Assembly (NCBI RefSeq): GCF_029350945.1
Contig: NZ_JARKMS010000001.1
Span: 2,375-66,374 of the forward strand
Length of the DNA stretch: 64,000 nucleotides
Direction of reading: 5' to 3'
DNA from: Maribacter huludaoensis
GTDB lineage: Bacteria; Bacteroidota; Bacteroidia; Flavobacteriales; Flavobacteriaceae
Position 1 is the stretch's first letter. Each line of letters begins with the position of its first letter. The notes under the pieces are model-generated. The model saw only the letters and a program-made list of their open reading frames with translations. It was not told the DNA's origin and searched no databases. Positions 1 to 64,000 of the stretch are shown piece after piece. The translations under genes were made by a program, and so were the position numbers.

Positions 1-2495
1 GTTCCGTCGCCTCCGGCATTTGGCTGTGCTTGCTCTACAACGGTAACGATACTTTCATCATCGGTTGTACATGGAGCAGTTGCTGCAACTGTATACGTGT
101 GAGTACCATCGCCATTGTCCGTCCACGTTCCGCCGGTATCGGGTGAACCTGTCAACTGTGAGAACAAGTCCACATTGGTGAATGTATCACCTTGGCAAAT
201 GTTCAATGTTCCGTCGATTCCTGCATTTGGTTGTGCCTGCTCGGTTACGGTTACAATACTTTCGTCACCAACCGTACATGGAGCAGTCGCTGCTACAGTA
301 TACGTATGTGTACCATCGCCATTGTCCGCCCACGTTCCGCCGGTATCCGGGGAACCGGTCAGTTGCGCGAACAAATCTGCATTCGTAAATGTTTCGCCTT
401 GGCAAATGTTCAATGTGCCATCAATGCCTGCATTTGGTTGTGGTTGCTCGGTTACCGTTACGATGCTTTCGTCATCGGTTGTACAAGGTGATGTTGCTGC
501 TACTGTATACGTGTAGGTGCCATTGCCATTGTCGACCCATGTTCCGCCGGTATCGGGTGAACCTGTCAACTGTGAGAACAAGTCCACATTGGTGAATGTA
601 TCACCTTGGCAAATGTTCAATGTTCCGTCGATTCCTGCATTTGGTTGTGCCTGCTCGGTTACGGTTACAATACTTTCGTCACCAACCGTACATGGAGCAG
701 TCGCTGCTACAGTATACGTATGTGTACCATCGCCATTGTCCGCCCACGTTCCGCCGGTATCCGGGGAACCGGTCAGTTGCGCGAACAAATCTGCATTCGT
801 AAATGTTTCGCCTTGGCAAATGTTCAATGTGCCATCAATGCCTGCATTTGGTTGTGGTTGCTCGGTTACCGTTACGATGCTTTCGTCATCGGTTGTACAA
901 GGTGATGTTGCTGCTACTGTATACGTGTAGGTGCCATTGCCATTGTCGACCCATGTTCCGCCGGTATCCGGGGAACCGGTCAACTGTGCGAACAAATCTG
1001 CATTCGTGAATGCATCGCCTTCGCAAATATTCAATGTTCCATCGATTCCCGCGTTTGGACAAGTATATACTGTAATATTAACTGTAGCATATTGTGTATA
1101 ACCTCTTGCATCCGTTATTCCATAAATAAAAGAATCAGGACCTGTAAAGTCTGTACTTGGTGTATAAGTAATGTAATCATCTTGAGGATCGGTGGGTGAA
1201 CCGTTTTCGTTTAACGAAATACTACCGTTGGTGGGTGTACTAACGATAAATATAGCTCCTGAATTAGGACCGTTGCCTCCAAAATCATCATTATTGGTAA
1301 CTAAAATATCAATGGAATTATTCTTTTCTACCGTAGCGCCATCATCTAAAGGAACAGGAAAAAAACTATCTGTAGTATCATCAAGTAAATTACCATCTGT
1401 ATCATCACCATCATCTGAAATGTCAACCGTATCATCTGGACCGTATGGACTATCTGCCAATACACTTACCTGATTGATTACTCCTCCTTCATCAATTTCA
1501 TTTGTAGTCAATACATGGCCAGCAGTATATGTCGCCACTTCATTTGGCAAAAGAGTTCCTTCTAGAGAACCCATTGTAGAAGATAAGAAATTTGGCGGGG
1601 TACTTAATCCTATACTATTTCCACTAGCATCTTTAAAAGTATCGGTTACATCAACATTCGTAACTTTTACGTTACCGGTATTTTCAATTGTTATAGTGTA
1701 ATCCACTGAATCTCCTGCTTCTACAGGAGAACTAAAATTATTAACTACAGTTTTGGTAATTTCAATCTCAGGTTCTGCAATAATTAAGTTAGATATCACA
1801 AATTCTACATCTTCTTGAAAAAGTGAAAGTAACCCCGATACAGAAACATCCATATCTATAGAATTTACCGCTTCATCCATTCTCATGGTTCCTCCGCCTG
1901 TACCATAAAATGAATTATCACCACACTCGCCCCCATTAAAACTCAAAAGAGCATCGGCATCTATTGTAAATTCTGTATTTGTGAATTGAAAAATATCGCC
2001 ATTATTACCAATATTGGTCCATGAGCCGTTGGTAGATTCAAACACACCTGCATTTGTTCCTGTTAAAATACCCAGAGGAAGAAGACCATATGTACCAACT
2101 TTATCTACATTTAAAAACGGGTTGGTAATGAACACCTCATCTCCGGTTATCGCATCAAAAAAATGAAATGCTATTGTTCCCGTAAATAATGGATTGATGG
2201 AAACACCTAATGAAGTTTCCCCAAAAACCGCAGGATCTGGATTACCATAAGTGTTGTTAGAAATACAACCCATAATCTCATTTCCCGTAATTGAGACTCC
2301 GCCCGTAATTCTACATTCAACTCTTACAAGTCCATCTGAACTTATAGATTCCCAAGTGGAAGATGCTGGTTTTTGCACCCAACTGGTCGTGTTTTGAGAA
2401 AATAATGATATAGGAAAAAGAAAGATTACTAAAAAGCAGAAAATCCCCTTCCATATAGTATTTTCAATAGTATGTCTTGATTTAGTTTGGATCAT
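1..2495 (-). CDS. Large repetitive secreted surface protein (adhesin-like), 3' end outside window
   Basis: The frame is open from an ATG at 2495 to the left edge without a stop, giving at least 831 residues. Residues 1-34 form a signal peptide ending in LFSQ. The next ~200 residues are an unassigned, probably beta-rich N-terminal region. Residues ~240-350 (start PEIEITKTVVNN) resemble a DUF11-type repeat. Residues ~380-478 (TPTNGSISL...YTPSTDFTGPDSF) resemble a cadherin/Ig-like domain. From ~480 the protein consists of 69-residue repeats starting PNAGIDGTLNIC. Such proteins in Flavobacteriaceae usually end in a type IX secretion C-terminal domain; that end is not visible here, so export by T9SS is inference. 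Likely an extracellular adhesin or matrix protein. Confidence 0.85.
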   Translation of the reverse strand, partial: MIQTKSRHTIENTIWKGIFCFLVIFLFPISLFSQNTTSWVQKPASSTWESISSDGLVRVECRITGGVSITGNEIMGCISNNTYGNPDPAVFGETSLGVSINPLFTGTIAFHFFDAITGDEVFITNPFLNVDKVGTYGLLPLGILTGTNAGVFESTNGSWTNIGNNGDIFQFTNTEFTIDADALLSFNGGECGDNSFYGTGGGTMRMDEAVNSIDMDVSVSGLLSLFQEDVEFVISNLIIAEPEIEITKTVVNNFSSPVEAGDSVDYTITIENTGNVKVTNVDVTDTFKDASGNSIGLSTPPNFLSSTMGSLEGTLLPNEVATYTAGHVLTTNEIDEGGVINQVSVLADSPYGPDDTVDISDDGDDTDGNLLDDTTDSFFPVPLDDGATVEKNNSIDILVTNNDDFGGNGPNSGAIFIVSTPTNGSISLNENGSPTDPQDDYITYTPSTDFTGPDSFIYGITDARGYTQYATVNITVYTCPNAGIDGTLNICEGDAFTNADLFAQLTGSPDTGGTWVDNGNGTYTYTVAATSPCTTDDESIVTVTEQPQPNAGIDGTLNICQGETFTNADLFAQLTGSPDTGGTWADNGDGTHTYTVAATAPCTVGDESIVTVTEQAQPNAGIDGTLNICQGDTFTNVDLFSQLTGSPDTGGTWVDNGNGTYTYTVAATSPCTTDDESIVTVTEQPQPNAGIDGTLNICQGETFTNADLFAQLTGSPDTGGTWADNGDGTHTYTVAATAPCTVGDESIVTVTEQAQPNAGIDGTLNICQGDTFTNVDLFSQLTGSPDTGGTWTDNGDGTHTYTVAATAPCTTDDESIVTVVEQAQPNAGGDG
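24..1058 (-). repeat. Five tandem 207-bp (69-aa) repeats with a 414-bp higher-order period
   Basis: Unit boundaries, read on the minus strand, are 1058, 851, 644, 437 and 230; a sixth, divergent unit starts at 23 and leaves the window (PNAGGDGT instead of PNAGIDGT). Each unit encodes one 69-residue repeat with the core GSPDTGGTW, an aromatic TYTYTVAAT strand and two cysteines (NIC and APC/SPC). Units alternate in type, so the block ~126-540 recurs essentially unchanged at ~540-954. That points to a recent 414-bp duplication of a two-unit block. Confidence 0.93.
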
Positions 2496-2850
2496 ATGCT
2501 AAAAAAAATCCATTAATACAATTTTCAGTTTTAATGGATATAAGTCTTACGTTAATTAAAGGTAACAGTAGCATAGTGACCACTAAACTAATTGTTGTCA
2601 ATACACCGAAAAGAACGGTATACTAGGTTAAACCTGTGGAAAGTATAAGCGAAGCAGTTAATTCGTCTGCTAAAAAGTGAATTTAATCGATTACATGTAT
2701 TTGTTTACCGATGGATATTATCGTTTTAAAAAAATAGGGCCGTCACTAAAAAAAAGAGAGGAAAAAAGTACAGGTTTACAAAAAACGGACTGTATTTAGC
2801 AAAGAATAATCAAAATTAATTCCTTGCTAAACCGTAAAAATAATTGTAAC
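2496..2850. other. Intergenic region, no gene found
   Basis: This AT-rich gap lies between the 3' end of the glycerate kinase gene and the start of the surface-protein gene, both on the minus strand. No convincing open frame was found. A match to the -7 element on the minus strand (CAAAATTA on the plus strand, 2811-2818) could be a distant promoter for the surface-protein gene, but the leader would be over 300 bases. A weak TACAG/CTGTA pairing lies near 2770-2793. Confidence 0.5.
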
Positions 2851-3975
2851 CTATTTAATTAAACTTGCAAAATTAAAGGTGGCATTTACAAGGTTGTCCC
2901 TACTCTGCTCCATAGCTTGATTTAAAGTAGAAATGCCTCTTACGATCGATGCCACATAATTTAACCCGAATTTTTGTTGTTGTGCAACGCTAATACTTAC
3001 CGAGCCACAGAGTGCGGCAACCGGTATATTCTTAGATTTAGCAGATTTTACTACCCCATCTATGGTCTTACCAGAAAGCGTTTGCTTGTCTAACTGACCT
3101 TCGCCGGTAATGATCCAATCTACTCCTTCAATAGCATTATCAAAATCTGCCAATTCTTTTATCAAATTATTACCAGAAATTAATTCGCCATTGAGAAAAA
3201 CAAGGGCGCCACCACCAACACCACCTGCTGCACCGGAGCCACTTACCTTCTGTAAATCGATTTCATAGCGATTCTTGATAATTTCTGCAAAGTTGCACAA
3301 ACCCTGATTTAGAAATATAATCTCATTTTCAGAAGCACCTTTTTGTGCCCCATAAATATAGGCGGCACCTTGTAGCCCATAAAAAGGATTGGTGACATCA
3401 CACGCGACTTTCACTTTTACCCCATCTAATCTATGATGCTTGTTGGAATCATCTATAGTTTTCACCTTTGAAAGATGTTTTCCTATTGGGGATAACTCCA
3501 GTCCTTTTTCATCCAAAAACCTAAAACCCAACGCATTTGCCATGCCCATACCACCGTCATTGGTAGCACTGCCGCCAATACCTAAAATAATTTCTGTTGC
3601 TCCTTTTTCAAGCGCATCATAAATTAATTCGCCTGTTCCAGATGTTGTCGTTTCCATGCAGTCAAACTCATCTACATTCAACAATTTTAATCCTGATGCT
3701 TCCGCCATCTCTATGTAGGCAATCTTTGTTTCATCAGAATATAAATAAGAAGCATTTATAGGTCTAAAAAGAGGATCGTTTACAGTTATGGTTACCGTTT
3801 CTCCTTTTATATAATGTTTAGCGACTTCCATGGTACCATCACCGCCATCTGCTAAAGGCTTTTTCAAAATTTCGGCATCATTGAACACCATTAGGAGTCC
3901 TTCCTCTACGGCATCACAAAATTCGAATCCGGTTAGTGAGCCTTTAAACTTATCTGGTGCTATTACAAATTTCAT
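2851..3975 (-). CDS. Glycerate kinase (GarK/GlxK family, PF02595)
   Basis: The enzyme phosphorylates D-glycerate with ATP in the cytoplasm, feeding lower glycolysis. The 374-residue length is normal for the family. Family landmarks are the N-terminal APDKFKGSLT (residues 6-15), PLADGGDGT (40-48), the glycine-rich GIGGSATNDGGMGMA and the C-terminal TGEGQLDKQTLSGKT. It is the last gene of a minus-strand operon, 10 bases after the symporter gene. A glycosidase of the family that includes glycosylglycerate hydrolases lies upstream, which suggests glycerate is released in this pathway. Family assignment is firm; whether the product is 2- or 3-phosphoglycerate cannot be read from the sequence. Confidence 0.93.
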   Translation of the reverse strand: MKFVIAPDKFKGSLTGFEFCDAVEEGLLMVFNDAEILKKPLADGGDGTMEVAKHYIKGETVTITVNDPLFRPINASYLYSDETKIAYIEMAEASGLKLLNVDEFDCMETTTSGTGELIYDALEKGATEIILGIGGSATNDGGMGMANALGFRFLDEKGLELSPIGKHLSKVKTIDDSNKHHRLDGVKVKVACDVTNPFYGLQGAAYIYGAQKGASENEIIFLNQGLCNFAEIIKNRYEIDLQKVSGSGAAGGVGGGALVFLNGELISGNNLIKELADFDNAIEGVDWIITGEGQLDKQTLSGKTIDGVVKSAKSKNIPVAALCGSVSISVAQQQKFGLNYVASIVRGISTLNQAMEQSRDNLVNATFNFASLIK

Positions 3976-3985
3976 TGCTATAAGA

Positions 3986-5590
3986 TTAATTTAAAATACT
4001 TGGTAATGCAACACTAAAAGCAACTATTGCAATAAAATACGCAACTAAAATTGCTACTTCTTTTTTACCGCTGTAATATTCGACCTCTAACCCTTCGTTC
4101 ACCTTTCTTTTAACCGTGTAGCTAACCCCAAGCGCTACCAATACGGTTACTAAACACCCCAGTGCATTCCACCAGAACCAAAAGATTTGAGGCACATATA
4201 GCCATAGGTAAACATTGAACAATACCCCAAATACTATACCTATATTGGCACCAAGAGCATGAGTTCTCTTAGTAAGAATTGCCAAAATAAAAGCTGCCAA
4301 AATTGGACCATAAAAAACAGAACTTATTTTATTGATGACTTCTATGACCGTACCTTCTATATTACCTGCAAAAAATGCAAAAAACAAACAGACCAGACCC
4401 CAAAAAATAGACAGTAACTTTGAATAGGTCATGTATTTTTTATCTGGCATATTAGGGTTGAATCTTTTTACGAAGTCTTCCATAGTTACCGCAGATAAGG
4501 AGTTTACCGTAGAACTCAAGGTAGACATAGCTGCTGACATGATGGCTACGATCAAAATACCGATTACCCCATTTGGCAAATACTTAATTATAAAGACCGG
4601 CACCATTAAATCTGCCTTTTTTCCCTGTAATGAAGTTATATTGGCTTGGTACACGGTTTCCATCTGTTCTTGAAAACTAACATCTTGCAACATCAATGTA
4701 CCCAACACAAGCCCCATAATGCAATAGGTCAATGTAAACGGAAAACGCAATAATCCGTTTGCCATCATCAGTTTTTTAAGGTTAGACATGCTACTTGAAG
4801 ATAACAATCGTTGCGATTGGGTTTGATCGGTACCGTAATAAGAAGCATACAAAAAGAATCCGCCAATGACCATGGGCCAAAAACCAAATTCATCATTACC
4901 ATCGGCATTGTTAAACCCCCATTTATTAAAATCTACCGCTGTAATTCTATCAGTATCTACATGGGTAAGAAAATTATCTACTCCGCCAAGTTCGTTAAAT
5001 CCGAAATATAGACAAATGATTATACCTATAAACAGGATACTCATTTGAATGACATCGCCCCATATAACCGCTTTCATTCCTCCTTGAAAAGAGTAGACCA
5101 TGGTAATGAGTCCGATAATTAAAATGGAAATCCAAAAATCCAATCCAATTGTGGCCTGTAAGATTAAGGCCATAGTATATACCATAACCCCTGTAGCTAC
5201 AGACCTGCTAATTTGAAAAACGAAACTTATTAATAAACGCGATGAAGAATCAAATCTTTTCTCTAAATATTCATATACGCTAACAATACCTGACTTATAC
5301 AGTGTTGGTAATACCGCAATAAGCAAAAATGCCATTGCCAATGGTACACCAAATTCATACGTAAGCCACTGCATACCCCCACCATCTTTTAAACCGACGA
5401 AAGCAGGTGCCGAGATAAAACTTATGGCAGACAGTTGGGTTGCCATTGCCGATAAGCTTAATGGCAGCCATGATGTTTTACGACCACCCAAAAAGTAATC
5501 GCCACCAGAGTTATTTTCCTTGAACATGAAGCCCAAACCTAAAAACCCTGCTAAATAAACAACAATAATGATATAGTCAACGTAGTTCAT
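3986..5590 (-). CDS. Sodium:solute symporter (SSS family)
   Basis: This 534-residue inner-membrane protein has many hydrophobic segments. The N-terminal MNYVDYIIIVVYLAGF helix is followed by the family pattern GGDYFLGGRKTSWLPLSLSAMATQLSAISFISAPAF. It probably imports a small solute with Na+. It lies between the microprotein gene (3-base gap upstream) and glycerate kinase (10 bases downstream), in an operon with a GH63-type glycosidase and near a TonB-dependent receptor. The likely cargo is therefore the glycoside or its hydrolysis product once in the periplasm. Substrate is inference from context. Confidence 0.92.
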   Translation of the reverse strand: MNYVDYIIIVVYLAGFLGLGFMFKENNSGGDYFLGGRKTSWLPLSLSAMATQLSAISFISAPAFVGLKDGGGMQWLTYEFGVPLAMAFLLIAVLPTLYKSGIVSVYEYLEKRFDSSSRLLISFVFQISRSVATGVMVYTMALILQATIGLDFWISILIIGLITMVYSFQGGMKAVIWGDVIQMSILFIGIIICLYFGFNELGGVDNFLTHVDTDRITAVDFNKWGFNNADGNDEFGFWPMVIGGFFLYASYYGTDQTQSQRLLSSSSMSNLKKLMMANGLLRFPFTLTYCIMGLVLGTLMLQDVSFQEQMETVYQANITSLQGKKADLMVPVFIIKYLPNGVIGILIVAIMSAAMSTLSSTVNSLSAVTMEDFVKRFNPNMPDKKYMTYSKLLSIFWGLVCLFFAFFAGNIEGTVIEVINKISSVFYGPILAAFILAILTKRTHALGANIGIVFGVLFNVYLWLYVPQIFWFWWNALGCLVTVLVALGVSYTVKRKVNEGLEVEYYSGKKEVAILVAYFIAIVAFSVALPSILN

Positions 5591-5593
5591 ACC

Positions 5594-5680
5594 TTAGTTT
5601 TTAGTTTTTAGAATCAATAGACCAACCAATACAATGCTGAACATATAGAATGCAATTAAAAAGTAATCAATATAATACAT
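5594..5680 (-). CDS. 28-residue single-helix membrane microprotein, resembles TM1 of the adjacent symporter
   Basis: A complete ATG-to-TAA frame exactly fills the gap between the glycosidase stop (11 bases upstream) and the symporter start (3 bases downstream). It begins MYYIDYFLIAFY and continues hydrophobic to a short basic tail ending KTKN, so it should be one membrane helix. Seven of its first 22 residues match the symporter N-terminus at the same positions (M1, Y3, D5, Y6, I9, Y12, G20) and several others are conservative. It may be a small symporter subunit or regulator, or a remnant of a duplicated symporter start. No database match was checked. Confidence 0.55.
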   Translation of the reverse strand: MYYIDYFLIAFYMFSIVLVGLLILKTKN

Positions 5681-5691
5681 GATTTATAATT

Positions 5692-7005
5692 TTAGTCTGT
5701 ATTTACCATGTCTATATACAAAGCTGCACTCCACGAAAAATTGTTACCTCCGTATCCCGTCTGATTTTTATCTCCGGTATCTCGTCTACAGTCAAAATAT
5801 TCGTAAAAACCGTATTGCTCAATCAGTTCTAAACTGTCTTTTTTAATCCGCTCTGCTAGATCTGTGTAACCGTTACTTCTTAGCCCACGAAAAAGCATCC
5901 AGTTCATATTGATCCACACAGGACCTCTCCAATATTTTCTAGGATTAAAACGATCATCAGTAGGATCAAACGATGCACATAGGTATTTATCTTCTCCACC
6001 GAACTTCTCCATCATTGTTTTCACTAAAACCTGAGCTCTTTCTTCAGATGGAATATGTGCGAACAAAGGTGAAAAAGACGATGAAGTAATGTGACGAATA
6101 GGTTTCTCGTTTCTTAAATCATAATGCACATATGCCCCTAATGCCGCATCGAACAACTTATCATTGAAAATTTTAATACTTTTTAATTGCCATTGAGATA
6201 GCGTTGCAATTTTATCTTCATGACCCCCGATCAATTCATATAATTCAATTAACGCCTGATTAGATTTTATAAGCATTGCATTGAACAATGGATCTTGAAC
6301 CAAAAAGGGGGATAACTCGGCAATTTTAGCATCATCATAATTGTGCTCTTTAGCAATATCGATAAGGTGCAGATAATGATCATACTCCCTTTTGGTAGGG
6401 CGCTGGGAAGCATCTACATGCGTAGTATCTTTTCTAACAAATGTATACTCCGGCGGATTCATGGTTTTCCAGATATCATCCCATACTGGGGAGTTGTCCG
6501 TACCAGATTCCCAGTTATGATAAATGTAGACCAACCCTTCATCTTTTGGGTCTCTATTTTTGTAGAAATACACGTGATTGTCAAATACCTTATCAATCTC
6601 TTCTTTGATAAAGTGCAACATATCATCCTTATCTTCTGCAATACGATACATTTCTTGTAACACAAAACCAGAAACCGGTGGTTGTGTCATACCAGTAGAT
6701 CTATATTTTTTTGATGATAAAGGATGCAATTCAGATTGATGAAAATCTGCCCCAGGGAAATAGGAATCGTTCTCCGTATGAAAAACAATATGTGGTATAA
6801 ATCCGTTTTCCCACTGTGCATCAAACAAGGTTCTCATTTCGGTTTTAGCCTTTTCTACATCGTAATGTGCAAAACCGATAGCTATAAAACCTGAATCCCA
6901 CTTCCATTGAAAAGGATACAGCCCTGCACTAGGTATTGTAAATCCACCTTCTTGAAAATTTGCATCCAAGATCGCAATAGCCTTCTTATATATTTCTTTC
7001 TTCAT
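5692..7005 (-). CDS. GH63/trehalase-like glycosidase, probable mannosyl-/glucosylglycerate hydrolase
   Basis: The 437-residue protein lacks a signal peptide and is probably cytoplasmic. It matches the (alpha/alpha)6-barrel clan of trehalase and GH63. Visible landmarks are YPFQWKWDSGF (residues 30-40), HNWESGTDNSPVWDD (163-177) and a C-terminal YEYFD...GYGGNNFSWSAAL (401-429). By analogy with mannosylglycerate and glucosylglycerate hydrolases, D170 would be the general acid and E402 the base. The length is close to those hydrolases and far shorter than processing glucosidase I. A glycerate kinase in the same operon supports a glycerate-releasing reaction. Clan assignment is strong; the exact substrate is inference. 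Confidence 0.8.
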   Translation of the reverse strand: MKKEIYKKAIAILDANFQEGGFTIPSAGLYPFQWKWDSGFIAIGFAHYDVEKAKTEMRTLFDAQWENGFIPHIVFHTENDSYFPGADFHQSELHPLSSKKYRSTGMTQPPVSGFVLQEMYRIAEDKDDMLHFIKEEIDKVFDNHVYFYKNRDPKDEGLVYIYHNWESGTDNSPVWDDIWKTMNPPEYTFVRKDTTHVDASQRPTKREYDHYLHLIDIAKEHNYDDAKIAELSPFLVQDPLFNAMLIKSNQALIELYELIGGHEDKIATLSQWQLKSIKIFNDKLFDAALGAYVHYDLRNEKPIRHITSSSFSPLFAHIPSEERAQVLVKTMMEKFGGEDKYLCASFDPTDDRFNPRKYWRGPVWINMNWMLFRGLRSNGYTDLAERIKKDSLELIEQYGFYEYFDCRRDTGDKNQTGYGGNNFSWSAALYIDMVNTD

Positions 7006-7110
7006 ATTTTGTAATAAACAACCTCAGCAACTAACCTACGAGGCATTGAATTGAAAACTTAGTCCTTTTATCGACATAAGTATCAACATATTAATTATTG
7101 AAATATCGAG

Positions 7111-7149
7111 TAAAAAAACACATTGGCAATTGTCTAGACTACCAATGTG
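7111..7149 (-). terminator. Intrinsic terminator after the TonB-dependent receptor gene
   Basis: Perfect 8-bp arms CACATTGG (7119-7126) and CCAATGTG (7142-7149) enclose a 15-nt loop. Read on the minus strand the hairpin is followed by a run of T residues (A7112-A7118 on the plus strand). It separates the receptor gene from the glycosidase-symporter-kinase genes, which lie downstream on the same strand. Confidence 0.8.
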
Positions 7150-7184
7150 CCTATCAATAAACTTAAACGAACAACAAATTCTTT

Positions 7185-9860
7185 TTAGAAATTAAAGGTG
7201 GCCGTCACAAATAATCTTCTAGGTAGAATTGGTCTACCTACAAAGAATTGAGATTCTGTTTGACCTGCTGAACCTGCTCTTGGATTCCCTTCCGTAATTC
7301 CGTCACTATCAAACAAATTAAAGACCGATACCCCCAAACGAACCGAATTATTGTTATCCTCTTTTGAGAATGTATAACCGGCACCTAACCTACCAATTGT
7401 TATGGCATCTAATTCTATATTATTGGTATCATCGGTGAATTTTGAACCTGTGTAGTTGAAACCGAAATTGGCATCAAGAGCAGCATTGTCATAATACAGT
7501 CCCAATCCACCCAACAAGTTTGGCTGTCTAGCCAATTCATTACCAACGTTAGCTTCTGTAGACGTACCGTTTACCAAATCGAAATCGGTATTTTTTGTAA
7601 TCTCGTGGTTTTGATATGTAGCATTACCACGTAGATTTAAATATTGTGCAAGGCTGTAATCCCAAGTTGCCTCAATACCTATAGTCCTTGTGTTTTGCTC
7701 AGCTCTGGTTTCATCTATTAATTGACCACCAACAATTGCCTGTCTAATGGAAATACGATCTTTAAGACCTACGTAATACCCTGCAACTGAACCTGAGAAT
7801 TTTTGGTTTCCGAATTTGGCACCAGCTTCAAACTGAATAATGTTCTCAGCATCGTACGGACTTTCAGAAATACCAGGAACCGGAGCAAAACCTCTTAGTT
7901 GTGGAAAAAAGTATCCTTTAGAAAAGTTTGCGTATAGATTGGTAGTTTCGGTTAACTCATAAAGACCTGCAAGTGATAGCGCCCAAGCATTTGCATTTAC
8001 TTCTGTTCTTAAAAACGTACCATCTGCAGTTTGCACATCACTTAATGCAGCTGTAAGTTCAGGGTCAGCATATACCGTTTCGCTCATAATACCACCACGG
8101 CTATTGATACCATCTGTATGTTCCCATCTAAAACCAACATCAAAACGCCATTTGTCCAAAATCATCTCGTCTGTAACATATAATGCTACTCTATTTTGAG
8201 AAAGATAGTTATTGGCAGTTTGACCAATACGGTTATATAAACCGCCTTGAGAATACACTACATTATTTCCACTGGCATCGGTATAATTTAAGTTTACCAA
8301 TTGAGGGTTATTATTGAACTCTGTCAACACTCTATATTGATAATTTACATCTTCTGTCTCAGTACGGGCTATATAAGAACCTACGGTTATGTTATGGTTA
8401 CCACCATTTGCCGTTTCAATAGACTTAGTAAGGTTGATCTCACCAGAATAATCTGTCATTGGACGTAAACGATCCACATGCAAATTATCTATTACCAAGT
8501 CGTTACCGTTAATTTGAGCACCTGACCCACTTTGGTAAGCAGCAGTATACCCTAAATTACCAGGAGCTATACTTTCTACATAATTATCTAATGTTATCGG
8601 ATTTCCGTTTGTTCCATTTCCTCCAACATAAAGGGCAAAGTTGTGCTTGTAATTTGCATATTTAATTTTGGAGGTCAATTTAAGGTCATCTTCAAATCTG
8701 TAATTGAAATCACCCATAAGGTAACCACCTGAGGTAGCAACACCATCCGAAATAGGACTATTATAGGTTCCGCCTGGTGTGTTGAACGAGGTATTTGCCA
8801 AATCACCGGATAACAATTGTTCAACCGGGTCACCATCATTACCGTTTATACGTTCTCTACTACCACCACTTAATGGAATTGGAAGGTAAAATTGAGCTTT
8901 GTCGTCAATAAACTGTCCGCTCAACGTAAAAGAACCGTTATCGAATTTCTTTTTAATATTACCTCTAAACTGAACACCTTTTGTTGGAAGACCAACATCT
9001 ATAGGACCTCTATCATGACGTACAAAACCAGTAAAAGCGTAATACGTGTTAGAATCTTCACCACCTAGTTGACCACCGGAATAGAAGTCCGTTTTTATTC
9101 TACCTTGGTTGGCCACTTCAATATTAATAATGTTACCAGGGTTTGTATCTCCCGTTTTACTTGTGTAATTTATAATACCGGCAACAGAACCTGCACCATA
9201 TAATACCGCTGCACCACCACGAACAAATTCAACACCTTTAAAACCTATATCTGGTCTTGCATAGACATCATGCGCAGAAGAATTTAGTCCGAAAGAACTA
9301 ATTAAAGGCATTCCGTCATATTGCAGTGGGTTAAAAACATACTGACCACCGGAAGGCAAACCTCTAACGAATATATTACTTGCCGTTTCACCACCACCAC
9401 CTTCAGCGGTAATACCTGGGACACTTCTAAGAATATCTGCCTGACTGTTAGCGGATAGCTTGGTTATTTCTTTCATTTTCACAGAACTGATCGATAAGGG
9501 AGCCTGCTTTTGAGAACGAAATGTACTTGATGCGGTTAAAACTACCTCATCTAATAACTGACCACCTTCTTGAAGCACGACATTTACCGTTTGTTTAGTA
9601 CCATTTAAGGTCAAAGATTTATCTACCGAAGTAAAACCGATATACGATATACGTAATATCTGCTCACCAGTAAGGTCTGTTGAAAAAGAAAAATTACCAT
9701 CAAAATCTGATGTTGTACCCGAAGTGCTACCTACAATTAAAATATTTGCACCGGGAATAGGGTCTCCTAAATTGTCCGTAACGGTTCCAGAAATATCGGT
9801 CTGTGCAAAGGAGCTTACACTGATAAGAAGTCCGATTACCGCAAAAATAATTTTCTTCAT
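7185..9860 (-). CDS. TonB-dependent outer-membrane receptor of the glycosylglycerate-type locus
   Basis: This 891-residue protein has a signal peptide (residues 1-19, ending SSFAQ). A carboxypeptidase-regulatory-like domain follows (~22-105, ISGTVTDNLGDPIPGANILIVG). Next come a plug domain (~115-235, SANSQADILRSVPGITAEGG ... AAVLYGAGSVAGIINYTSK) and a beta-barrel ending with the aromatic FVTATFNF. It imports a ligand across the outer membrane with TonB energy. No SusD partner accompanies it, so it resembles single receptors for small ligands. The divergent LacI gene and operator suggest sugar-type induction. Its link to the downstream glycosidase operon rests on adjacency and strand. Confidence 0.92.
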   Translation of the reverse strand: MKKIIFAVIGLLISVSSFAQTDISGTVTDNLGDPIPGANILIVGSTSGTTSDFDGNFSFSTDLTGEQILRISYIGFTSVDKSLTLNGTKQTVNVVLQEGGQLLDEVVLTASSTFRSQKQAPLSISSVKMKEITKLSANSQADILRSVPGITAEGGGGETASNIFVRGLPSGGQYVFNPLQYDGMPLISSFGLNSSAHDVYARPDIGFKGVEFVRGGAAVLYGAGSVAGIINYTSKTGDTNPGNIINIEVANQGRIKTDFYSGGQLGGEDSNTYYAFTGFVRHDRGPIDVGLPTKGVQFRGNIKKKFDNGSFTLSGQFIDDKAQFYLPIPLSGGSRERINGNDGDPVEQLLSGDLANTSFNTPGGTYNSPISDGVATSGGYLMGDFNYRFEDDLKLTSKIKYANYKHNFALYVGGNGTNGNPITLDNYVESIAPGNLGYTAAYQSGSGAQINGNDLVIDNLHVDRLRPMTDYSGEINLTKSIETANGGNHNITVGSYIARTETEDVNYQYRVLTEFNNNPQLVNLNYTDASGNNVVYSQGGLYNRIGQTANNYLSQNRVALYVTDEMILDKWRFDVGFRWEHTDGINSRGGIMSETVYADPELTAALSDVQTADGTFLRTEVNANAWALSLAGLYELTETTNLYANFSKGYFFPQLRGFAPVPGISESPYDAENIIQFEAGAKFGNQKFSGSVAGYYVGLKDRISIRQAIVGGQLIDETRAEQNTRTIGIEATWDYSLAQYLNLRGNATYQNHEITKNTDFDLVNGTSTEANVGNELARQPNLLGGLGLYYDNAALDANFGFNYTGSKFTDDTNNIELDAITIGRLGAGYTFSKEDNNNSVRLGVSVFNLFDSDGITEGNPRAGSAGQTESQFFVGRPILPRRLFVTATFNF

Positions 9861-9971
9861 AATGTTTGAGTTTTTTTTAAGTTGAGTCGATTTAAATTAT
9901 CAAATCGTTGATTTTTAAGCCAAATTATATGAATATAGTATTCTATTAACCTAAAAATAACGAATTACCTA

Positions 9972-9997
9972 TGCAAACGTTTGCGAAAACGTTTGCA
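9972..9997. promoter_or_regulatory. Tandem LacI-family operator
   Basis: Two overlapping palindromes centred on CG steps 12 bp apart: a perfect GCAAACGTTTGC at 9973-9984 and GAAAACGTTTGC at 9985-9996. The whole 26-bp block is itself palindromic with only one mismatched pair of positions. The CG-centred AAACGTTT core is typical of LacI-family sites. It lies between the receptor gene (start 9860, minus) and the LacI gene (start 10056, plus), so it probably controls both. Confidence 0.82.
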
Positions 9998-10055
9998 ATT
10001 TAATTTGTAATATTGTTATTCTCTCAAATTCAACATAATTTACTCATTTCCAATC

Positions 10056-11081
10056 ATGAGCAAAAAAAGAAATACCACTTTAAAAGAACTTTCTAAAGAA
10101 TTGAGTTTATCTATCTCAACAATTTCAAGGGCACTGAACGATCACCCGGATATCAGTCTTGCAACCAAGGAGAAAGTTAAAAAACTAGCCAAGCAAATGA
10201 ATTACGTTCCTAATTTATTTGCCAGAGGCTTCCGTTCAAGAGAAACACATATACTAGGTGTTATTGTACCCAACATTTCACACCTATTTACTTCTACGAT
10301 CATAAAAGGAATTATTGAGGAAGCCGAATTAAGGGGGTACAGAGTAATTATATCTGAATCTAATAATGACGACACCAAGCAGACAGAAATGCTAAATACC
10401 ATGACCCAATTTGGAGTTGACGGAGTGCTAATGTCATTGGCCAGAAAGACAAAAGATGTAGAAGAAGTATTAAAGGTTTTAAATAGAATACCTATTGTAT
10501 TATTTGACAAGGTATCAAGTAAAATACCTTGCACCCAAGTTGTTATCAATGAAGAAGAAGCTGCTTTTAACGCTGTTGAACATCTAATAGAACTTGGCAA
10601 AAAACGAATTGCCATAATTAAAGAAACCGAAAATTCATACAACTCAGAAAAAAGATTTGCCGGTTATTTACGCGCTTTAAACCAATATAAAATACCCGTA
10701 CGAAACAAGCTAATATTAAGCACCGAAGATATTTCATTGGGCAATGGAAGACGTTTGGCCAATATTCTCATTAGTATGAAAAAACGTCCAGACGCCATTT
10801 TTGCCATCACCGATAATGCTGCTATTGGCGCCATAAAGGCATTACATAAATTTAAGATCAAAATACCCGATGAAATTGCCGTAGTAGGTTTTAGCAACTC
10901 TATCAACTCAACCATCATCAGTCCGGCTTTGACCACTGTTGACCAACCTGGCGACAAGATCGGCAGAACAGCAGTTCGTTTTCTAATCAAGGAAATAGAA
11001 AGTCAACCCAACGAAGTACATACCAAAACTGTTGAGATAAAGACCAGTTTGATCGTTAGGGACTCTTCACTAAAAGCTTAA
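10056..11081 (+). CDS. LacI-family transcriptional regulator
   Basis: The 341-residue protein has the N-terminal LacI helix-turn-helix (residues ~8-55: TLKELSKELSLSISTISRALNDHPDISLATKEKVKKLA, then MNYVPN). A periplasmic-binding-protein-type effector domain follows (ILGVIVPNISHLFTSTIIKGI ... VVGFSNSINSTIISPALTTVDQPGDKIGRTA). The gene is divergent from the TonB-dependent receptor, with a double palindromic operator between them. It likely represses or activates the locus in response to the imported glycoside or its products. The effector is unknown. Confidence 0.95.
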   Translation: MSKKRNTTLKELSKELSLSISTISRALNDHPDISLATKEKVKKLAKQMNYVPNLFARGFRSRETHILGVIVPNISHLFTSTIIKGIIEEAELRGYRVIISESNNDDTKQTEMLNTMTQFGVDGVLMSLARKTKDVEEVLKVLNRIPIVLFDKVSSKIPCTQVVINEEEAAFNAVEHLIELGKKRIAIIKETENSYNSEKRFAGYLRALNQYKIPVRNKLILSTEDISLGNGRRLANILISMKKRPDAIFAITDNAAIGAIKALHKFKIKIPDEIAVVGFSNSINSTIISPALTTVDQPGDKIGRTAVRFLIKEIESQPNEVHTKTVEIKTSLIVRDSSLKA

Positions 11082-11095
11082 AATACGAACACTTG

Positions 11096-12637
11096 TTATA
11101 ACGGAATATTGCCGTGCTTTTTCTTTGGCAAGACCGCCACTTTATTTTCAAGCAGGGTATAGGCTTTTATGAGTTTCCTCCTGGTGTCTTTAGGAAGAAT
11201 AACCTCATCTATAAATCCTCTTTGGGCGGCACTATAGGGGTTGGCAAATAACTTTGCATATTCCGCCTCCTTTTCAGCTAATTTTGCTTCTGGATCATCA
11301 GCAGCGTTTATTTCCTTCCTAAAAATGATCTCACTTGCACCTTTGGCTCCCATAACGGCAATTTCCGCTCCAGGCCACGCATAATTTAGATCGGCACCAA
11401 TATGTTTGGAGTTCATAACATCATACGCACCGCCGTATGCCTTTCTAGTAATTACGGTTACCTTAGGTACCGTTGCTTCACTTAGGGCATACAGTAATTT
11501 TGCACCGTTTGTGATAATACCATTCCATTCTTGATCAGTGCCCGGTAAAAACCCAGGAACGTCTACCAATACTAAAAGCGGAATATTAAAACAGTCGCAA
11601 AAACGAGTAAAGCGCGCAGCCTTTTTAGAGCTATCAACGTCTAACACCCCTGCCAAACTAATAGGTTGATTGGCAACAATACCAATACTTTTGCCTGCCA
11701 ACCTAGCGAACCCTACAACAATATTATCTGCATAGACCTTATGTATTTCAAAGAAAGTATCCTCATCAACAATACCATTGATGACATGGCGCATATCATA
11801 GGGTTGATTTGCATTCTCAGGAATAATATCTTCCAATACATCACGTACCTCATTACCAAGTGCATAAGGAACATCTGCGGGTTTATCTTCACAGTTTTGA
11901 GGCATATACCCAATCATCTGCTTAATTTGTTCAATACATTGAATATCATTGGCAGCCGTTAAATGTGTTACACCAGATTTAGTGGCATGTGCCGATGCGC
12001 CACCAAGTTCTTCTGATGTTACTTCTTCATTGGTTACCGTTTTTACCACATTAGGGCCAGTAACGAACATGTAGCTAGAGTTTTCTACCATTAAGGTAAA
12101 ATCGGTCATGGCTGGCGAGTATACCGCACCACCGGCACAAGGTCCCATAATAGCCGAAATTTGAGGAATTACTCCCGATGCCATTACGTTTTTATGAAAA
12201 ATATCCGCATAACCACCTAAGGAACGAACACCTTCTTGAATACGGGCACCGCCACTATCATTAAGACCGATCATTGGAACACCTATTTTCATGGCCATAT
12301 CCATAATCTTACAGATTTTTTCGGCATGTGTTTCAGACAAGGCACCACCAAAAACGGTAAAGTCCTGTGCAAAGACGCAAACTTGCCTTCCGTTGATCGT
12401 ACCATAACCAGTGACTACTCCGTCACCATAAAAACCTTGTTTTTCCATTCCAAAGTCTTTGGTACGGTGGGTAACCAAGGCACCCATTTCTTCAAATGAA
12501 CCTTCATCCAATAAAAAATGAATTCTTTCATGAGCAGTTAACTTTCCTTTGGCATGCTGTTTATCAATACGTGCTTGACCTCCACCCAATTTGGACAATG
12601 CCAGTTTTTCCGCTAAAATCTCTTTATTATCTTTCAT
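11096..12637 (-). CDS. pccB: Acyl-CoA (probably propionyl-CoA) carboxylase, carboxyltransferase beta subunit
   Basis: The 513-residue protein transfers CO2 from carboxybiotin to an acyl-CoA. It has the family N-terminus ([37 protein letters not shown]), a glycine-rich [12 protein letters not shown] region and the C-terminal-half motifs [11 protein letters not shown] and [13 protein letters not shown]. Length and motifs match PccB/MmdA-type subunits. It is the last gene of a three-gene operon with a biotin carboxylase and a biotin carrier protein. This set is typical of propionyl-CoA carboxylase in Bacteroidota, converting propionyl-CoA to methylmalonyl-CoA. The acyl specificity is inferred from family, not proven. 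Confidence 0.92.
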
Positions 12638-12665
12638 GCTACTCGTTCAAATCTTATTTGCAATT

Positions 12666-14138
12666 CTACACTCTACTCTTCTGCCAATTAGAAGAATTTT
12701 TGGACGGAACCTTTAAAACCTTTTCATTTTCCTTATACAACTTCAATGCTACCAAGGCCGCTATTCTTCTTTCTTCGGCATATTGCATTTCTAAATGCTC
12801 TGGCGAATAGTAGTTTTTAACAAAATGGGTGTCAAAATTCCCTGAAGTAAAGGCTTCATGTTCACAGACAAACTTTCCAAAAGACAAGGTTGTGGCAACA
12901 CCCTCTACTTTATAATTTTCAATAGCCCTAATCATTAATTGGATAGCTTCTTCCCTGGTTTTACCATAGGTAATCAACTTGGAAAGCATGGGATCATAAT
13001 AAATAGGCACTTCCATACCTTCTTCAAAACCGTCATCAACACGAATACCCTCACCTACCGGTACTTTATAGGTGGTTAATGTTCCTATACTGGGCATAAA
13101 ATCTGCCAAAGGATCCTCTGCATACACCCGCACTTCAAGTGCATGACCATTTATTTTTAAATCTTCTTGGGTAAAAGCCAACGCTTCTCCACGAGCTACT
13201 TTTATTTGTTGCTCTACCAAGTCGACCCCAGATATCAACTCAGACACCGGATGCTCCACTTGAAGCCTTGTATTCATTTCCAAGAAATAAAAATTCTTGT
13301 TTTCATCCAACAAGAACTCCACCGTGCCTGCACCAACATAATCGCAAGCTCTAGCTACTTTTATGGCGGCTTCTCCCATTGCATTTCTTATTTCTGGAGT
13401 AAGTACAGCTGAAGGAGCTTCTTCTACTACTTTTTGATGTCTTCTCTGAACACTACATTCACGTTCAAATAGATGAACAATAGTACCATGGGTATCGGCA
13501 AGTACCTGAATTTCTATATGTCTGGGCGAGCCTACATATTTTTCTATAAAAACAGATCCGTCGCCAAATGCCGCTTGTGCCTCACTTATTGCCCTTTGCA
13601 TCTGCTCTGGTAAATCCTTCAAGTTTTCAACTACCCGCATTCCCTTACCACCACCACCTGCAGATGCTTTTATTAGTATAGGAAATCCTATTTCTTTTGC
13701 AACTTTTTCGGCTAAGACCACATCTGTTATAGCTTCTTCAATACCGGGAACCATAGGAATATCATAATCACGAACCGCCTCTTTTGCCGCCAGTTTATTC
13801 CCCATTACCTTAATGGCATGAGGTTTGGGTCCAATAAAAGTGATTCCGTTGTCCTCCACCATTTGTGCGAAAGTCGCATTTTCACTTAAAAATCCGTAAC
13901 CAGGGTGAATACCATCTGCACCTGTATCCTTTGCTGCGTTAATTACTTTTTCCATCACAAGATATGATTCTGATGAAGGGGCAGGACCAAGTAAAACTGC
14001 CTCATCTGCAAACTTCACATGTGGAGAATGACGGTCAACTTCAGAATATACAGCTACGGTTTTAATGCCCATTTTTTGAGCGGTCTTCATTATCCGTAAT
14101 GCTATTTCACCTCTGTTGGCTATTAGTATTTTTTTCAT
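12666..14138 (-). CDS. accC: Biotin carboxylase subunit of acyl-CoA carboxylase
   Basis: This 490-residue ATP-grasp enzyme carboxylates the biotin of the adjacent carrier protein. Visible motifs are the start KKILIANRGEIALRIMKTA, HPGYGFLSENA, the glycine-rich ATP loop ASAGGGGKGMRVV, the biotin-carboxylase stretch RECSVQRRHQKVVEEAPS and the catalytic EMNTRLQVEHPVSE. It lies between the carrier-protein gene (46 bases upstream) and the carboxyltransferase gene (28 bases downstream) on the minus strand. A ~40-residue C-terminal tail extends past the conserved core. In this context it could equally be called PccA without its own biotin domain. Confidence 0.93.
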   Translation of the reverse strand: MKKILIANRGEIALRIMKTAQKMGIKTVAVYSEVDRHSPHVKFADEAVLLGPAPSSESYLVMEKVINAAKDTGADGIHPGYGFLSENATFAQMVEDNGITFIGPKPHAIKVMGNKLAAKEAVRDYDIPMVPGIEEAITDVVLAEKVAKEIGFPILIKASAGGGGKGMRVVENLKDLPEQMQRAISEAQAAFGDGSVFIEKYVGSPRHIEIQVLADTHGTIVHLFERECSVQRRHQKVVEEAPSAVLTPEIRNAMGEAAIKVARACDYVGAGTVEFLLDENKNFYFLEMNTRLQVEHPVSELISGVDLVEQQIKVARGEALAFTQEDLKINGHALEVRVYAEDPLADFMPSIGTLTTYKVPVGEGIRVDDGFEEGMEVPIYYDPMLSKLITYGKTREEAIQLMIRAIENYKVEGVATTLSFGKFVCEHEAFTSGNFDTHFVKNYYSPEHLEMQYAEERRIAALVALKLYKENEKVLKVPSKNSSNWQKSRV

Positions 14139-14184
14139 TAAAACTTAATTTTCCTTTTATACAATGGTGGCTATAAGATTGTGT

Positions 14185-14664
14185 CTATTCCATTTCAATA
14201 ATTAACTGCCCTTTCTCAACAGCATCATCTTTTTTAACTTCAATTGATTTTATTACACCTTCACCCTGAGCCAGAATAACATTCTCCATCTTCATAGCAG
14301 ATAGTACCAGTAAAGGAGTACCCTCTATGACCTCTTGCCCAACGTCTACCAAAACATCTACAATTAACCCGGGCATGGGTGCTTTTACCTCGTTTAGTTT
14401 TTGAGTGGTTACCGCCAGCAATCCCATCTTTTTAATTTGCTGATCATACTCATCTTCAAGTTTAACATCATAAATATTTCCGTTGATGGAAAGGGTGATG
14501 GTCTTGTTCAAAAAATTGGAATGAATTATTTCTACGTCAAAAGCGCTATTCTTATCTAAAACATGAAGCGTATTCTCATTGACCAATATACTATCTAAAG
14601 AATCTACATCATTAGTGCTACATTGTAATTCTTCTTTGTTTACGGTAATTAGGTAATTTGACAT
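14185..14664 (-). CDS. Biotin carboxyl carrier protein subunit of acyl-CoA carboxylase
   Basis: The 159-residue protein has a C-terminal biotinyl domain (from about residue 92, VKAPMPGLIVDVLVDVGQEV) with the biotin-attachment motif SAMKMEN; the modified lysine is K125. The N-terminal ~85 residues are a small beta-rich region seen in the carrier/linker proteins of three-subunit carboxylases. It is the first gene of the operon, so carrier, carboxylase and transferase are made together. Confidence 0.9.
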   Translation of the reverse strand: MSNYLITVNKEELQCSTNDVDSLDSILVNENTLHVLDKNSAFDVEIIHSNFLNKTITLSINGNIYDVKLEDEYDQQIKKMGLLAVTTQKLNEVKAPMPGLIVDVLVDVGQEVIEGTPLLVLSAMKMENVILAQGEGVIKSIEVKKDDAVEKGQLIIEME

Positions 14665-14698
14665 ATTTGGATCTTATAAATGCAAAAGTTAAGTAAAC

Positions 14699-14706
14699 CA
14701 AAGATA
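14699..14706 (-). promoter_or_regulatory. Candidate -7 element for the carboxylase operon
   Basis: TATCTTTG on the minus strand matches the Bacteroidota consensus TAnnTTTG and lies 35 bases upstream of the carrier-protein ATG. No clear -33 TTG was seen. Confidence 0.5.
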
Positions 14707-14904
14707 TCGAAAAAGTTTGTGGATGAATTTTAAAGTATTGAAATGACCTGCTCCGTTAATTATTTGAATAATAGGGATACCTATAATTTAAAATGGTATA
14801 CCGAATAAAACACCGAATATCAGGTAATATAGCGAAGAATTGATTTTATTTATAATAGTAGAGGTGTCGGGAAAAACAGCGAAAATGACCGTAAACATTG
14901 ACCA

Positions 14905-14942
14905 AAAACAAAAAATCCAACCTAAATAAATAGATTGGATTT
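14905..14942 (-). terminator. Intrinsic terminator of the tRNA-Asn transcript
   Basis: Arms AAATCCAA (14913-14920) and TTGGATTT (14935-14942) form an 8-bp stem. On the minus strand it starts 10 bases after the tRNA 3' end and is followed by a T-rich tract (plus-strand A-rich 14904-14915). Confidence 0.75.
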
Positions 14943-14951
14943 CGCTTTTTG

Positions 14952-15025
14952 CTCCCCCTCTTGGGCTCGAACCAAGGACCCTCTGATTAACAGTCAGATG
15001 CTCTAACCAACTGAGCTAAGGAGGA
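14952..15025 (-). tRNA. tRNA-Asn (anticodon GUU)
   Basis: The 74-nt minus-strand sequence starts TCCTCCTTAGCTCAGTTGG and folds as a cloverleaf. The acceptor stem TCCTCCT pairs with AGGGGGA (one G-T wobble), the anticodon loop is CTGTTAA with anticodon GTT, and the T arm contains GGTTCGAGCC. The CCA end is not encoded. Confidence 0.95.
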
Positions 15026-15029
15026 AAAT

Positions 15030-15088
15030 AACCCGTTTTAGTTTCCTAAAGCGGGTGCAAATATAGTAGTTTTTTGAAAGTCGCCAAA
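15030..15088 (-). promoter_or_regulatory. tRNA-Asn promoter and leader hairpin
   Basis: On the minus strand a TTTG at 15088-15085 is followed after 19 bases by TATATTTG (15065-15058), a textbook Bacteroidota -33/-7 pair. The predicted transcript then begins with a hairpin (arms at about 15031-15041 and 15046-15056, ACCCGCTTTAG/CTAAAACGGGT, one wobble) before the mature tRNA 5' end at 15025. Confidence 0.7.
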
Positions 15089-15105
15089 CAAATAAATTAT
15101 TTTTT

Positions 15106-16458
15106 TTATTTAAATATCGCTTTATAAACATCATTACCGTTTGCGAACAGTAAAAGTGCTATTAAAATAAAGAATCCGGTAATCTGTGCGTACTCTAAAA
15201 ACTTATCGCTTGGCTTTCTACCTGTAATCATTTCGTAAAGCAAAAACATTACGTGACCGCCGTCTAAAGCAGGTATCGGCAGAATATTCATAAATGCTAG
15301 AATAATGGATATAAACGCAGTGGTACCCCAAAATGCTGGCCAGTTCCAAGTATCTGGGAACATACCGCCAATGGCAGCAAAACCACCAACCTCTTTATAA
15401 GCACCGGTGTCTGGGTTAAAGATTTTCTTCATTCCCTTAATGTAATCTGTAAGTGTCTTAACACCTTTGTTCCATCCGGCGGGGATAGATTCTAAAAAAG
15501 TATAGTTTAATGTTTCAAATTTAAAATACCCCTTTTCCTCAAATTCCTCTAATGAATTTAACCCAGCATACACTCCAAACTTTCCTTCATCAGAAACATT
15601 TGCATTCAGGTTAACCTTCTTCCCATCTCGAATTACTAATACGGGAACACTTTTTCCTTTATTGGCTTCCAAAACCGGTATTACTTGATCTTGATACTCT
15701 ACGGGCGTACCGGCAATTTCTACAACAGCATCGCCAGCTTTAAATCCACTATTCTTATTTTGAGAATCTTCAGGGATTTCTCTAATTACAAACGGATTCC
15801 TATAATTTATAAACCTAGCATTTTCCCTATTATCAGAAATTGTTTCAATAAAATTTACAGGTATATCCTTTTCAATTATATTACCGTCACGTTCTAAAGT
15901 TATTTTTTCACCATAAACCACTTCAGGCATAATACCATTTAAAGCTTTGATCTTCTTACCGTCAACAGCAATTACCTTATCTCCCGTTTCTATTCCAAGG
16001 GCATTACCCAAGGTAGTATCGGTAACCCATACTCCGTCTTTTAGACTGTCATTTGCAATGTATGTTTCACCATAGGCATATGCCAGACCAATGAAAATAA
16101 CAACGGCCAAAATGAAATTTACGGTTACGCCGCCCAACATAATAATTAAACGCTGCCAAGCCGGTTTGCTTCTAAACTCCCACTCCTTAGGTTCTTCGGC
16201 CATGGCTTCTTTGTCCATGCTCTCATCTATCATACCAGATATTTTTACATATCCGCCCAATGGCAACCAACCAATACCGTATTCGGTCTCTCCTATCTTC
16301 TTTTTAAAAAGTGAAAACTTAACATCAAAGAACAAGTAGAATTTCTCAACTCTGGTCTTAAAATATTTTGCCGGTATAAAATGCCCTAACTCGTGTAGTA
16401 CTATTAATATTGAAAGGCTTAAAAAAAATTGAATTGTCTTTATTACAATGGGGCTCAT
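15106..16458 (-). CDS. rseP: RIP metalloprotease RseP (site-2 protease)
   Basis: This inner-membrane zinc protease cleaves transmembrane anchors such as anti-sigma factors. From the ATG at 16458 it is 450 residues long. The zinc motif HELGH (22-26) sits in the first membrane helix, periplasmic PDZ-type regions lie in the middle, and the second catalytic motif LDG (398-400, in PIPALDGGH) is in a late helix. A longer open frame reaches 16689, but that start lies inside the divergent SCO1 gene and upstream of the candidate -7 element at 16493-16486, so it was rejected. HELGH at residues 22-26 is the usual position. Confidence 0.93.
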   Translation of the reverse strand: MSPIVIKTIQFFLSLSILIVLHELGHFIPAKYFKTRVEKFYLFFDVKFSLFKKKIGETEYGIGWLPLGGYVKISGMIDESMDKEAMAEEPKEWEFRSKPAWQRLIIMLGGVTVNFILAVVIFIGLAYAYGETYIANDSLKDGVWVTDTTLGNALGIETGDKVIAVDGKKIKALNGIMPEVVYGEKITLERDGNIIEKDIPVNFIETISDNRENARFINYRNPFVIREIPEDSQNKNSGFKAGDAVVEIAGTPVEYQDQVIPVLEANKGKSVPVLVIRDGKKVNLNANVSDEGKFGVYAGLNSLEEFEEKGYFKFETLNYTFLESIPAGWNKGVKTLTDYIKGMKKIFNPDTGAYKEVGGFAAIGGMFPDTWNWPAFWGTTAFISIILAFMNILPIPALDGGHVMFLLYEMITGRKPSDKFLEYAQITGFFILIALLLFANGNDVYKAIFK

Positions 16459-16485
16459 CCTTATTTCGTGAAAATTAAAATCGCA

Positions 16486-16493
16486 CAAAAGTA
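16486..16493 (-). promoter_or_regulatory. Candidate -7 element for rseP
   Basis: TACTTTTG on the minus strand, 28 bases before the chosen rseP ATG. It supports the shorter start and excludes the in-frame ATG at 16689. No good -33 partner was seen. Confidence 0.5.
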
Positions 16494-16577
16494 CATTTTT
16501 ACAACCGCTAAAAAAAAGAAACCCACTGACCTTATGGTATTTTATGAATAATTTATAAGCAGGACATCTATATTTAC

Positions 16578-16608
16578 TTGAAATCTTGACACCCCTAGCG
16601 TACCTTTG
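16578..16608 (+). promoter_or_regulatory. Promoter of the SCO1-family gene
   Basis: TTG (16578-16580), 20 bases of spacer, then TACCTTTG (16601-16608), a good Bacteroidota promoter. Transcription should begin around 16613-16615, just upstream of the ATG at 16622, so the upstream in-frame ATG at 16586 would not be in the mRNA. Confidence 0.72.
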
Positions 16609-16621
16609 TAAAAAAAATAGT

Positions 16622-17293
16622 ATGCGGTCTTTCTTCGCAAAATTCAAGATTTTTGGAATAGTACTTTTAATACTTTCCGTCATAATCATATATTTATTCT
16701 ATAATGCCCTACAGCCTGTAAAACTGTTGCCTGTGTATTCTCCTGCCATGGTTAACGCAGAATTGGTGGCAGAAGAAATTCAACATGTTAGAAAGTATCA
16801 TACCATTGCAGATTTTTCATTGACCAACCAAAACGGCGAGACCATTACCCAAGAAGATTACAAAGGTAAAATCTATATAGCCGATTTCTTTTTCACCACC
16901 TGCCCTACTATTTGCCCTATCATGACCAAAAACATGGTAGACCTACAAATGGCACTGGGCAAAGATTCTGATGTTATGTTGCTATCACATTCCGTTACTC
17001 CAGAGATCGACTCGGTAGCACAGCTTAAAAAATATGCTGTTGAAAAAGGGATAGATGACAGGAATTGGAACTTAGTTACCGGTGATAAAAAACAGATCTA
17101 TGAATTGGCACGAAAATCTTATTTAGCTGTTAAAACCGATGGCGATGGCGGACCATTTGATATGATACATACCGAAAATTTTATTTTAGTGGATCAGGAT
17201 AAACGCATAAGGGGCTTTTATGATGGCACTAAAAAAGAGGATATTGAGAAACTATTGAAAGATGTTGAACTACTAAAAGAATCTCATAAATAA
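16622..17293 (+). CDS. SCO1/SenC family copper chaperone, thioredoxin fold
   Basis: A 223-residue protein anchored by one N-terminal helix (~9-28), with the rest in the periplasm. It has the thioredoxin-like SCO fold with the copper-binding CxxxC (C94 and C98 in TTCPTICPIM) and the distal histidine H183 in MIHTENFILVDQ. All three copper ligands of the family are present, so a role in delivering copper to the CuA site of cytochrome oxidase, or as thiol reductase, is likely. It stands alone, divergent from rseP, and ends at a bidirectional hairpin. Confidence 0.92.
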   Translation: MRSFFAKFKIFGIVLLILSVIIIYLFYNALQPVKLLPVYSPAMVNAELVAEEIQHVRKYHTIADFSLTNQNGETITQEDYKGKIYIADFFFTTCPTICPIMTKNMVDLQMALGKDSDVMLLSHSVTPEIDSVAQLKKYAVEKGIDDRNWNLVTGDKKQIYELARKSYLAVKTDGDGGPFDMIHTENFILVDQDKRIRGFYDGTKKEDIEKLLKDVELLKESHK

Positions 17294-17294
17294 T

Positions 17295-17327
17295 AAAAGC
17301 CCCCAATACAGATCGTATGGGGACTTT
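17295..17327. terminator. Bidirectional terminator between convergent genes
   Basis: AAAGCCCCCA and TGGGGACTTT form a 10-bp stem with one mismatch around a 12-base loop. It lies between the convergent SCO1 and 551-residue hypothetical genes. On the minus strand the stem is followed by a T-rich run. Confidence 0.7.
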
Positions 17328-17351
17328 ACATAATCTTATCTATTTAGAATT

Positions 17352-19007
17352 TTATTTACAGGCTTCTGAGAATGCTTTTGCAATCTTAATCTGATCTTCT
17401 TCAGATTTTGAAAACTCGCCACTATCAATACGCTCTGCTAGTACTGGGCAACTAGCAAAAAATTCTGCACTAGCTGTTTCAGCCTTTTTAACGCCTTCTA
17501 TACTAAAATAGTACGTATCGGTATCGGTTAAGTCTTTAAATAGCTTTATACCTGTACCAACGTAAACGCGTTCCATAAAAATTGTACTATTTAAGTTAAA
17601 ACCGGACAAACCGGCTTCTGTAGATTTGATAAAACCTTTTTTAGGATTAACCGGTTCAAATACTCGGTCTTCAATAACTATTTCAGAGACCTCTTTACAT
17701 TTTAAAGACGAGTTTTTGGTTTTACCTTTTGCGTTTACATAAGTTACGGTAACTCTTTTTGCAGTAGTATCACCACTAACATCCATTATATTACCACCCT
17801 CAGCTTCTTTTTCTTGAGGAGAAAAACGCATAGACATTTTACCTTCCATCTTTTCTCCATCATCTTTAATTACATAACCTACCTCATTATCTATATTATT
17901 ACCCTCAATAGCTTCTTTTCTTGCAATTTCAGCTAAAACGGGATCAACAGTATACCCTTCAGAATAGATACGCTCACCTGTAGCCGTATCATAATTGAAA
18001 GTATACCTTTCATAATGTTTATTGAAATCGTTTCTTTTGGCTTTTGTTATCCATTTCTTTTCTTCTGTCTCTAAAGCCATATCCATGTACTTAGATGCAG
18101 CGTCAAAATCTTCTTGCATTAACGCAACATTATATAGGTTCATAATTAGTCCCCATCCCGCTTTTTTACCAACTTTACTTGATAGGTTATAAGTAGCTAA
18201 TTTTTCTTCCCAATACGTTCTAAAAGACTGTAATTGTTCTTTACCTGCCCTTAATTCTTCTAGATTGGTAAAAGCAGCAGACATTTCCTCAAAAGCCATA
18301 ACTTTAGCTTTTGTTTCATCTTCTAGACCTTCTGTTTTCTTATCTTTTATAAAATAAAACTTTTCTGCTTCGCTATTAGTTCTATTATCATAATCTGCAT
18401 AAAGTAATGGAGTCAATTCCTTGGCTAAAAAATTTTCGCCAAGACTTCTTCTTAAATATTCTTCAACTAAATACGGGGTTCCCTTAACCTTATCTTCGCC
18501 AAAAATAATCAAGAACTTTTCTTCTTCTTCAAAATCAAATGTAATAACCTCAGGAATAATTTTACCCTGTGAGTCTGCCTTTGCAAGCACGGGAATACGA
18601 TTATAGTGCACACTTTCTCCATTCAACATGGTCAAAACAGATATGGCTGCATCTGAATTAGGTACAATTGATACGCTGTATTTTTCTTCACCCTTATTTC
18701 GAGTAAATTTCATATCAAGGTCTTTTATAGTCAATCCCTTTAAAGCAAAAAGAAAATCCGGCGTTCCGTTTTCATCTGTTAATTTCGTAAAATCTTGAAA
18801 TTTTAAAGCATTATTAAATGCTTCTTCAGTAAATGGCAAAGCAGCGTCATTGGAGTTTGCAAAGCCACCCATATATGTTTTTACGTTTTTGGGAACAGGT
18901 TTTTTTGCATAACTAGGAATTGCGACCGTAATGTTCTTTCCTTTGGTAGACTGTCCAAAAATGGATACTGCTCCAAAAAGGAATAATACTAGTAATGGTT
19001 TTTTCAT
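17352..19007 (-). CDS. Secreted protein of unknown function, 551 residues
   Basis: I do not recognise a family. A signal peptide is clear (MKKPLLVLFLFGAVSIFGQ), so the protein is exported to the periplasm or beyond. The rest is hydrophilic and rich in Lys and Glu. Around residues 270-320 there are helical, TPR-like stretches (MNLYNVALMQEDFDAASKYMDMALETEEK). The C-terminal third contains charged beta-rich sequence with KGKTKNSSLKCKEVSEIVIEDRVFEP. The gene is monocistronic, between a shared terminator and a long upstream gap. Its length and intact frame argue for a real gene. Confidence 0.85.
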   Translation of the reverse strand: MKKPLLVLFLFGAVSIFGQSTKGKNITVAIPSYAKKPVPKNVKTYMGGFANSNDAALPFTEEAFNNALKFQDFTKLTDENGTPDFLFALKGLTIKDLDMKFTRNKGEEKYSVSIVPNSDAAISVLTMLNGESVHYNRIPVLAKADSQGKIIPEVITFDFEEEEKFLIIFGEDKVKGTPYLVEEYLRRSLGENFLAKELTPLLYADYDNRTNSEAEKFYFIKDKKTEGLEDETKAKVMAFEEMSAAFTNLEELRAGKEQLQSFRTYWEEKLATYNLSSKVGKKAGWGLIMNLYNVALMQEDFDAASKYMDMALETEEKKWITKAKRNDFNKHYERYTFNYDTATGERIYSEGYTVDPVLAEIARKEAIEGNNIDNEVGYVIKDDGEKMEGKMSMRFSPQEKEAEGGNIMDVSGDTTAKRVTVTYVNAKGKTKNSSLKCKEVSEIVIEDRVFEPVNPKKGFIKSTEAGLSGFNLNSTIFMERVYVGTGIKLFKDLTDTDTYYFSIEGVKKAETASAEFFASCPVLAERIDSGEFSKSEEDQIKIAKAFSEACK

Positions 19008-19354
19008 GATTGGTTGTTTATCTATTTAATTAAGTTGATTACTCTTCTCCTGTCTTTTAGATTACTTGCATTGCTGTATTCTATGTTAGAATTGTTGTAG
19101 ATGCGCAACAATACAAAACAGCTAAAAGCAATTTTAAAAGTATTTTTATTCAGCGGTATAAATCTTACTAATCTAGAAAAGACTAATATTCAACGCATAT
19201 GTTAAAATAATATTTCACAAATTCCCATCTGTTAAAATATTGGCAACCGCATTAACCGATCTACGTTAGAACTAGTAGTTATTTATTCTAAAAAGTATAG
19301 GGAATAACTATATTTCCACTACTTTTGCCTTACTTATAATGAATCTAAATAAAA
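19008..19354. promoter_or_regulatory. Divergent intergenic region with feo promoter candidates
   Basis: No gene found. A hairpin-capable inverted repeat ATTGTTG/CAACAAT spans 19091-19112. Closer to feoA, TAGTTATT (19276-19283) and AATAACTA (19313-19320) form an inverted repeat whose right arm touches a -7 match TACTTTTG (19320-19327). This could let an iron-responsive regulator block the promoter, but no known Fur or DtxR consensus was recognised. Confidence 0.5.
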
Positions 19355-19600
19355 TTGGAAACTACTGTTGCAGATTTAAAGCGAGGCCAGAAGGGAATTA
19401 TAAAAGAATTCACTCAAGACTTATTGCCGATCAAGCTACTTGAAATGGGCTGTCTGCCTGGTAACGAAGTAGAATTGGTACAAGTAGCACCGTTAAAAGA
19501 TCCAATTTATATTAATGTCAACGGATCACATATTGCCATTAGAAGAGAAATGGCCTTACATATAGCACTTGATATTATAGAAGACAATGCTGTAGTATGA
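19355..19600 (+). CDS. feoA: FeoA, ferrous iron transport accessory protein
   Basis: This 81-residue SH3-like cytoplasmic protein partners FeoB. The family pattern is intact: LKRGQKGIIKEF, LLEMGCLPGNEVELVQVAPLKDPIYI and SHIAIRREMA. The start is TTG at 19355; no in-frame ATG gives a plausible N-terminus, and METTVADLKRGQ is a normal FeoA start. An out-of-frame ATG at 19339 opens a 34-codon frame overlapping the TTG start. The 3' end overlaps feoB by four bases (ATGA), so the pair is translationally coupled. Confidence 0.92.
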   Translation: METTVADLKRGQKGIIKEFTQDLLPIKLLEMGCLPGNEVELVQVAPLKDPIYINVNGSHIAIRREMALHIALDIIEDNAVV

Positions 19601-21789
19601 GTAAACAAATTAATGTAGCCCTTATAGGAAACCCAAATACCGGTAAAACATCTGTTTTTAATCAGCTTACCGGCCTAAACCAAAAAGTTGGTAACTACCC
19701 AGGAATTACCGTTGAGAAAAAAGAAGGAATCTGTAAACTGCCCCGTGGTGTCAAAGCCCATATTTTAGATTTACCGGGTACCTATAGTTTAAACACTACG
19801 TCATTGGATGAAAGTGTTGCCGTTGAACTTCTTTTAAACAAGAATGACAAAGACCACCCAGATGTTGCCATTGTCGTATCTGACGTTGAAAACCTAAAAA
19901 GAAACCTTCTTCTTTTTACACAGATAAAAGATTTAAAGATACCTACCATTTTGGTCATTAATATGGCCGATCGTATGGTTCGTAAAGGTATTTCCATAGA
20001 TATTGAGTTATTGGAGCAAAAGTTAAACTCTAAAATTGCTCTGGTAAGCACTAGAAAAGAAACCGGCATAGACAGATTAAGAAACCTTATTGCAGATTAT
20101 AAAAATCTACCAAAAAGCCAAAATGTAGATATATCGGTTATTGCACCTGATTATTTTGAGCGATTAAAAGAAGCTTTCCCCAAAGAAGATGTCTATAAAC
20201 TTTGGTTGGTAATCACACAAGATGTGAATTTTATGCCATTGGAGAAAACCCTTATTAAGGATACTTCCTCATTTACCACAAAATCAAAATCAGAGCTTAA
20301 ACGTCTTCAGCAAAAAGAGACCATATTACGTTATCAGTTTATTAACGGCATTTTAAAGGAAACCTATAAAATAGATGCCAATGCCGCCAAAGGATTTAGA
20401 GCTACTTTAGACAAGGTATTGACACATAAAGTATTTGGCTACCTCATCTTCTTTTTAATTCTGCTTACCATTTTTCAGGCAATTTATGGATGGAGTGAAT
20501 ACCCAATGGATTTAATTGACGGTTTTTTTGCTTCTGCTACAGAATGGGTAAAAGACACATTGCCGCCCGGTGTGTTTACAAATCTTATTGCAGAGGGTAT
20601 TTTAGCCGGTATTGGTGGTATTGTTATATTCATACCACAGATAGCTTTCTTATTCTTATTTATAGCCCTATTGGAAGAAACAGGTTATATGAGCAGGGTA
20701 GTCTTCTTAATGGACAGAATAATGAGACCCTTTGGTTTAAGCGGTAAAAGTGTGGTGCCGTTAATATCAGGTACCGCTTGTGCTATACCAGCGGTAATGG
20801 CCACTAGAACTATTGAAAACTGGAAAGAAAGATTAATTACAATTCTAGTAACACCGTTCACTACCTGTTCCGCAAGGTTACCGGTCTACCTCATTATCAT
20901 TGCCTTGGTCATACCCGAAGGCAGTTTTCTTGGATTAAGTTATAAAGCCTTGACCTTAATGTCGTTATATTTAATGGGCTTTGGAGCTGCTATTCTGTCA
21001 GCGGTAATTCTGAACAAGATCTTAAAAATTAAAAGTAGGTCTTTCTTTGTAGTAGAAATGCCGAACTATAAACTACCGTTGATAAAAAACGTTGCCTACA
21101 CCGTTCTTGAAAAAACAAAAAGTTTTGTTTTTGGTGCCGGTAAAATAATTTTGGCCATATCTATTGTGCTATGGTTTTTGGGCTCTAACGGATTTTCTGA
21201 TGAATTTAAAAATGCAGAAACCATAGTAGCACAAAGAATTAAAGAAAAGGGTTTTAGCGCCAATAGCGAGGTTTACTTTGAAAATCAACAAGAGACACTT
21301 GGAAATAACTTGAACAAAGAAGCTGCCGTAACGCAGTTAAAAGATTTAGAAGAACGAGCGCTTAGCCAAGAGATTGCAAGTTACAAGCTTGAACATTCTT
21401 ACATGGGCTACATGGGCAAGGCAATAGAACCTATAGTTAGACCATTGGGTTATGATTGGAAAATTGGTATAGCCGTACTTACATCATTTGCTGCACGAGA
21501 AGTTTTTGTTGGTACACTTGCCACTATTTACAGCGTAGGAAACGATGAAGAGGAAACCATTAAAAATAGAATGGCGGCAGAAATAAACCCCAGAACCAAA
21601 AGACCATTGTTCAATTTAGCTTCGGGCATTTCTTTATTGCTGTTCTATGCATTTGCCATGCAATGTATGAGTACTTTGGCAGTTGTAAAAAGAGAGACCA
21701 ACTCATGGAAATGGCCGGCAGGCCAACTGGTATTTATGAGCCTTTTTGCTTATATTGTAGCTTTAATAGCCTATCAAATATTAAAATAA
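19597..21789 (+). CDS. feoB: FeoB, ferrous iron transporter
   Basis: The 730-residue protein imports Fe2+ across the inner membrane. The N-terminal G domain shows G1 GNPNTGKTS (residues 11-19), G2 region YPGITVEKKEG, G3 DLPGTYSL and G4 NMAD. A helical linker follows, then Gate-type membrane segments from about residue 270 with GTACAIPAVMATRTIENWKERL and the second gate AAREVFVGTLATIYSV. It is in an operon feoA-feoB-small Cys protein. Length and motifs are complete. Confidence 0.97.
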   Translation: MSKQINVALIGNPNTGKTSVFNQLTGLNQKVGNYPGITVEKKEGICKLPRGVKAHILDLPGTYSLNTTSLDESVAVELLLNKNDKDHPDVAIVVSDVENLKRNLLLFTQIKDLKIPTILVINMADRMVRKGISIDIELLEQKLNSKIALVSTRKETGIDRLRNLIADYKNLPKSQNVDISVIAPDYFERLKEAFPKEDVYKLWLVITQDVNFMPLEKTLIKDTSSFTTKSKSELKRLQQKETILRYQFINGILKETYKIDANAAKGFRATLDKVLTHKVFGYLIFFLILLTIFQAIYGWSEYPMDLIDGFFASATEWVKDTLPPGVFTNLIAEGILAGIGGIVIFIPQIAFLFLFIALLEETGYMSRVVFLMDRIMRPFGLSGKSVVPLISGTACAIPAVMATRTIENWKERLITILVTPFTTCSARLPVYLIIIALVIPEGSFLGLSYKALTLMSLYLMGFGAAILSAVILNKILKIKSRSFFVVEMPNYKLPLIKNVAYTVLEKTKSFVFGAGKIILAISIVLWFLGSNGFSDEFKNAETIVAQRIKEKGFSANSEVYFENQQETLGNNLNKEAAVTQLKDLEERALSQEIASYKLEHSYMGYMGKAIEPIVRPLGYDWKIGIAVLTSFAAREVFVGTLATIYSVGNDEEETIKNRMAAEINPRTKRPLFNLASGISLLLFYAFAMQCMSTLAVVKRETNSWKWPAGQLVFMSLFAYIVALIAYQILK

Positions 21790-21791
21790 AT

Positions 21792-21941
21792 ATGGATATC
21801 ATACAACACATATTGGTTTACATTACAGTAGCTATTTCCGCTTTTTATTTGATCAATAAATTTTTACTTCCAAAATCTGTTTGGGCGGGTAAAAAAAATA
21901 ATTCCAAAGCTTGTGGTCAAGATGATTGTGGCTGTCATTAA
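21792..21941 (+). CDS. FeoB-associated Cys-rich small membrane protein
   Basis: The frame starts at the ATG two bases after the feoB stop and encodes 49 residues. One N-terminal membrane helix (IIQHILVYITVAISAFYLI) is followed by a basic linker and a cysteine-containing tail CGQDDCGCH. Small proteins of this type commonly follow feoB (FeoB-associated Cys-rich family) and may bind metal or assist FeoB. A longer frame begins inside feoB and was rejected. Confidence 0.85.
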   Translation: MDIIQHILVYITVAISAFYLINKFLLPKSVWAGKKNNSKACGQDDCGCH

Positions 21942-22006
21942 ATTTTATATTTCTGTTAAACCTTTTTTAAAAAGTTCATAACAATTTCTAAAATTGTAAC
22001 GCTACT

Positions 22007-22014
22007 TACATTTG
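22007..22014 (+). promoter_or_regulatory. Candidate -7 element
   Basis: TACATTTG matches TAnnTTTG and lies 32 bases upstream of the ATG at 22047. No -33 TTG at the right distance was seen. Confidence 0.45.
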
Positions 22015-22046
22015 TTCGTCTAGATTGCGTAGGAATAATCTATACT

Positions 22047-23585
22047 ATGAACTCAAGACCGTTTTTGTTACCCTTATTAACTTTTCTATTTTTAAATGTA
22101 GTTAACATTAATGCCCAAAGCTTAAGTGCTACGGTAATAGACAGTGTAAGTCAACAGCCTATACCATTCGCCTCGGTTCAATTAAAGGAGAAATGGGCAA
22201 TCACCAATGAAGAAGGTAGCTTCAATTTAATATTTGATGAGGTTATCACAGAAAACGATTCCCTTATGATATCATCAATGGGGTATGAAACATTAACAAG
22301 ACCTATAGCAGAATTTACTTCAACCAAAATTTTACTTGTTCCAAAAGCTATAGAGCTGAAAGAGGTTATCGTCTCAAACAAGAATTACACAGCTGACGAG
22401 ATTATGGATTTCGTGGAAGACAATCTGGAAAAAAATTATACCAATGATCTATCCAAGAAAAGACTGTTCCATAGAACAACCAACACTGACAGATGGACTA
22501 AAAGCGGTTTTAAAGTCAAAAAATCTTCTATAGCCGTATTAAATCAACAATTTATAGATAGCGTCATTAATACAGTACCTAAGAACGACACTTATTATTC
22601 TGAGGTAGTCGGTGATTTATATGGTAATTATGATGAAGAAGTTCAAAAATTTAATTTGCTGAAAGCATCAAAATTATACGACAAAAACACGGAGTTTGAT
22701 TTTGAAAGAATGGAAGAAAAACTAAATACTATTCTGAAGGAAAATGTAAAGCCCGGATCATATTTTAAAATTAAATCAGGTTTGTTATCGTTCAAGGTAG
22801 ATTCTGAAGAAGTAAGCTCCCTTTTTGAAGAAGAAGTAGATTCTACCGATGTTGCGGCACTTAATAAGGAATTGGAAGAGAAAAAGAAAAATAAAGAAGA
22901 AAGACAAAAGAATTATGGCAATTGGAAAAGAAGACAATTAGCCAATATTTTTAGTGGATTACCTACTCAAGAAAAAAGTAAACTCAACTTCATAAACAAG
23001 AAAAGAAAGTATGAGTACACTTTAGAAGAATTCACTTATCTAGGCAATGACGCCGTTTATGTAATCTCATTTGTTCCAAGTGGGTCCGCAGATTATGAAG
23101 GTACATTATATGTAAATGCAGATGATTTTGCCGTATTGCAAGTAGACTATAGCAATGTAAAGCCTATTAGCAACTTTAACCTTTTAGGTATATCTAGCAA
23201 CAATTACCTATCTAAGGGCAAAATAATTTACAACAAGGGTAATGATGGCTTGTACGGAATACGCTATTACGAATCTGAAAACGGTATGCGCTATGGTGTT
23301 AAAAGACCACTAAAAATTATTGAAAAAAATAAAATTGTTAAAGGTAGAAATAAGCAAAACGAATTATCGGGAGATATGGATTTTGTAGTTATAGGTACTG
23401 AAAAGAACGAAATGATTGTTTTTGATACAGAAAATATAAATCAATCAACCTTTGATGCTTTTAAAGAAAACAATACCGTATTGCCCACTTATATGCCTAA
23501 ATATGACCCTACTTTTTGGGAGGGTTATGCCATTATGGAACCCAATACGGCCATTAAAGAGTTTACCGCAACTTCAGAAAATTAA
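22047..23585 (+). CDS. Secreted protein with N-terminal carboxypeptidase-regulatory-like domain
   Basis: The 512-residue protein has a signal peptide (to about NINAQ, residue 24) and a carboxypeptidase-regulatory-like beta-sandwich (~27-110, SATVIDSVSQQPIPFASVQLKE...ELKEVIVSNK). This domain usually precedes TonB-dependent receptors. Here it is followed by about 390 residues with no plug or typical barrel. That region includes a charged helix (~270-300, LNKELEEKKKNKEERQKN) and beta-rich sequence. It is probably a periplasmic or outer-membrane protein of unknown role. It ends three bases from the convergent DUF423 gene. Confidence 0.85.
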   Translation: MNSRPFLLPLLTFLFLNVVNINAQSLSATVIDSVSQQPIPFASVQLKEKWAITNEEGSFNLIFDEVITENDSLMISSMGYETLTRPIAEFTSTKILLVPKAIELKEVIVSNKNYTADEIMDFVEDNLEKNYTNDLSKKRLFHRTTNTDRWTKSGFKVKKSSIAVLNQQFIDSVINTVPKNDTYYSEVVGDLYGNYDEEVQKFNLLKASKLYDKNTEFDFERMEEKLNTILKENVKPGSYFKIKSGLLSFKVDSEEVSSLFEEEVDSTDVAALNKELEEKKKNKEERQKNYGNWKRRQLANIFSGLPTQEKSKLNFINKKRKYEYTLEEFTYLGNDAVYVISFVPSGSADYEGTLYVNADDFAVLQVDYSNVKPISNFNLLGISSNNYLSKGKIIYNKGNDGLYGIRYYESENGMRYGVKRPLKIIEKNKIVKGRNKQNELSGDMDFVVIGTEKNEMIVFDTENINQSTFDAFKENNTVLPTYMPKYDPTFWEGYAIMEPNTAIKEFTATSEN

Positions 23586-23587
23586 GA

Positions 23588-23974
23588 TTAAACAAGATTC
23601 TTAATAAAATTATAAAATAAAAGCCCCCAACCTAATACTAAAAATAGTCCGCCAAGTGGGGTTATTGGACCTAATAATTTTATTTTGTTTCCTTTAGATG
23701 CAGAAATACACAAACCGTAAATACTGAAAGAAAAAAGAATTGTCCCTATAATTAAGCAATAGATAATTGCTTTTTCCAGTCCCGTTTCTAAGTTTAAATT
23801 AAAGCTTAACATCAGTATCAATAGCGCATGATACATTTGGTATTTTACTCCCGTTTCAAAACTATTTAATTGATCAGCTGTAAACGTTTTTTTAAGTAAA
23901 TGTGCACCAAAGGCACCAAATACCACAGCTAATAAACCCAACAAGGCTCCTATCAATTGCGCTACCAAAACCAT
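23588..23974 (-). CDS. DUF423 family membrane protein
   Basis: The 128-residue protein has four predicted membrane helices. The family signature is at the N-terminus (GALLGLLAVVFGAFGAHLLKKTFTADQLNSFETGVKYQMYHALLIL) and the C-terminal half contains GPITPLGGLFLVLGW. The family (YwdK/YgdD-like) has no established biochemical function. The gene is convergent with its neighbour at 23585, and no hairpin separates them. Confidence 0.92.
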   Translation of the reverse strand: MVLVAQLIGALLGLLAVVFGAFGAHLLKKTFTADQLNSFETGVKYQMYHALLILMLSFNLNLETGLEKAIIYCLIIGTILFSFSIYGLCISASKGNKIKLLGPITPLGGLFLVLGWGLLFYNFIKNLV

Positions 23975-24045
23975 ATCTTTTTATTTCAAAGATACTGTCA
24001 TCTTCTTTTAATTCATAAATTACAGAAACCATAATCTCATAAAGT

Positions 24046-24444
24046 ATGAAATCGTATCTCTTAATCTATAGTATAACATTCGTTTTGATCTGCAGTTGTG
24101 GACCTGTAAAACATACGAGCGGTAACACATCTTCTTTAGATACCGAGTTAAGGGAAAAGAATAGAGCGAATGTTTCTCTATTACAACGTATTCGACAAAA
24201 GCCTGGCGTAGTGCTTCAAAACAACGTTCCTATTTTAAACAAGACCACAAATTCGTTTGATTCAGGCGGAAATCAGGAGCCTTTATACATTTTAAACAAT
24301 CAGGTTATAGGAAACTCCTTTCTTTCAGTCAATGAGCTTATAGACAGTTATAACGTAAAGAAAATTGTAATTCTATCTGGTGCAGATGCTGCAGGTTATG
24401 GCACCCAAGGTTCTAATGGTGTAATCAAGATAACAAGTTACTAA
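24046..24444 (+). CDS. Small lipoprotein with TonB-receptor plug-like segment
   Basis: The 132-residue protein has a lipoprotein signal with the lipidated cysteine probably C18 (LICSC). The C-terminal ~55 residues (EPLYILNNQVIGNSF...VKKIVILSGADAAGYGTQGSNGVIKITSY) match the end of a TonB-dependent receptor plug, where the pattern is typically LKDA.AaiYGsrgaNGVIlItTk. There is no beta-barrel, and the frame closes normally, so this is a stand-alone plug-like lipoprotein rather than a visible truncation. Function unknown. Confidence 0.78.
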   Translation: MKSYLLIYSITFVLICSCGPVKHTSGNTSSLDTELREKNRANVSLLQRIRQKPGVVLQNNVPILNKTTNSFDSGGNQEPLYILNNQVIGNSFLSVNELIDSYNVKKIVILSGADAAGYGTQGSNGVIKITSY

Positions 24445-24447
24445 TTG

Positions 24448-24870
24448 CTAATTTAACCTAATGTTCATTTCCATATGAGAATTTACGGTAAATACACATT
24501 CCTTATATTTTGGCGGTCCGAACATTTTCATTTTTCCTTTGGAGAAAGCAATTTGCTCTTTAGGGATTCCCAACATATTGGTGTCTAAGTTTTTATTACC
24601 ATTGGCATCATGAAAAATAGCAATAGCATACTCCCCTTCCGGTAGATTTTTGATATCAAAAGCCGTTTTACCTTTCACGGCCTTTTCCGAACCTGACTTA
24701 TAAACTTCATCGAACTTTAAAAAAGACCTTTCATTATTGTAGACGGCAAAACAGATATTGCCTTTTTCAGAAGTAACTCCGTCAATATTTACACTTACAT
24801 TATGTTGTGCAAACAGACCTGTAGACAGAAAACCTAATACACACAATGTTAAAAGAGTTTTTTTGATCAT
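24448..24870 (-). CDS. DUF2141 domain secreted protein
   Basis: The 140-residue protein has a signal peptide (MIKKTLLTLCVLGFLSTGLFAQ). It then matches DUF2141 along its whole length: VSVNIDGVTSEKGNICFAVYN, the central LPEGEYAIAIFHDANGNKNLDTNMLGIPKE, and a C-terminal strand. The acidic DANGNKNLDTN stretch could bind Ca2+. The family is periplasmic or exported, with unknown function. The gene is tail-to-tail with the plug-like lipoprotein, with three bases between them. Confidence 0.9.
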   Translation of the reverse strand: MIKKTLLTLCVLGFLSTGLFAQHNVSVNIDGVTSEKGNICFAVYNNERSFLKFDEVYKSGSEKAVKGKTAFDIKNLPEGEYAIAIFHDANGNKNLDTNMLGIPKEQIAFSKGKMKMFGPPKYKECVFTVNSHMEMNIRLN

Positions 24871-25024
24871 GGGCGCTCACTAAAATTAAACCATCTTAGG
24901 ACAAGTCTAAGAAGCAATAAATTAAATTTTATTTAAATCTCTAATATCGATTAAAATTAGTTTCAATAGTTATGCCAAAGCTAAATTATATTTTATCCTT
25001 TACCCAACCTTACAATTACCAACC

Positions 25025-25465
25025 TTAATTAGGCTCACTTAAAGTACCCGTATAGGAGCTAAGTTTCTGAAATAATTGAACAGTTTCAACGGAATCTTTT
25101 AGGTTAAAGTATACATAAGCAGAATCTTTATAGACCAACTTAATTTTATTGTTATTGATATTATCTACAAATACGTGCACCTTCTTATTGGTCAAAGAAT
25201 CTTTAAACTCCCTAAATACGCCTTTTTCCTTTTCCAAGGCAGAAAACCCATGCAAACGCTGCATTGGCGGAATTCTGTTAACGAACACTACGCTATCCAA
25301 TTCACTTAAAGGAACTTCAACGTTATAAAACCCTGAACGTAGACCTAAACTAGTAGCATCATCAGTTACCCAATTTTTAACATGAAGTATTAAAACGGAC
25401 GCACAACAAATAACCGTTACGATCAACGTTACGGTCCAAATCCAATTTTTCTTAGAAGAATGCAT
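25025..25465 (-). CDS. Single-pass membrane protein, unknown function
   Basis: The 146-residue protein has one N-terminal helix (~9-29, WIWTVTLIVTVICCASVLIL) followed by a ~115-residue extracytoplasmic domain predicted to be mostly beta strands. I recognise no family. The gene stands alone with a ~150-base gap before it. The intact frame and clear membrane anchor support a real gene. Confidence 0.72.
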   Translation of the reverse strand: MHSSKKNWIWTVTLIVTVICCASVLILHVKNWVTDDATSLGLRSGFYNVEVPLSELDSVVFVNRIPPMQRLHGFSALEKEKGVFREFKDSLTNKKVHVFVDNINNNKIKLVYKDSAYVYFNLKDSVETVQLFQKLSSYTGTLSEPN

Positions 25466-25551
25466 AAAAATTAAAGTATCAAGTTAATAATACTATTGCC
25501 TTAAACGCTAAAATTGACATTAAATTATTGTGGTATTAAAACACCTTGATC

Positions 25552-26373
25552 TTAGCCTAGACCAACATCTAAAGTCATCATTATTATAAAGCCCCCAATA
25601 AAGCCCATAGTTGCAATATCAGTGTACTTGTCTTGCTGGGTTTCAGGTATTACTTCTTCAACAACGACAAAGATCATTGCCCCTGCTGCAAATGAGAGTG
25701 CATAAGGTAAAATAGGCTGAAAAGTCATTACCGCCCAAGCACCTAATACTGCGGCTATTGGCTCCACGATAGCAGATGCCTGCCCAAACATAAAACTCTT
25801 TGTTCTACTTAGACCATGTCTACGTAATGGCATGGCAACGGCAAAACCTTCCGGAAAATTCTGTAAACCTATACCCAATGCCAATGCTACGGCACCGCCA
25901 ATAGAAGCTCCGTCAAAACCAGCCGCAACACCACCAAATAAAACACCCACCGCTAAACCCTCAGGTATATTGTGCAGAGTAATTGCCAAGGTTAACAGTG
26001 TTGTTCTACGCCAAGGAGTTTTTACCCCTTCCGCTTCGCTTTCCTTAAAGTTTATATGTAAATGTGGCAGAACTTTATCCAACCCAAAAATAAACATAGC
26101 GCCTAGAAAAAAACCAATTGCCGCAGGTATGACCTTCACAAAACCTTCTCCAGGACTCATTTCAATACCTGGCGCCAGTAAACTCCAAAAACTTGCCGCT
26201 ACCATTACTCCGCCAGTAAAACCCAGCATACCATCTAAAACGGCACGGTTCATTGTTTTAAACAGAAATACCAAAGCAGCGCCGGCAGCTGTTAGCCCCC
26301 AGGTAAACAATGTTGCATAAAACGCAGCCAACACTGGGTCTATAGATTCAAAATATGCTATAATTTCATTCAT
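25552..26373 (-). CDS. ZIP family metal transporter
   Basis: The 273-residue inner-membrane protein imports divalent metal (Zn2+, Fe2+ or Mn2+). Two signature metal-site helices are present: HNIPEGLAVGVLFGG and QNFPEGFAVAMPL. A short charged loop between helices III and IV contains HLHINFKESEAEG. It follows the DtxR-type regulator gene by 27 bases on the same strand, so regulator and transporter form an operon, divergent from a TonB-dependent receptor. The metal cannot be told from sequence. Confidence 0.93.
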   Translation of the reverse strand: MNEIIAYFESIDPVLAAFYATLFTWGLTAAGAALVFLFKTMNRAVLDGMLGFTGGVMVAASFWSLLAPGIEMSPGEGFVKVIPAAIGFFLGAMFIFGLDKVLPHLHINFKESEAEGVKTPWRRTTLLTLAITLHNIPEGLAVGVLFGGVAAGFDGASIGGAVALALGIGLQNFPEGFAVAMPLRRHGLSRTKSFMFGQASAIVEPIAAVLGAWAVMTFQPILPYALSFAAGAMIFVVVEEVIPETQQDKYTDIATMGFIGGFIIMMTLDVGLG

Positions 26374-26400
26374 AATCTTGATAATTCAACGGTTAAAAAC

Positions 26401-27063
26401 CTATTCTTCATCTACAATTTCCAAGAATAAATTTGTTGCTATTTGCTTAGAAATACTTATGGACCCTGATCTTGTTGAAATAGTTACGGAACCATCAAAC
26501 TCCTCAATTTCCAATATTTTAAAAGTATCGCCCAAAGCGATTTTATTCTTGTCCAAAAATTTTAAAAATGCCGCCGAAGAATCATTGACCCCAACACAAA
26601 CCCCCTGACTACCAACCGGCAATTCACTTATCAATTTTTTAACGGATTTGGTAAACACACCATCCTTGTTAGGTATTGGATCACCGTGAGGATCAACCTT
26701 AGGATATCCCAAATGCGCATCTAATTTATCTATTAAAGTATCACTTTTAATATGTTCCAGTTGCTCTGCCACAACATGGACCTCGTCCCAAGAAAAATTC
26801 AACTTATCTACCAAAAACACTTCCCATAGGCGATGTTTTCTGATTATAGAAAGCGCAACCAACCTCCCTTTCTCCGAAAGTGAGACACCCTGGTACTTTT
26901 TATAGTTGACAAGAGACTTTTCAGAAAGCTTCTTCACCATATCCGTAACAGACGATGGCTTCGTTTTCATCTGCTCTGCAATGGCATTGGTAGCCACAGA
27001 TTTACTATTAAAATCGCTTAAGTGATAGATTGTTTTTATGTAATCTTCTTCTGATAACGTCAT
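26401..27063 (-). CDS. DtxR/MntR-family metal-dependent repressor
   Basis: From the ATG at 27063 the protein has 220 residues. It has an N-terminal winged helix (EEDYIKTIYHLSDFNSKSVATNAIAEQMKTKPSSVTDMVKKLSEKSLV), a dimerisation/metal-binding domain (HRLWEVFLVDKLNFSWDEVHVVAEQLEHI) and a C-terminal FeoA/SH3-like domain from about residue 150. A seven-codon longer frame exists, but MTLSEEDYIKTIYHL is the normal family start. It probably represses its own ZIP operon and the divergent receptor when metal is sufficient. Confidence 0.93.
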   Translation of the reverse strand: MTLSEEDYIKTIYHLSDFNSKSVATNAIAEQMKTKPSSVTDMVKKLSEKSLVNYKKYQGVSLSEKGRLVALSIIRKHRLWEVFLVDKLNFSWDEVHVVAEQLEHIKSDTLIDKLDAHLGYPKVDPHGDPIPNKDGVFTKSVKKLISELPVGSQGVCVGVNDSSAAFLKFLDKNKIALGDTFKILEIEEFDGSVTISTRSGSISISKQIATNLFLEIVDEE

Positions 27064-27081
27064 TTGCAAACAATAATAACA

Positions 27082-27110
27082 CAAAAATACATTTTTATAC
27101 GTAAAAACAA
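27082..27110 (-). promoter_or_regulatory. Promoter of the DtxR-ZIP operon
   Basis: On the minus strand TTG (27110-27108), 18 bases, then TATTTTTG (27089-27082). The chosen ATG at 27063 lies 18 bases after the element. Confidence 0.68.
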
Positions 27111-27115
27111 TTTTT

Positions 27116-27141
27116 TAGTTTTGTCTAAAATTTATTTTAGA
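27116..27141 (+). promoter_or_regulatory. Receptor promoter with overlapping palindromic operator
   Basis: A -7 match TAGTTTTG (27116-27123) is followed immediately by the perfect palindrome TCTAAAA-TTTA-TTTTAGA (27124-27141), whose last base is the A of the receptor start codon. Its position over the expected transcription start suits a metal-dependent repressor site; the adjacent DtxR-type protein is the obvious candidate. Confidence 0.7.
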
Positions 27142-29417
27142 TGGTTAAAATTTTATTTTTTGCCTACACTATTCTTTATTTCGGCATGCTAAATGCGCAA
27201 AATTCTGAGATATCTGGCACAATATCATCTAACGGTGTGCCTGAAGCATATGTGAACATTTATTTAAAAGGTACACAAATTGGTACCGCTTCAGATGAAA
27301 ATGGTAAGTATTCACTTAAAAATGTTCCCTCTGGCAAATACACCCTCATTGCCTCCAATATTGGTTTTCAGAAATTTTACCAAATACTTACAATTACAGA
27401 AGGCCAGGATAAAATAATTGATATTAATTTAAAACCCTCTATAGAATCTTTGGACGAAATGGTCGTTACCGGAACTTTAAAACCTGTAAGTAGATTAGAG
27501 AGCCCGGTACCAGTAGAAGTTTATAAACCTACTTTTTTCAAGAAAAACCCAACGGCAAGTATTTTTGAAGCCCTGCAAAACGTTAACGGAGTTAGGCCAC
27601 AAATTAATTGTAACGTTTGTAATACGGGCGATATTCATATCAATGGACTGGAAGGTCCGTATACATTGGTATTGATAGATGGTATGCCCATTGTAAGTGG
27701 TTTGGGAACCGTGTACGGCTTATCTGGAATACCCAACTCTCTTATTGAACAAATTGAAGTAGTCAAAGGTCCTGCTTCTACACTATATGGTAGTGAAGCC
27801 GTTGGCGGACTCATTAACATCATCACCAAAAACAATTTGACAGCTCCTAAATTTTTTGCCGATAGTTTTGTGACCGATTGGGGTGAATTTAATCTAGATG
27901 TAGGGACAAAATTCAATGTAGGTAAAAAAGCAAATGTGCTTTTAGGCGCCAATTACTTCAAGTACGACAACCCTATTGATAATAATGGAGATAATTTTAC
28001 AGACCTAACCTTACAAGATAGAATTTCAGTTTTTCAGAAATGGAACTTCACAAGAAAAAACTCACGCATCTTTTCTTTGGCAGGTCGCTTTTTTTACGAA
28101 GATCGGTGGGGCGGAGAAATGCAATGGACACCGGAATTTAGAGGCGGAGACGAAGTATATGGCGAAAGTATATACACCCGAAGATGGGAAGTATTAGGGA
28201 AATATGAATTACCGATTGAAGAACAGATGATGCTGTCTTTCTCCTATAATGACCACAAGCAGAATTCGGTTTATGGTGATGTTCCTTACTTGGCAGATCA
28301 ACGAATTGGGTTTACCCAATTAACATGGTATAAAACTATAGGAAAACACAGCTTATTAGTGGGTTCTGCCTTACGCTATAATTACTATGACGACAGCACT
28401 CCCGCTACATTTAGTACAGAGGGGAATGAGCCAGATGAAGTATTAATACCCAGTTTATTTATTCAAGATGAAGTAGCGTTCAATAAAAAACATTCTTTAC
28501 TTCTTGGAGGAAGATATGATTACGACAGCCGCCATGGAAACATATTTACACCCAGAGCGGCATACAGGTTCAAGTTTACTGATAATGATATCATTCGCTT
28601 AAATGCCGGTACCGGTTTTAGGGTAGTGAATCTATTTACAGAAGATCACGCAGCGTTAACCGGATCAAGAGATGTTATTATTGCAGAAGAACTGAAACCC
28701 GAACGTTCATTTAATGTCAACCTAAATTATTTAAAGAAAATTTATGGTGATAACGGTACTTTCGTTGGTTTGGATGCCTCTTTATTTTACACAAATTTCC
28801 AAAATGTAATTATTCCTGATTATGACACCAATCCTAATCAGATTATATATGATAATCTAAACGGCACCTCAATTTCAAAAGGGATAAGTGCCAACGTAGA
28901 CGTAGCTTTCTACAACGGTTTAAAACTGATGATAGGCGGTACCATACAAGATGTCAGTAATACGGAAGACGGCGTAAAGGAAAGACAGATTCTTACAGAA
29001 AGTTATTCAGCAAACTGGAGTGTTAGCTATGATATCCGTACCTGGGACCTAACTATTGATTATACCGGAAATTTGTATGGACCTATGCGACTACCTACCT
29101 TAGGCGACAACGACCCTAGAAGTGATTTTTCTCCGGCATGGAGTATTCAAAATATACAATTATCTTATGATGGAATAGAAAATCTTGAATTCTACGGAGG
29201 TGTAAAAAATCTGTTAGATTGGACACCTAATAGAGGAAATCCGTTCATTATTGCCCGCGCAAACGATCCATTTGATAAAGAAGTTACCTTTGATGCCAAT
29301 GGCAATGCCGTTGCCACACCAAACAACCCAAATGCATTAACTTTTGACCCATCTTATGTTTATGGACCTAACCAAGGCATACGATCATTTTTTGGAGTAC
29401 GTTACACCTTGAATTAA
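27141..29417 (+). CDS. TonB-dependent receptor, probably metal or metal-chelate uptake
   Basis: The 758-residue protein has a signal peptide (to about MLNAQ, residue 20), a carboxypeptidase-regulatory-like domain (~24-108) and a plug (~120-230). The plug contains an unusual NCNVCNTGDIHINGLEGPYTLVLIDGMP with two cysteines. A beta-barrel follows, ending GIRSFFGVRYTLN. Receptors with this cysteine pair next to ZIP and DtxR genes are plausible outer-membrane partners of divalent-metal uptake. The start codon overlaps the palindrome described at 27124-27141, and the leader would be only about ten bases. Substrate is inference from context. Confidence 0.9.
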   Translation: MVKILFFAYTILYFGMLNAQNSEISGTISSNGVPEAYVNIYLKGTQIGTASDENGKYSLKNVPSGKYTLIASNIGFQKFYQILTITEGQDKIIDINLKPSIESLDEMVVTGTLKPVSRLESPVPVEVYKPTFFKKNPTASIFEALQNVNGVRPQINCNVCNTGDIHINGLEGPYTLVLIDGMPIVSGLGTVYGLSGIPNSLIEQIEVVKGPASTLYGSEAVGGLINIITKNNLTAPKFFADSFVTDWGEFNLDVGTKFNVGKKANVLLGANYFKYDNPIDNNGDNFTDLTLQDRISVFQKWNFTRKNSRIFSLAGRFFYEDRWGGEMQWTPEFRGGDEVYGESIYTRRWEVLGKYELPIEEQMMLSFSYNDHKQNSVYGDVPYLADQRIGFTQLTWYKTIGKHSLLVGSALRYNYYDDSTPATFSTEGNEPDEVLIPSLFIQDEVAFNKKHSLLLGGRYDYDSRHGNIFTPRAAYRFKFTDNDIIRLNAGTGFRVVNLFTEDHAALTGSRDVIIAEELKPERSFNVNLNYLKKIYGDNGTFVGLDASLFYTNFQNVIIPDYDTNPNQIIYDNLNGTSISKGISANVDVAFYNGLKLMIGGTIQDVSNTEDGVKERQILTESYSANWSVSYDIRTWDLTIDYTGNLYGPMRLPTLGDNDPRSDFSPAWSIQNIQLSYDGIENLEFYGGVKNLLDWTPNRGNPFIIARANDPFDKEVTFDANGNAVATPNNPNALTFDPSYVYGPNQGIRSFFGVRYTLN

Positions 29418-29441
29418 GCACAAAAGACAATTGCTATTTTG

Positions 29442-29449
29442 TATTTTTG
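29442..29449 (+). promoter_or_regulatory. Candidate -7 element for crtY
   Basis: TATTTTTG matches TAnnTTTG and lies 42 bases upstream of the lycopene cyclase ATG. No well-spaced -33 TTG was seen. Confidence 0.45.
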
Positions 29450-29491
29450 AACAGCTCAGCAGAACAAGATTCTGATTGATGCTTACATACT

Positions 29492-30634
29492 ATGAACGAA
29501 TACGATTATATTATTATTGGCGCAGGTGCATCTGGTTTATTACTTGCTGATGCCATGTTGAACGATTCGTTTTTTGATCAAAAAAAAATTCTGTTACTTG
29601 ACAAAAATGCAAAAGACACCAATGATAGAACATGGTGTTTTTGGGAAAAGGGCAATGGTAAGTTTGAAGATATTGTACATAAAAAATGGAATTCTATCCA
29701 CTTTCAAGGAAAAGATGTTTTAAAGCGAACAGATATAAGTCCGTATACCTATAAAATGATAAGAAGCATTGATTTCTATAATCATTATCTAGGTCGCGTT
29801 AAAGAATCGGTTAACATTACCTTTGCTCAAGAAACTTTAATTAACTTTGAAGAATCTGAAAGCAAAGTAACTGTTCATACTGCTAAAAAAACCTATTCTG
29901 GAAAGTACATATTCAACAGCCTTTTCGACTATAGAATGGCAACCGGTCAGAAGAAATATCCTGTATTGCAACAGCATTTTGTAGGTTGGGTAATAAAGAC
30001 CGACAAGCCTATCTTTGATAGTAATGAAGTTACATATATGGACTTTTCTATTCCACAAAAAGGAAATACACGCTTTATGTATGTACTACCTTATGCCAAT
30101 AACACGGCGTTAATTGAATATACTTTGTTTTCTGAAGAGTTGTTGGAAAAAGCGGAATATACTGAAGCGATCAAACACTACATACAAGAGCGATTTGCAT
30201 GTGAAACCTATGAAATAATTGAAAAAGAAGCTGGTAGCATACCCATGACAGCCTATGATTTTAGGGAGCACCACACCAATAGAGTTAGATATATTGGTAC
30301 GGCAGGCGGTTGGGCCAAACCTAGTACTGGATATACTTTAATGAGCACCGCAACTAAAGTTCCTAAACTTATAGATTTCTTAAAACAAGAAAAACCACTT
30401 AAAAAGTTGAAATTAAAAGGTAAATTTTGGTTTTATGATATGCTATTTTTAGATGTTTTGCATAATAATAATGCAAAAGGGCATACCATATTCGAGTCTA
30501 TTTTTAAAACTTTAAAACCACAAATGGTATTTAAATTCTTAGATGAACAAACAAGCTTAAAAGAAGATATTGTCTATATCAATTCCTGTCCTAAAACACC
30601 CTTCATAAAAGCCCTGCTCAAAAGAATTTTTTAA
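29492..30634 (+). CDS. crtY: Lycopene beta-cyclase (CrtY family)
   Basis: The 380-residue flavoprotein cyclises the ends of lycopene to beta-ionone rings, giving beta-carotene. It has the N-terminal dinucleotide motif DYIIIGAGASGLLLA (5-19), the family stretch NDRTWCFWEKGNG (~49-61) and the C-terminal conserved GGWAKPSTGYTLMSTA. It is convergent with a polyprenyl synthase, sharing the overlapping stop codons in TTAA. No other carotenoid gene lies in the window, so the rest of the pathway must be elsewhere. Confidence 0.92.
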   Translation: MNEYDYIIIGAGASGLLLADAMLNDSFFDQKKILLLDKNAKDTNDRTWCFWEKGNGKFEDIVHKKWNSIHFQGKDVLKRTDISPYTYKMIRSIDFYNHYLGRVKESVNITFAQETLINFEESESKVTVHTAKKTYSGKYIFNSLFDYRMATGQKKYPVLQQHFVGWVIKTDKPIFDSNEVTYMDFSIPQKGNTRFMYVLPYANNTALIEYTLFSEELLEKAEYTEAIKHYIQERFACETYEIIEKEAGSIPMTAYDFREHHTNRVRYIGTAGGWAKPSTGYTLMSTATKVPKLIDFLKQEKPLKKLKLKGKFWFYDMLFLDVLHNNNAKGHTIFESIFKTLKPQMVFKFLDEQTSLKEDIVYINSCPKTPFIKALLKRIF

Positions 30635-31614
30635 ACAGTTCTGTTCATTAAATTTTTACCAAATTCTCTTAACAAGTTTTTATTTTCTTCTACAATATCC
30701 ATCTCCTCAAGAACCTCAAATGCCTTTGCCGTATAATCTGAAATAGCCATTTTAGTTGCATTATCAGCCTCTGTTCTTTCAAAAATTGAACGTACGGCCT
30801 TTATTTTAGCGTCTGCTTCTTTTGGTTGAATAGAGTATAAATGTTCTAACTCTTTCACCATCATTTCAGAACCTGAGTTAAGCGCTTTTAAATATAAATA
30901 TGTTTTCTTATTTTCAATAATATCACCGCCCACTTGCTTACCAAAAGTCTCTGGATCACCAAATACATCTAAATAATCATCTTGTAATTGAAAAGCTATG
31001 CCCAGGTTTAGTCCAAAATTATACATTTGCTCTTGTGCCTTTTCAGAGGCACCTGCAACAATGGCACCCATTTTTAAAGCAGCAGCTACAAGAACAGCCG
31101 TTTTAAATTCGATCATTTTCAGATATTCCGGCAACATGACATCATCTCTAGTTTCAAAATCAACATCATATTGCTGACCTTCGCAGACCTCTAAGGCCGT
31201 TTTACTAAAAAGTTTAGCCAAATCGCGAAAAACATTTGGCTCGTAATTTTCAAATAACTGATAAGCCATAATCAACATAGCATCACCAGAAAGAATACCC
31301 GTGTTAATATCCCACTTTTCATGAACGGTAGTCTGCCCTCTACGCACAGGGGCATCATCCATAATATCATCGTGCACCAAAGAAAAATTATGAAATACTT
31401 CAATAGCAACAGCAGCATCCAAAGCTTCTTTAAAATCCGCATCAAAAATTTCAGCTGTCATTAAAACCAATACCGGCCTAAGACGTTTCCCCCCTAAACC
31501 GAGAATATAAGTAATGGGCTCATAAAGGTTTCTAGGTTCCTTCGTGATTTTTTTTGAGTCCAAATACGCAATAAACTCATCTCTATATTCTTCAATAGTG
31601 TGCATTACAGGCAA
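30631..31614 (-). CDS. Polyprenyl (probably geranylgeranyl) diphosphate synthase
   Basis: The 327-residue trans-prenyltransferase carries GGKRLRPVLVLM (41-52), the first Asp-rich motif DDIMD (82-86, in LVHDDIMDDAPVRRG) and the second QLQDDYLDVFGD. Five residues before the first motif is F77, and four before is S78. An aromatic only at -5 is the pattern of short-chain synthases making C20 products. With crtY adjacent, a GGPP synthase feeding carotenoids is likely, though FPP or octaprenyl synthase cannot be excluded. Confidence 0.88.
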   Translation of the reverse strand: MPVMHTIEEYRDEFIAYLDSKKITKEPRNLYEPITYILGLGGKRLRPVLVLMTAEIFDADFKEALDAAVAIEVFHNFSLVHDDIMDDAPVRRGQTTVHEKWDINTGILSGDAMLIMAYQLFENYEPNVFRDLAKLFSKTALEVCEGQQYDVDFETRDDVMLPEYLKMIEFKTAVLVAAALKMGAIVAGASEKAQEQMYNFGLNLGIAFQLQDDYLDVFGDPETFGKQVGGDIIENKKTYLYLKALNSGSEMMVKELEHLYSIQPKEADAKIKAVRSIFERTEADNATKMAISDYTAKAFEVLEEMDIVEENKNLLREFGKNLMNRTV

Positions 31615-31750
31615 TTTTTTTCAAAAATAGAATAAATATGATTGAAATAAGGTGATTTGACCACTATAAGAATTAAATGTCAACACCTATATTTTACTCC
31701 ATTTAAAAAGTATGGATACTTGAGGCTTAAAAAGGGAATTTTAAATCTTA

Positions 31751-32767
31751 TTATAAAGAAGCACGTTTAATTAACCTAGAAGGTATAATTACCTGAGTAG
31801 TACTCTCATTTTTAATATGTTTTGCAGCCAGCTTTGCCATTTCATTAAAATCCGTAGAAATAGTAGTAATACCTCCAAAAACAATCTCTTTAGAAACATT
31901 ATCGTTTTGGGAAAGAATACCAATATCTTCACCAATACTTAATTTTTTTCGCACGGCATCACGTAAAATATGCCATAAAATAGTATCGCCTAAGGCAAAA
32001 TAAAGATTGCCTTTGGCGGCAGATCCTATGGTATAGTTGTTCTTCACCATTCCGTTAACGGAATGTTCTTTTAAAAATCTTTCAAAGGTATTTTTGATAC
32101 TTATAGGGGAAAAATCACTTTCCTCATTAAAATAAAGTATAATTTTAGAATACTTTTTTATTTCCGGAAGTAGCTGTACCAATGAAGAGTAGATTACATT
32201 TTCAAATTCTTGAGAAATATATGAAAAAGACTTTCCTAGATTTAAATAACGATCTACCACCAATAATTTTTTAGCTTCAATATTTTGCAATAACTGGGTC
32301 ACCTTTTCATGCTGTATGGGTGCAATTACATACATACCATATTTACCGTTAATATTGGTGAGTATTGTTTCAAAAACGGTAAGATTATTATGGTGAAAAA
32401 AAACATCGATTTGAAATCGTTTACCCATTTCTTTTCTAAATGTTTTGTAAAATTCCTCTTGGTAACTTTGAAAAGCGAACAATAACAAAGCCATTCTTTT
32501 GGTGATATTCGTAGCCTGACTTATAACAAAATACCCCTTTAATTGTCTAGACTCAATTAAGCCTCTGTTCTTTAATTCTTCATAAGCCTTAAAGATTGTT
32601 TTTCTAGCATATCCAATCTCCTCAACCATAATGTTTATAGAGGGTAGTTGATCACCTACCAGTAATTCACCATCTTCAATAGATTCAATGACACCTTGAA
32701 CCAATTGCTCGTGTTTTGTAAGATTGTTGTTGTGGGTCAGGTTTAAAATTTTACTAATAACCGCCAT
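31751..32767 (-). CDS. GntR-family regulator with LacI/PBP-like effector domain
   Basis: The 338-residue protein combines an N-terminal GntR winged helix (~15-80: HEQLVQGVIESIEDGELLVGDQLPSINIMVEEIGYARKTIFKAYEELKNRGLIES) with a ~250-residue domain resembling the periplasmic-binding-type effector domain of LacI regulators (GMYVIAPIQHEKVTQLL ... EDIGILSQNDNVSKEIVFGGITTISTDFNEMAKLAAKHI). It stands divergent to the SusC gene across a 356-base gap holding a palindrome, so it probably controls the SusC/SusD locus in response to a small ligand. Confidence 0.88.
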   Translation of the reverse strand: MAVISKILNLTHNNNLTKHEQLVQGVIESIEDGELLVGDQLPSINIMVEEIGYARKTIFKAYEELKNRGLIESRQLKGYFVISQATNITKRMALLLFAFQSYQEEFYKTFRKEMGKRFQIDVFFHHNNLTVFETILTNINGKYGMYVIAPIQHEKVTQLLQNIEAKKLLVVDRYLNLGKSFSYISQEFENVIYSSLVQLLPEIKKYSKIILYFNEESDFSPISIKNTFERFLKEHSVNGMVKNNYTIGSAAKGNLYFALGDTILWHILRDAVRKKLSIGEDIGILSQNDNVSKEIVFGGITTISTDFNEMAKLAAKHIKNESTTQVIIPSRLIKRASL

Positions 32768-33123
32768 AAATTCTAGTCAAATTTGCAGCCGTCAATATAC
32801 AATTTAATAAAAGACATCAAAATTTTGTCAAGGATATATAGTGCTATTGCACATGGCAATTCTACCAAAAAGCAAGGAAAATAAGCTTTTTTGAGTATTG
32901 AAGAATAATTAACAAAATAAACTAATGGTTGTATTTTAATAATAATTTATGATCTAAATCATAATTTGAAAAAATAAGCTACCAAAATTTATTAAATTAA
33001 CATTTATTTATATATTTGTTTGCAGTAGCATAGTGTATCATAGTCTTTTTATCTCAAAAGCTTCCTGAAGAGATTATAATATCCGTGCCAGCTTAATAAC
33101 TAACAACTGTAAGAACTAACTTT
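32768..33123 (+). promoter_or_regulatory. Control region of the SusC/SusD locus
   Basis: No gene found. The palindrome TTATGAT-CTAA-ATCATAA (32947-32964) has perfect 7-bp arms and lies ~50 bases upstream of a -7 match TATATTTG (33011-33018), which leaves a ~100-base leader before the SusC ATG. The palindrome is a candidate site for the divergent GntR-type regulator. Confidence 0.6.
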
Positions 33124-36100
33124 ATGAATTATCAAAAAAACTTTCCTAAGTTTTCCATGATTCGAAATCATGCGAGCTTAACGATGATTTTATTTTTTAG
33201 TGGATTTCTTTTTATGAACCTCCACGCACAGACGACCGTGTCCGGAACTGTTACTTCGGCATCGGACAACATGCCGTTACCAGGTGTTTCGGTCATTGAT
33301 GCAAACAACCCAACGACTGGGGTACAAGCAGATTTTGATGGTAACTTTACCATTACCGTAGATGATGGTAGTACCAGTTTACGATTTAGCTACATTGGTT
33401 TTAAGGCAGTGGTGGTACCGGTAAACAACCAAAGTACCATTAATGTATCACTTGAAGAAGATGTTGCCAACCTAGACGAAGTTGTAGTCGTTGGTTACGG
33501 TACCCAGAAAAAGGCAACGGTAACAGGTGCGGTAACAGCTGTACAAGGACCTGTACTTGAAAGTTCTCCGGCCATTAGTGTATCTAACTCCCTTGCAGGT
33601 AGACTACCAGGTGTTGTAATTGTTCAGACCAGTGGAGAGCCTGGTAATGACGAATCTAACATTAGCATTCGTGGAACGAACACATTGGGTAACAACCAGC
33701 CATTAATTGTAATTGACGGTATACCAGATAGAGATGGTGGCATAGGTCGTATTAACCCAGATGATATTGCAAATATATCTGTACTAAAAGATGCCTCTGC
33801 AGCTATTTATGGGGCTAGAGCGGCAAATGGTGCAATTATCGTTACCACTAAAACTGGTAAGCCCGGTAAAATGCAGATCAATTACAAAGCAGATTTTGGT
33901 ATAACCAGACCAACAAGAACTCCAGAAATGGCTAGTGCTGTAGAGTACCAAACTATTATGAACGAATTGGCGATTTTTAATAGTAACATTCCATCTTCTC
34001 AGTGGGGAGCGGCAAATACGGCTTTTCAAAACTCTGGAAGTTATACCATTCCAGGAAGCGACCCGGCAGAAACCGTAAACGCTGCATTTAGTCCAGAAAC
34101 GATTAATAACCATAGAACGAATGCCGATCCATGGTTATACCCAGATACGGATTGGTTTGGCGCTACTTTTCAAGATTGGGCAGAACAACAGAGACACAAC
34201 TTATCCATAAGCGGAGGTAATGAAGATTTAAAGTACTATGCCTCTATAGGTTATGCAGACCAAGGTGCTATCTATAAAAATTCGGCGAACAGATACCAAC
34301 AATATAATTTTAGAATCAATACCGATGCTAGAATTAATGACTATCTATCCACTAAATTAAGTATGGGATATAGAAAGGAAGATAGAACCTTTCCTACTGA
34401 AGGTGCAGGTGCTATTTTTAGAATGTTAATGAGAGGTAGACCTAACGAACCTGCAATATGGCCAAATGGCTTACCAGGACCTGATATTGAAAACGGGCAA
34501 CAGCCAGTGGTCGTTACTACCAATGCTACAGGTTATGACAAACAACCAACCGATTATTTACAATTTACCGGTTCCGTAGACATTACAAACCCGTGGATAG
34601 AAGGTTTGAAAATGACTTTATTGGCTGGTGTAGATCAAAGTCAATTACGTAGAAAATTATGGCAGACACCTTGGACACTTTACTCTCTAGACCGCGCAAA
34701 CTATATTGCTACCGGGGTACCGGAACTTAGCGGTTCTATACGTTCCAACTTTACGGATGCAAGATTATTACAATCATCTAACAACGTTTTAAATACCAAC
34801 CTTACCGGTTTGTTAAGTTATGACAAAACAATAGGTGATAATCACACTATTAATTTATTGGCAGGTGTAACCCGGGAAAATTTTCAAGGAGAATTTTTCT
34901 CGGCTTTTAGAAGAAACTATCTTTCTACAGCAGTTGACCAGCTTGGTGTTGGTGGCGAAATTGCACAGGAAACCGATGGTTTTGGGTATAACCGAACACG
35001 TTTGGGTTACTATGGTCGTGCTCAATACAACTTTAAGGAAAAGTATTTAGCTGAGTTTATTTGGAGATATGATGGTTCATATATATTCCCAGGTAATGAT
35101 CGTTTTGGATTCTTCCCAGGTTTATTGGTTGGTTGGAACATTAATAATGAAGATTGGTTCAACGTAGATTCTATAAGCTACTTAAAGTTAAGAGGATCTT
35201 ACGGTGAAATGGGTAATGATCAAGTTTCTTTTGACACAAACGGTGATGGCGAAATTACTGATGACGAATTACAGGAATATGCTTACCAATCTATTTATGA
35301 ATTTGGTCAATATCCAATTAACGGACAAGTACAGACAACATTGTTCGAAAATCTTTTAGCCAACCCAAGTTTTACCTGGGAGCGTGCCAAAAACTATAAT
35401 ATTGGTTTAGATGGTATTGTACTAGATGGTAAACTAAGTTTCACTTTAGAATACTTCTTGAACAAGCGTGATCAAATACTTATTCAGAAAACTGGTTCTA
35501 CACCAGGATCTTCTGGTATTTCTACACTACTACCACCTGTGAATGCAGGAAAAGTAAACAATGAAGGTTTTGAATTCGCATTAAACTATTTTGGTGGAAA
35601 TGTAGAAGGATTTAAATGGGATGTTGGTGTTAATGGAGGTTATGCACAGAACACAGTTGAGTTCTTAGACGAAATTCCTGGTGCACCAAGTTACCAATTA
35701 CAAGAAGGAAAGCCTATTGGTTCCTATTTAGTATATGAATCTGACGGTGTCTTTATTGATCAGGCTGCCATAGACTCAAATCCACTGGATTACAGTGCCG
35801 TTAAGCCTACATTAGAGCCAGGAGACATGAAGTTCAAAGATATTAATGGTGATGGTGCCATTAATGATTTAGATCAAGTTAGGTTAAAGAACAGTATTAA
35901 TCCTAATTTCAACTTTGGTGTTACTTTCAATGCTTCTTATAAGAATTTTGACCTTTCGGTATTATTGCAGGGAGCAACAGGTGCTAAATTATTCATCCAG
36001 ACAGAATCTGGTGATATTGGTAACTTCTTAAAATACAGCTTCGATAATAGATGGAGTCCTGATAATCCAAGTAGCGTTCATCCAAGACTTGCAAGTCGTG

Positions 36101-36375
36101 GAGACACCTATTATACCGGCGGTGATTATGGAAACAACACCTATAATCTTTTTAGTAAAGATTACCTAAGGCTTAAAAATGTTCAATTGGCATATAACTT
36201 CCCTTCAGAAATGATTGAGCAATTTGGCTTATCTAATTTTAAAGTATATATGAGCGGTCTAAACTTGGCTACATGGGCAGCTCAAGATATATATGATCCT
36301 GAATCGACTAGTAATAATGGTCAGTTTTATCCACAACAGACTATTATCAATACAGGTTTTAGTTTAACATTTTAA
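33124..36375 (+). CDS. SusC-type TonB-dependent outer-membrane transporter
   Basis: The 1083-residue protein has a signal peptide (to about NLHAQ, residue 36) and a carboxypeptidase-regulatory-like domain (~38-115). The TonB-box region DEVVVVGYGTQKKATVTGAV follows, then a plug with the SusC signature DASAAIYGARAANGAIIVTT and a long barrel. It forms the outer-membrane channel capped by the SusD protein encoded 9 bases downstream. A canonical EF-hand loop (D704-E715, DTNGDGEITDDE) and a second Ca-type loop (906-917, DINGDGAINDLD) occur in barrel loops. The cargo is unknown. Confidence 0.95.
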   Translation: MNYQKNFPKFSMIRNHASLTMILFFSGFLFMNLHAQTTVSGTVTSASDNMPLPGVSVIDANNPTTGVQADFDGNFTITVDDGSTSLRFSYIGFKAVVVPVNNQSTINVSLEEDVANLDEVVVVGYGTQKKATVTGAVTAVQGPVLESSPAISVSNSLAGRLPGVVIVQTSGEPGNDESNISIRGTNTLGNNQPLIVIDGIPDRDGGIGRINPDDIANISVLKDASAAIYGARAANGAIIVTTKTGKPGKMQINYKADFGITRPTRTPEMASAVEYQTIMNELAIFNSNIPSSQWGAANTAFQNSGSYTIPGSDPAETVNAAFSPETINNHRTNADPWLYPDTDWFGATFQDWAEQQRHNLSISGGNEDLKYYASIGYADQGAIYKNSANRYQQYNFRINTDARINDYLSTKLSMGYRKEDRTFPTEGAGAIFRMLMRGRPNEPAIWPNGLPGPDIENGQQPVVVTTNATGYDKQPTDYLQFTGSVDITNPWIEGLKMTLLAGVDQSQLRRKLWQTPWTLYSLDRANYIATGVPELSGSIRSNFTDARLLQSSNNVLNTNLTGLLSYDKTIGDNHTINLLAGVTRENFQGEFFSAFRRNYLSTAVDQLGVGGEIAQETDGFGYNRTRLGYYGRAQYNFKEKYLAEFIWRYDGSYIFPGNDRFGFFPGLLVGWNINNEDWFNVDSISYLKLRGSYGEMGNDQVSFDTNGDGEITDDELQEYAYQSIYEFGQYPINGQVQTTLFENLLANPSFTWERAKNYNIGLDGIVLDGKLSFTLEYFLNKRDQILIQKTGSTPGSSGISTLLPPVNAGKVNNEGFEFALNYFGGNVEGFKWDVGVNGGYAQNTVEFLDEIPGAPSYQLQEGKPIGSYLVYESDGVFIDQAAIDSNPLDYSAVKPTLEPGDMKFKDINGDGAINDLDQVRLKNSINPNFNFGVTFNASYKNFDLSVLLQGATGAKLFIQTESGDIGNFLKYSFDNRWSPDNPSSVHPRLASRGDTYYTGGDYGNNTYNLFSKDYLRLKNVQLAYNFPSEMIEQFGLSNFKVYMSGLNLATWAAQDIYDPESTSNNGQFYPQQTIINTGFSLTF

Positions 36376-36384
36376 AAAAAAATC

Positions 36385-38262
36385 ATGAAAAAAGAAAAAT
36401 TAATACTTTTAGGATTACTGGCCCTAGCGCTGGTTCCTATTTCGTGTAATGAAGATTTCTTAGAAACGCAGCCATTAGATTCAATTTCGGCAGATGCTAC
36501 TTGGGCAGATGGGGCGTTGGCACAAGCATTTGTATTTAATGTGTACGGATCCCTCGGCTATGGAGGATTTGAAGAAGAAGGTCTGTCTTCATTAACGGAC
36601 GAAGCAATGTTTACACACTCCGGTAGAGGAGTCAATGTTATTACAGAAGGTTCTCTTTCCCCATCAGGTACGGGAAATGTGAATATCATTCCACAATGGA
36701 ACGAGTTATATTCAGCCATTAGAAAAGCGAATATAGCCATACAAGAATTGCCTAACTCAACCTTTGATGACCAGACTCTAAAGGATAGGTTACTAGGAGA
36801 GGCTCATTTTTTAAGAGCTTATTACTATCATCAATTAATGCGTTACTATGGTGGAGCCCCATTAATTGACACGCCATATGGACTAGATGATGACTATACT
36901 ATAGCTAGAGGAACCTATGCCGAAAACGTAACCTTTGTGACCGATGATCTAGACAGGGCTATATCATTGTTAGATGGTAAAGAAGTTACTCCAGGTAGAG
37001 CATCTATGCTAGGTGCTATGGGATTAAAATCTAGAGTGCTGACATATGCAGCGAGTGATTTACGCGACGGACCTACTGCGAGCGCTAAATCGGCAACATT
37101 GGGTGCATATTCAAATTTAGAACTGGTTGCATATACTTCTGGGGACAGAGATGCAAGATGGAACGCTGCAAAAACTGCTGCCAAGGCTGTTTTAGACGCA
37201 ACTACCGGTTATAAACTAGATTTAACGGAACCTGCAAGTGCAGAAGAAGCAACACAGACCTACATCTCTATTGCTATGGGAGGTGGAAGTGCCGTTGGTG
37301 ATGCTGCTGCAAGGTCTGAACTATTGTTTGAAAGAACACACTCACCTTTGTTTACTCAAGAAAGTAACTGGCCTTTAGGTGGTATTCACCAAGGAATAAA
37401 CAACGGACCTAATGGCTACCACAACTGGGCAGGGAACACACCTATTCAACAATTGGTAGACGACTATCAAATGATGGACGGTTCGGATTTCGACTGGAGC
37501 AATGAAGAACACGCAGCTGCTCCATATGAGAATAGAGATCCAAGATTGGCCGCTACCATTCTATATGACGGCGCACCTTGGAAACCTAGACCGGATGATG
37601 TTGCTTCAATTGATCCTTATGATGAAATACAGACAGGAACATACGCAGACGGTAGCGGTGGAATAATACCTGGTGTGGACATGAGAGATTCGCCCATTGA
37701 AAACTGGAACGGAAGTAGAACTGGATATTATGTAAGAAAGTTTATTGATCCAGACCCATCTTTGGTAGATAACCAATCTAGTGCCCAAGTAGTACCTTGG
37801 CCGTTTATCAGATATACTGAAATCGTATTGAACTATGTGGAAGCATCTATTGCACTAGGCGATGAAGGCGAAGCTAGAAATTGGTTAAATAAAATTCGTT
37901 TTAGAGCCGGTATGCCCGCAATTTCATCTTCAGGTAACGAGCTTTTAGAAGATTACATCAACGAAAGAAGAGTTGAGTTAGCTTATGAAGAGCATAGATA
38001 CCATGACGCAAGAAGGTGGATGATTGCAGATCAAACACTTGGTAGAGGTATTAAGGTAATGAAAGTTAGTGCAACTTTAAAAGCAGGTGCTACACCAAGG
38101 ACACCATATAAATATGATCCAACAGTGTATGATTACACCTATACGGTAGTTGACAATAATGATAACGAAACCAGAACTTGGGACGATAAAATGTATTTCA
38201 TGCCTATTAGTAGAGATGAAATCAATAGAAATAACCTTTTGATTCAGAATCCAGGTTATTAG
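36385..38262 (+). CDS. SusD/RagB-type surface lipoprotein
   Basis: The 625-residue protein has a lipoprotein signal with the lipidated cysteine in VPISCNEDFLETQP. It shows the SusD family pattern: N-terminal LDSISADATWADGALAQAFVFNVYGSLG, helical AEAHFLRAYYYHQLMRYYGGAPL, and C-terminal YINERRVELAYEEHRYHDARRWMIADQTLGRGIKVM. Acidic residues after the cysteine fit surface export in Bacteroidota. It should sit as a lid on the SusC barrel and bind the substrate. It ends 23 bases before a strong terminator hairpin. Confidence 0.95.
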   Translation: MKKEKLILLGLLALALVPISCNEDFLETQPLDSISADATWADGALAQAFVFNVYGSLGYGGFEEEGLSSLTDEAMFTHSGRGVNVITEGSLSPSGTGNVNIIPQWNELYSAIRKANIAIQELPNSTFDDQTLKDRLLGEAHFLRAYYYHQLMRYYGGAPLIDTPYGLDDDYTIARGTYAENVTFVTDDLDRAISLLDGKEVTPGRASMLGAMGLKSRVLTYAASDLRDGPTASAKSATLGAYSNLELVAYTSGDRDARWNAAKTAAKAVLDATTGYKLDLTEPASAEEATQTYISIAMGGGSAVGDAAARSELLFERTHSPLFTQESNWPLGGIHQGINNGPNGYHNWAGNTPIQQLVDDYQMMDGSDFDWSNEEHAAAPYENRDPRLAATILYDGAPWKPRPDDVASIDPYDEIQTGTYADGSGGIIPGVDMRDSPIENWNGSRTGYYVRKFIDPDPSLVDNQSSAQVVPWPFIRYTEIVLNYVEASIALGDEGEARNWLNKIRFRAGMPAISSSGNELLEDYINERRVELAYEEHRYHDARRWMIADQTLGRGIKVMKVSATLKAGATPRTPYKYDPTVYDYTYTVVDNNDNETRTWDDKMYFMPISRDEINRNNLLIQNPGY

Positions 38263-38285
38263 TTTAGTTTAAATTGAGTTAAATT

Positions 38286-38320
38286 AAAGATCTATTCCTT
38301 TTTGGAATAGATCTTTTACT
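38286..38320 (+). terminator. Strong hairpin terminator inside the SusC/SusD gene cluster
   Basis: A perfect 13-bp stem (AAAGATCTATTCC at 38286-38298 with GGAATAGATCTTT at 38304-38316) with a TTTTT loop is followed by TTACTTTT. The next ATG is at 38330, only 13 bases later, so downstream genes have no separate promoter here and must be read through. Confidence 0.88.
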
Positions 38321-38329
38321 TTTAAACAA

Positions 38330-41300
38330 ATGACAAAAAATCAAATCTTCTATATCCTTTTAATTTTCCTAATACACCAAAGCTGTACCGAGAAAGTTAA
38401 AAAAGATGAAACCCCTTCAACAATAAATAAAATTGAAGAACCTACCCTATTCACTCTTTTGTCAGAAGACGAAACGAAAGTAACTTTTCAGAACACTTTA
38501 AAAGAAGGATTAAATGCCAACGTATTGGTATATGAATACCTTTATAATGGTGGTGGTATTGCTACTGGAGACTTCAATAATGACGGTCTTCAAGATTTGT
38601 ATTTCACTTCTAACATGGGTGAAAATAAATTCTATTTAAACCAAGGTGATTTTACATTTAAAGATGTTACTAATACTTCTAAAGTTAGCGGTAGACCTGG
38701 ACCTTGGAAAACAGGCATTACCTCTGCTGACGTAAACGGAGATGGCAAACTGGACCTCTATCTTTGCTATTCAGGTGCCTTACCAGATGTAAAGCGTAAA
38801 AATCAATTGTTCATCAATCAAGGAAACGATGCCAATAACGTACCTATTTTTAAAGAACAAGCGGAAGAATATGGTTTGGCCAGCGCTGCTTTTAGTAATC
38901 AAGGATATTTTTTTGATTATGATAAAGATGGTGATTTGGATATGCTTTTACTAAACCATAATCCAAAGTCTTTACCCGTTTTAAACGAAGTAAGCACTAA
39001 AAAACTTCTCAATAAAGACGACCCTCTTCAAGGTATACGTCTCTTTGAGCAAAAAAGAAATACGTTTGTTGATGTAACTGTAAATGCCGGCATCAGTGGC
39101 TCTGCACTTACCTACGGTTTAGGCATAGGTATAAGCGATATCAATAATGATGGTTGGCAAGATTTCTATATTTCCAATGACTATACAATTCCTGACTACC
39201 TGTACATCAATAATAAAAACGGAACGTTTACTGACCAATTAGGGGAACAAATGGGGCATACAAGCCATTTTTCTATGGGTAACAATATTGCAGATATCAA
39301 TAATGATGGCCTACAGGATATTTTCACCTTAGACATGCTGCCTAAAGATAATAAGCGTCAAAAACTATTATTGTCACCTGATAATTATGAAAAATTCGAT
39401 TTAAATATTAGAAGTGGGTTTCACCATCAATACATGAGGAACATGCTTCAGTTGAACAATGGCGATAACACCTTTAGTGAAATTGGACAACTAGCCGGTA
39501 TTTCAAACACAGATTGGAGTTGGGCTCCCCTCTTTGCAGATTTTGATAATGACGGTTTTAAAGATTTATTTATTTCCAACGGATATTATAGGGATTATAC
39601 CAATTTAGATTTTATCAATTACATGGATAGTTATGTACAATCTAAAGGTAGGCTACAACGACAAGATGTTTTGGAATTGATAAAAGAAATGCCAGCTTCA
39701 AACCTGACCAACTTCTATTACAGCAATAATGATGGACTAAATTTTAGCGATAAAACAGACAAAGCAGGTGTTGACCAACCAGCTAATAGTAACGGTTCAA
39801 TTTATGTTGACCTGGATAATGATGGTGATTTGGACCTAGTGGTGAACAATATAAACAAACCGGCTTTCATCTATAGAAATGATACTAAAAAAGAAAGCAC
39901 CCATCAAATAAGTATTCAATTAAAAGGTGCTGATAAAAATACCAACGGTATTGGATCAAAAGTAAGTGTATATAGCAAAGACAAAACTCAAGTTGTAGAA
40001 CAAATGCCTACACAAGGTTATCTTTCAACAGTTTCATCTATTTTACATTTTGGGTTTAATGATGTTAGCATTATAGATTCCGTAACGGTTCAATGGAATT
40101 CAGGTAAAACTGAAACCTTAAGGGAAGTTGCCACTAATCAATTATTGGTTTTAAAAGAAAGTAATGCTACCAAAACCGCTATCTTAAAAGATAAATCTAA
40201 ACCTTTATTTCGTAAAGTACCTAATGCAATTAATTACACGCATCCATCATCTTCAATGAATGACTTTAAAAGACAATCATTATTATTAAAACAATTATCA
40301 CATTACGGTCCGCCCATGGCTAAAGGCGACATTAATAATGATGGACTAGAAGATATTGTTATTGGAGGCGGTATTGGTCAAGCTACTGCCGTGTATATTC
40401 AGAATTCACAAAAAATGTTTAATAACAGAACAAGTGCTGATCTTGAACAGGATCAACAATATTCAGATACGGACATATCACTGATCGATATTAACAAGGA
40501 CGGAAATTTAGATGCATATATTGCTAGTGGTGGTTATCATAAACTGGCACCGAACGATCCATTACTACAGGACAGAGTTTATTTAGGTGATGGGAAAGGA
40601 AATTTTAAAAAATATGAAAATGCCTTACCAAAAATGTTAACCAGTACCGGGTCCATAACATTCTCTGATATTAACAATGATTCATATATGGATATCTTTG
40701 TGGGCGGCTATAGTATACCGGGGCGTTTTCCTGAAATACCAAGAAGCTATATTCTCATCAATGATGGTACAGGAAAATTTACCGACCATACCGAAACAAT
40801 ACAACCGGAACTGAAAAATGTAGGAATGGTTACCGATGCCGTATGGGCAGATATGGATGGTGACCAACAAAATGATCTGATTGTAGTTGGGGAGTGGATG
40901 CCTATCTCTATTTATTTGAACAAAAGCGGGAAGTTGATAAATGAAACGCATAATTTTTTCAACGAATCTTTATCCGGTTTGTGGACAAGCCTTCATGTTA
41001 CCGACCTAAATAAAGATAGCAAACCAGATATTATAGCAGGTAATATTGGTACAAATACGCAATTTAAACTAAGTATTGAAAGACCTGCCGAGCTGTATTA
41101 TTCCGATTTTGACCATAACGGTTCAATAGACCCTATTTTAAACTTTTATATAGATGGCAAGAGCTATCCGTATGTGACCAGGGACGAGTTACTAGGTCAA
41201 CTTTCTGGAAAACGCCAAATATTTAATAGCTATGAAAAGTATGCCGTAGCAACCATAAATGATATTCTCGATGAAACTGAATTACAAAAAGCAAAAAAAT

Positions 41301-41671
41301 TGGCTATTACGCATCAAAAAACAACAGTTTTAATGAGCAATAAAAGTGATAGATATAAAAACATATCATTGCCAATACAAGCACAATACTCCCCTATTTC
41401 CAGTATTGTTAGTTCAGATTTTAACAACGATGGTATTATGGATTTACTACTTTTAGGAAACAATGATTTTTATAAATTAAGAATTGGAAAATTTGATGCT
41501 AATTATGGTACTGTGCTTCTGGGCAAGGCTGATGGCAACTTTAAGTACCTACCACAGACACAATCAGGATTATCCATAAAAGGTAGTGATACCCATGCAC
41601 TACTCATAAATAACGAACTTATACTTACAAGTTACGGTGCAGCAACCGAAACTTATCAACTATTAAAATAG
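38330..41671 (+). CDS. FG-GAP/VCBS repeat lipoprotein with ASPIC/UnbV domain (CRTAC1-like)
   Basis: The 1113-residue protein starts with a lipoprotein signal (C19 in HQSCTEK). It contains two blocks of FG-GAP/VCBS repeats with many Ca-binding loops of the form DxNxDGxxDLxx (e.g. DFNNDGLQDLYF, DVNGDGKLDLYL, DYDKDGDLDMLL). These are separated by an ASPIC/UnbV domain at ~523-610 (LKGADKNTNGIGSKVSVY...SVTVQWNSGKTETL). The second repeat block (~640-1113) lacks another ASPIC domain. These beta-propellers are extracellular and Ca-dependent, perhaps binding ligand beside SusD. Role unknown. Confidence 0.9.
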   Translation: MTKNQIFYILLIFLIHQSCTEKVKKDETPSTINKIEEPTLFTLLSEDETKVTFQNTLKEGLNANVLVYEYLYNGGGIATGDFNNDGLQDLYFTSNMGENKFYLNQGDFTFKDVTNTSKVSGRPGPWKTGITSADVNGDGKLDLYLCYSGALPDVKRKNQLFINQGNDANNVPIFKEQAEEYGLASAAFSNQGYFFDYDKDGDLDMLLLNHNPKSLPVLNEVSTKKLLNKDDPLQGIRLFEQKRNTFVDVTVNAGISGSALTYGLGIGISDINNDGWQDFYISNDYTIPDYLYINNKNGTFTDQLGEQMGHTSHFSMGNNIADINNDGLQDIFTLDMLPKDNKRQKLLLSPDNYEKFDLNIRSGFHHQYMRNMLQLNNGDNTFSEIGQLAGISNTDWSWAPLFADFDNDGFKDLFISNGYYRDYTNLDFINYMDSYVQSKGRLQRQDVLELIKEMPASNLTNFYYSNNDGLNFSDKTDKAGVDQPANSNGSIYVDLDNDGDLDLVVNNINKPAFIYRNDTKKESTHQISIQLKGADKNTNGIGSKVSVYSKDKTQVVEQMPTQGYLSTVSSILHFGFNDVSIIDSVTVQWNSGKTETLREVATNQLLVLKESNATKTAILKDKSKPLFRKVPNAINYTHPSSSMNDFKRQSLLLKQLSHYGPPMAKGDINNDGLEDIVIGGGIGQATAVYIQNSQKMFNNRTSADLEQDQQYSDTDISLIDINKDGNLDAYIASGGYHKLAPNDPLLQDRVYLGDGKGNFKKYENALPKMLTSTGSITFSDINNDSYMDIFVGGYSIPGRFPEIPRSYILINDGTGKFTDHTETIQPELKNVGMVTDAVWADMDGDQQNDLIVVGEWMPISIYLNKSGKLINETHNFFNESLSGLWTSLHVTDLNKDSKPDIIAGNIGTNTQFKLSIERPAELYYSDFDHNGSIDPILNFYIDGKSYPYVTRDELLGQLSGKRQIFNSYEKYAVATINDILDETELQKAKKLAITHQKTTVLMSNKSDRYKNISLPIQAQYSPISSIVSSDFNNDGIMDLLLLGNNDFYKLRIGKFDANYGTVLLGKADGNFKYLPQTQSGLSIKGSDTHALLINNELILTSYGAATETYQLLK

Positions 41672-41685
41672 CTTTTTAATTAACC

Positions 41686-43044
41686 ATGACTTTTTTCAGT
41701 AAATCTAAATACATAATAACCTTTGTAGCTCTTATTGTACTTTTTACATCATGTACTACCAAAGAACAGCCCAAATTAAGCGAAAAGGAAGTTGCCTTAG
41801 AGTGGGCCAACATGACTTTGTTCATTACCAGATATACACCGTCAAATTCACCCACTTTTGCTTCTAGGGCATTTGGTTATACGGGCTTAACTATGTACGA
41901 AACCACTGTACAAGGTTTTCCTGATTATAAATCAATGGGCGGGCAGTTAAACGTCTTTGATCAACTCCCAATAGCGGATGCCTCTAAAGAATATAATTGG
42001 GTACTGGCACTAAATGCCGGACAATCGGAAATTCTAAAAAACATCTACGTACAAACCTCCGAAGAGAATATTCAAAAAATAGATTCATTAGAACAAGTAA
42101 TTTACAATCAATTTACAACGGATGTTGATCAACAAACAGCAGAACGTTCCGTGGCATTCGGTAAAAAAGTAGCGCAAATCATTTTTGAGTGGTCAAAAAC
42201 CGATGGCGGACATAGAGGATATTTGAAAAATTTTGATAAGACCATGGTGCATCCGGACAGACCTGGCTCTTGGAAACCACCCCTATTTGCACAATCTTTT
42301 AGTCATCACCCATTACACCCACACTGGGGTGAAAATAGAACTTTTGCATCTAAAAATAAAGCGATTGAAGACCCAAAAATGATTCCGTATGACACCACGC
42401 CTGGTTCAGCGTACTATAAACAATTTGAAAATGTATATCTCAAGGATTTAGAATTGACCCAATTAGAAAAAGAAGCAGCCATTTGGTGGGGAGATGACCC
42501 AGATGTAAGCTTTACACCACCAGGACATTCTTATTATTTTGCAACCTTGGCCGTAGAAGGACATGACATATCGCTTATTGAAACTACACAGGTCTATGCA
42601 CAGGTAGGCATGGCCGTATCGGATGCGTTCGTGAACTGCTGGAAATGGAAATATCAATTTTTTACCGAGAGACCAAATACTTTTATACCAAAATATATAG
42701 ATGAAGAATGGGAGTCTTTTTGGCCTGACCCACCATTTCCTTCCTTCCCTTCCGGGCATGCAATACAAGCGGCTGCCGCAGCAACCGTTTTGGAGCATAA
42801 TTTTGGAAAGGAATTTACTTTTACGGATAGAGCTCATGAAGGCAGGGAACGTGATGAATTAAAAGAAACCGATTTTGTTATTAGATCTTTTGATAGCTTT
42901 TGGGATGCCGCTCAAGAAACGGCAGACTCAAGATTTTATGGCGGTATACATACGCAATTAGATAACGAAGTAGGATTAGAAAAAGGCATTGAAATAGCAA
43001 AAAACGTTTACGGCCTAGAATGGAAGAACACAAATGAAAAATAG
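41686..43044 (+). CDS. Vanadium-dependent haloperoxidase/PAP2-superfamily lipoprotein
   Basis: The 452-residue protein has a lipoprotein signal (C23 in FTSCTTK). The whole vanadate/phosphate site of the superfamily is present: K322 and R329 in KYQFFTERP, SGH at 356-358 in FPSGHAIQAAA, and R416 and H422 in RFYGGIH. Spacings K-7-R and R-6-H equal those of known vanadium haloperoxidases. It could oxidise halides with H2O2 or act as an acid phosphatase; sequence alone cannot tell. It lies between two CRTAC1-like genes, overlapping the second by 11 bases. Confidence 0.9.
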   Translation: MTFFSKSKYIITFVALIVLFTSCTTKEQPKLSEKEVALEWANMTLFITRYTPSNSPTFASRAFGYTGLTMYETTVQGFPDYKSMGGQLNVFDQLPIADASKEYNWVLALNAGQSEILKNIYVQTSEENIQKIDSLEQVIYNQFTTDVDQQTAERSVAFGKKVAQIIFEWSKTDGGHRGYLKNFDKTMVHPDRPGSWKPPLFAQSFSHHPLHPHWGENRTFASKNKAIEDPKMIPYDTTPGSAYYKQFENVYLKDLELTQLEKEAAIWWGDDPDVSFTPPGHSYYFATLAVEGHDISLIETTQVYAQVGMAVSDAFVNCWKWKYQFFTERPNTFIPKYIDEEWESFWPDPPFPSFPSGHAIQAAAAATVLEHNFGKEFTFTDRAHEGRERDELKETDFVIRSFDSFWDAAQETADSRFYGGIHTQLDNEVGLEKGIEIAKNVYGLEWKNTNEK

Positions 43045-44722
43045 ATTATCATCACTTACTTTAACACTAATATTATTTGTTACCTGCGGCAAGTTTGCCA
43101 ATGCGCAACAAAAATTTGTAGATGTTACCGCCGAAGCTGGTTTGGACCACCAATACGAAGTATACGAAGGAACATTTGGCGGCGGAGTTACCGTTTTTGA
43201 TTTCAATAAAGACGGATTTGAAGATCTGTATATTACTAGCGGTATAAAATCTGACAGACTTTACCTTAATAATGGTAATGGTACGTTTACGGATGTTTTT
43301 AAAGGATCTGGTCTAGAAGTAACCAATGAGTATGTAACCCAAGGTGTTGTAAGTGCAGATATTAATAAAGATGGATACAGGGATCTGTTCATTACAACCA
43401 TTACTACTACAGATGGCAAAAATGTTATACCAAGAGCTAAAAATTTACTCTTCTTAAATAATGGAGATGCTACATTTAAAGATGTCACTAATGAATACGG
43501 CTTAGAGGACTTAAACTCTTTCAGTACAGGACCAAGTTTTGGAGATATTGACGCAGACGGATATCCTGATTTATTTGTTGGTAATTATTTTCAAGAATTT
43601 ACCGGTAAACTGGGCATTATAAAAGACGCAACCATAGTAAGTGCCAACCAAACAGCTAGAAGCTACTTACTAAAAAATGAAGGTGGCAAAAGTTTTAAAA
43701 ATGTATATGATGAATATGGTTTAGGTCATAAAGGTTTTGGCTTTGGTGGGGTTTTCACGGATTATGATAATGACCAAGATCAAGATTTATTGGTAAACCA
43801 GGATTTTGGATATAAGGCCGTCCCTAATTTTCTTTATCAAAATGAATATCCAGACGATCATTTTAAGGATGTTAGTGAACAAACCGAAATGGATTTAAAG
43901 ATAAACGCAATGGGTGCTGCTGTTGGTGATTACAACGGTGACGGGTGGATGGATTATTACATTACAAACATCAAGTTCAACATGCTTATGGAAAACCAAG
44001 GTAATGGCAAGCCGTTTGTAGATAAAGCGAAAGAATTAGGTACATATAACCTAGCCATTAGTTGGGGCGCCAATTTTGCAGACTTTGATCATGATGAAGA
44101 TTTAGATCTGTTTGTTTCGAACGGAGATTTGAACCCCAATTGCACGCCTATGGGCAATTTCTATTTTGAGAATAATGATAACACATACACCGAAAAAGGA
44201 AGAGAACTAACTATTAACGATTACGGAATAGGTAGAGGATCGGTAATTTTTGACATGGATAATGATGGTGATATGGATTTGTTGGTGGTAAATCAACAAC
44301 CGATCTTAAATTACCCAATCCCATCTACCACCCGCCTGTTTAGAAATGACATTGCCAATGGTAATTGGTTAAAAATAGCATTAAAAGGTATTGAATCTGA
44401 AGCTAATGGTATTGGCTCTAGAGTTACGATAGTTGCTGATGGAAAGAGAACTATTAGGGAAATAGATGGCGGTGGATCTAGTCACTTATCACAAAACTCT
44501 GTTATTGCGCACTTCGGTTTGGGAACGAATAAAAAAGTAGATTCCGTCATAGTTAATTGGACAGGTGGCAATACTCAAGTATTGACCAATATAGAGGCAA
44601 ACCAACAACTAGAAATTATTGAGGTCAACAGCCCCAAAAAACAAGCCTTTACCTTATGGTACATTGTGGGGGGCTCCATCCTTCTCGTTTTATTTTACAT
44701 TATATATAAAAAGAGAAGATAG
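43034..44722 (+). CDS. CRTAC1-type FG-GAP protein with ASPIC/UnbV domain and C-terminal membrane helix
   Basis: The 562-residue protein has a signal peptide (to about KFANAQ, residue 25). At least seven FG-GAP/VCBS Ca loops follow (DFNKDGFEDLYI, DINKDGYRDLFI, DIDADGYPDLFV, DYNGDGWMDYYI, DMDNDGDMDLLV and others). An ASPIC/UnbV domain occupies ~442-527, and one C-terminal helix (~537-557) is followed by KKRR. The helix plus basic tail would anchor it in the inner membrane facing the periplasm, unless it is processed. The start overlaps the haloperoxidase-like gene by 11 bases, indicating coupled translation. Confidence 0.9.
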   Translation: MKNRLSSLTLTLILFVTCGKFANAQQKFVDVTAEAGLDHQYEVYEGTFGGGVTVFDFNKDGFEDLYITSGIKSDRLYLNNGNGTFTDVFKGSGLEVTNEYVTQGVVSADINKDGYRDLFITTITTTDGKNVIPRAKNLLFLNNGDATFKDVTNEYGLEDLNSFSTGPSFGDIDADGYPDLFVGNYFQEFTGKLGIIKDATIVSANQTARSYLLKNEGGKSFKNVYDEYGLGHKGFGFGGVFTDYDNDQDQDLLVNQDFGYKAVPNFLYQNEYPDDHFKDVSEQTEMDLKINAMGAAVGDYNGDGWMDYYITNIKFNMLMENQGNGKPFVDKAKELGTYNLAISWGANFADFDHDEDLDLFVSNGDLNPNCTPMGNFYFENNDNTYTEKGRELTINDYGIGRGSVIFDMDNDGDMDLLVVNQQPILNYPIPSTTRLFRNDIANGNWLKIALKGIESEANGIGSRVTIVADGKRTIREIDGGGSSHLSQNSVIAHFGLGTNKKVDSVIVNWTGGNTQVLTNIEANQQLEIIEVNSPKKQAFTLWYIVGGSILLVLFYIIYKKRR

Positions 44723-44875
44723 CAACTAGCTATATTCTATGTAACGTTTTTAAGTTATAGACCCCATGTCCATATCTTATTCCCACGTATTCTATACATT
44801 AGTATCTTCTATGTACTGATGCCATCCTTAATTAGTTCATAAAAACACAGCACATTATTAAATTGTAAAACTTTG

Positions 44876-44915
44876 GAAACTTTTTAAGTTTCTATAGTTT
44901 CCTTATGTATATTTG
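44876..44915 (+). promoter_or_regulatory. Promoter and candidate TetR operator of the efflux operon
   Basis: The palindrome GAAACTT-TTT-AAGTTTC (44876-44892) has perfect 7-bp arms and is partly repeated as GTTTC-TATA-GTTTCC. A -7 match TATATTTG (44908-44915) follows, with the regulator ATG at 44924. Binding of the encoded TetR protein here would give autoregulation. Confidence 0.62.
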
Positions 44916-44923
44916 CAGCTGTT

Positions 44924-45529
44924 ATGAAAGAAAAAATTAGGGAAACGGCTTCACAACTTTTTTTGGAACGCGGTTTTAAGAGTATTACCATGGATGATAT
45001 TGCCAAAGAAATTGGTATATCAAAAAAAACGATTTACAGCGAATACGGCAACAAAACTTCCCTTGTGGAAGATTGTGTAATGAACAAATTTTGCCACTTA
45101 AGTGATGGCATAGATTTAATTATAGCGATGGAGAAGAACGCTATAGAAGAATTATATGAGATCAAAAAATATGTTATGTCTCATTTAAACGACGAAAAAA
45201 GCTCTCCGCAATATCAATTGATGAAATATTATCCCAAAATTCATAAAAACCTAAAACTAATGCAATTCGATAAAATGCATAGCTGCGTGTTATTAAATGT
45301 AGAACGCGGACTAGAACAGGGTTTATTTAGGGATAACATTGAACCTGAGTTTGTTGCTAGAATATATTTTACCGGCATGAACAGTATAAAAGACCAAAAC
45401 ATTTTTCCTCTAGACCAATTTCCAATAGCCAAACTTATGGACTCGTTTTTAGAATATCACCTAAGAGGAATTGTCACCCCAAAAGGAAAAACCATTTTAA
45501 ATAACATCATCAATTCAAATCAAGAATAA
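44924..45529 (+). CDS. TetR/AcrR-family repressor of the efflux operon
   Basis: The 201-residue protein has the TetR helix-turn-helix at ~5-48 (RETASQLFLERGFKSITMDDIAKEIGISKKTIYSEYGNKTSLVEDCV) and a variable C-terminal ligand-binding domain. It is the first gene of the operon, and its stop is directly followed by the TolC-type gene start with no spacer. The first three bases of the leader lie next to a palindrome and -7 element, consistent with autoregulation and induction by pump substrates. Confidence 0.94.
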   Translation: MKEKIRETASQLFLERGFKSITMDDIAKEIGISKKTIYSEYGNKTSLVEDCVMNKFCHLSDGIDLIIAMEKNAIEELYEIKKYVMSHLNDEKSSPQYQLMKYYPKIHKNLKLMQFDKMHSCVLLNVERGLEQGLFRDNIEPEFVARIYFTGMNSIKDQNIFPLDQFPIAKLMDSFLEYHLRGIVTPKGKTILNNIINSNQE

Positions 45530-46870
45530 ATGCGAAATCAATTAGTAATATTAATCTTTATTCTAAGTATTAGCTTGGGATATTCACAAGAGCAAACATC
45601 CTCCTTCACCCTAGAGGAAGCTATTACGTATGCCTTAGAGAACAACTATTCGGCCATTAATGCAAATAGGGATATTATAGATGCACAAAAGCAAAAATGG
45701 GAAACTATTGCAACCGGTCTACCTCAGATAAATGGATCTGTAGGGTACTCAAACCAATTAAAGCAACCTGTTACGTTATTACCTGCAGAATTAGTTGGTG
45801 GAGCAGCAGGGGAATTTATTCCCGTAGTATTCTCTCAACCACAATCAATGACCGCTACCGCTACCCTTACACAACAAATTTTTGACGGTTCCTACATTGT
45901 TGGGGTTCAGGCAACAAAAGCTTTCTTAAGCTATAGCGACAACAATAAAGAAAAAACAGAATTAGATATTAGAAAGCAAGTCGTAGAAGCATACGGCAAC
46001 GTTCTATTGGCGGAAGAGAGTGTTAAAATTTTAGAGAAAAATAAAGCAACACTAGAAAAAACACTTTATGAAACTACCAAATTATTTGAAAACGGATTAG
46101 GAGAAGAAGAAAGTGTAGACCAACTTCAAATTACATTATCATCTGTAGAAAACCGATTACAAAACGCCATTAGACTACAGGAAATTACACTTCAAATGCT
46201 AAACGTTAGCTTAGGTTTGGACTTAAACGCACCTACACAGTTAAAAGACAACTTAGAGGACCTTACAGTTTCTAAAATGAACCTTAACATTCTTAGTACA
46301 GATTTTAATATTGAAGATAACGTAGATTACAAACTTGCAGAAAATTTAAACGAACAACGTTATTTTGAATGGAAATTAGCTAGAAGCCGTGCATTACCTA
46401 CATTAAATGCATACATTAATTATGGTAGTGCCGCCTACTCAGAAAATTTTGATTTTTTCAATGGAGACCAACAGTGGTTCGATTCTTCTATACTTGGTCT
46501 AGACCTGAATATTCCAATCTTCAGTTCTTTAAAAAGAAGTGCAAGCACACAACGTGCAAAAATTGCATTAGAAAAAGCAAAAACACAATTGACCGAAGCA
46601 GAGCAACAAATTAGACTTCAGTTAGAAAATGCCAAGAACAATTTCACCTTGGCCATAGATAACTATGAAACTGCAAAACAAAATCTAATGCTATCTGAAC
46701 GAATAGAAAACAAGAACCAGATAAAATATAAAGAAGGTTTGGCTACCAGTTTTGAACTAAGACAAGCACAAACACAACTCTATACCACACAACAAGAATT
46801 TTTACAATCTATGGTAGAGGTCATCAATAAAAAGACCGAATTAGAAATTATTTTAAATACAAAAGGCTAA
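45530..46870 (+). CDS. TolC-family outer-membrane efflux protein
   Basis: The 446-residue protein has a signal peptide (to about LGYSQ, residue 20). It carries the two outer-membrane efflux repeats, starting SFTLEEAITYALENNYSAINANRDIIDAQKQKWE and continuing with long heptad-rich helices (QQIRLQLENAKNNFTLAIDNYETAKQNLMLSERIENKNQIKYKEGLATSFELRQAQTQLY). It forms the trimeric exit duct for the RND pump encoded downstream. The ATG abuts the stop of the TetR gene. Confidence 0.95.
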   Translation: MRNQLVILIFILSISLGYSQEQTSSFTLEEAITYALENNYSAINANRDIIDAQKQKWETIATGLPQINGSVGYSNQLKQPVTLLPAELVGGAAGEFIPVVFSQPQSMTATATLTQQIFDGSYIVGVQATKAFLSYSDNNKEKTELDIRKQVVEAYGNVLLAEESVKILEKNKATLEKTLYETTKLFENGLGEEESVDQLQITLSSVENRLQNAIRLQEITLQMLNVSLGLDLNAPTQLKDNLEDLTVSKMNLNILSTDFNIEDNVDYKLAENLNEQRYFEWKLARSRALPTLNAYINYGSAAYSENFDFFNGDQQWFDSSILGLDLNIPIFSSLKRSASTQRAKIALEKAKTQLTEAEQQIRLQLENAKNNFTLAIDNYETAKQNLMLSERIENKNQIKYKEGLATSFELRQAQTQLYTTQQEFLQSMVEVINKKTELEIILNTKG

Positions 46871-46895
46871 ATAATCAATCACTAAAAATACAATC

Positions 46896-48062
46896 ATGAA
46901 AAAAATACTAGTTTTATTAATTACGACCATAGGCATTTACTCGTGCGGTGGTGGTGAGCAAACGGTAGCCGATATTATAGCGCAACAAGACCTAGAAGCA
47001 ATAAGAGCGAAGAAAAATGAAATTACCGCTCAGCAAAAAGTGATCGATGCCCAACTTAAATCATTAGATTCTGCTATAGGAATTTTAGGTAATGAAGAAA
47101 AGTTGCCTTTGGTAAATACATTGACCGCAAAAAAAGAAGTATTTAATCACTATCTAGAATTACAGGGCGATGTTTCTACCAAACAAAATGTTCTTATTTA
47201 CCCAGAAATGGCGGGTACGCTACAAAGGGTTTATGTTAAAGAAGGTACTAAAGTTTCTAGAGGTCAGGTATTGGCAACTATTGATGATGGTGGTATGTCA
47301 AGCCAATTAAGTCAATTGAAAACGCAAGCTGAATTAGCTAAAACTACTTTTGAACGTCAAGAGCGTTTATGGAACCAGAATATTGGTTCAGAAATACAAT
47401 TCTTACAGGCAAAAGCCAATTATGAGGCTGCTGAAAACATGGTAGCGCAAGCACAGAGCCAATTAGGAAAATCTACAATTAGAGCTCCTTTTTCCGGTAT
47501 TATCGATAATGTTATCAAAGAACAAGGTACAGTGGTGGCTCCTGGTCCAGGGTCAGAAGTATTCCGTATTGTAAATCTATCTGATATGTACATTGAAGTT
47601 GAAGTTCCGGAATCGTACATAGACAATGTAACCAAGGGGAAAGAGGCATTGGTTTATTTTCCGGTTTTAGGTGACAGTATCGTTACAAAAATTAGGGAAA
47701 CCGGTAATTTCATAAATCCTTCCAACCGTTCTTTTGAAGCTGAAATACCTGTACCGAACAAAGCGGGAAGAATAAAACCAAATTTAACCGCAAAGGTTGC
47801 TATAAATGATTATACAAGCGACAATGCCATATTAATACCAACAAGTATAATTTCTGAAAATGCAGATGGCGAGCAGTATGTTTTTGTTGCAGAGGAACCA
47901 AATGCGGATGGCGAAGCGGTAGTAAAAAGAAGCGTTATCAAAACAGGTAAAACCCAAGGGGCCAATATTGAAGTATTATCCGGTTTAACCGATGGTAACC
48001 AAATTATAAAAGAAGGTGCCAGAAGCGTTAAAGATGGCCAAAAAGTAAAAATCAAAAAATAA
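46896..48062 (+). CDS. RND efflux periplasmic adaptor (membrane fusion protein)
   Basis: The 388-residue protein has a lipoprotein-type signal (YSCGGGEQ). A coiled coil follows (~28-65, DLEAIRAKKNEITAQQKVIDAQLKSLD), then a lipoyl/barrel-sandwich domain (YPEMAGTLQRVYVKEGTKVSRGQVLATIDD), a hairpin, and beta-barrel regions (STIRAPFSGIIDNVIKEQGTVVAPG). It links the inner-membrane RND pump to the TolC channel. It sits 25 bases after tolC and 6 bases before the pump gene. Confidence 0.95.
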   Translation: MKKILVLLITTIGIYSCGGGEQTVADIIAQQDLEAIRAKKNEITAQQKVIDAQLKSLDSAIGILGNEEKLPLVNTLTAKKEVFNHYLELQGDVSTKQNVLIYPEMAGTLQRVYVKEGTKVSRGQVLATIDDGGMSSQLSQLKTQAELAKTTFERQERLWNQNIGSEIQFLQAKANYEAAENMVAQAQSQLGKSTIRAPFSGIIDNVIKEQGTVVAPGPGSEVFRIVNLSDMYIEVEVPESYIDNVTKGKEALVYFPVLGDSIVTKIRETGNFINPSNRSFEAEIPVPNKAGRIKPNLTAKVAINDYTSDNAILIPTSIISENADGEQYVFVAEEPNADGEAVVKRSVIKTGKTQGANIEVLSGLTDGNQIIKEGARSVKDGQKVKIKK

Positions 48063-48068
48063 ATATCG

Positions 48069-51000
48069 ATGAGCAAAGTACAAAAGAACGCCGACAAGGA
48101 ATTCGGCCTATCGTCTTGGGCCATTGATAACCCTTCGGTTATTTATGTCATGATAGCCATTTTTCTATGGTTGGGTTTTAGCGCCTATATGGCTATGCCG
48201 AGAGAGGATTTTCCTGAAATTATAGAAACCAAGATATATGTTAGCACACCTTACCCCGGTAACACTGCCGAGGATATTGAAAAACTTATTACCGATCCTT
48301 TAGAAGATAGGCTTAAGAATATTAGTAACGTTGTTGAAATTACTTCAACATCACAGGAAGATTACGCTATTCTAACCATAGAATTCGATGAAGATATTAC
48401 GGTTGAACAAGCCAAGCAAAAGGTAAAAGATGAGGTAGATAGTGAAAAAGCAAGTGAAGACTGGCCAACATTCAACGGTGCCAAGGTAGAACCTAATGTT
48501 TTCGATTTAAATTTCTCTGAAGAAGTTCCTATCATGAACATCAATTTTACCGGAGATTACCCTGTAGAGAAACTAAAAGAGTTTGCGGAATACCTACAAG
48601 ATGAGGTAGAAGACTTACCTGAAATTAAGCAAGCGGACATTCGTGGGGCCCAAGATCTGGAAGTTGAAGTTGGTGTGGACATCTACAAAATGATGGCGGC
48701 AAAAATCAGCTTTCAAGACGTTATTAGCGCTATAAGCAACGGTAACATGACCATGTCTGCCGGCAATCTAAAAACAGTTGGGCAAAGACGTACCATTCGT
48801 ATTTTAGGTGAAGTTGAAGACCCTAAAGAATTGAACAATTTTGTGGTCAAATCTGAGAACGGTGCAGTATACTTAAAAGATATTGCTACCGTAAACTTTC
48901 AGTCTAAAGATAAAACTACCTATGCCCGAGAATTTGGCGAGAACGTAGTAATGCTAGATGTTAAAAAGAGAGCAGGTAGAAATTCAATATCAGCGGCAGA
49001 TAAGATAAAAGCCTTGGTAAAAAAGGAAAAAGAAGATTACTTTCCACCAGATTTAAACATCTCTATTGCCAATGATTCTTCTACACGTACATTGAATCAG
49101 GTTGACGATTTGGTAAACAATATCATCTTTGGTATCATACTCGTTGTAAGCGTTTTAATGTTTTTCCTAGGCTTTAGAAATGCCTTGTTCGTCGGTTTTG
49201 CTATACCCATGTCAATGTTCATGTCATTTGTAATATTATCATGGTTAGGTTATACCCTAAACACTATGATTCTTTTTGGAATGATCATGGGGCTTGGTAT
49301 GTTGGTAGATAACGGTATTGTAGTGGTAGAAAACGTATATAGATTAATGGATGAAGGCATGTCCAGAATCGAGGCCGCTAAAAAAGGTATTGGTGAAATA
49401 GCTTACCCTATAATTATTTCTACGGCAACAACAGTTGCGGCATTTGTTCCATTAGGTTTATGGCCTGGTATTTTTGGACAGTTTATGATTTACTTCCCTA
49501 TTACACTATCTGTTGTATTGGGTTCTTCATTGTTCGTGGCAATCTTTATGAATTCAATGTTGGTATCTAAATTCATGAGTACGGACGAAAAGGAGCTTAC
49601 TTTAAAGCAACTGATCAGAATGAGCGTGATCATGGGTGGTTTAGGTATTTTAATATTGATTTTTGGCGGTGCTATGCGCGGTTTAGGTACTGTATTGATT
49701 CTTACTGCTATTATGTTCTGGGCCTATAAATATCTAATAAAAGGAGCAGCTATTAGGTTTCAAAAGAGAACCATGTCCCGTTTTGAAAATTGGTATGAAC
49801 GTCGTTTAAAGCATGCCCTAAGAGGTGGCAACGTTTACTGGTATTTTGGCATTACCTTTTTAATGTTGATCGGAGTTTTCATGTTATTTGGTATGTCCGT
49901 AGGTAGCGGTCGTACAAAAATTGAATTCTTCCCAGATAACAAACCGAACGAAATCTACGTATATGTAGAATATCCTGAAGGAACATCTATTGAGAAGACC
50001 AATGAAATCACCAAAGAGGTAGAAAATCAGGTATATGCTATCATGAACGATGATAAGTATAAAAATGAAAAGGGTGAAAACTTTATGATGTCATCCGCTG
50101 TGTCCGTGGTAGGTGAAGGTGCAGGTAATCCACTTACAGATGGTGGTTCTTCTGCAGAAATGCCACATAAAGGAAAGGTTACGGTAAACTTCAGTGAATA
50201 TAAGTATCGTAACGGTCTTAATACAGAGGATATTCGTGGTCGTGTACAAGCTGCATTACAGGGAATTTATCCAGGTGTTGCAATTTCCGTAGAAAAAGAT
50301 GCCAATGGTCCGCCAGCCGGTTTTCCTATAAATATTGAACTTGAAGGTAATGATTATGACGAGCTGATCAATACTGCAGAGGATATTAAAAACTTCATCA
50401 ACACCAAAAATATTGCAGGTATTGAAGAGTTAAAGATTGATGTAAACAAAGGCAAACCTGCTATGCAAGTTATTGTAGATCGCGAAAAAGCGGGTGAATT
50501 AGGTGTTGCCGTTGGGCAAGTAGGCAACCAATTAAGACGTTCTATTTTTGGTGAAAAAGCTGGTGTTTACAAAGAAGATGGTGAGGATTATGATATCAAC
50601 ATCAGATTCAATGAAGATTTGAGATACAATAAAAGTGCGCTATTCAATCAGAATATCATTTTTAGAGACCCTTCTAACGGACAGATTAAGGAGATTCCTA
50701 TTTCTGCTGTAGCCAAAGAGAAGAATACATCTGGTTACAGTGCCATAAAACACCGTGATGGTAAACGAGTTGTAACTATCTACTCTGGTTTAAAGCCTGG
50801 CTTTACCGATGCAGGTGCCATTGTTGCCGAGATACAAAATGAAATGGGCAGTTTTGAAGGAACACCCGCTACCGTTAAAATTGACTATACCGGTCAGTTA
50901 GAGGAACAAGCAAAGCAACAAGCTTTCTTAGTTGGTGCATTTTTCTCAGGATTAGGATTGATTATGCTTATTTTAATTTTCCAATTTGGTGGCATATCTA

Positions 51001-51572
51001 AACCATTGATCATTATGATTGCCATTTTCTTAAGTTTTATAGGTGTATTTGGAGGGTTAATGATAACCGGATGGTCTTTTGTAATTATGATGACCATGAT
51101 GGGTATTATCTCATTAGCCGGTATTGTGGTAAATAACGGAGTGGTACTACTGGATTATACCCAAATTCTAATAGATCGTAAAAAGGTACGCCTTGGTATT
51201 GAAGACAGTGATTTGTTAACCATGGAAGATGCAACAGATTCAATGATCGTTGGTGGTAAGGCAAGGTTAAGACCGGTAATACTTACGGCAATAACAACAG
51301 TTTTAGGATTGATTCCGTTGGCAATAGGCCTTAACATTGATTTCTTTGCATTGTTCTCAGAATTTAACCCACATATTTATATAGGTGGTGACAACGTCAT
51401 ATTCTGGGGTCCATTGGCATGGACGGTAATCTTTGGTTTACTGGTGGCTACTTTCTTAACATTAATCATTGTACCGGTACTATTTAACATAGTATATCGT
51501 ATTAAGGTCAAGTTTAGTAGTTTTGGAAACAAGAGCAAAGACTCGAACGAACAACTTGAAAGTGTATCATAA
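48069..51572 (+). CDS. RND-type multidrug efflux permease
   Basis: The 1167-residue inner-membrane pump uses proton flux to export drugs or lipophilic compounds. It has an N-terminal helix (NPSVIYVMIAIFLWLGFSAYMAM) and porter domains (STPYPGNTAEDIEKLITDPLEDRL). The first membrane block contains GMIMGLGMLVDNGIVVVENVYR with the proton-relay acidic residue, and a second porter and membrane block follow (AGIVVNNGVVLLDYTQ). It is longer than typical ~1040-residue RND proteins, partly through an extra hydrophobic stretch (LIRMSVIMGGLGILILIFGGAMRGLGTVLILTAIMFWAY) before the second porter half. Confidence 0.96.
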   Translation: MSKVQKNADKEFGLSSWAIDNPSVIYVMIAIFLWLGFSAYMAMPREDFPEIIETKIYVSTPYPGNTAEDIEKLITDPLEDRLKNISNVVEITSTSQEDYAILTIEFDEDITVEQAKQKVKDEVDSEKASEDWPTFNGAKVEPNVFDLNFSEEVPIMNINFTGDYPVEKLKEFAEYLQDEVEDLPEIKQADIRGAQDLEVEVGVDIYKMMAAKISFQDVISAISNGNMTMSAGNLKTVGQRRTIRILGEVEDPKELNNFVVKSENGAVYLKDIATVNFQSKDKTTYAREFGENVVMLDVKKRAGRNSISAADKIKALVKKEKEDYFPPDLNISIANDSSTRTLNQVDDLVNNIIFGIILVVSVLMFFLGFRNALFVGFAIPMSMFMSFVILSWLGYTLNTMILFGMIMGLGMLVDNGIVVVENVYRLMDEGMSRIEAAKKGIGEIAYPIIISTATTVAAFVPLGLWPGIFGQFMIYFPITLSVVLGSSLFVAIFMNSMLVSKFMSTDEKELTLKQLIRMSVIMGGLGILILIFGGAMRGLGTVLILTAIMFWAYKYLIKGAAIRFQKRTMSRFENWYERRLKHALRGGNVYWYFGITFLMLIGVFMLFGMSVGSGRTKIEFFPDNKPNEIYVYVEYPEGTSIEKTNEITKEVENQVYAIMNDDKYKNEKGENFMMSSAVSVVGEGAGNPLTDGGSSAEMPHKGKVTVNFSEYKYRNGLNTEDIRGRVQAALQGIYPGVAISVEKDANGPPAGFPINIELEGNDYDELINTAEDIKNFINTKNIAGIEELKIDVNKGKPAMQVIVDREKAGELGVAVGQVGNQLRRSIFGEKAGVYKEDGEDYDINIRFNEDLRYNKSALFNQNIIFRDPSNGQIKEIPISAVAKEKNTSGYSAIKHRDGKRVVTIYSGLKPGFTDAGAIVAEIQNEMGSFEGTPATVKIDYTGQLEEQAKQQAFLVGAFFSGLGLIMLILIFQFGGISKPLIIMIAIFLSFIGVFGGLMITGWSFVIMMTMMGIISLAGIVVNNGVVLLDYTQILIDRKKVRLGIEDSDLLTMEDATDSMIVGGKARLRPVILTAITTVLGLIPLAIGLNIDFFALFSEFNPHIYIGGDNVIFWGPLAWTVIFGLLVATFLTLIIVPVLFNIVYRIKVKFSSFGNKSKDSNEQLESVS

Positions 51573-51593
51573 TATACTTTAAATTAATTGCAT

Positions 51594-51631
51594 AAAAAAA
51601 GCCCGTATCACAATTGATACGGGCTTTTTAT
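51594..51631. terminator. Strong bidirectional terminator
   Basis: A 15-bp perfect stem (AAAAAGCCCGTATCA at 51596-51610, TGATACGGGCTTTTT at 51615-51629) has a CAAT loop with A and T runs on both sides. It ends the efflux operon and the convergent MORN-like gene. Confidence 0.95.
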
Positions 51632-51645
51632 TTGAGTTAGTTAAC

Positions 51646-51993
51646 TTATCTATTACTAACAACAGGATTTTTTTTGCCAGCTTTAGACACACTTGCAATT
51701 CTGTTGTTATCAAAACTTACTTCACTTTTCACATCACCTTCCCAGAATAACCATGTACCGGTTCTTACACCGTTTTCATAATTACCCATGGCAATTTTTT
51801 CTCCTTTTTCATTGAACATTTTCCATTCACCTTCCAATTTCTCATTTAAAAAGAACCCCTCTTGAGATTTCTCTCCATTAGCATGAAAATAAGTAGCTTT
51901 TACTTTATCTCCTTCTTTTTCAAAAACTGGATCAATTTGAGCATATGCTCCAAAAGACAATGCCATTACGGCAATAATTAGTAGCTTTTTCAT
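51646..51993 (-). CDS. Secreted MORN-like repeat protein
   Basis: From the ATG at 51993 it encodes 115 residues with a signal peptide (MKKLLIIAVMALSFGAYAQ). Three short MORN/YwqK-type repeats follow (YFHANGEKSQEGFFLNEKLEGEWKMF, NEKGEKIAMGNYENGVRTGTWLFW, EGDVKSEVSF). Such repeats occur in toxin-antitoxin-annotated YwqK proteins and in many small flavobacterial exported proteins of unknown role. A 19-codon longer frame lacks a signal peptide at its start and was rejected. Confidence 0.82.
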   Translation of the reverse strand: MKKLLIIAVMALSFGAYAQIDPVFEKEGDKVKATYFHANGEKSQEGFFLNEKLEGEWKMFNEKGEKIAMGNYENGVRTGTWLFWEGDVKSEVSFDNNRIASVSKAGKKNPVVSNR

Positions 51994-52223
51994 AATTATA
52001 TATTTTTTTTGATTACTGATTTCTTGTATGATAACGGTATAAAGATACAATTATTTTGCAATTAATCAATGTTTAGGTAACTTTTACATAACATTAAATT
52101 AACATAGTAAACATAAGAAACTATTTATCAGTACATTAACCTTATTTACAAAGGTTGTTTCATAAAACCAGTCATCGAGTAAAACCTGCATTTAATATAG
52201 ACCTACTATGAAATAGACTTCTT

Positions 52224-52231
52224 AAATTTGC
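52224..52231 (+). promoter_or_regulatory. Candidate -7 element for aspS
   Basis: TAAATTTG matches TAnnTTTG and lies 21 bases before the aspS ATG. A -33 TTG was not seen at the right spacing. Confidence 0.5.
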
Positions 52232-52252
52232 CCTTTCATTAAAGCAAGTATT

Positions 52253-54010
52253 ATGTATAGAAGCCATTCCTGCGGGGAATTAAGAGAATCACATATTGGT
52301 ACAACAGTTACCCTTTCTGGGTGGGTTTCCAAAACAAGAGATAAAGGTTTTGTTGTTTGGGTAGATATTCGTGATCGCTATGGTATAACACAATTAGTGC
52401 TTGATGAAGATCGTACTTCTAAAGAATTATTGGAGCAAGCAAGAAACTTAGGTAGAGAGTTTGTTATTCAAATAAAAGGTGAGGTTATTGAAAGAGCATC
52501 AAAAAATGCAAACATTCCAACAGGGAATATAGAAGTTTTAGTTTCTGAATTAACCATTTTAAACGAATCTAAGACTCCGCCATTCACCATTGAGAACGAA
52601 ACTGATGGTGGCGAAGACCTGCGAATGAAGTACAGGTATTTGGACATCCGTAGAAAACCGGTACAAAACAACCTTATTTTTAGAAGTAAGGTAACTATGG
52701 AGGTCCGTAAGTTTTTATCTGGCGAAGGCTTTATAGAAGTGGAGACTCCGTATTTAATAAAATCCACTCCAGAAGGTGCAAGAGATTTCGTAGTACCTAG
52801 CCGTATGAACGAAGGGCAGTTCTATGCATTGCCACAATCGCCACAAACCTTCAAGCAATTGCTAATGGTTGGTGGTTTAGACAAATATTTTCAAATTGTA
52901 AAGTGTTTCAGGGATGAAGATTTACGTGCGGACAGGCAGCCAGAGTTTACACAGATAGATTGCGAAATGGCTTTTGTAGAGCAAGAAGATATTCTTAATG
53001 TATTTGAGAACTTAACCAAATACCTTTTAAAAGAAGTTAATGGTGTTGAAATAGACTCTTTCCCAAGAATGACCTATGACGAAGCTATGTCTAAATATGG
53101 GAACGACAAGCCAGATATTCGTTTTGGAATGGAGTTCGGGGAATTAAATACTGTAGCACAACATAAAGAATTTGGTGTATTCAATTCCGCTGAATTGGTT
53201 GTGGGTATTGCGGTACCTGGCGCAGCAACTTACACTAGAAAAGAATTAGATGCCTTGGTAAATTGGGTAAAACGCCCACAAGTGGGTGCTAACGGAATGG
53301 TGTACGTAAAGTGTAATGAAGACGGAAGTTTTAAATCTACCGTAGATAAATTTTACGACCAAGAAGATTTAGCAAAATGGGCAGCGGTAACCGGTGCTAA
53401 ACCAGGAGACCTTATTTGCGTTCTTTCCGGCGACGCCAATAAAACAAGAACACAGTTAAGTGCGCTACGTATGGAAATGGCCACCAGATTAGGGTTGAGA
53501 AAGCCAAACGAGTTTGCTCCATTATGGGTAGTTGATTTCCCTTTATTGGAACTTGATGAAGAAACGGGTCACTACCACGCCATGCACCACCCATTTACAT
53601 CACCAAAACCAGGTCAATTAGAATTATTGGATACCGATCCAGGTGCTGTTCGCGCCAATGCTTATGATTTAGTATTGAACGGTAATGAAATAGGCGGTGG
53701 TTCTATTCGTATTCATGATAAAGAAACACAGGCAACCATGTTCAAGCACTTAGGTTTTACTCCCGAGGAGGCAAAAGCACAATTTGGATTCTTGATGGAT
53801 GCCTTTCAGTACGGAGCACCACCTCATGGCGGATTGGCATTTGGTTTAGATAGACTCGTTGCTATTTTAGGCGGACAGGAGACCATACGTGATTTCATTG
53901 CATTCCCTAAGAACAATAGTGGTAGAGATGTCATGATCGATGCGCCTGCAGCAATTGACGACGAACAATTAAAAGAATTGAACTTAAAGCTAGATATAGA
54001 TTTGAAATAA
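52253..54010 (+). CDS. aspS: Aspartyl-tRNA synthetase
   Basis: The 585-residue class II synthetase has an N-terminal OB-fold anticodon-binding domain (~1-105, [39 protein letters not shown]). Motif 2 is in the central catalytic region ([45 protein letters not shown]). A bacterial GAD insertion spans ~280-420, and motif 3 lies near the end ([21 protein letters not shown]). It is monocistronic with its own promoter and terminator. Confidence 0.98.
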
Positions 54011-54030
54011 AGTCTTTTTGATATAAAAGT

Positions 54031-54061
54031 AAAAATTCCGCCTAGTGCGGGATTTTTATTT
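54031..54061 (+). terminator. Intrinsic terminator of aspS
   Basis: AAAAATTCCGC (54031-54041) and GCGGGATTTTT (54047-54057) form an 11-bp stem with one wobble and a CTAGT loop, followed by ATTTTT. Confidence 0.88.
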
Positions 54062-54136
54062 TTGGTCTCCTCTTCAATTAGATACCTTACAAATCAATTC
54101 TGCACCAAGTAAGATATTTTTTGTTAAATTCACTTT

Positions 54137-54703
54137 GTGAAAAAATGGGTTAAAATTACGGTAATAGCTATAAGTAGCTTACTTCTAATTGCCGCAGCAG
54201 GATATGGATATCTATACTATACTTATAAAATAAAGTATGTTCCTTCAAAAGATTTATACGAGAAAAGAGTTGCTTATATAGATACTAAAAAAGCATTATT
54301 TTCTGAAAATTTTAAAATTTGTGATAGCACCCATATTGTGGACTACTACAACCATTTAAAAGATGACTCTATACATAGAAGAACTCAGTATATTACTAAT
54401 AAAAATGGTCTTAGAAAAGAAGTATTATCTAAATACGTGAATAAAGACTATAAAGATTCAGGCTATTTGAATTTTAGATTTATAGTTAACTGCAAAGGTG
54501 AAGCCGGCGCATATGTTATTCACGAAAATGATTTAGACTTAAATCCTAAAAAACTAAATACAGCCTTAGTATCCCAACTTTTGAACATTACAGTTGAATT
54601 AAAAAAATGGAAACCTAATTACATGAATGGTGCAGAGAGGGATTCATATATGTACATATCATACAGAATAGTAAATGGAGAAATCACAGAAATTATTCCT
54701 TAG
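54137..54703 (+). CDS. Membrane-anchored protein with possible TonB C-terminal-like domain
   Basis: The 188-residue protein starts at GTG (54137); MKKWVKITVIAISSLLLIAAAGYGYLYY is a membrane anchor. The C-terminal ~80 residues (LNFRFIVNCKGEAGAYVIHEND ... ELKKWKPNYMNGAERDSYMYISYRIVNGEITEI) resemble the TonB C-terminal fold, where a W-x-P pattern precedes the final strands. This assignment is tentative. No proline-rich linker of a classical TonB is present. The gene overlaps the downstream TPR lipoprotein gene by 29 bases, so the two are probably co-expressed. Confidence 0.75.
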   Translation: MKKWVKITVIAISSLLLIAAAGYGYLYYTYKIKYVPSKDLYEKRVAYIDTKKALFSENFKICDSTHIVDYYNHLKDDSIHRRTQYITNKNGLRKEVLSKYVNKDYKDSGYLNFRFIVNCKGEAGAYVIHENDLDLNPKKLNTALVSQLLNITVELKKWKPNYMNGAERDSYMYISYRIVNGEITEIIP

Positions 54704-55484
54704 TATTATTTTTGTTTTTCTTTTAAGTTCTTGCCAAACCAAAGAAGAGAAAGTTAAAGATGCATACGATGTAGGCTTTAGGCATTATCAAGGTAGCCGC
54801 TTTCACATGAATGCATTTGCCTATGCATTAGAGTTAGATTCTACAAAAGCAGAAACATATAGAGAACTTTCCGTCACCTATTTAAAAAGAGGCATTCCAC
54901 ATAAATGGAAATCTTGGTATGATGGTGCAGTAGAGTATGACCCTATAACTTGGCAACCATGGCGAGGATATTTATACCTGTGGTTCTACAGAGATTACGA
55001 AAAAGCCATTGCAGATTTTAATGCATCAGATTCGTTAACTCCGTATTTAGATTATCCACAAGGGCATAGTGTAGATTTTTGGCGTGGTATTGCTTACTTA
55101 GGCGCTAAAGACTATGAGAACTCTATTGTATATTGGGATAAACATATTACCAGAGAAACTGAAGATTCCGGTGAAGATTGGGTAGAATTAGAAGCGTTTC
55201 TTTATAGAGGTATAGCCTACTACGAATCTGATAACATAGAGAAAGCAAATGAGAATTTTGACAAAGTCATTCAATACTTCACCAACTCTGCAGATGCCAA
55301 ATATTACAAGGCGCAGCTATTACGGAGCGAAGGTGACAAAAAAGCGGCTTTAAATATGATCGAAGATGCCATTGTAGATTTTAACAACGGCTATTATAAC
55401 AATAGAGCATATGTTGAAACACTTCGTCAAATTTACCTTGAGGATTTAGAAGAACTTAAATCAAAAATCATAGCAAGTAATTAA
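54675..55484 (+). CDS. TPR-containing lipoprotein
   Basis: The 269-residue protein has a lipoprotein signal (FLLSSCQTKEE) followed by TPR-like helical repeats: HMNAFAYALELDSTKAETYRELSVTYLKRG, YEKAIADFNASDSLTP, YENSIVYWDKHI, FLYRGIAYYESDNIEKANENFDKVIQYF and AKYYKAQLLRSEGDKKAALNMIEDAI. TPRs mediate protein contacts, so this is probably a periplasmic scaffold. The overlap with the preceding anchored protein suggests that they act together. Function unknown. Confidence 0.85.
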   Translation: MEKSQKLFLSIIFVFLLSSCQTKEEKVKDAYDVGFRHYQGSRFHMNAFAYALELDSTKAETYRELSVTYLKRGIPHKWKSWYDGAVEYDPITWQPWRGYLYLWFYRDYEKAIADFNASDSLTPYLDYPQGHSVDFWRGIAYLGAKDYENSIVYWDKHITRETEDSGEDWVELEAFLYRGIAYYESDNIEKANENFDKVIQYFTNSADAKYYKAQLLRSEGDKKAALNMIEDAIVDFNNGYYNNRAYVETLRQIYLEDLEELKSKIIASN

Positions 55485-55519
55485 ATACCTTTGATGGCTA
55501 CTAATGATATGGTTATACA

Positions 55520-57304
55520 ATGCCCATACAAACGAACAATTTCTTAAGGCGTATTTATAAGTGGAGATATAAGAACATCTCACAAAAGACCTTTATTTAC
55601 ATTTTAAGTGTTGTTGTTGGCTTATTGGCCGGTTTAGCATCGGTAACACTTAAGAATATTACTTATTTTATTGAAGCATCCTTAGAGAAAGGAATTATAT
55701 TTTCAAGCAATCAACTCTATTTTATTCTGCCTATTCTAGGCTTAACCTTTGTCTATTTATATGTAAAATACGTTCATAAAGAGAAACTTAACCATGCTGT
55801 TTCTTCAATACTATTTTCATTATCTAAAAACAAAGGCAGAATTGCCGTAAAGCAAGTTTACACTCAATTGATCATTGCACCTTTAACTGTCGGTTTTGGT
55901 GGTTCGGTGGGGTTATTAGGTCCTGCTGTGGCAACCGGTGCTGCAATAAGTTCTAACCTTGGGCGATTGTTTCATATCAATTCTAAGACAAGGTCCTTAT
56001 TAATTGCCTGTGCATCTGCCGGTGCAATATCATCCATTTTTCAATCGCCCATTGCGGCTATAATTTTTGCGGTAGAAGTATTTAGCCTAGACCTTACAAT
56101 GATATCAATGCTACCATTATTATTGGCATCCATAAGTGGCGTACTTACCTCATACTTCTTTATGGGTAATGAAGTATTGTTCAATTTCTCGATCAATGAA
56201 CCGTTCCAAGTAAAAGACACACTATTCTACATTGTTTTAGGCATTGGTACCGCCGTTGCATCTATCTATTTTACTAAAATGTATTTTGGCATTATCAACT
56301 TGTTTAAACCATTGAAGAGTCCAAAGTACAGACTTTTAGTAGGTGGTTTGGCTATTGGAATTATGCTTTATTTTATACCTCCGTTATATGGTGAAGGTTT
56401 TTCCTTTATTAACGACTTGCTAAAAGGAGACCATATAAATGCTTTAGGAAAAACCCCTTTTGACGATTACATTGATAATATTTGGATCGTTATTGCATTA
56501 CTGTTCGGTATCACCATTTTTAAAGCTGTAGCAATGACCACTACGTTAGCGGCCGGTGGGGCTGGTGGAATTTTCATTCCTACCATGGTCATGGGGAGCG
56601 CTTTAGGGAATGTAGTAGCTAAACTGATCAATAATTCGGGCTTGGGATTTTCAGTATCGGAAAGTAATTTTACCTTAATAGGCATGGCAGGCTTAATTGC
56701 AGGTGTACAACATGCACCCTTAACGGCTATTTTCCTTATTGCAGAAATAACTGGTGGTTACGCCTTGTTTGTTCCGTTAATGATTACCGCATCGATTTCA
56801 TACATTATTACAAAAAACACAATAGATTACACCATTTACACCAGAGAACTGGCAGAAAGTGGTGAATTGTTGACCCATAATAAAGATCAAGCCGTACTTA
56901 CTCTTATGGATCTAGACACCGTGATAGAAACCAATTTTAAAACGGTACACCCAGAGATGACCTTGGGGGAAATGTTACATGATTCCGTTGCAAAATCTAC
57001 CCGAAATATATTCCCTGTAGTTGATGCCCATCATAAATTTTTAGGTATTATATTGTTAGATGATATTAGGGAGTTTATGTTCGACACCAAACTGTACAAT
57101 ACCATAAAAGTTGAAACCTTTACGCACAAAGCACCGGATCATATATATTACGGGCTGGACAGTATGCAAATAGTAATGCAAAAATTTCAAGATAGCGGCG
57201 CATGGAACCTACCGGTGGTAAAGGACGGAAAATACATGGGCTTTGTATCAAAATCAAAATTACTGACCGCTTACCGAAGAGAATTAATACAATTTACCAA
57301 ATAA
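55520..57304 (+). CDS. CLC-family chloride channel with C-terminal CBS domains
   Basis: The 594-residue membrane protein has CLC signatures GGSVGLLGPA (128-136) and GGAGGIFIPTMVMG. The SPIAAIIFAVEVF helix follows the first. C-terminal CBS domains occupy ~455-594 (VHPEMTLGEMLHDSVAKSTRNIFPVVDAHHKFLG ... GAWNLPVVKDGKYMGFVSKSKLL). The position of the external gating glutamate (E148 of the E. coli exchanger, in GREGP) is L133 here, and the internal proton glutamate is V in VEVF. This favours passive anion flow over proton-coupled exchange, though function needs testing. Confidence 0.9.
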   Translation: MPIQTNNFLRRIYKWRYKNISQKTFIYILSVVVGLLAGLASVTLKNITYFIEASLEKGIIFSSNQLYFILPILGLTFVYLYVKYVHKEKLNHAVSSILFSLSKNKGRIAVKQVYTQLIIAPLTVGFGGSVGLLGPAVATGAAISSNLGRLFHINSKTRSLLIACASAGAISSIFQSPIAAIIFAVEVFSLDLTMISMLPLLLASISGVLTSYFFMGNEVLFNFSINEPFQVKDTLFYIVLGIGTAVASIYFTKMYFGIINLFKPLKSPKYRLLVGGLAIGIMLYFIPPLYGEGFSFINDLLKGDHINALGKTPFDDYIDNIWIVIALLFGITIFKAVAMTTTLAAGGAGGIFIPTMVMGSALGNVVAKLINNSGLGFSVSESNFTLIGMAGLIAGVQHAPLTAIFLIAEITGGYALFVPLMITASISYIITKNTIDYTIYTRELAESGELLTHNKDQAVLTLMDLDTVIETNFKTVHPEMTLGEMLHDSVAKSTRNIFPVVDAHHKFLGIILLDDIREFMFDTKLYNTIKVETFTHKAPDHIYYGLDSMQIVMQKFQDSGAWNLPVVKDGKYMGFVSKSKLLTAYRRELIQFTK

Positions 57305-57342
57305 ACAGCCTAATACTAAGGCTGTTAACTAAGAAACAAAAG

Positions 57343-57603
57343 ATGAAATATATTATTAGCATAATAGTTTTAATATCCTTAGGATTAATTATTTACGGAT
57401 TCACGTTAGATGTGAGTCAAGAAGCTTTGTCACATAAATATATTGGTTCCGGCACATTGGGTCTATTTTTATTGGCAATGCCACTTTTCTTGATAAAGGA
57501 AAGCAGGGGCAAAAAGTTCAATGATTACATGCTTACGGATGAGAATGTGAGAAAAATGCAAGGAAAAAAGCCTAGAAACACTGATAATCAAGATACTCCA
57601 TAA
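57343..57603 (+). CDS. Small two-helix membrane protein, unknown function
   Basis: From the ATG at 57343 it encodes 86 residues with two hydrophobic segments (IISIIVLISLGLIIYGF and GTLGLFLLAMPLFLI). A basic cytoplasmic-type tail follows (KESRGKKFNDYMLTDENVRKMQGKKPRN). An earlier in-frame start lies inside the CLC gene and was rejected. No family was recognised. Confidence 0.72.
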   Translation: MKYIISIIVLISLGLIIYGFTLDVSQEALSHKYIGSGTLGLFLLAMPLFLIKESRGKKFNDYMLTDENVRKMQGKKPRNTDNQDTP

Positions 57604-57679
57604 AATTAATTCCTTTATTTTCTACCAATCAACAGGAAAAAATATTAAATTAGAATGTTAATATTTAAATTTCAATACA

Positions 57680-57871
57680 ATGATTGGTACCGTCAAATTT
57701 TACAACGAATCTAAAGGTTATGGGTTTATAACCAACGAAGAAACTGGAAAAGATATTTTTGTTCACGCCACCGCTTTACATGGCACGGAAATTAGGGAGG
57801 GCGACAAAGTGAGTTATGAAGAGGAAGAAGGAAGAAAAGGTACTGTTGCCGGTCAAATACAGGTACTATAA
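57680..57871 (+). CDS. Cold-shock domain protein
   Basis: A 63-residue single OB-fold RNA-binding protein. RNP1 is KGYGFI and RNP2 is DIFVHAT; aromatic residues at the usual positions (F8, Y14, F16, F27) support nucleic-acid binding. It acts as an RNA chaperone in the cytoplasm. It is monocistronic and ends at a short hairpin terminator. Confidence 0.95.
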   Translation: MIGTVKFYNESKGYGFITNEETGKDIFVHATALHGTEIREGDKVSYEEEEGRKGTVAGQIQVL

Positions 57872-57888
57872 ATCTCTTTTATAGAAAT

Positions 57889-57920
57889 ATATAACCACGC
57901 TTATGCGTGGTTATTCGTTT
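57889..57920. terminator. Terminator between cold-shock gene and tadA
   Basis: A perfect 10-bp stem ATAACCACGC/GCGTGGTTAT (57891-57900 and 57905-57914) with a TTAT loop lies between the convergent genes. Confidence 0.8.
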
Positions 57921-57932
57921 ATACCCAAGCCA

Positions 57933-58376
57933 CTACTTTCTTTTTTTAAAAAAAAACTGCTGTAATAGGCTTGCCGCTTCTTCTTCAAGAATGCCCCCCA
58001 ATATTTTGGTTTTTGGGTGTAAGGTAGTTCCCATTGCCCCGCATCCGCGTTGCAAGTCTTTTGCTCCGTAAACAATTTTTCCTATTTGGCTCCAATAAAG
58101 CGCCCCGGCGCACATTTGGCATGGCTCTAAGGTTACATATAGCGTACAGTCCTTTAAATATTTTCCACCTAAAAAATTAGCGGCCGAAGTAATTGCCTGC
58201 ATTTCTGCATGTGCCGTAACATCGTTTAATTTTTCAGTGAGATTATGCGCCCTTGCAATGATCCTATTTTGCACTACAATAACTGCACCAACGGGCACTT
58301 CACCGGCTTCAAATGCATATGCTGCTTCTTGAAGTGCCTTTTTCATAAAATAAGTATCGTCGTAGGGTAGAACCAT
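57933..58376 (-). CDS. tadA: tRNA-specific adenosine deaminase / nucleoside deaminase
   Basis: The 147-residue zinc deaminase converts adenosine to inosine at the wobble position of tRNA. Catalytic HAE (in VTAHAEMQAI) and the zinc cysteines PCQMC (in LEPCQMCAGALYWSQIGKIVYGA) are both present, with GEVPVGAVIV near the N-terminus. The start codon lies six bases after the minus-strand TATTTTTG, so the mRNA should have almost no leader. Confidence 0.92.
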   Translation of the reverse strand: MVLPYDDTYFMKKALQEAAYAFEAGEVPVGAVIVVQNRIIARAHNLTEKLNDVTAHAEMQAITSAANFLGGKYLKDCTLYVTLEPCQMCAGALYWSQIGKIVYGAKDLQRGCGAMGTTLHPKTKILGGILEEEAASLLQQFFFKKRK

Positions 58377-58381
58377 AGGTT

Positions 58382-58420
58382 CAAAAATACGATAGTTTCA
58401 TTTTTAAAAAAGTATTTTTG
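58382..58420. promoter_or_regulatory. Divergent tadA/dxs promoters
   Basis: Two TATTTTTG elements face outward: minus strand 58389-58382 for tadA (ATG 58376) and plus strand 58413-58420 for dxs (ATG 58431). The whole divergent region is 54 bases. Confidence 0.68.
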
Positions 58421-58430
58421 TCTTCATTAT

Positions 58431-60206
58431 ATGCACAGCTTGAAATCAATACTAGAACATATCAATTCGCCCAATGATATTAAATCTCTAAAAGAAAAAG
58501 ATTTAGAGCAATTGGCTAGTGAATTACGTGAGTTTATAATTGACATTGTTTCTGTAAAAGAAGGGCATTTAGGTGCCAGCTTAGGTGTTGTGGAATTGAC
58601 CATTGCATTACACTACGTTTTCAATACACCAGTGGACAAACTCATCTGGGATGTTGGCCACCAAGCTTACGGTCATAAAATACTGACCGGTAGAAAAGAT
58701 ATTTTTGATACCAACCGTCAGTTTGGTGGTATAAGCGGCTTTCCTAAAATGCAAGAAAGCGAATATGACGCTTTTGGTACCGGGCATAGCTCTACCTCTA
58801 TTTCAGCTTTATTGGGCATGGCTTTAGCCACCCAACTACATGGAAAATTTCGAAGACAACATATTGCTGTAATAGGCGATGCATCTATAGCCAGCGGTAT
58901 GGCTTTTGAAGGCCTAAATCATGCAGGGGTCACCAATGCCAATATTCTAGTGGTGCTTAATGATAACGCCATGGGTATTGACCCAAGCGTAGGAGCATTG
59001 AAAAAATATTTGACCAATGTAAAAACTGGTACCGCAAAAGAAGAGAATATTTTTGAGTGCCTAAATTTTCATTATTCAGGGCCTGTAAACGGCCATGACT
59101 TACCTACCTTAATAAAAGAGTTGGAACGATTACAAAAAGTTGAGGGTCCTAAATTGTTACATGTCATTACCACCAAAGGTAAAGGCCTGCAAAAGGCAGA
59201 AGAAAATCAGGTTACCTACCATGCCCCAGGTAAATTTGATAAGCAAACGGGCGAATTGCAAAAAAAGAACAGTATTGCCGAGCCACCCAAATTTCAAGAT
59301 GTATTTGGCAAGACTTTAGTAGAGCTTGCAACAAGAAATACTAAAATAGTAGGTATAACTCCCGCAATGCCAACGGGCAGCTCTTTAAAATTTTTAATGC
59401 AAGCAATTCCAGAACGTGCTTTTGATGTGGGCATTGCAGAACAGCACGCGGTAACCTTAGCTGCAGGTATGGCCACGGATGGGTTGGTTGTATTCTGTAA
59501 TGTTTACTCCACTTTTCTACAACGTGCATATGATCAGGTAATCCATGATGTAGCTATACAAAACTTACCGGTTATTTTCTGTTTAGATCGCGCAGGTCTA
59601 GTAGGTGAGGACGGACCTACACATCATGGCGTATTTGACATTTCTTACTTAAGATGTATTCCCAACCTGATTATTTTTTCTCCTATGAACGAAGTAGAAT
59701 TAAGAAACATCATGTATACGTCTCAGTTAGGACTAAAAAATCCTATTGCAATAAGATATCCGCGCGGTAGAGGTAAGATGTTGAATTGGCAATTACCAAT
59801 GAAAAAACTGAGCATAGGTAAAGCTGTAGAATTAAAGAAGGGAAATAAAATTGCAATTTTAAGTACAGGACCGATCGGCAATATGATATCTGAAATGATA
59901 GAAGAACTAAACCGACCCGATGCAATAGCCCATTATAATTTCCCTTTCATAAAGCCTTTGGATTCTAATCTATTGAAAGAAATACTTCAGAAATTCAATC
60001 ATATTATTACACTAGAAGACGGTTCTGCCATTGGCGGATTTGGGAGTAGTGTGTTAGAATATGCAAATAATATTGGAATCCATAAAATAATTAAGATATT
60101 TGGCATTCCTGATGTCTTTATTACGCACGGTGCCACCGAAAAACTGTATAAAAAAGCAGGAATAGATAAGATGTCCGTAAAACAATATGTACAACAATTT
60201 CTATGA
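58431..60206 (+). CDS. dxs: 1-deoxy-D-xylulose-5-phosphate synthase
   Basis: The 591-residue thiamine-diphosphate enzyme makes DXP from pyruvate and glyceraldehyde 3-phosphate, the first step of the MEP isoprenoid pathway. TPP-binding GDASIASGMAFEGLNHAG...NDNAMGIDPSVG lies near residues 145-190. The histidine and glutamate regions of the transketolase family are present (WDVGHQAYGHKIL, GTGHSSTSIS, DVGIAEQHAVTLAAGMA). Its product feeds the prenyl synthase and carotenoids encoded elsewhere in the window. It overlaps the downstream DUF3078 gene by four bases. Confidence 0.97.
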   Translation: MHSLKSILEHINSPNDIKSLKEKDLEQLASELREFIIDIVSVKEGHLGASLGVVELTIALHYVFNTPVDKLIWDVGHQAYGHKILTGRKDIFDTNRQFGGISGFPKMQESEYDAFGTGHSSTSISALLGMALATQLHGKFRRQHIAVIGDASIASGMAFEGLNHAGVTNANILVVLNDNAMGIDPSVGALKKYLTNVKTGTAKEENIFECLNFHYSGPVNGHDLPTLIKELERLQKVEGPKLLHVITTKGKGLQKAEENQVTYHAPGKFDKQTGELQKKNSIAEPPKFQDVFGKTLVELATRNTKIVGITPAMPTGSSLKFLMQAIPERAFDVGIAEQHAVTLAAGMATDGLVVFCNVYSTFLQRAYDQVIHDVAIQNLPVIFCLDRAGLVGEDGPTHHGVFDISYLRCIPNLIIFSPMNEVELRNIMYTSQLGLKNPIAIRYPRGRGKMLNWQLPMKKLSIGKAVELKKGNKIAILSTGPIGNMISEMIEELNRPDAIAHYNFPFIKPLDSNLLKEILQKFNHIITLEDGSAIGGFGSSVLEYANNIGIHKIIKIFGIPDVFITHGATEKLYKKAGIDKMSVKQYVQQFL

Positions 60207-61330
60207 AAATGATGGTTTTTAAATCGCTTAAGCTTTCAATTGCGTTATTTCTTTTGGTAACTTCTTTAGCATTTGCACAAGACACAATACCAGCGCCAAT
60301 TATTGTAGACAGTGTAACCGTAGATAGCGTTGCCATTGACACTATTGTAATTCGCAGAACGGTAGACAAAATTTATACTCCCAAAAAAGATGTCAACCTT
60401 CAAATACCAAATATCGACTTTAAAAAGACAAAAACCCTACAGAAAGGTTTTCAACGTTTTAGAGTTCCTTCTTTTTGGGAAACGGAAAATAGTTTTGGCA
60501 TAAACATCAGTGAAGTGGCCTTTGTAAACTGGAATGCAGGTGGTGACAATGCCATAAGTGGGCTAGGTTTTTTAAAATTTGCAAGAAAGTATAAATTCAA
60601 TAATTTTCAATGGGATAATAAATTAGAATTACGCTACGGATTAAATGCCCAAGAAGGGCGTAAACTTAGAAAAACCGAAGATGTAATCCGTTTAAGTTCT
60701 AACTTAGGTTTCAAAAAAGACAATGATAGTAGGTGGTTCTATTCGGTTCAATTAAATTTTAACACACAATTTTCCAACGGTTATAAATACCCTGACAGAG
60801 ACACGCCCATATCAAGATTTATGGCACCTGGCTATTTACTGTTCGGTGCAGGTACGTCCTATATTACAAAGGATGAAAAATTTAATCTTTACCTATCACC
60901 ATTGACACAAAAATCAACCTTTGTATTGGATCAAGATTTGGCTGACAATGGGGCTTTTGGTGTTCAAGAAGCCATTTTAGATGCAGATGGCAATATAATT
61001 ACACCAGGTGAAAATCATTTATTAGAACTAGGTATTTTGATTACCAACAATTTTAATTATACCATAGCGGATAATATTGAAATGAAAAGTAGATTGAATC
61101 TTTATACAGATTACATAAAAAGCTTTGGAAACGTTGATATAGATTGGGAGCTTACCCTTAATATGAAGGTCAATAAATTTATAAGTACGAGTTTGGGCAC
61201 ACAAATGATCTATGATGACGATATTCTTTTTGATGTGGTCAAAAACGATAACGGCACTATAGTAAACCCTGGTGTACCAAAAATTCAATTTAAACAAGTA
61301 TTGGGCGTAGGTATTTTATATGGTTTCTAA
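60203..61330 (+). CDS. DUF3078 family outer-membrane protein
   Basis: The 375-residue protein has a signal peptide (to about LAFAQ, residue 25). After a ~70-residue linker it has beta-rich sequence beginning FWETENSFGINISEVAFVNWNAGGDNAISGLGFLKFARKYKFNNFQWDNKLELRYGL, the DUF3078 pattern. The repeated amphipathic strands and final aromatic IL-YGF suggest an outer-membrane beta-barrel. Translation is coupled to dxs (ATGA overlap), though a functional link is not known. Its stop codon overlaps that of dgt on the other strand. Confidence 0.92.
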   Translation: MKMMVFKSLKLSIALFLLVTSLAFAQDTIPAPIIVDSVTVDSVAIDTIVIRRTVDKIYTPKKDVNLQIPNIDFKKTKTLQKGFQRFRVPSFWETENSFGINISEVAFVNWNAGGDNAISGLGFLKFARKYKFNNFQWDNKLELRYGLNAQEGRKLRKTEDVIRLSSNLGFKKDNDSRWFYSVQLNFNTQFSNGYKYPDRDTPISRFMAPGYLLFGAGTSYITKDEKFNLYLSPLTQKSTFVLDQDLADNGAFGVQEAILDADGNIITPGENHLLELGILITNNFNYTIADNIEMKSRLNLYTDYIKSFGNVDIDWELTLNMKVNKFISTSLGTQMIYDDDILFDVVKNDNGTIVNPGVPKIQFKQVLGVGILYGF

Positions 61331-62670
61331 AGTGTTTTACCCTTGATTTTATTGTGCATATGTACTGCGGCACTATCAGATAGACTAGCAACGTAACAAC
61401 AAGTATTCAATACAATTTTATATAACGATACATTTGTTTCTCTATAAAACCCAGGTAAGGTCCTTAATATAAGTTTATGGTAGTTAGAGGCATTGTTGTT
61501 CTTTTTGCCGATCAAGGCGTTGATATAGACCTCTAGAATATCAGAAATAATAGTATAACCCGCTATTTCTTTTTCCACAACTTCTTGAGATTGATAAATT
61601 TTTTGAACGCTTAAACTTATAATATCCTCAATTTGTGCTTTAAATTTACTTTTTTCCAGTAATGAAACATCGAAAGTACCGTTCAAGATACTTTCTTCAT
61701 TTTCAATAAATATAGAAACTGCATCCTGTATCAGCGTATTTATGGCCAAGGCACGCAAATAGCTAAGCCTATCTTCCATATACTCCAAAGAATTATACTT
61801 TTTGGTATTTATGGAATCCTTTACTAGTTTTATTAGGTATTCCAAAGCATAATCCTCAGAAATGAGTCCCAAATTTATACCATCCTCAAAGTCAATTATG
61901 GTATAGCAAATATCATCTGCGGCCTCTACCAAGAACGTTAACGGGTGTCTACTGTAAGAAAAGCTTCCGTCAGCACTTCTACTTTGTAAACCCAAATCTT
62001 CCGCAACTCCTTTAAATATGTATTTTTCACTTTGAAAAAATCCAAATTTTTTATCGCAGATATGGTTTGTAGGTTTTTTAGGCAGAGACTCTTTAGGATA
62101 TTTCATAAAGGCGCCCAAGGTAGCATTACTTAAACGAAGCCCACCAGATACACCTGCCCTATCCTGTGTCAATAATCGAAATCCGTTGGCATTACCTTCA
62201 AAATCGATAATATCTTGATATTCCACTTCAGAAAGTAGTTCCTTGAACCTTAATCCGTTTCCAGTTTTAAAATATTCACCAATAGCTTTTTCTCCACTAT
62301 GGCCAAAAGGCGGATTTCCAATATCATGTGCCAGAGCTGCGGCGGCTACAATAGCTCCAAAATCATTAAACTGATAGCCATGAACTTCCTTTAAATAGGG
62401 ATGTTTTTCAATAATTTTTTTCCCTGCCAACCTACCTAGACTTCTACCGACCACTGATACCTCTAAACTATGGGTCAATCTTGTATGAACAAAATCTGTC
62501 TTAGATAATGGAATTACTTGGGTTTTATCCTGTAGACTTCTAAATGCAGAAGAAAAGATAATACGATCATAATCAACATCAAAACCCAACCTTGTTTCGT
62601 CTTGTTCATTTCTTAATCTCTTGTTCTTATCGCCTTGTCTTCGTAAAGAAAGTAACTGCTCCCAATTCAT
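61327..62670 (-). CDS. dgt: Deoxynucleoside triphosphate triphosphohydrolase (dGTPase family)
   Basis: From the ATG at 62670 it has 447 residues. HD-domain landmarks are SSAFRSLQDKTQV, FVHTRLTHSLEVS with the first histidine, LAHDIGNPPFGHSGE with the HD pair, and a later VEAADDICYTIIDFEDG aspartate. It hydrolyses dNTPs to nucleoside and triphosphate. A longer in-frame start at 62703 adds eleven residues not expected in the family; MNWEQLLSLRRQGDK is a normal start. Confidence 0.93.
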   Translation of the reverse strand: MNWEQLLSLRRQGDKNKRLRNEQDETRLGFDVDYDRIIFSSAFRSLQDKTQVIPLSKTDFVHTRLTHSLEVSVVGRSLGRLAGKKIIEKHPYLKEVHGYQFNDFGAIVAAAALAHDIGNPPFGHSGEKAIGEYFKTGNGLRFKELLSEVEYQDIIDFEGNANGFRLLTQDRAGVSGGLRLSNATLGAFMKYPKESLPKKPTNHICDKKFGFFQSEKYIFKGVAEDLGLQSRSADGSFSYSRHPLTFLVEAADDICYTIIDFEDGINLGLISEDYALEYLIKLVKDSINTKKYNSLEYMEDRLSYLRALAINTLIQDAVSIFIENEESILNGTFDVSLLEKSKFKAQIEDIISLSVQKIYQSQEVVEKEIAGYTIISDILEVYINALIGKKNNNASNYHKLILRTLPGFYRETNVSLYKIVLNTCCYVASLSDSAAVHMHNKIKGKTL

Positions 62671-62760
62671 GTTCGTTAATTTAAAGTTTGCAAGATACGC
62701 CATTTACTCATTTTGATACCGAAAGCATTGGCTGCGATAAACAATTATACACCAGAATCT

Positions 62761-62826
62761 TAACCTTTAAAACATATATTCATAAACCTATGATAACCTT
62801 AACTTAACCTTAGCTTTCTTTCTTTG
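62761..62826 (+). promoter_or_regulatory. Candidate Pho-box array and promoter
   Basis: TAACCTTT (62761), TAAACCTA (62783), TAACCTTA (62794) and TAACCTTA (62805) all start on one 11-bp lattice, with one weak register at 62772. A CTTTG -7-like end (62822-62826) follows, and the ATG is at 62847. The phasing matches direct-repeat binding by PhoB-type response regulators. Confidence 0.68.
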
Positions 62827-62846
62827 CACTAGAATATAAATAACCA

Positions 62847-63236
62847 ATGAAGAAATTATTTGTTCTATTTGCTCTTGTAATAACTTCCTTGTCATTTGCA
62901 CAAGAGACCAGTTCAATTAGAGGTAAAGTTTTAGACGGCGAGTTTTTTAACGAGCCGTTACTAATGGCTTCTGTAAGTATGGACAACGCTGCATATTCTA
63001 CTCAAACCAATTTTAGGGGCAATTTTGAATTTAACGATGTAGCCGTGGGCACCCATAACATGGTAATTCAGTTTGTAGGCTATGAACCTATGCACTTGGA
63101 AATTACGGTAAATGAAGGTGAGCAAACGGAAATTCTGGAAACATTATATGCCAAAAGAATAGCACTACCTTCTACGGCCAAAGTTAGCGCCACCACTGAA
63201 AGCACTTTAAAGTTAGCAGCTAATAAAACAAGCTAA
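62847..63236 (+). CDS. Small secreted carboxypeptidase-regulatory-like domain protein
   Basis: The 129-residue protein has a signal peptide (MKKLFVLFALVITSLSFAQ). A single carboxypeptidase-regulatory-like beta-sandwich follows (~22-105, SSIRGKVLDGEFFNEPLLMASVSMDNAAYSTQTNFRGNFEFNDVAVGTHNMVIQFVGYEPM), then a short Ser/Thr/Ala tail. No plug or barrel follows, so it is not a receptor. Upstream phased repeats shared with the next gene suggest phosphate control. Function unknown. Confidence 0.85.
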   Translation: MKKLFVLFALVITSLSFAQETSSIRGKVLDGEFFNEPLLMASVSMDNAAYSTQTNFRGNFEFNDVAVGTHNMVIQFVGYEPMHLEITVNEGEQTEILETLYAKRIALPSTAKVSATTESTLKLAANKTS

Positions 63237-63400
63237 AATTAGGGCGGCGTCAATTACCATTTACAAACTCTTCTATCAGGTAAATGATTTTGATGTTAAA
63301 ACAAAAATTCTTTTTAGAAAAGAAATTAGTATTTTCATCCACTAAACTTAGTTTCTTTGCAAAGGTAAAAATCTATGTAAAGTATACGATATTAACTTCA

Positions 63401-63444
63401 TAACCTTATTTTAACCTTAATGATAATTTATAATGTCATTTTTG
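63401..63444 (+). promoter_or_regulatory. Candidate Pho box of the PiT gene
   Basis: TAACCTTA occurs at 63401-63408 and 63412-63419, exactly 11 bp apart as upstream of 62847. A CATTTTTG near 63437-63444 could serve as a -7 element. The PiT ATG is at 63464. Confidence 0.7.
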
Positions 63445-63463
63445 TTCCTTATTTAAATTTTTG

Positions 63464-64000
63464 ATGGGCGAGAACATATATTTATTCATGATTATTGCGT
63501 TGGCGGTTTTAGCCATAACAGATTTAATTGTTGGTGTTAGTAATGATGCCGTCAATTTTTTAAATTCAGCAATAGGGTCTAAAGCAATTTCCTTTAAAAC
63601 CATAATGCTTGTAGCCAGTGTAGGCATCGCCTTTGGGGCGGTATCATCAAGCGGAATGATGGAAGTAGCGAGAAAAGGAATCTTCAATCCATCTGAGTTT
63701 GTCTTCGCAGAAATCATGATTGTCTTTATGGCCGTTATGATAACGGACATTCTACTACTGGACTTCTTTAACACCTTGGGTATGCCCACGTCAACTACAG
63801 TGTCCATCGTTTTCGAACTGTTAGGTGCCGCCGTAGCCATATCATTGGTGAAAATTTATTCGGGAGACGGCAATTTCACCCATCTTTCAAATTATATAAA
63901 TACAGATAAGGCAACAGAGATTATTATTGGTATACTTTTATCCGTGGTCATAGCCTTTACCATTGGAGCAATTGTACAATTTATTACCAGAATATTACTC
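63464..64000 (+). CDS. PiT-family inorganic phosphate transporter, 3' end outside window
   Basis: The frame starts at ATG 63464 (MGENIYLFMIIALAVL) and stays open to the right edge (179 codons). A PiT signature is present near the N-terminus (IVGVSNDAVNFLNSAIGSKAIS, cf. GxNDvaN). It is followed by helices with FGAVSSSGMMEVARKG and DFFNTLGMPTSTTVSIVFELLGAAVA. It imports phosphate with a cation at the inner membrane. The upstream direct repeats suggest phosphate-starvation control. Confidence 0.88.
   Translation, partial: MGENIYLFMIIALAVLAITDLIVGVSNDAVNFLNSAIGSKAISFKTIMLVASVGIAFGAVSSSGMMEVARKGIFNPSEFVFAEIMIVFMAVMITDILLLDFFNTLGMPTSTTVSIVFELLGAAVAISLVKIYSGDGNFTHLSNYINTDKATEIIIGILLSVVIAFTIGAIVQFITRILL

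Follow-up and report, generated by a model that had tools for sequence, protein, structure and literature searches.

The window analysed here is a stretch of 64,000 nucleotides of Maribacter huludaoensis (contig NZ_JARKMS010000001.1), and all positions refer to it. Six open reading frames described in an earlier note on this DNA were all found at their coordinates, and Pfam and TIGR04056 matches bore out the family assigned to each. Together with two non-coding features, they are as follows:

31751..32767, minus strand: GntR, divergent regulator with a helix-turn-helix (HTH) domain and a LacI-type periplasmic-binding-like sensor (PF00392, PF13377)
32986..33018, plus strand: conserved promoter block, palindrome AATTTATTAAATT (candidate operator) and TATATTTG
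33124..36375, plus strand: SusC, TonB-dependent outer-membrane importer, 1083 aa (TIGR04056, Plug, CarbopepD_reg_2)
36385..38262, plus strand: SusD, SusD-type lipoprotein, 625 aa (PF07980, PF14322; Cys motif CNEDFLE in the translation)
38286..38316, plus strand: intrinsic-terminator-like hairpin between SusD and CRTL, 13 bp stem and T-rich tail
38330..41671, plus strand: CRTL, probable lipoprotein, 1113 aa, CRTAC1-like FG-GAP propeller, ASPIC and a further FG-GAP region
41686..43044, plus strand: VHPO, vanadium-haloperoxidase-fold lipoprotein, 452 aa (Cys23)
43034..44722, plus strand: CRTS, FG-GAP/ASPIC protein, 562 aa, N-terminal signal sequence (by eye) and C-terminal membrane span

The five-gene block SusC-SusD-CRTL-VHPO-CRTS (this arrangement is termed type A below) is confirmed as a genuine observation. 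SusC and SusD lie 9 bp apart on the same strand, and the start of CRTS overlaps the end of VHPO by 11 bp. SusC scored 861.6 bits against TIGR04056 (curated cut-off 368.25) and the adjoining SusD 186.7 bits against PF07980. The locus had been said to hold no glycoside hydrolase or sulfatase, and none of these, nor a lyase, was found when nine genes were scanned, namely the six above and the neighbouring lycopene cyclase, prenyl synthase and TetR genes. Likewise, no glycoside hydrolase or sulfatase was noticed in the flank families that recur beside type A in several clades; this check covered the window block and those families. A polysaccharide utilisation locus contains at least one carbohydrate-active enzyme or sulfatase; with neither among the scanned genes, the window block does not qualify as one. 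It resembles such SusCD loci in its adjacent SusC and SusD, sensor-regulator, downstream lipoproteins and post-SusD hairpin; it differs in that its enzyme is VHPO, the scanned genes including no glycoside hydrolase, lyase or sulfatase. The TetR/efflux and lycopene cyclase/prenyl synthase genes were excluded from the cassette as they track a Maribacter-type flank only.

Sixty-seven related loci were gathered with peptide patterns taken from the window VHPO and matched exactly; the set therefore favours close kin and is dominated by Flavobacteriaceae. Absence of the gene order outside this genome had been named as the result that would refute the proposed system, and it was not borne out. The exact tight order (same strand, gaps of up to 450 bp) was found in 39 of the 48 loci with enough flank, counts that are not independent because a single family supplies the majority of complete loci, and in which contig and region ends hide some neighbour genes. 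Records of Flavobacteriaceae and Chitinophagaceae share it, as do two further families (L093, L094), and it persists where the lowest pairwise identity of the proteins is 45-58%, while the flanks change. Among the five proteins, pairwise identities are correlated at 0.85-0.97 (41 loci in this order). Median scores in 40 tight cassettes were 1789 (SusC), 1108 (SusD), 1518 (CRTL), 707 (VHPO) and 836 bits (CRTS), against 390, 223, 762, 163 and 198 bits, respectively, for the best paralogues in the window's own genome; the lowest SusC (257 bits) is the truncated copy of L058 and the next lowest scored 1228. On these scores, the cassette members are orthologues rather than generic neighbours. The claim that the five genes form one unit is upheld by this shared order in distant Bacteroidota, with the vanadate residues of VHPO intact: sequence comparison supports one evolutionary unit, and because the order recurs in distant relatives the block looks like a real functional unit as well.

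No sixth conserved gene was found across clades in the flank families of related loci, candidates for this position being confined to clade-specific flanks. The association exceeds chance at the level of genomes too, ASPIC proteins being detected in 11/11 genomes with VHPO and in 17/50 without (61 genomes searched for both; Fisher p 5e-5, relatedness of genomes ignored). Type A itself is rare (4/394 genomes).

The GntR protein possesses a GntR HTH domain (39.5 bits) and a Peripla_BP_3 domain (27.0 bits, cut-off 26.5). It had been counted as a member of the unit, a place it does not keep: homologues occur in 18 of the 67 related loci, many of which stop just upstream of SusC, and in four others a FecR-type gene (Pfam scan on one) directly precedes SusC instead. 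GntR is thus lineage-specific and was dropped from the core of the cassette. Both SusCs scanned from FecR-bearing loci carry an STN domain, which together with the position of the FecR-type gene suggests that regulation is coupled to import. Among fifteen GntR-bearing loci examined, the exact palindrome AATTTATTAAATT lies upstream of SusC in eight (L009-L016) and TATATTTG in eleven (within L009-L020), the block being absent from L026, L029, L036 and L047. TATATTTG fits what we take to be the Bacteroidota -7 consensus, TAnnTTTG; a sigma-70 promoter scan gave scores no better than shuffles. The two elements may serve as operator and promoter element, judging from their sequence and position. A hairpin stem of at least 9 pairs follows SusD within 120 nt in 46/49 related loci. 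As the same holds for 49/53 further SusD genes, compared with 40/400 random 120-mers, this hairpin is a general feature and was rejected as peculiar to the cassette; it may act as an attenuator.

VHPO contains a PAP2 domain (37.6 bits, cut-off 27.2) and the three motifs which we take to typify it (K-x6-RP, PSGH and SR-x5-H-x3-D), complete and with D426 included. Its vanadate site, claimed earlier to be complete, is so: K322, R329, S356, G357, H358, R416 and H422 are all present, and are invariant in 66/66 sequences with letters there (68 aligned, window included). The set KRSGHRH is exact in 59/62 CRT-linked versus 31/40 unlinked VHPOs, and the window protein retains W319 and F351, the Trp and Phe typical of VHPOs. 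The vanadate residues align one to one with those of Curvularia inaequalis vanadium chloroperoxidase (1idq/1vnc), a longer chain with 16% identity over the fold match, whose W350 and F397 are presumably the equivalents of the window Trp and Phe. A search of PDB sequences matched 4CIT (E 5.4e-46), and Foldseek with the predicted model (pLDDT 90.3) matched 4usz (E 2.1e-23) and 4cit (E 3e-23). The match to 4usz (TM 0.77/0.84) is full length and extends beyond the PAP2 core, whereas acid phosphatases (target length about 211-232) match in part (TM by query about 0.3), and the model is not the compact phosphatase fold of ~220 aa. As modelled, the window VHPO has the vanadium-haloperoxidase fold of 4CIT/4USZ and not an acid-phosphatase fold, which argues against its identity as a simple PAP2 phosphatase. 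The protein would act as a vanadate peroxidase; NapH3, a solved VHPO homologue among the matches, is described as a rearrangement catalyst, so the fold does not prove haloperoxidase activity.

Both propeller proteins combine FG-GAP repeats with UnbV_ASPIC above cut-off, as expected of the CRTAC1/ASPIC type (FG-GAP_3 242.3 and UnbV_ASPIC 71.5 bits for CRTL; 131.6 and 71.9 bits for CRTS). Murine CRTAC1 (9etn) is the top Foldseek match of the CRTL model (pLDDT 89.9, E 2.5e-25), and it is the top PDB sequence match both of CRTL and of CRTS (E 6.2e-18 for CRTS). The FG-GAP propeller and ASPIC are shared with CRTAC1, from which CRTL differs by a second FG-GAP region after ASPIC and CRTS by its terminal membrane span. 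Calcium-type motifs (D-x-[DN]-x-[DNS]-G) number twelve in CRTL and five in CRTS, and calcium binding by these loops is putative. The C-terminal span of CRTS (about 44648-44707) is followed by a KKRR tail, and because such a span and basic tail end 62/62 complete copies, CRTS is probably not a free surface protein.

CRTL paralogues occur in other SusCD loci of this genome, one of them with a sulfatase and GH16, and these copies, along with VHPO-free CRTL loci, rule out CRTL as VHPO-specific. The earlier description of the block as not a normal polysaccharide locus therefore stands for the enzyme and falls for the propellers. Nor is CRTL strictly a SusCD partner, since among 20 control loci without VHPO (hand-picked long copies away from VHPO matches) SusD is present in seven, and a match to either SusC or SusD occurs within the stretch in ten.

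A sister architecture, in which tandem CRTLs precede a VHPO, includes the solved Zobellia iodoperoxidase 4CIT and recurs in this genome; a gene that immediately follows tandem CRTLs shares 99% identity with ZgVIPO1. In 19 VIPO1-type loci, picked by hand among 128 genomes with a match and chiefly where contigs were long, CRTL is directly upstream of VHPO in 18 and in reach in 19, and SusD is in reach in 17. In the Zobellia-like genome, unrelated genes separate SusD from these partners, the distances being about 21 kb to VHPO and 11 kb to the last CRTL. Of the best 80 VHPO loci (by E-value after the own genome, from a longer list; 81 VHPO genes, two in L106), 35 lack any CRT protein in the surrounding 9 kb and SusD is in reach in no more than 23, although some loci are cut short by contig or region ends; three of the 80 are type A, L095 is apparently the same contig as L059 (their lengths are equal), and loci of three VIPO1-type genomes are also included. 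The window VHPO falls outside the ZgVIPO1 clade, in a separate clade with about 30% identity to 4CIT, in a quick tree with 24 open forks and long branches. The block was rejected as the ZgVIPO1 orthologue, a closer gene (C7:792722, 73%) lying elsewhere in the genome. The window VHPO and ZgVIPO1 (4CIT/4USZ) share the predicted full-length fold, the seven vanadate residues and CRTL neighbours. They differ in that the window VHPO has P-SGH-A and D426 where the ZgVIPO1 lineage has T-SGH-S and A, and is partnered by one CRTL and one membrane-anchored CRTS rather than by tandem CRTLs.

We tentatively favour, at a little under even chances, a SusCD uptake unit in which a vanadate peroxidase occupies the slot usually filled by a glycoside hydrolase. 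Import would fall to SusC-SusD; CRTL, as a lipoprotein of the cell surface whose FG-GAP propellers are of the calcium type, would bind substrate and/or dock the enzyme to SusCD; and VHPO, likewise a lipoprotein, would act at the surface, oxidising or halogenating the substrate with H2O2 and halide. CRTS, anchored through its C-terminal span and probably facing the periplasm, would receive the product or hand it on. Localisation, activity, complex formation and cargo are proposals, whereas gene content, conservation of order, co-inheritance, the intact vanadate site and the predicted VHPO and CRTAC1-like folds are observed. A carbohydrate-containing organic molecule is the most likely cargo: the regulator in the window carries a sensor domain of the sugar type, sugar/polysaccharide genes accompany other CRTL-SusCD loci of this genome, and some sister VHPO loci adjoin xylose genes, SSF symporters, GH65 or trehalase; such sugar genes lie beside sister architectures and single clades and do not recur beside type A. 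The flanks of the cassette contain no recurring source of H2O2.

Alternatively, the cassette may acquire halogen: VHPO would oxidise iodide (or bromide) at the surface, oxidised or organic halogen would enter via SusCD, and the propellers would need calcium, for which they have twelve and five candidate motifs. The sister clade holds a solved iodoperoxidase with the same kind of propeller partners. Arenibacter C-21 accumulates iodine, requiring glucose, oxygen and calcium; with an H2O2-generating or iodide-oxidising system its uptake is glucose-independent, and 39 SusD proteins are encoded in its genome along with five or more VIPO homologues (PMC5064120). The distance of the window VHPO from 4CIT (another clade, and P-SGH-A against T-SGH-S) and the lack of a halide transporter recurring in the flanks make this reading unlikely. 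It also sits poorly with type A in genera that are presumably freshwater, soil or hot-spring dwellers. VHPOs are broad oxidants, and the enzyme could instead serve defence or detoxification, making hypohalous acid against competitors or signals, or consuming host H2O2, with SusCD and the propellers only anchoring or assembling it. Zobellia vIPO3, a VIPO, is upregulated on fresh Ascophyllum nodosum versus alginate (PMC9296495); a defensive role nevertheless leaves both the co-travelling orthologous SusCD pair and the FecR/STN signalling on the importer unexplained, and we regard it as improbable. It is doubtful, too, that VHPO is a surface phosphatase whose PAP2-type site binds phosphate and dephosphorylates an organophosphate, SusCD importing the rest: the complete PAP2 motifs and a phosphate-intermediate structure of apo-chloroperoxidase (3bb0) among the Foldseek matches would suit it, but the full-length iodoperoxidase match and the retained W319 and F351 count against it, as do flank families in which no phosphate genes were noticed among those recurring. 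Mere co-inheritance of unrelated secreted proteins, to which the weight of one family and a Maribacter-type efflux flank likewise shared by 21-22 loci might point, is very unlikely given an order that outlasts its flanks across several families and a second VHPO lineage that repeats the CRTL link.

No description of the five-gene unit was found in the open-licence full-text literature, nor, in the same literature, any report linking VHPO or SusC with CRTAC1, ASPIC/UnbV with SusD, or FG-GAP with SusD in polysaccharide utilization. No haloperoxidase-SusD link was found there (PMC5064120 lists both without linking them), no haloperoxidase with TonB among the matches listed, and no such locus in passages on VHPO gene clusters of Bacteroidetes, among them passages of PMC9296495.

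Genes for CRTAC1-like propellers, and often for SusCD, thus accompany two separate VHPO lineages, one of which includes the solved iodoperoxidase, and this provides a concrete partner set. It would mean that oxidative metal-peroxide chemistry can take the place of hydrolases in SusCD loci, or that SusCD systems take part in the marine iodine cycle. Bacterial VHPOs are known from crystallography, but to our knowledge their physiological role in Bacteroidota is not settled. Relatives of CRTAC1 gain a bacterial context as well; CRTAC1 itself is a human plasma marker, and its mechanism, as far as we know, is not settled. A bolder generalisation, to which we give little credence, is a halogen-driven uptake system in which surface VHPOs of Bacteroidota are dedicated, propeller-docked SusCD partners, a class including the Zobellia iodoperoxidase that would drive the H2O2-, O2- and calcium-dependent iodine accumulation of marine Flavobacteriaceae.

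The open reading frames and protein families that the earlier note had assigned to the block agreed with ORF calling and family profiles at every coordinate. The genome is 4.24 Mb in size (window, G000:C7:2375-66374) and its nearest named relatives are Maribacter, the VHPO of the window being 98% identical to that of a Maribacter MAG. The features of the block are as follows:

31751-32767, minus strand: GntR-type regulator, divergent from the cassette
33124-44722: type A cassette, in the order SusC, SusD, CRTL (1113 aa, FG-GAP/ASPIC, CRTAC1-like), VHPO (452-aa vanadium-haloperoxidase-fold lipoprotein) and CRTS (562 aa, FG-GAP/ASPIC, CRTAC1-like)
38286-38316: hairpin after SusD

SusC and SusD are separated by 9 bp, SusD and CRTL by 67 bp (with the hairpin inside) and CRTL and VHPO by 14 bp; VHPO and CRTS overlap by 11 bp. 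Genes for a prenyl synthase and lycopene cyclase upstream and TetR/efflux genes downstream are ordinary neighbours. Metal-uptake genes also occur near the block, namely an FeoA-domain Fe-dependent repressor, a TonB receptor and FeoB (26401-29417 and 19597-21789) and a ZIP transporter (25552-26373). A separate locus at 2851-11081 encodes a glycerate kinase, SSF symporter, MGH1-like glycoside hydrolase, TonB receptor (no SusD was seen beside it) and divergent LacI regulator, and looks like one for the utilisation of gluco-/mannosylglycerate (compatible solute).

Scanning of the window VHPO against genome contigs of 84,980 species gave 67 loci, all from Bacteroidota by record title, whose open frames were labelled by means of profiles derived from proteins of the window and of its genome. 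A CRT protein (CRTL or CRTS) was located within 9 kb of VHPO in 63 of them, the others being L040, L055, L061 and L074 (two of these stretches are shorter than 6 kb). Flanks of at least 7 kb upstream and 1.8 kb downstream were available for 48 loci, of which 39 had the exact order SusC-SusD-CRTL-VHPO-CRTS on a single strand with gaps of at most 450 bp, so that the five-gene unit proposed in the earlier note is conserved outside its own genome. L058, truncated upstream and outside the 48, is a fortieth tight locus. By record title these forty belong to Flavobacteriaceae (taking in one Cytophaga sp. record with a Maribacter-type flank), Chitinophagaceae and one unplaced Bacteroidetes MAG; the order also occurs in L093 (family f10) and L094 (family f5). 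Among the nine exceptions (L038, L042, L049, L052, L053, L054, L055, L062 and L063), the order is intact in L052 despite a single gap of 3.9 kb, L055 has VHPO alone visible, and the other seven retain VHPO with CRTS and CRTL, but either CRTL or SusCD has changed position or strand or lies beyond the visible stretch. Across 41 loci (the forty plus L052) the pairwise identities of the five cassette proteins are correlated (0.85-0.97), and flank clustering identified no further gene family shared across clades in the cassette flanks.

Among 394 Bacteroidota genomes drawn evenly, 82 contained a VHPO-family match (E ≤1e-10). Type A is rare and patchy, since the window type of VHPO (at least 58% identity) was present in only four of the 394, own genome counted. 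The type of ZgVIPO1, the vanadium iodoperoxidase of Zobellia galactanivorans, is common (128/299 genomes of the same family; E ≤1e-60). In 61 genomes searched for both VHPO and ASPIC proteins, the latter were found in 11/11 VHPO genomes versus 17/50 others (Fisher p 5e-5, relatedness ignored), and coordinate lists compared by hand placed an ASPIC gene within 10 kb of 9 of 19 strong VHPO genes (E ≤1e-20). Of the 80 VHPO loci that came next in E-value in a longer list, some cut by contig or region ends, 45 had a CRT protein within 9 kb and 35 had none; a long CRTL was present in 40, directly upstream (~0.3 kb, same strand) in 27, and SusD was in reach in 23. On the VHPO tree the CRTL label requires 14 changes versus 33.6 in shuffles; CRTL linkage therefore tracks lineage, and was gained or lost several times.

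ZgVIPO1 groups in the tree with the VHPO of L151 (genome G182; 99% identical), whose gene immediately follows tandem CRTLs. When 19 VIPO1-type loci were viewed over extended stretches, all were found to contain CRTL, directly upstream of VHPO in 18 (exception L179), and 17 contain SusD (exceptions L185 and L189). In G182, ~21 kb separate SusD from VHPO and ~11 kb separate it from the last CRTL; among the genes in between are those for a symporter and a GH2 protein, together with two frames that by eye resemble DNA polymerases. Scanned representatives showed xylose isomerase, an SSF symporter and a kinase resembling xylulokinase, though scoring under the cut-off for that family, in some VIPO1-type loci, and GH65-like and trehalase genes near some related VHPOs. 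In a third architecture (L143, L161, L168 and L172), SusC-SusD-CRTL(~1190 aa)-VHPO precedes a ~520-aa FG-GAP protein, in which Pfam detected no ASPIC domain (two scanned, L143 and L172).

Three VHPO genes are present in the genome itself; the two outside the window and the CRTL paralogues are:

C7:792722 (L086, G000:C7:787001-807000): VHPO in a SusC-SusD-CRTL-CRTL-VHPO cluster with divergent symporter
C9:344253 (L087, G000:C9:335001-355000): VHPO, 33% identity
L088: CRTL beside SusCD, with hybrid two-component regulator
L089: CRTL beside SusCD, with sulfatase and GH16
L090: CRTL beside SusCD, with sugar-acid genes
L091: CRTL with SusCD only

The L086 VHPO is the genome's closer relative of ZgVIPO1 (73% identity). 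Behind it come a protein of the GyrI-like family, as assigned by Pfam from the L122 member of that cluster, and a frame resembling a lipoprotein. Neither CRT nor SusCD was found in the 20-kb L087 stretch, whose VHPO is a few genes downstream of an ECF-sigma-factor-like frame (by eye). Four further PAP2 genes (open frames of 193-280 aa) have no ASPIC genes near them by coordinates. Because CRTL paralogues adjoin other SusCD loci, CRTL appears to be a surface partner of general use, with VHPO as the variable enzyme. CRTL is often, but far from universally, linked to SusCD: of 20 VHPO-less control loci from other genomes, seven had SusD (L193, L197, L198, L199, L201, L206 and L212) and ten had any SusC or SusD match.

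The predicted VHPO fold (pLDDT 90.3) matches ZgVIPO1 (4usz/4cit) over its full length and acid phosphatases over part only. Residues invariant across 45 diverse VHPOs include Cys23 (64/64 sequences with a letter there), W319, K322, R329, F351, S356, G357, H358, R416 and H422, and the exact KRSGHRH set occurs in 59/62 CRT-linked versus 31/40 unlinked VHPOs. Alignment showed that type A shares P-SGH-A and D426 with fungal chloroperoxidase, whereas the ZgVIPO1 lineage has T-SGH-S and A. According to a 2025 paper (PMC11871015), chloride use is influenced by the residue three positions ahead of the catalytic Lys, a residue that is Trp in, among others, the Ascophyllum enzyme. Both the window VHPO and ZgVIPO1 have this Trp, so halide choice is not readable from it.

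The CRTL model (pLDDT 89.9) has murine CRTAC1 as its clear top structural match, and calcium-type loops by motif number twelve in CRTL and five in CRTS. A signal sequence was noted by eye in CRTS. All 62 complete CRTS copies possess a C-terminal span and basic tail, and none of 57 CRTLs has a C-terminal span; CRTS would thus most simply be an inner-membrane protein that faces the periplasm, or may instead be sorted to the surface. A lipobox pattern was found in 53/64 VHPO, 35/53 CRTL, 22/45 SusD and 7/61 CRTS sequences; as this pattern is crude, the lipoprotein status of SusD and CRTL comes partly from family knowledge.

Pfam analysis of the regulator showed a GntR HTH joined to a LacI-type sensor, an arrangement also found in the arabinose repressor AraR. 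Among 15 GntR-bearing loci examined, the palindrome AATTTATTAAATT is exact upstream of SusC in eight and TATATTTG in eleven, all Maribacter; both are absent from the four loci of other genera. A FecR-type gene (Pfam on the L024 copy) is directly 5' of the cassette SusC in L024, L031, L054 and L072, and both SusCs scanned from such loci (L024 and L072) are extended at the N-terminus by an STN domain. The implication is that induction there can come from the ligand of the importer itself. The hairpin after SusD is general to SusD genes: it was found in 46/49 related loci, and one of at least nine pairs follows 49/53 SusD genes outside the 67-locus set (three of them type A) versus 40/400 random 120-mers. 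In type A, ATCTATCCC/GGGATAGAT is a frequent form of the stem, and comparison of loci by eye showed its changes to be paired. The hairpin may set more SusCD than CRTL-VHPO-CRTS product.

The open-licence papers searched contained no published description of the cassette. It is a real, conserved SusCD variant with a vanadate-peroxidase-type enzyme, and almost certainly exists as a functional unit; VHPO is predicted to be a true vanadate peroxidase, which we consider probable. The boldest reading, which has a low probability, is that the cassette would take up iodine or halogen. Surface oxidative processing for SusCD import is a tentative reading, and one the cassette may quite possibly serve.
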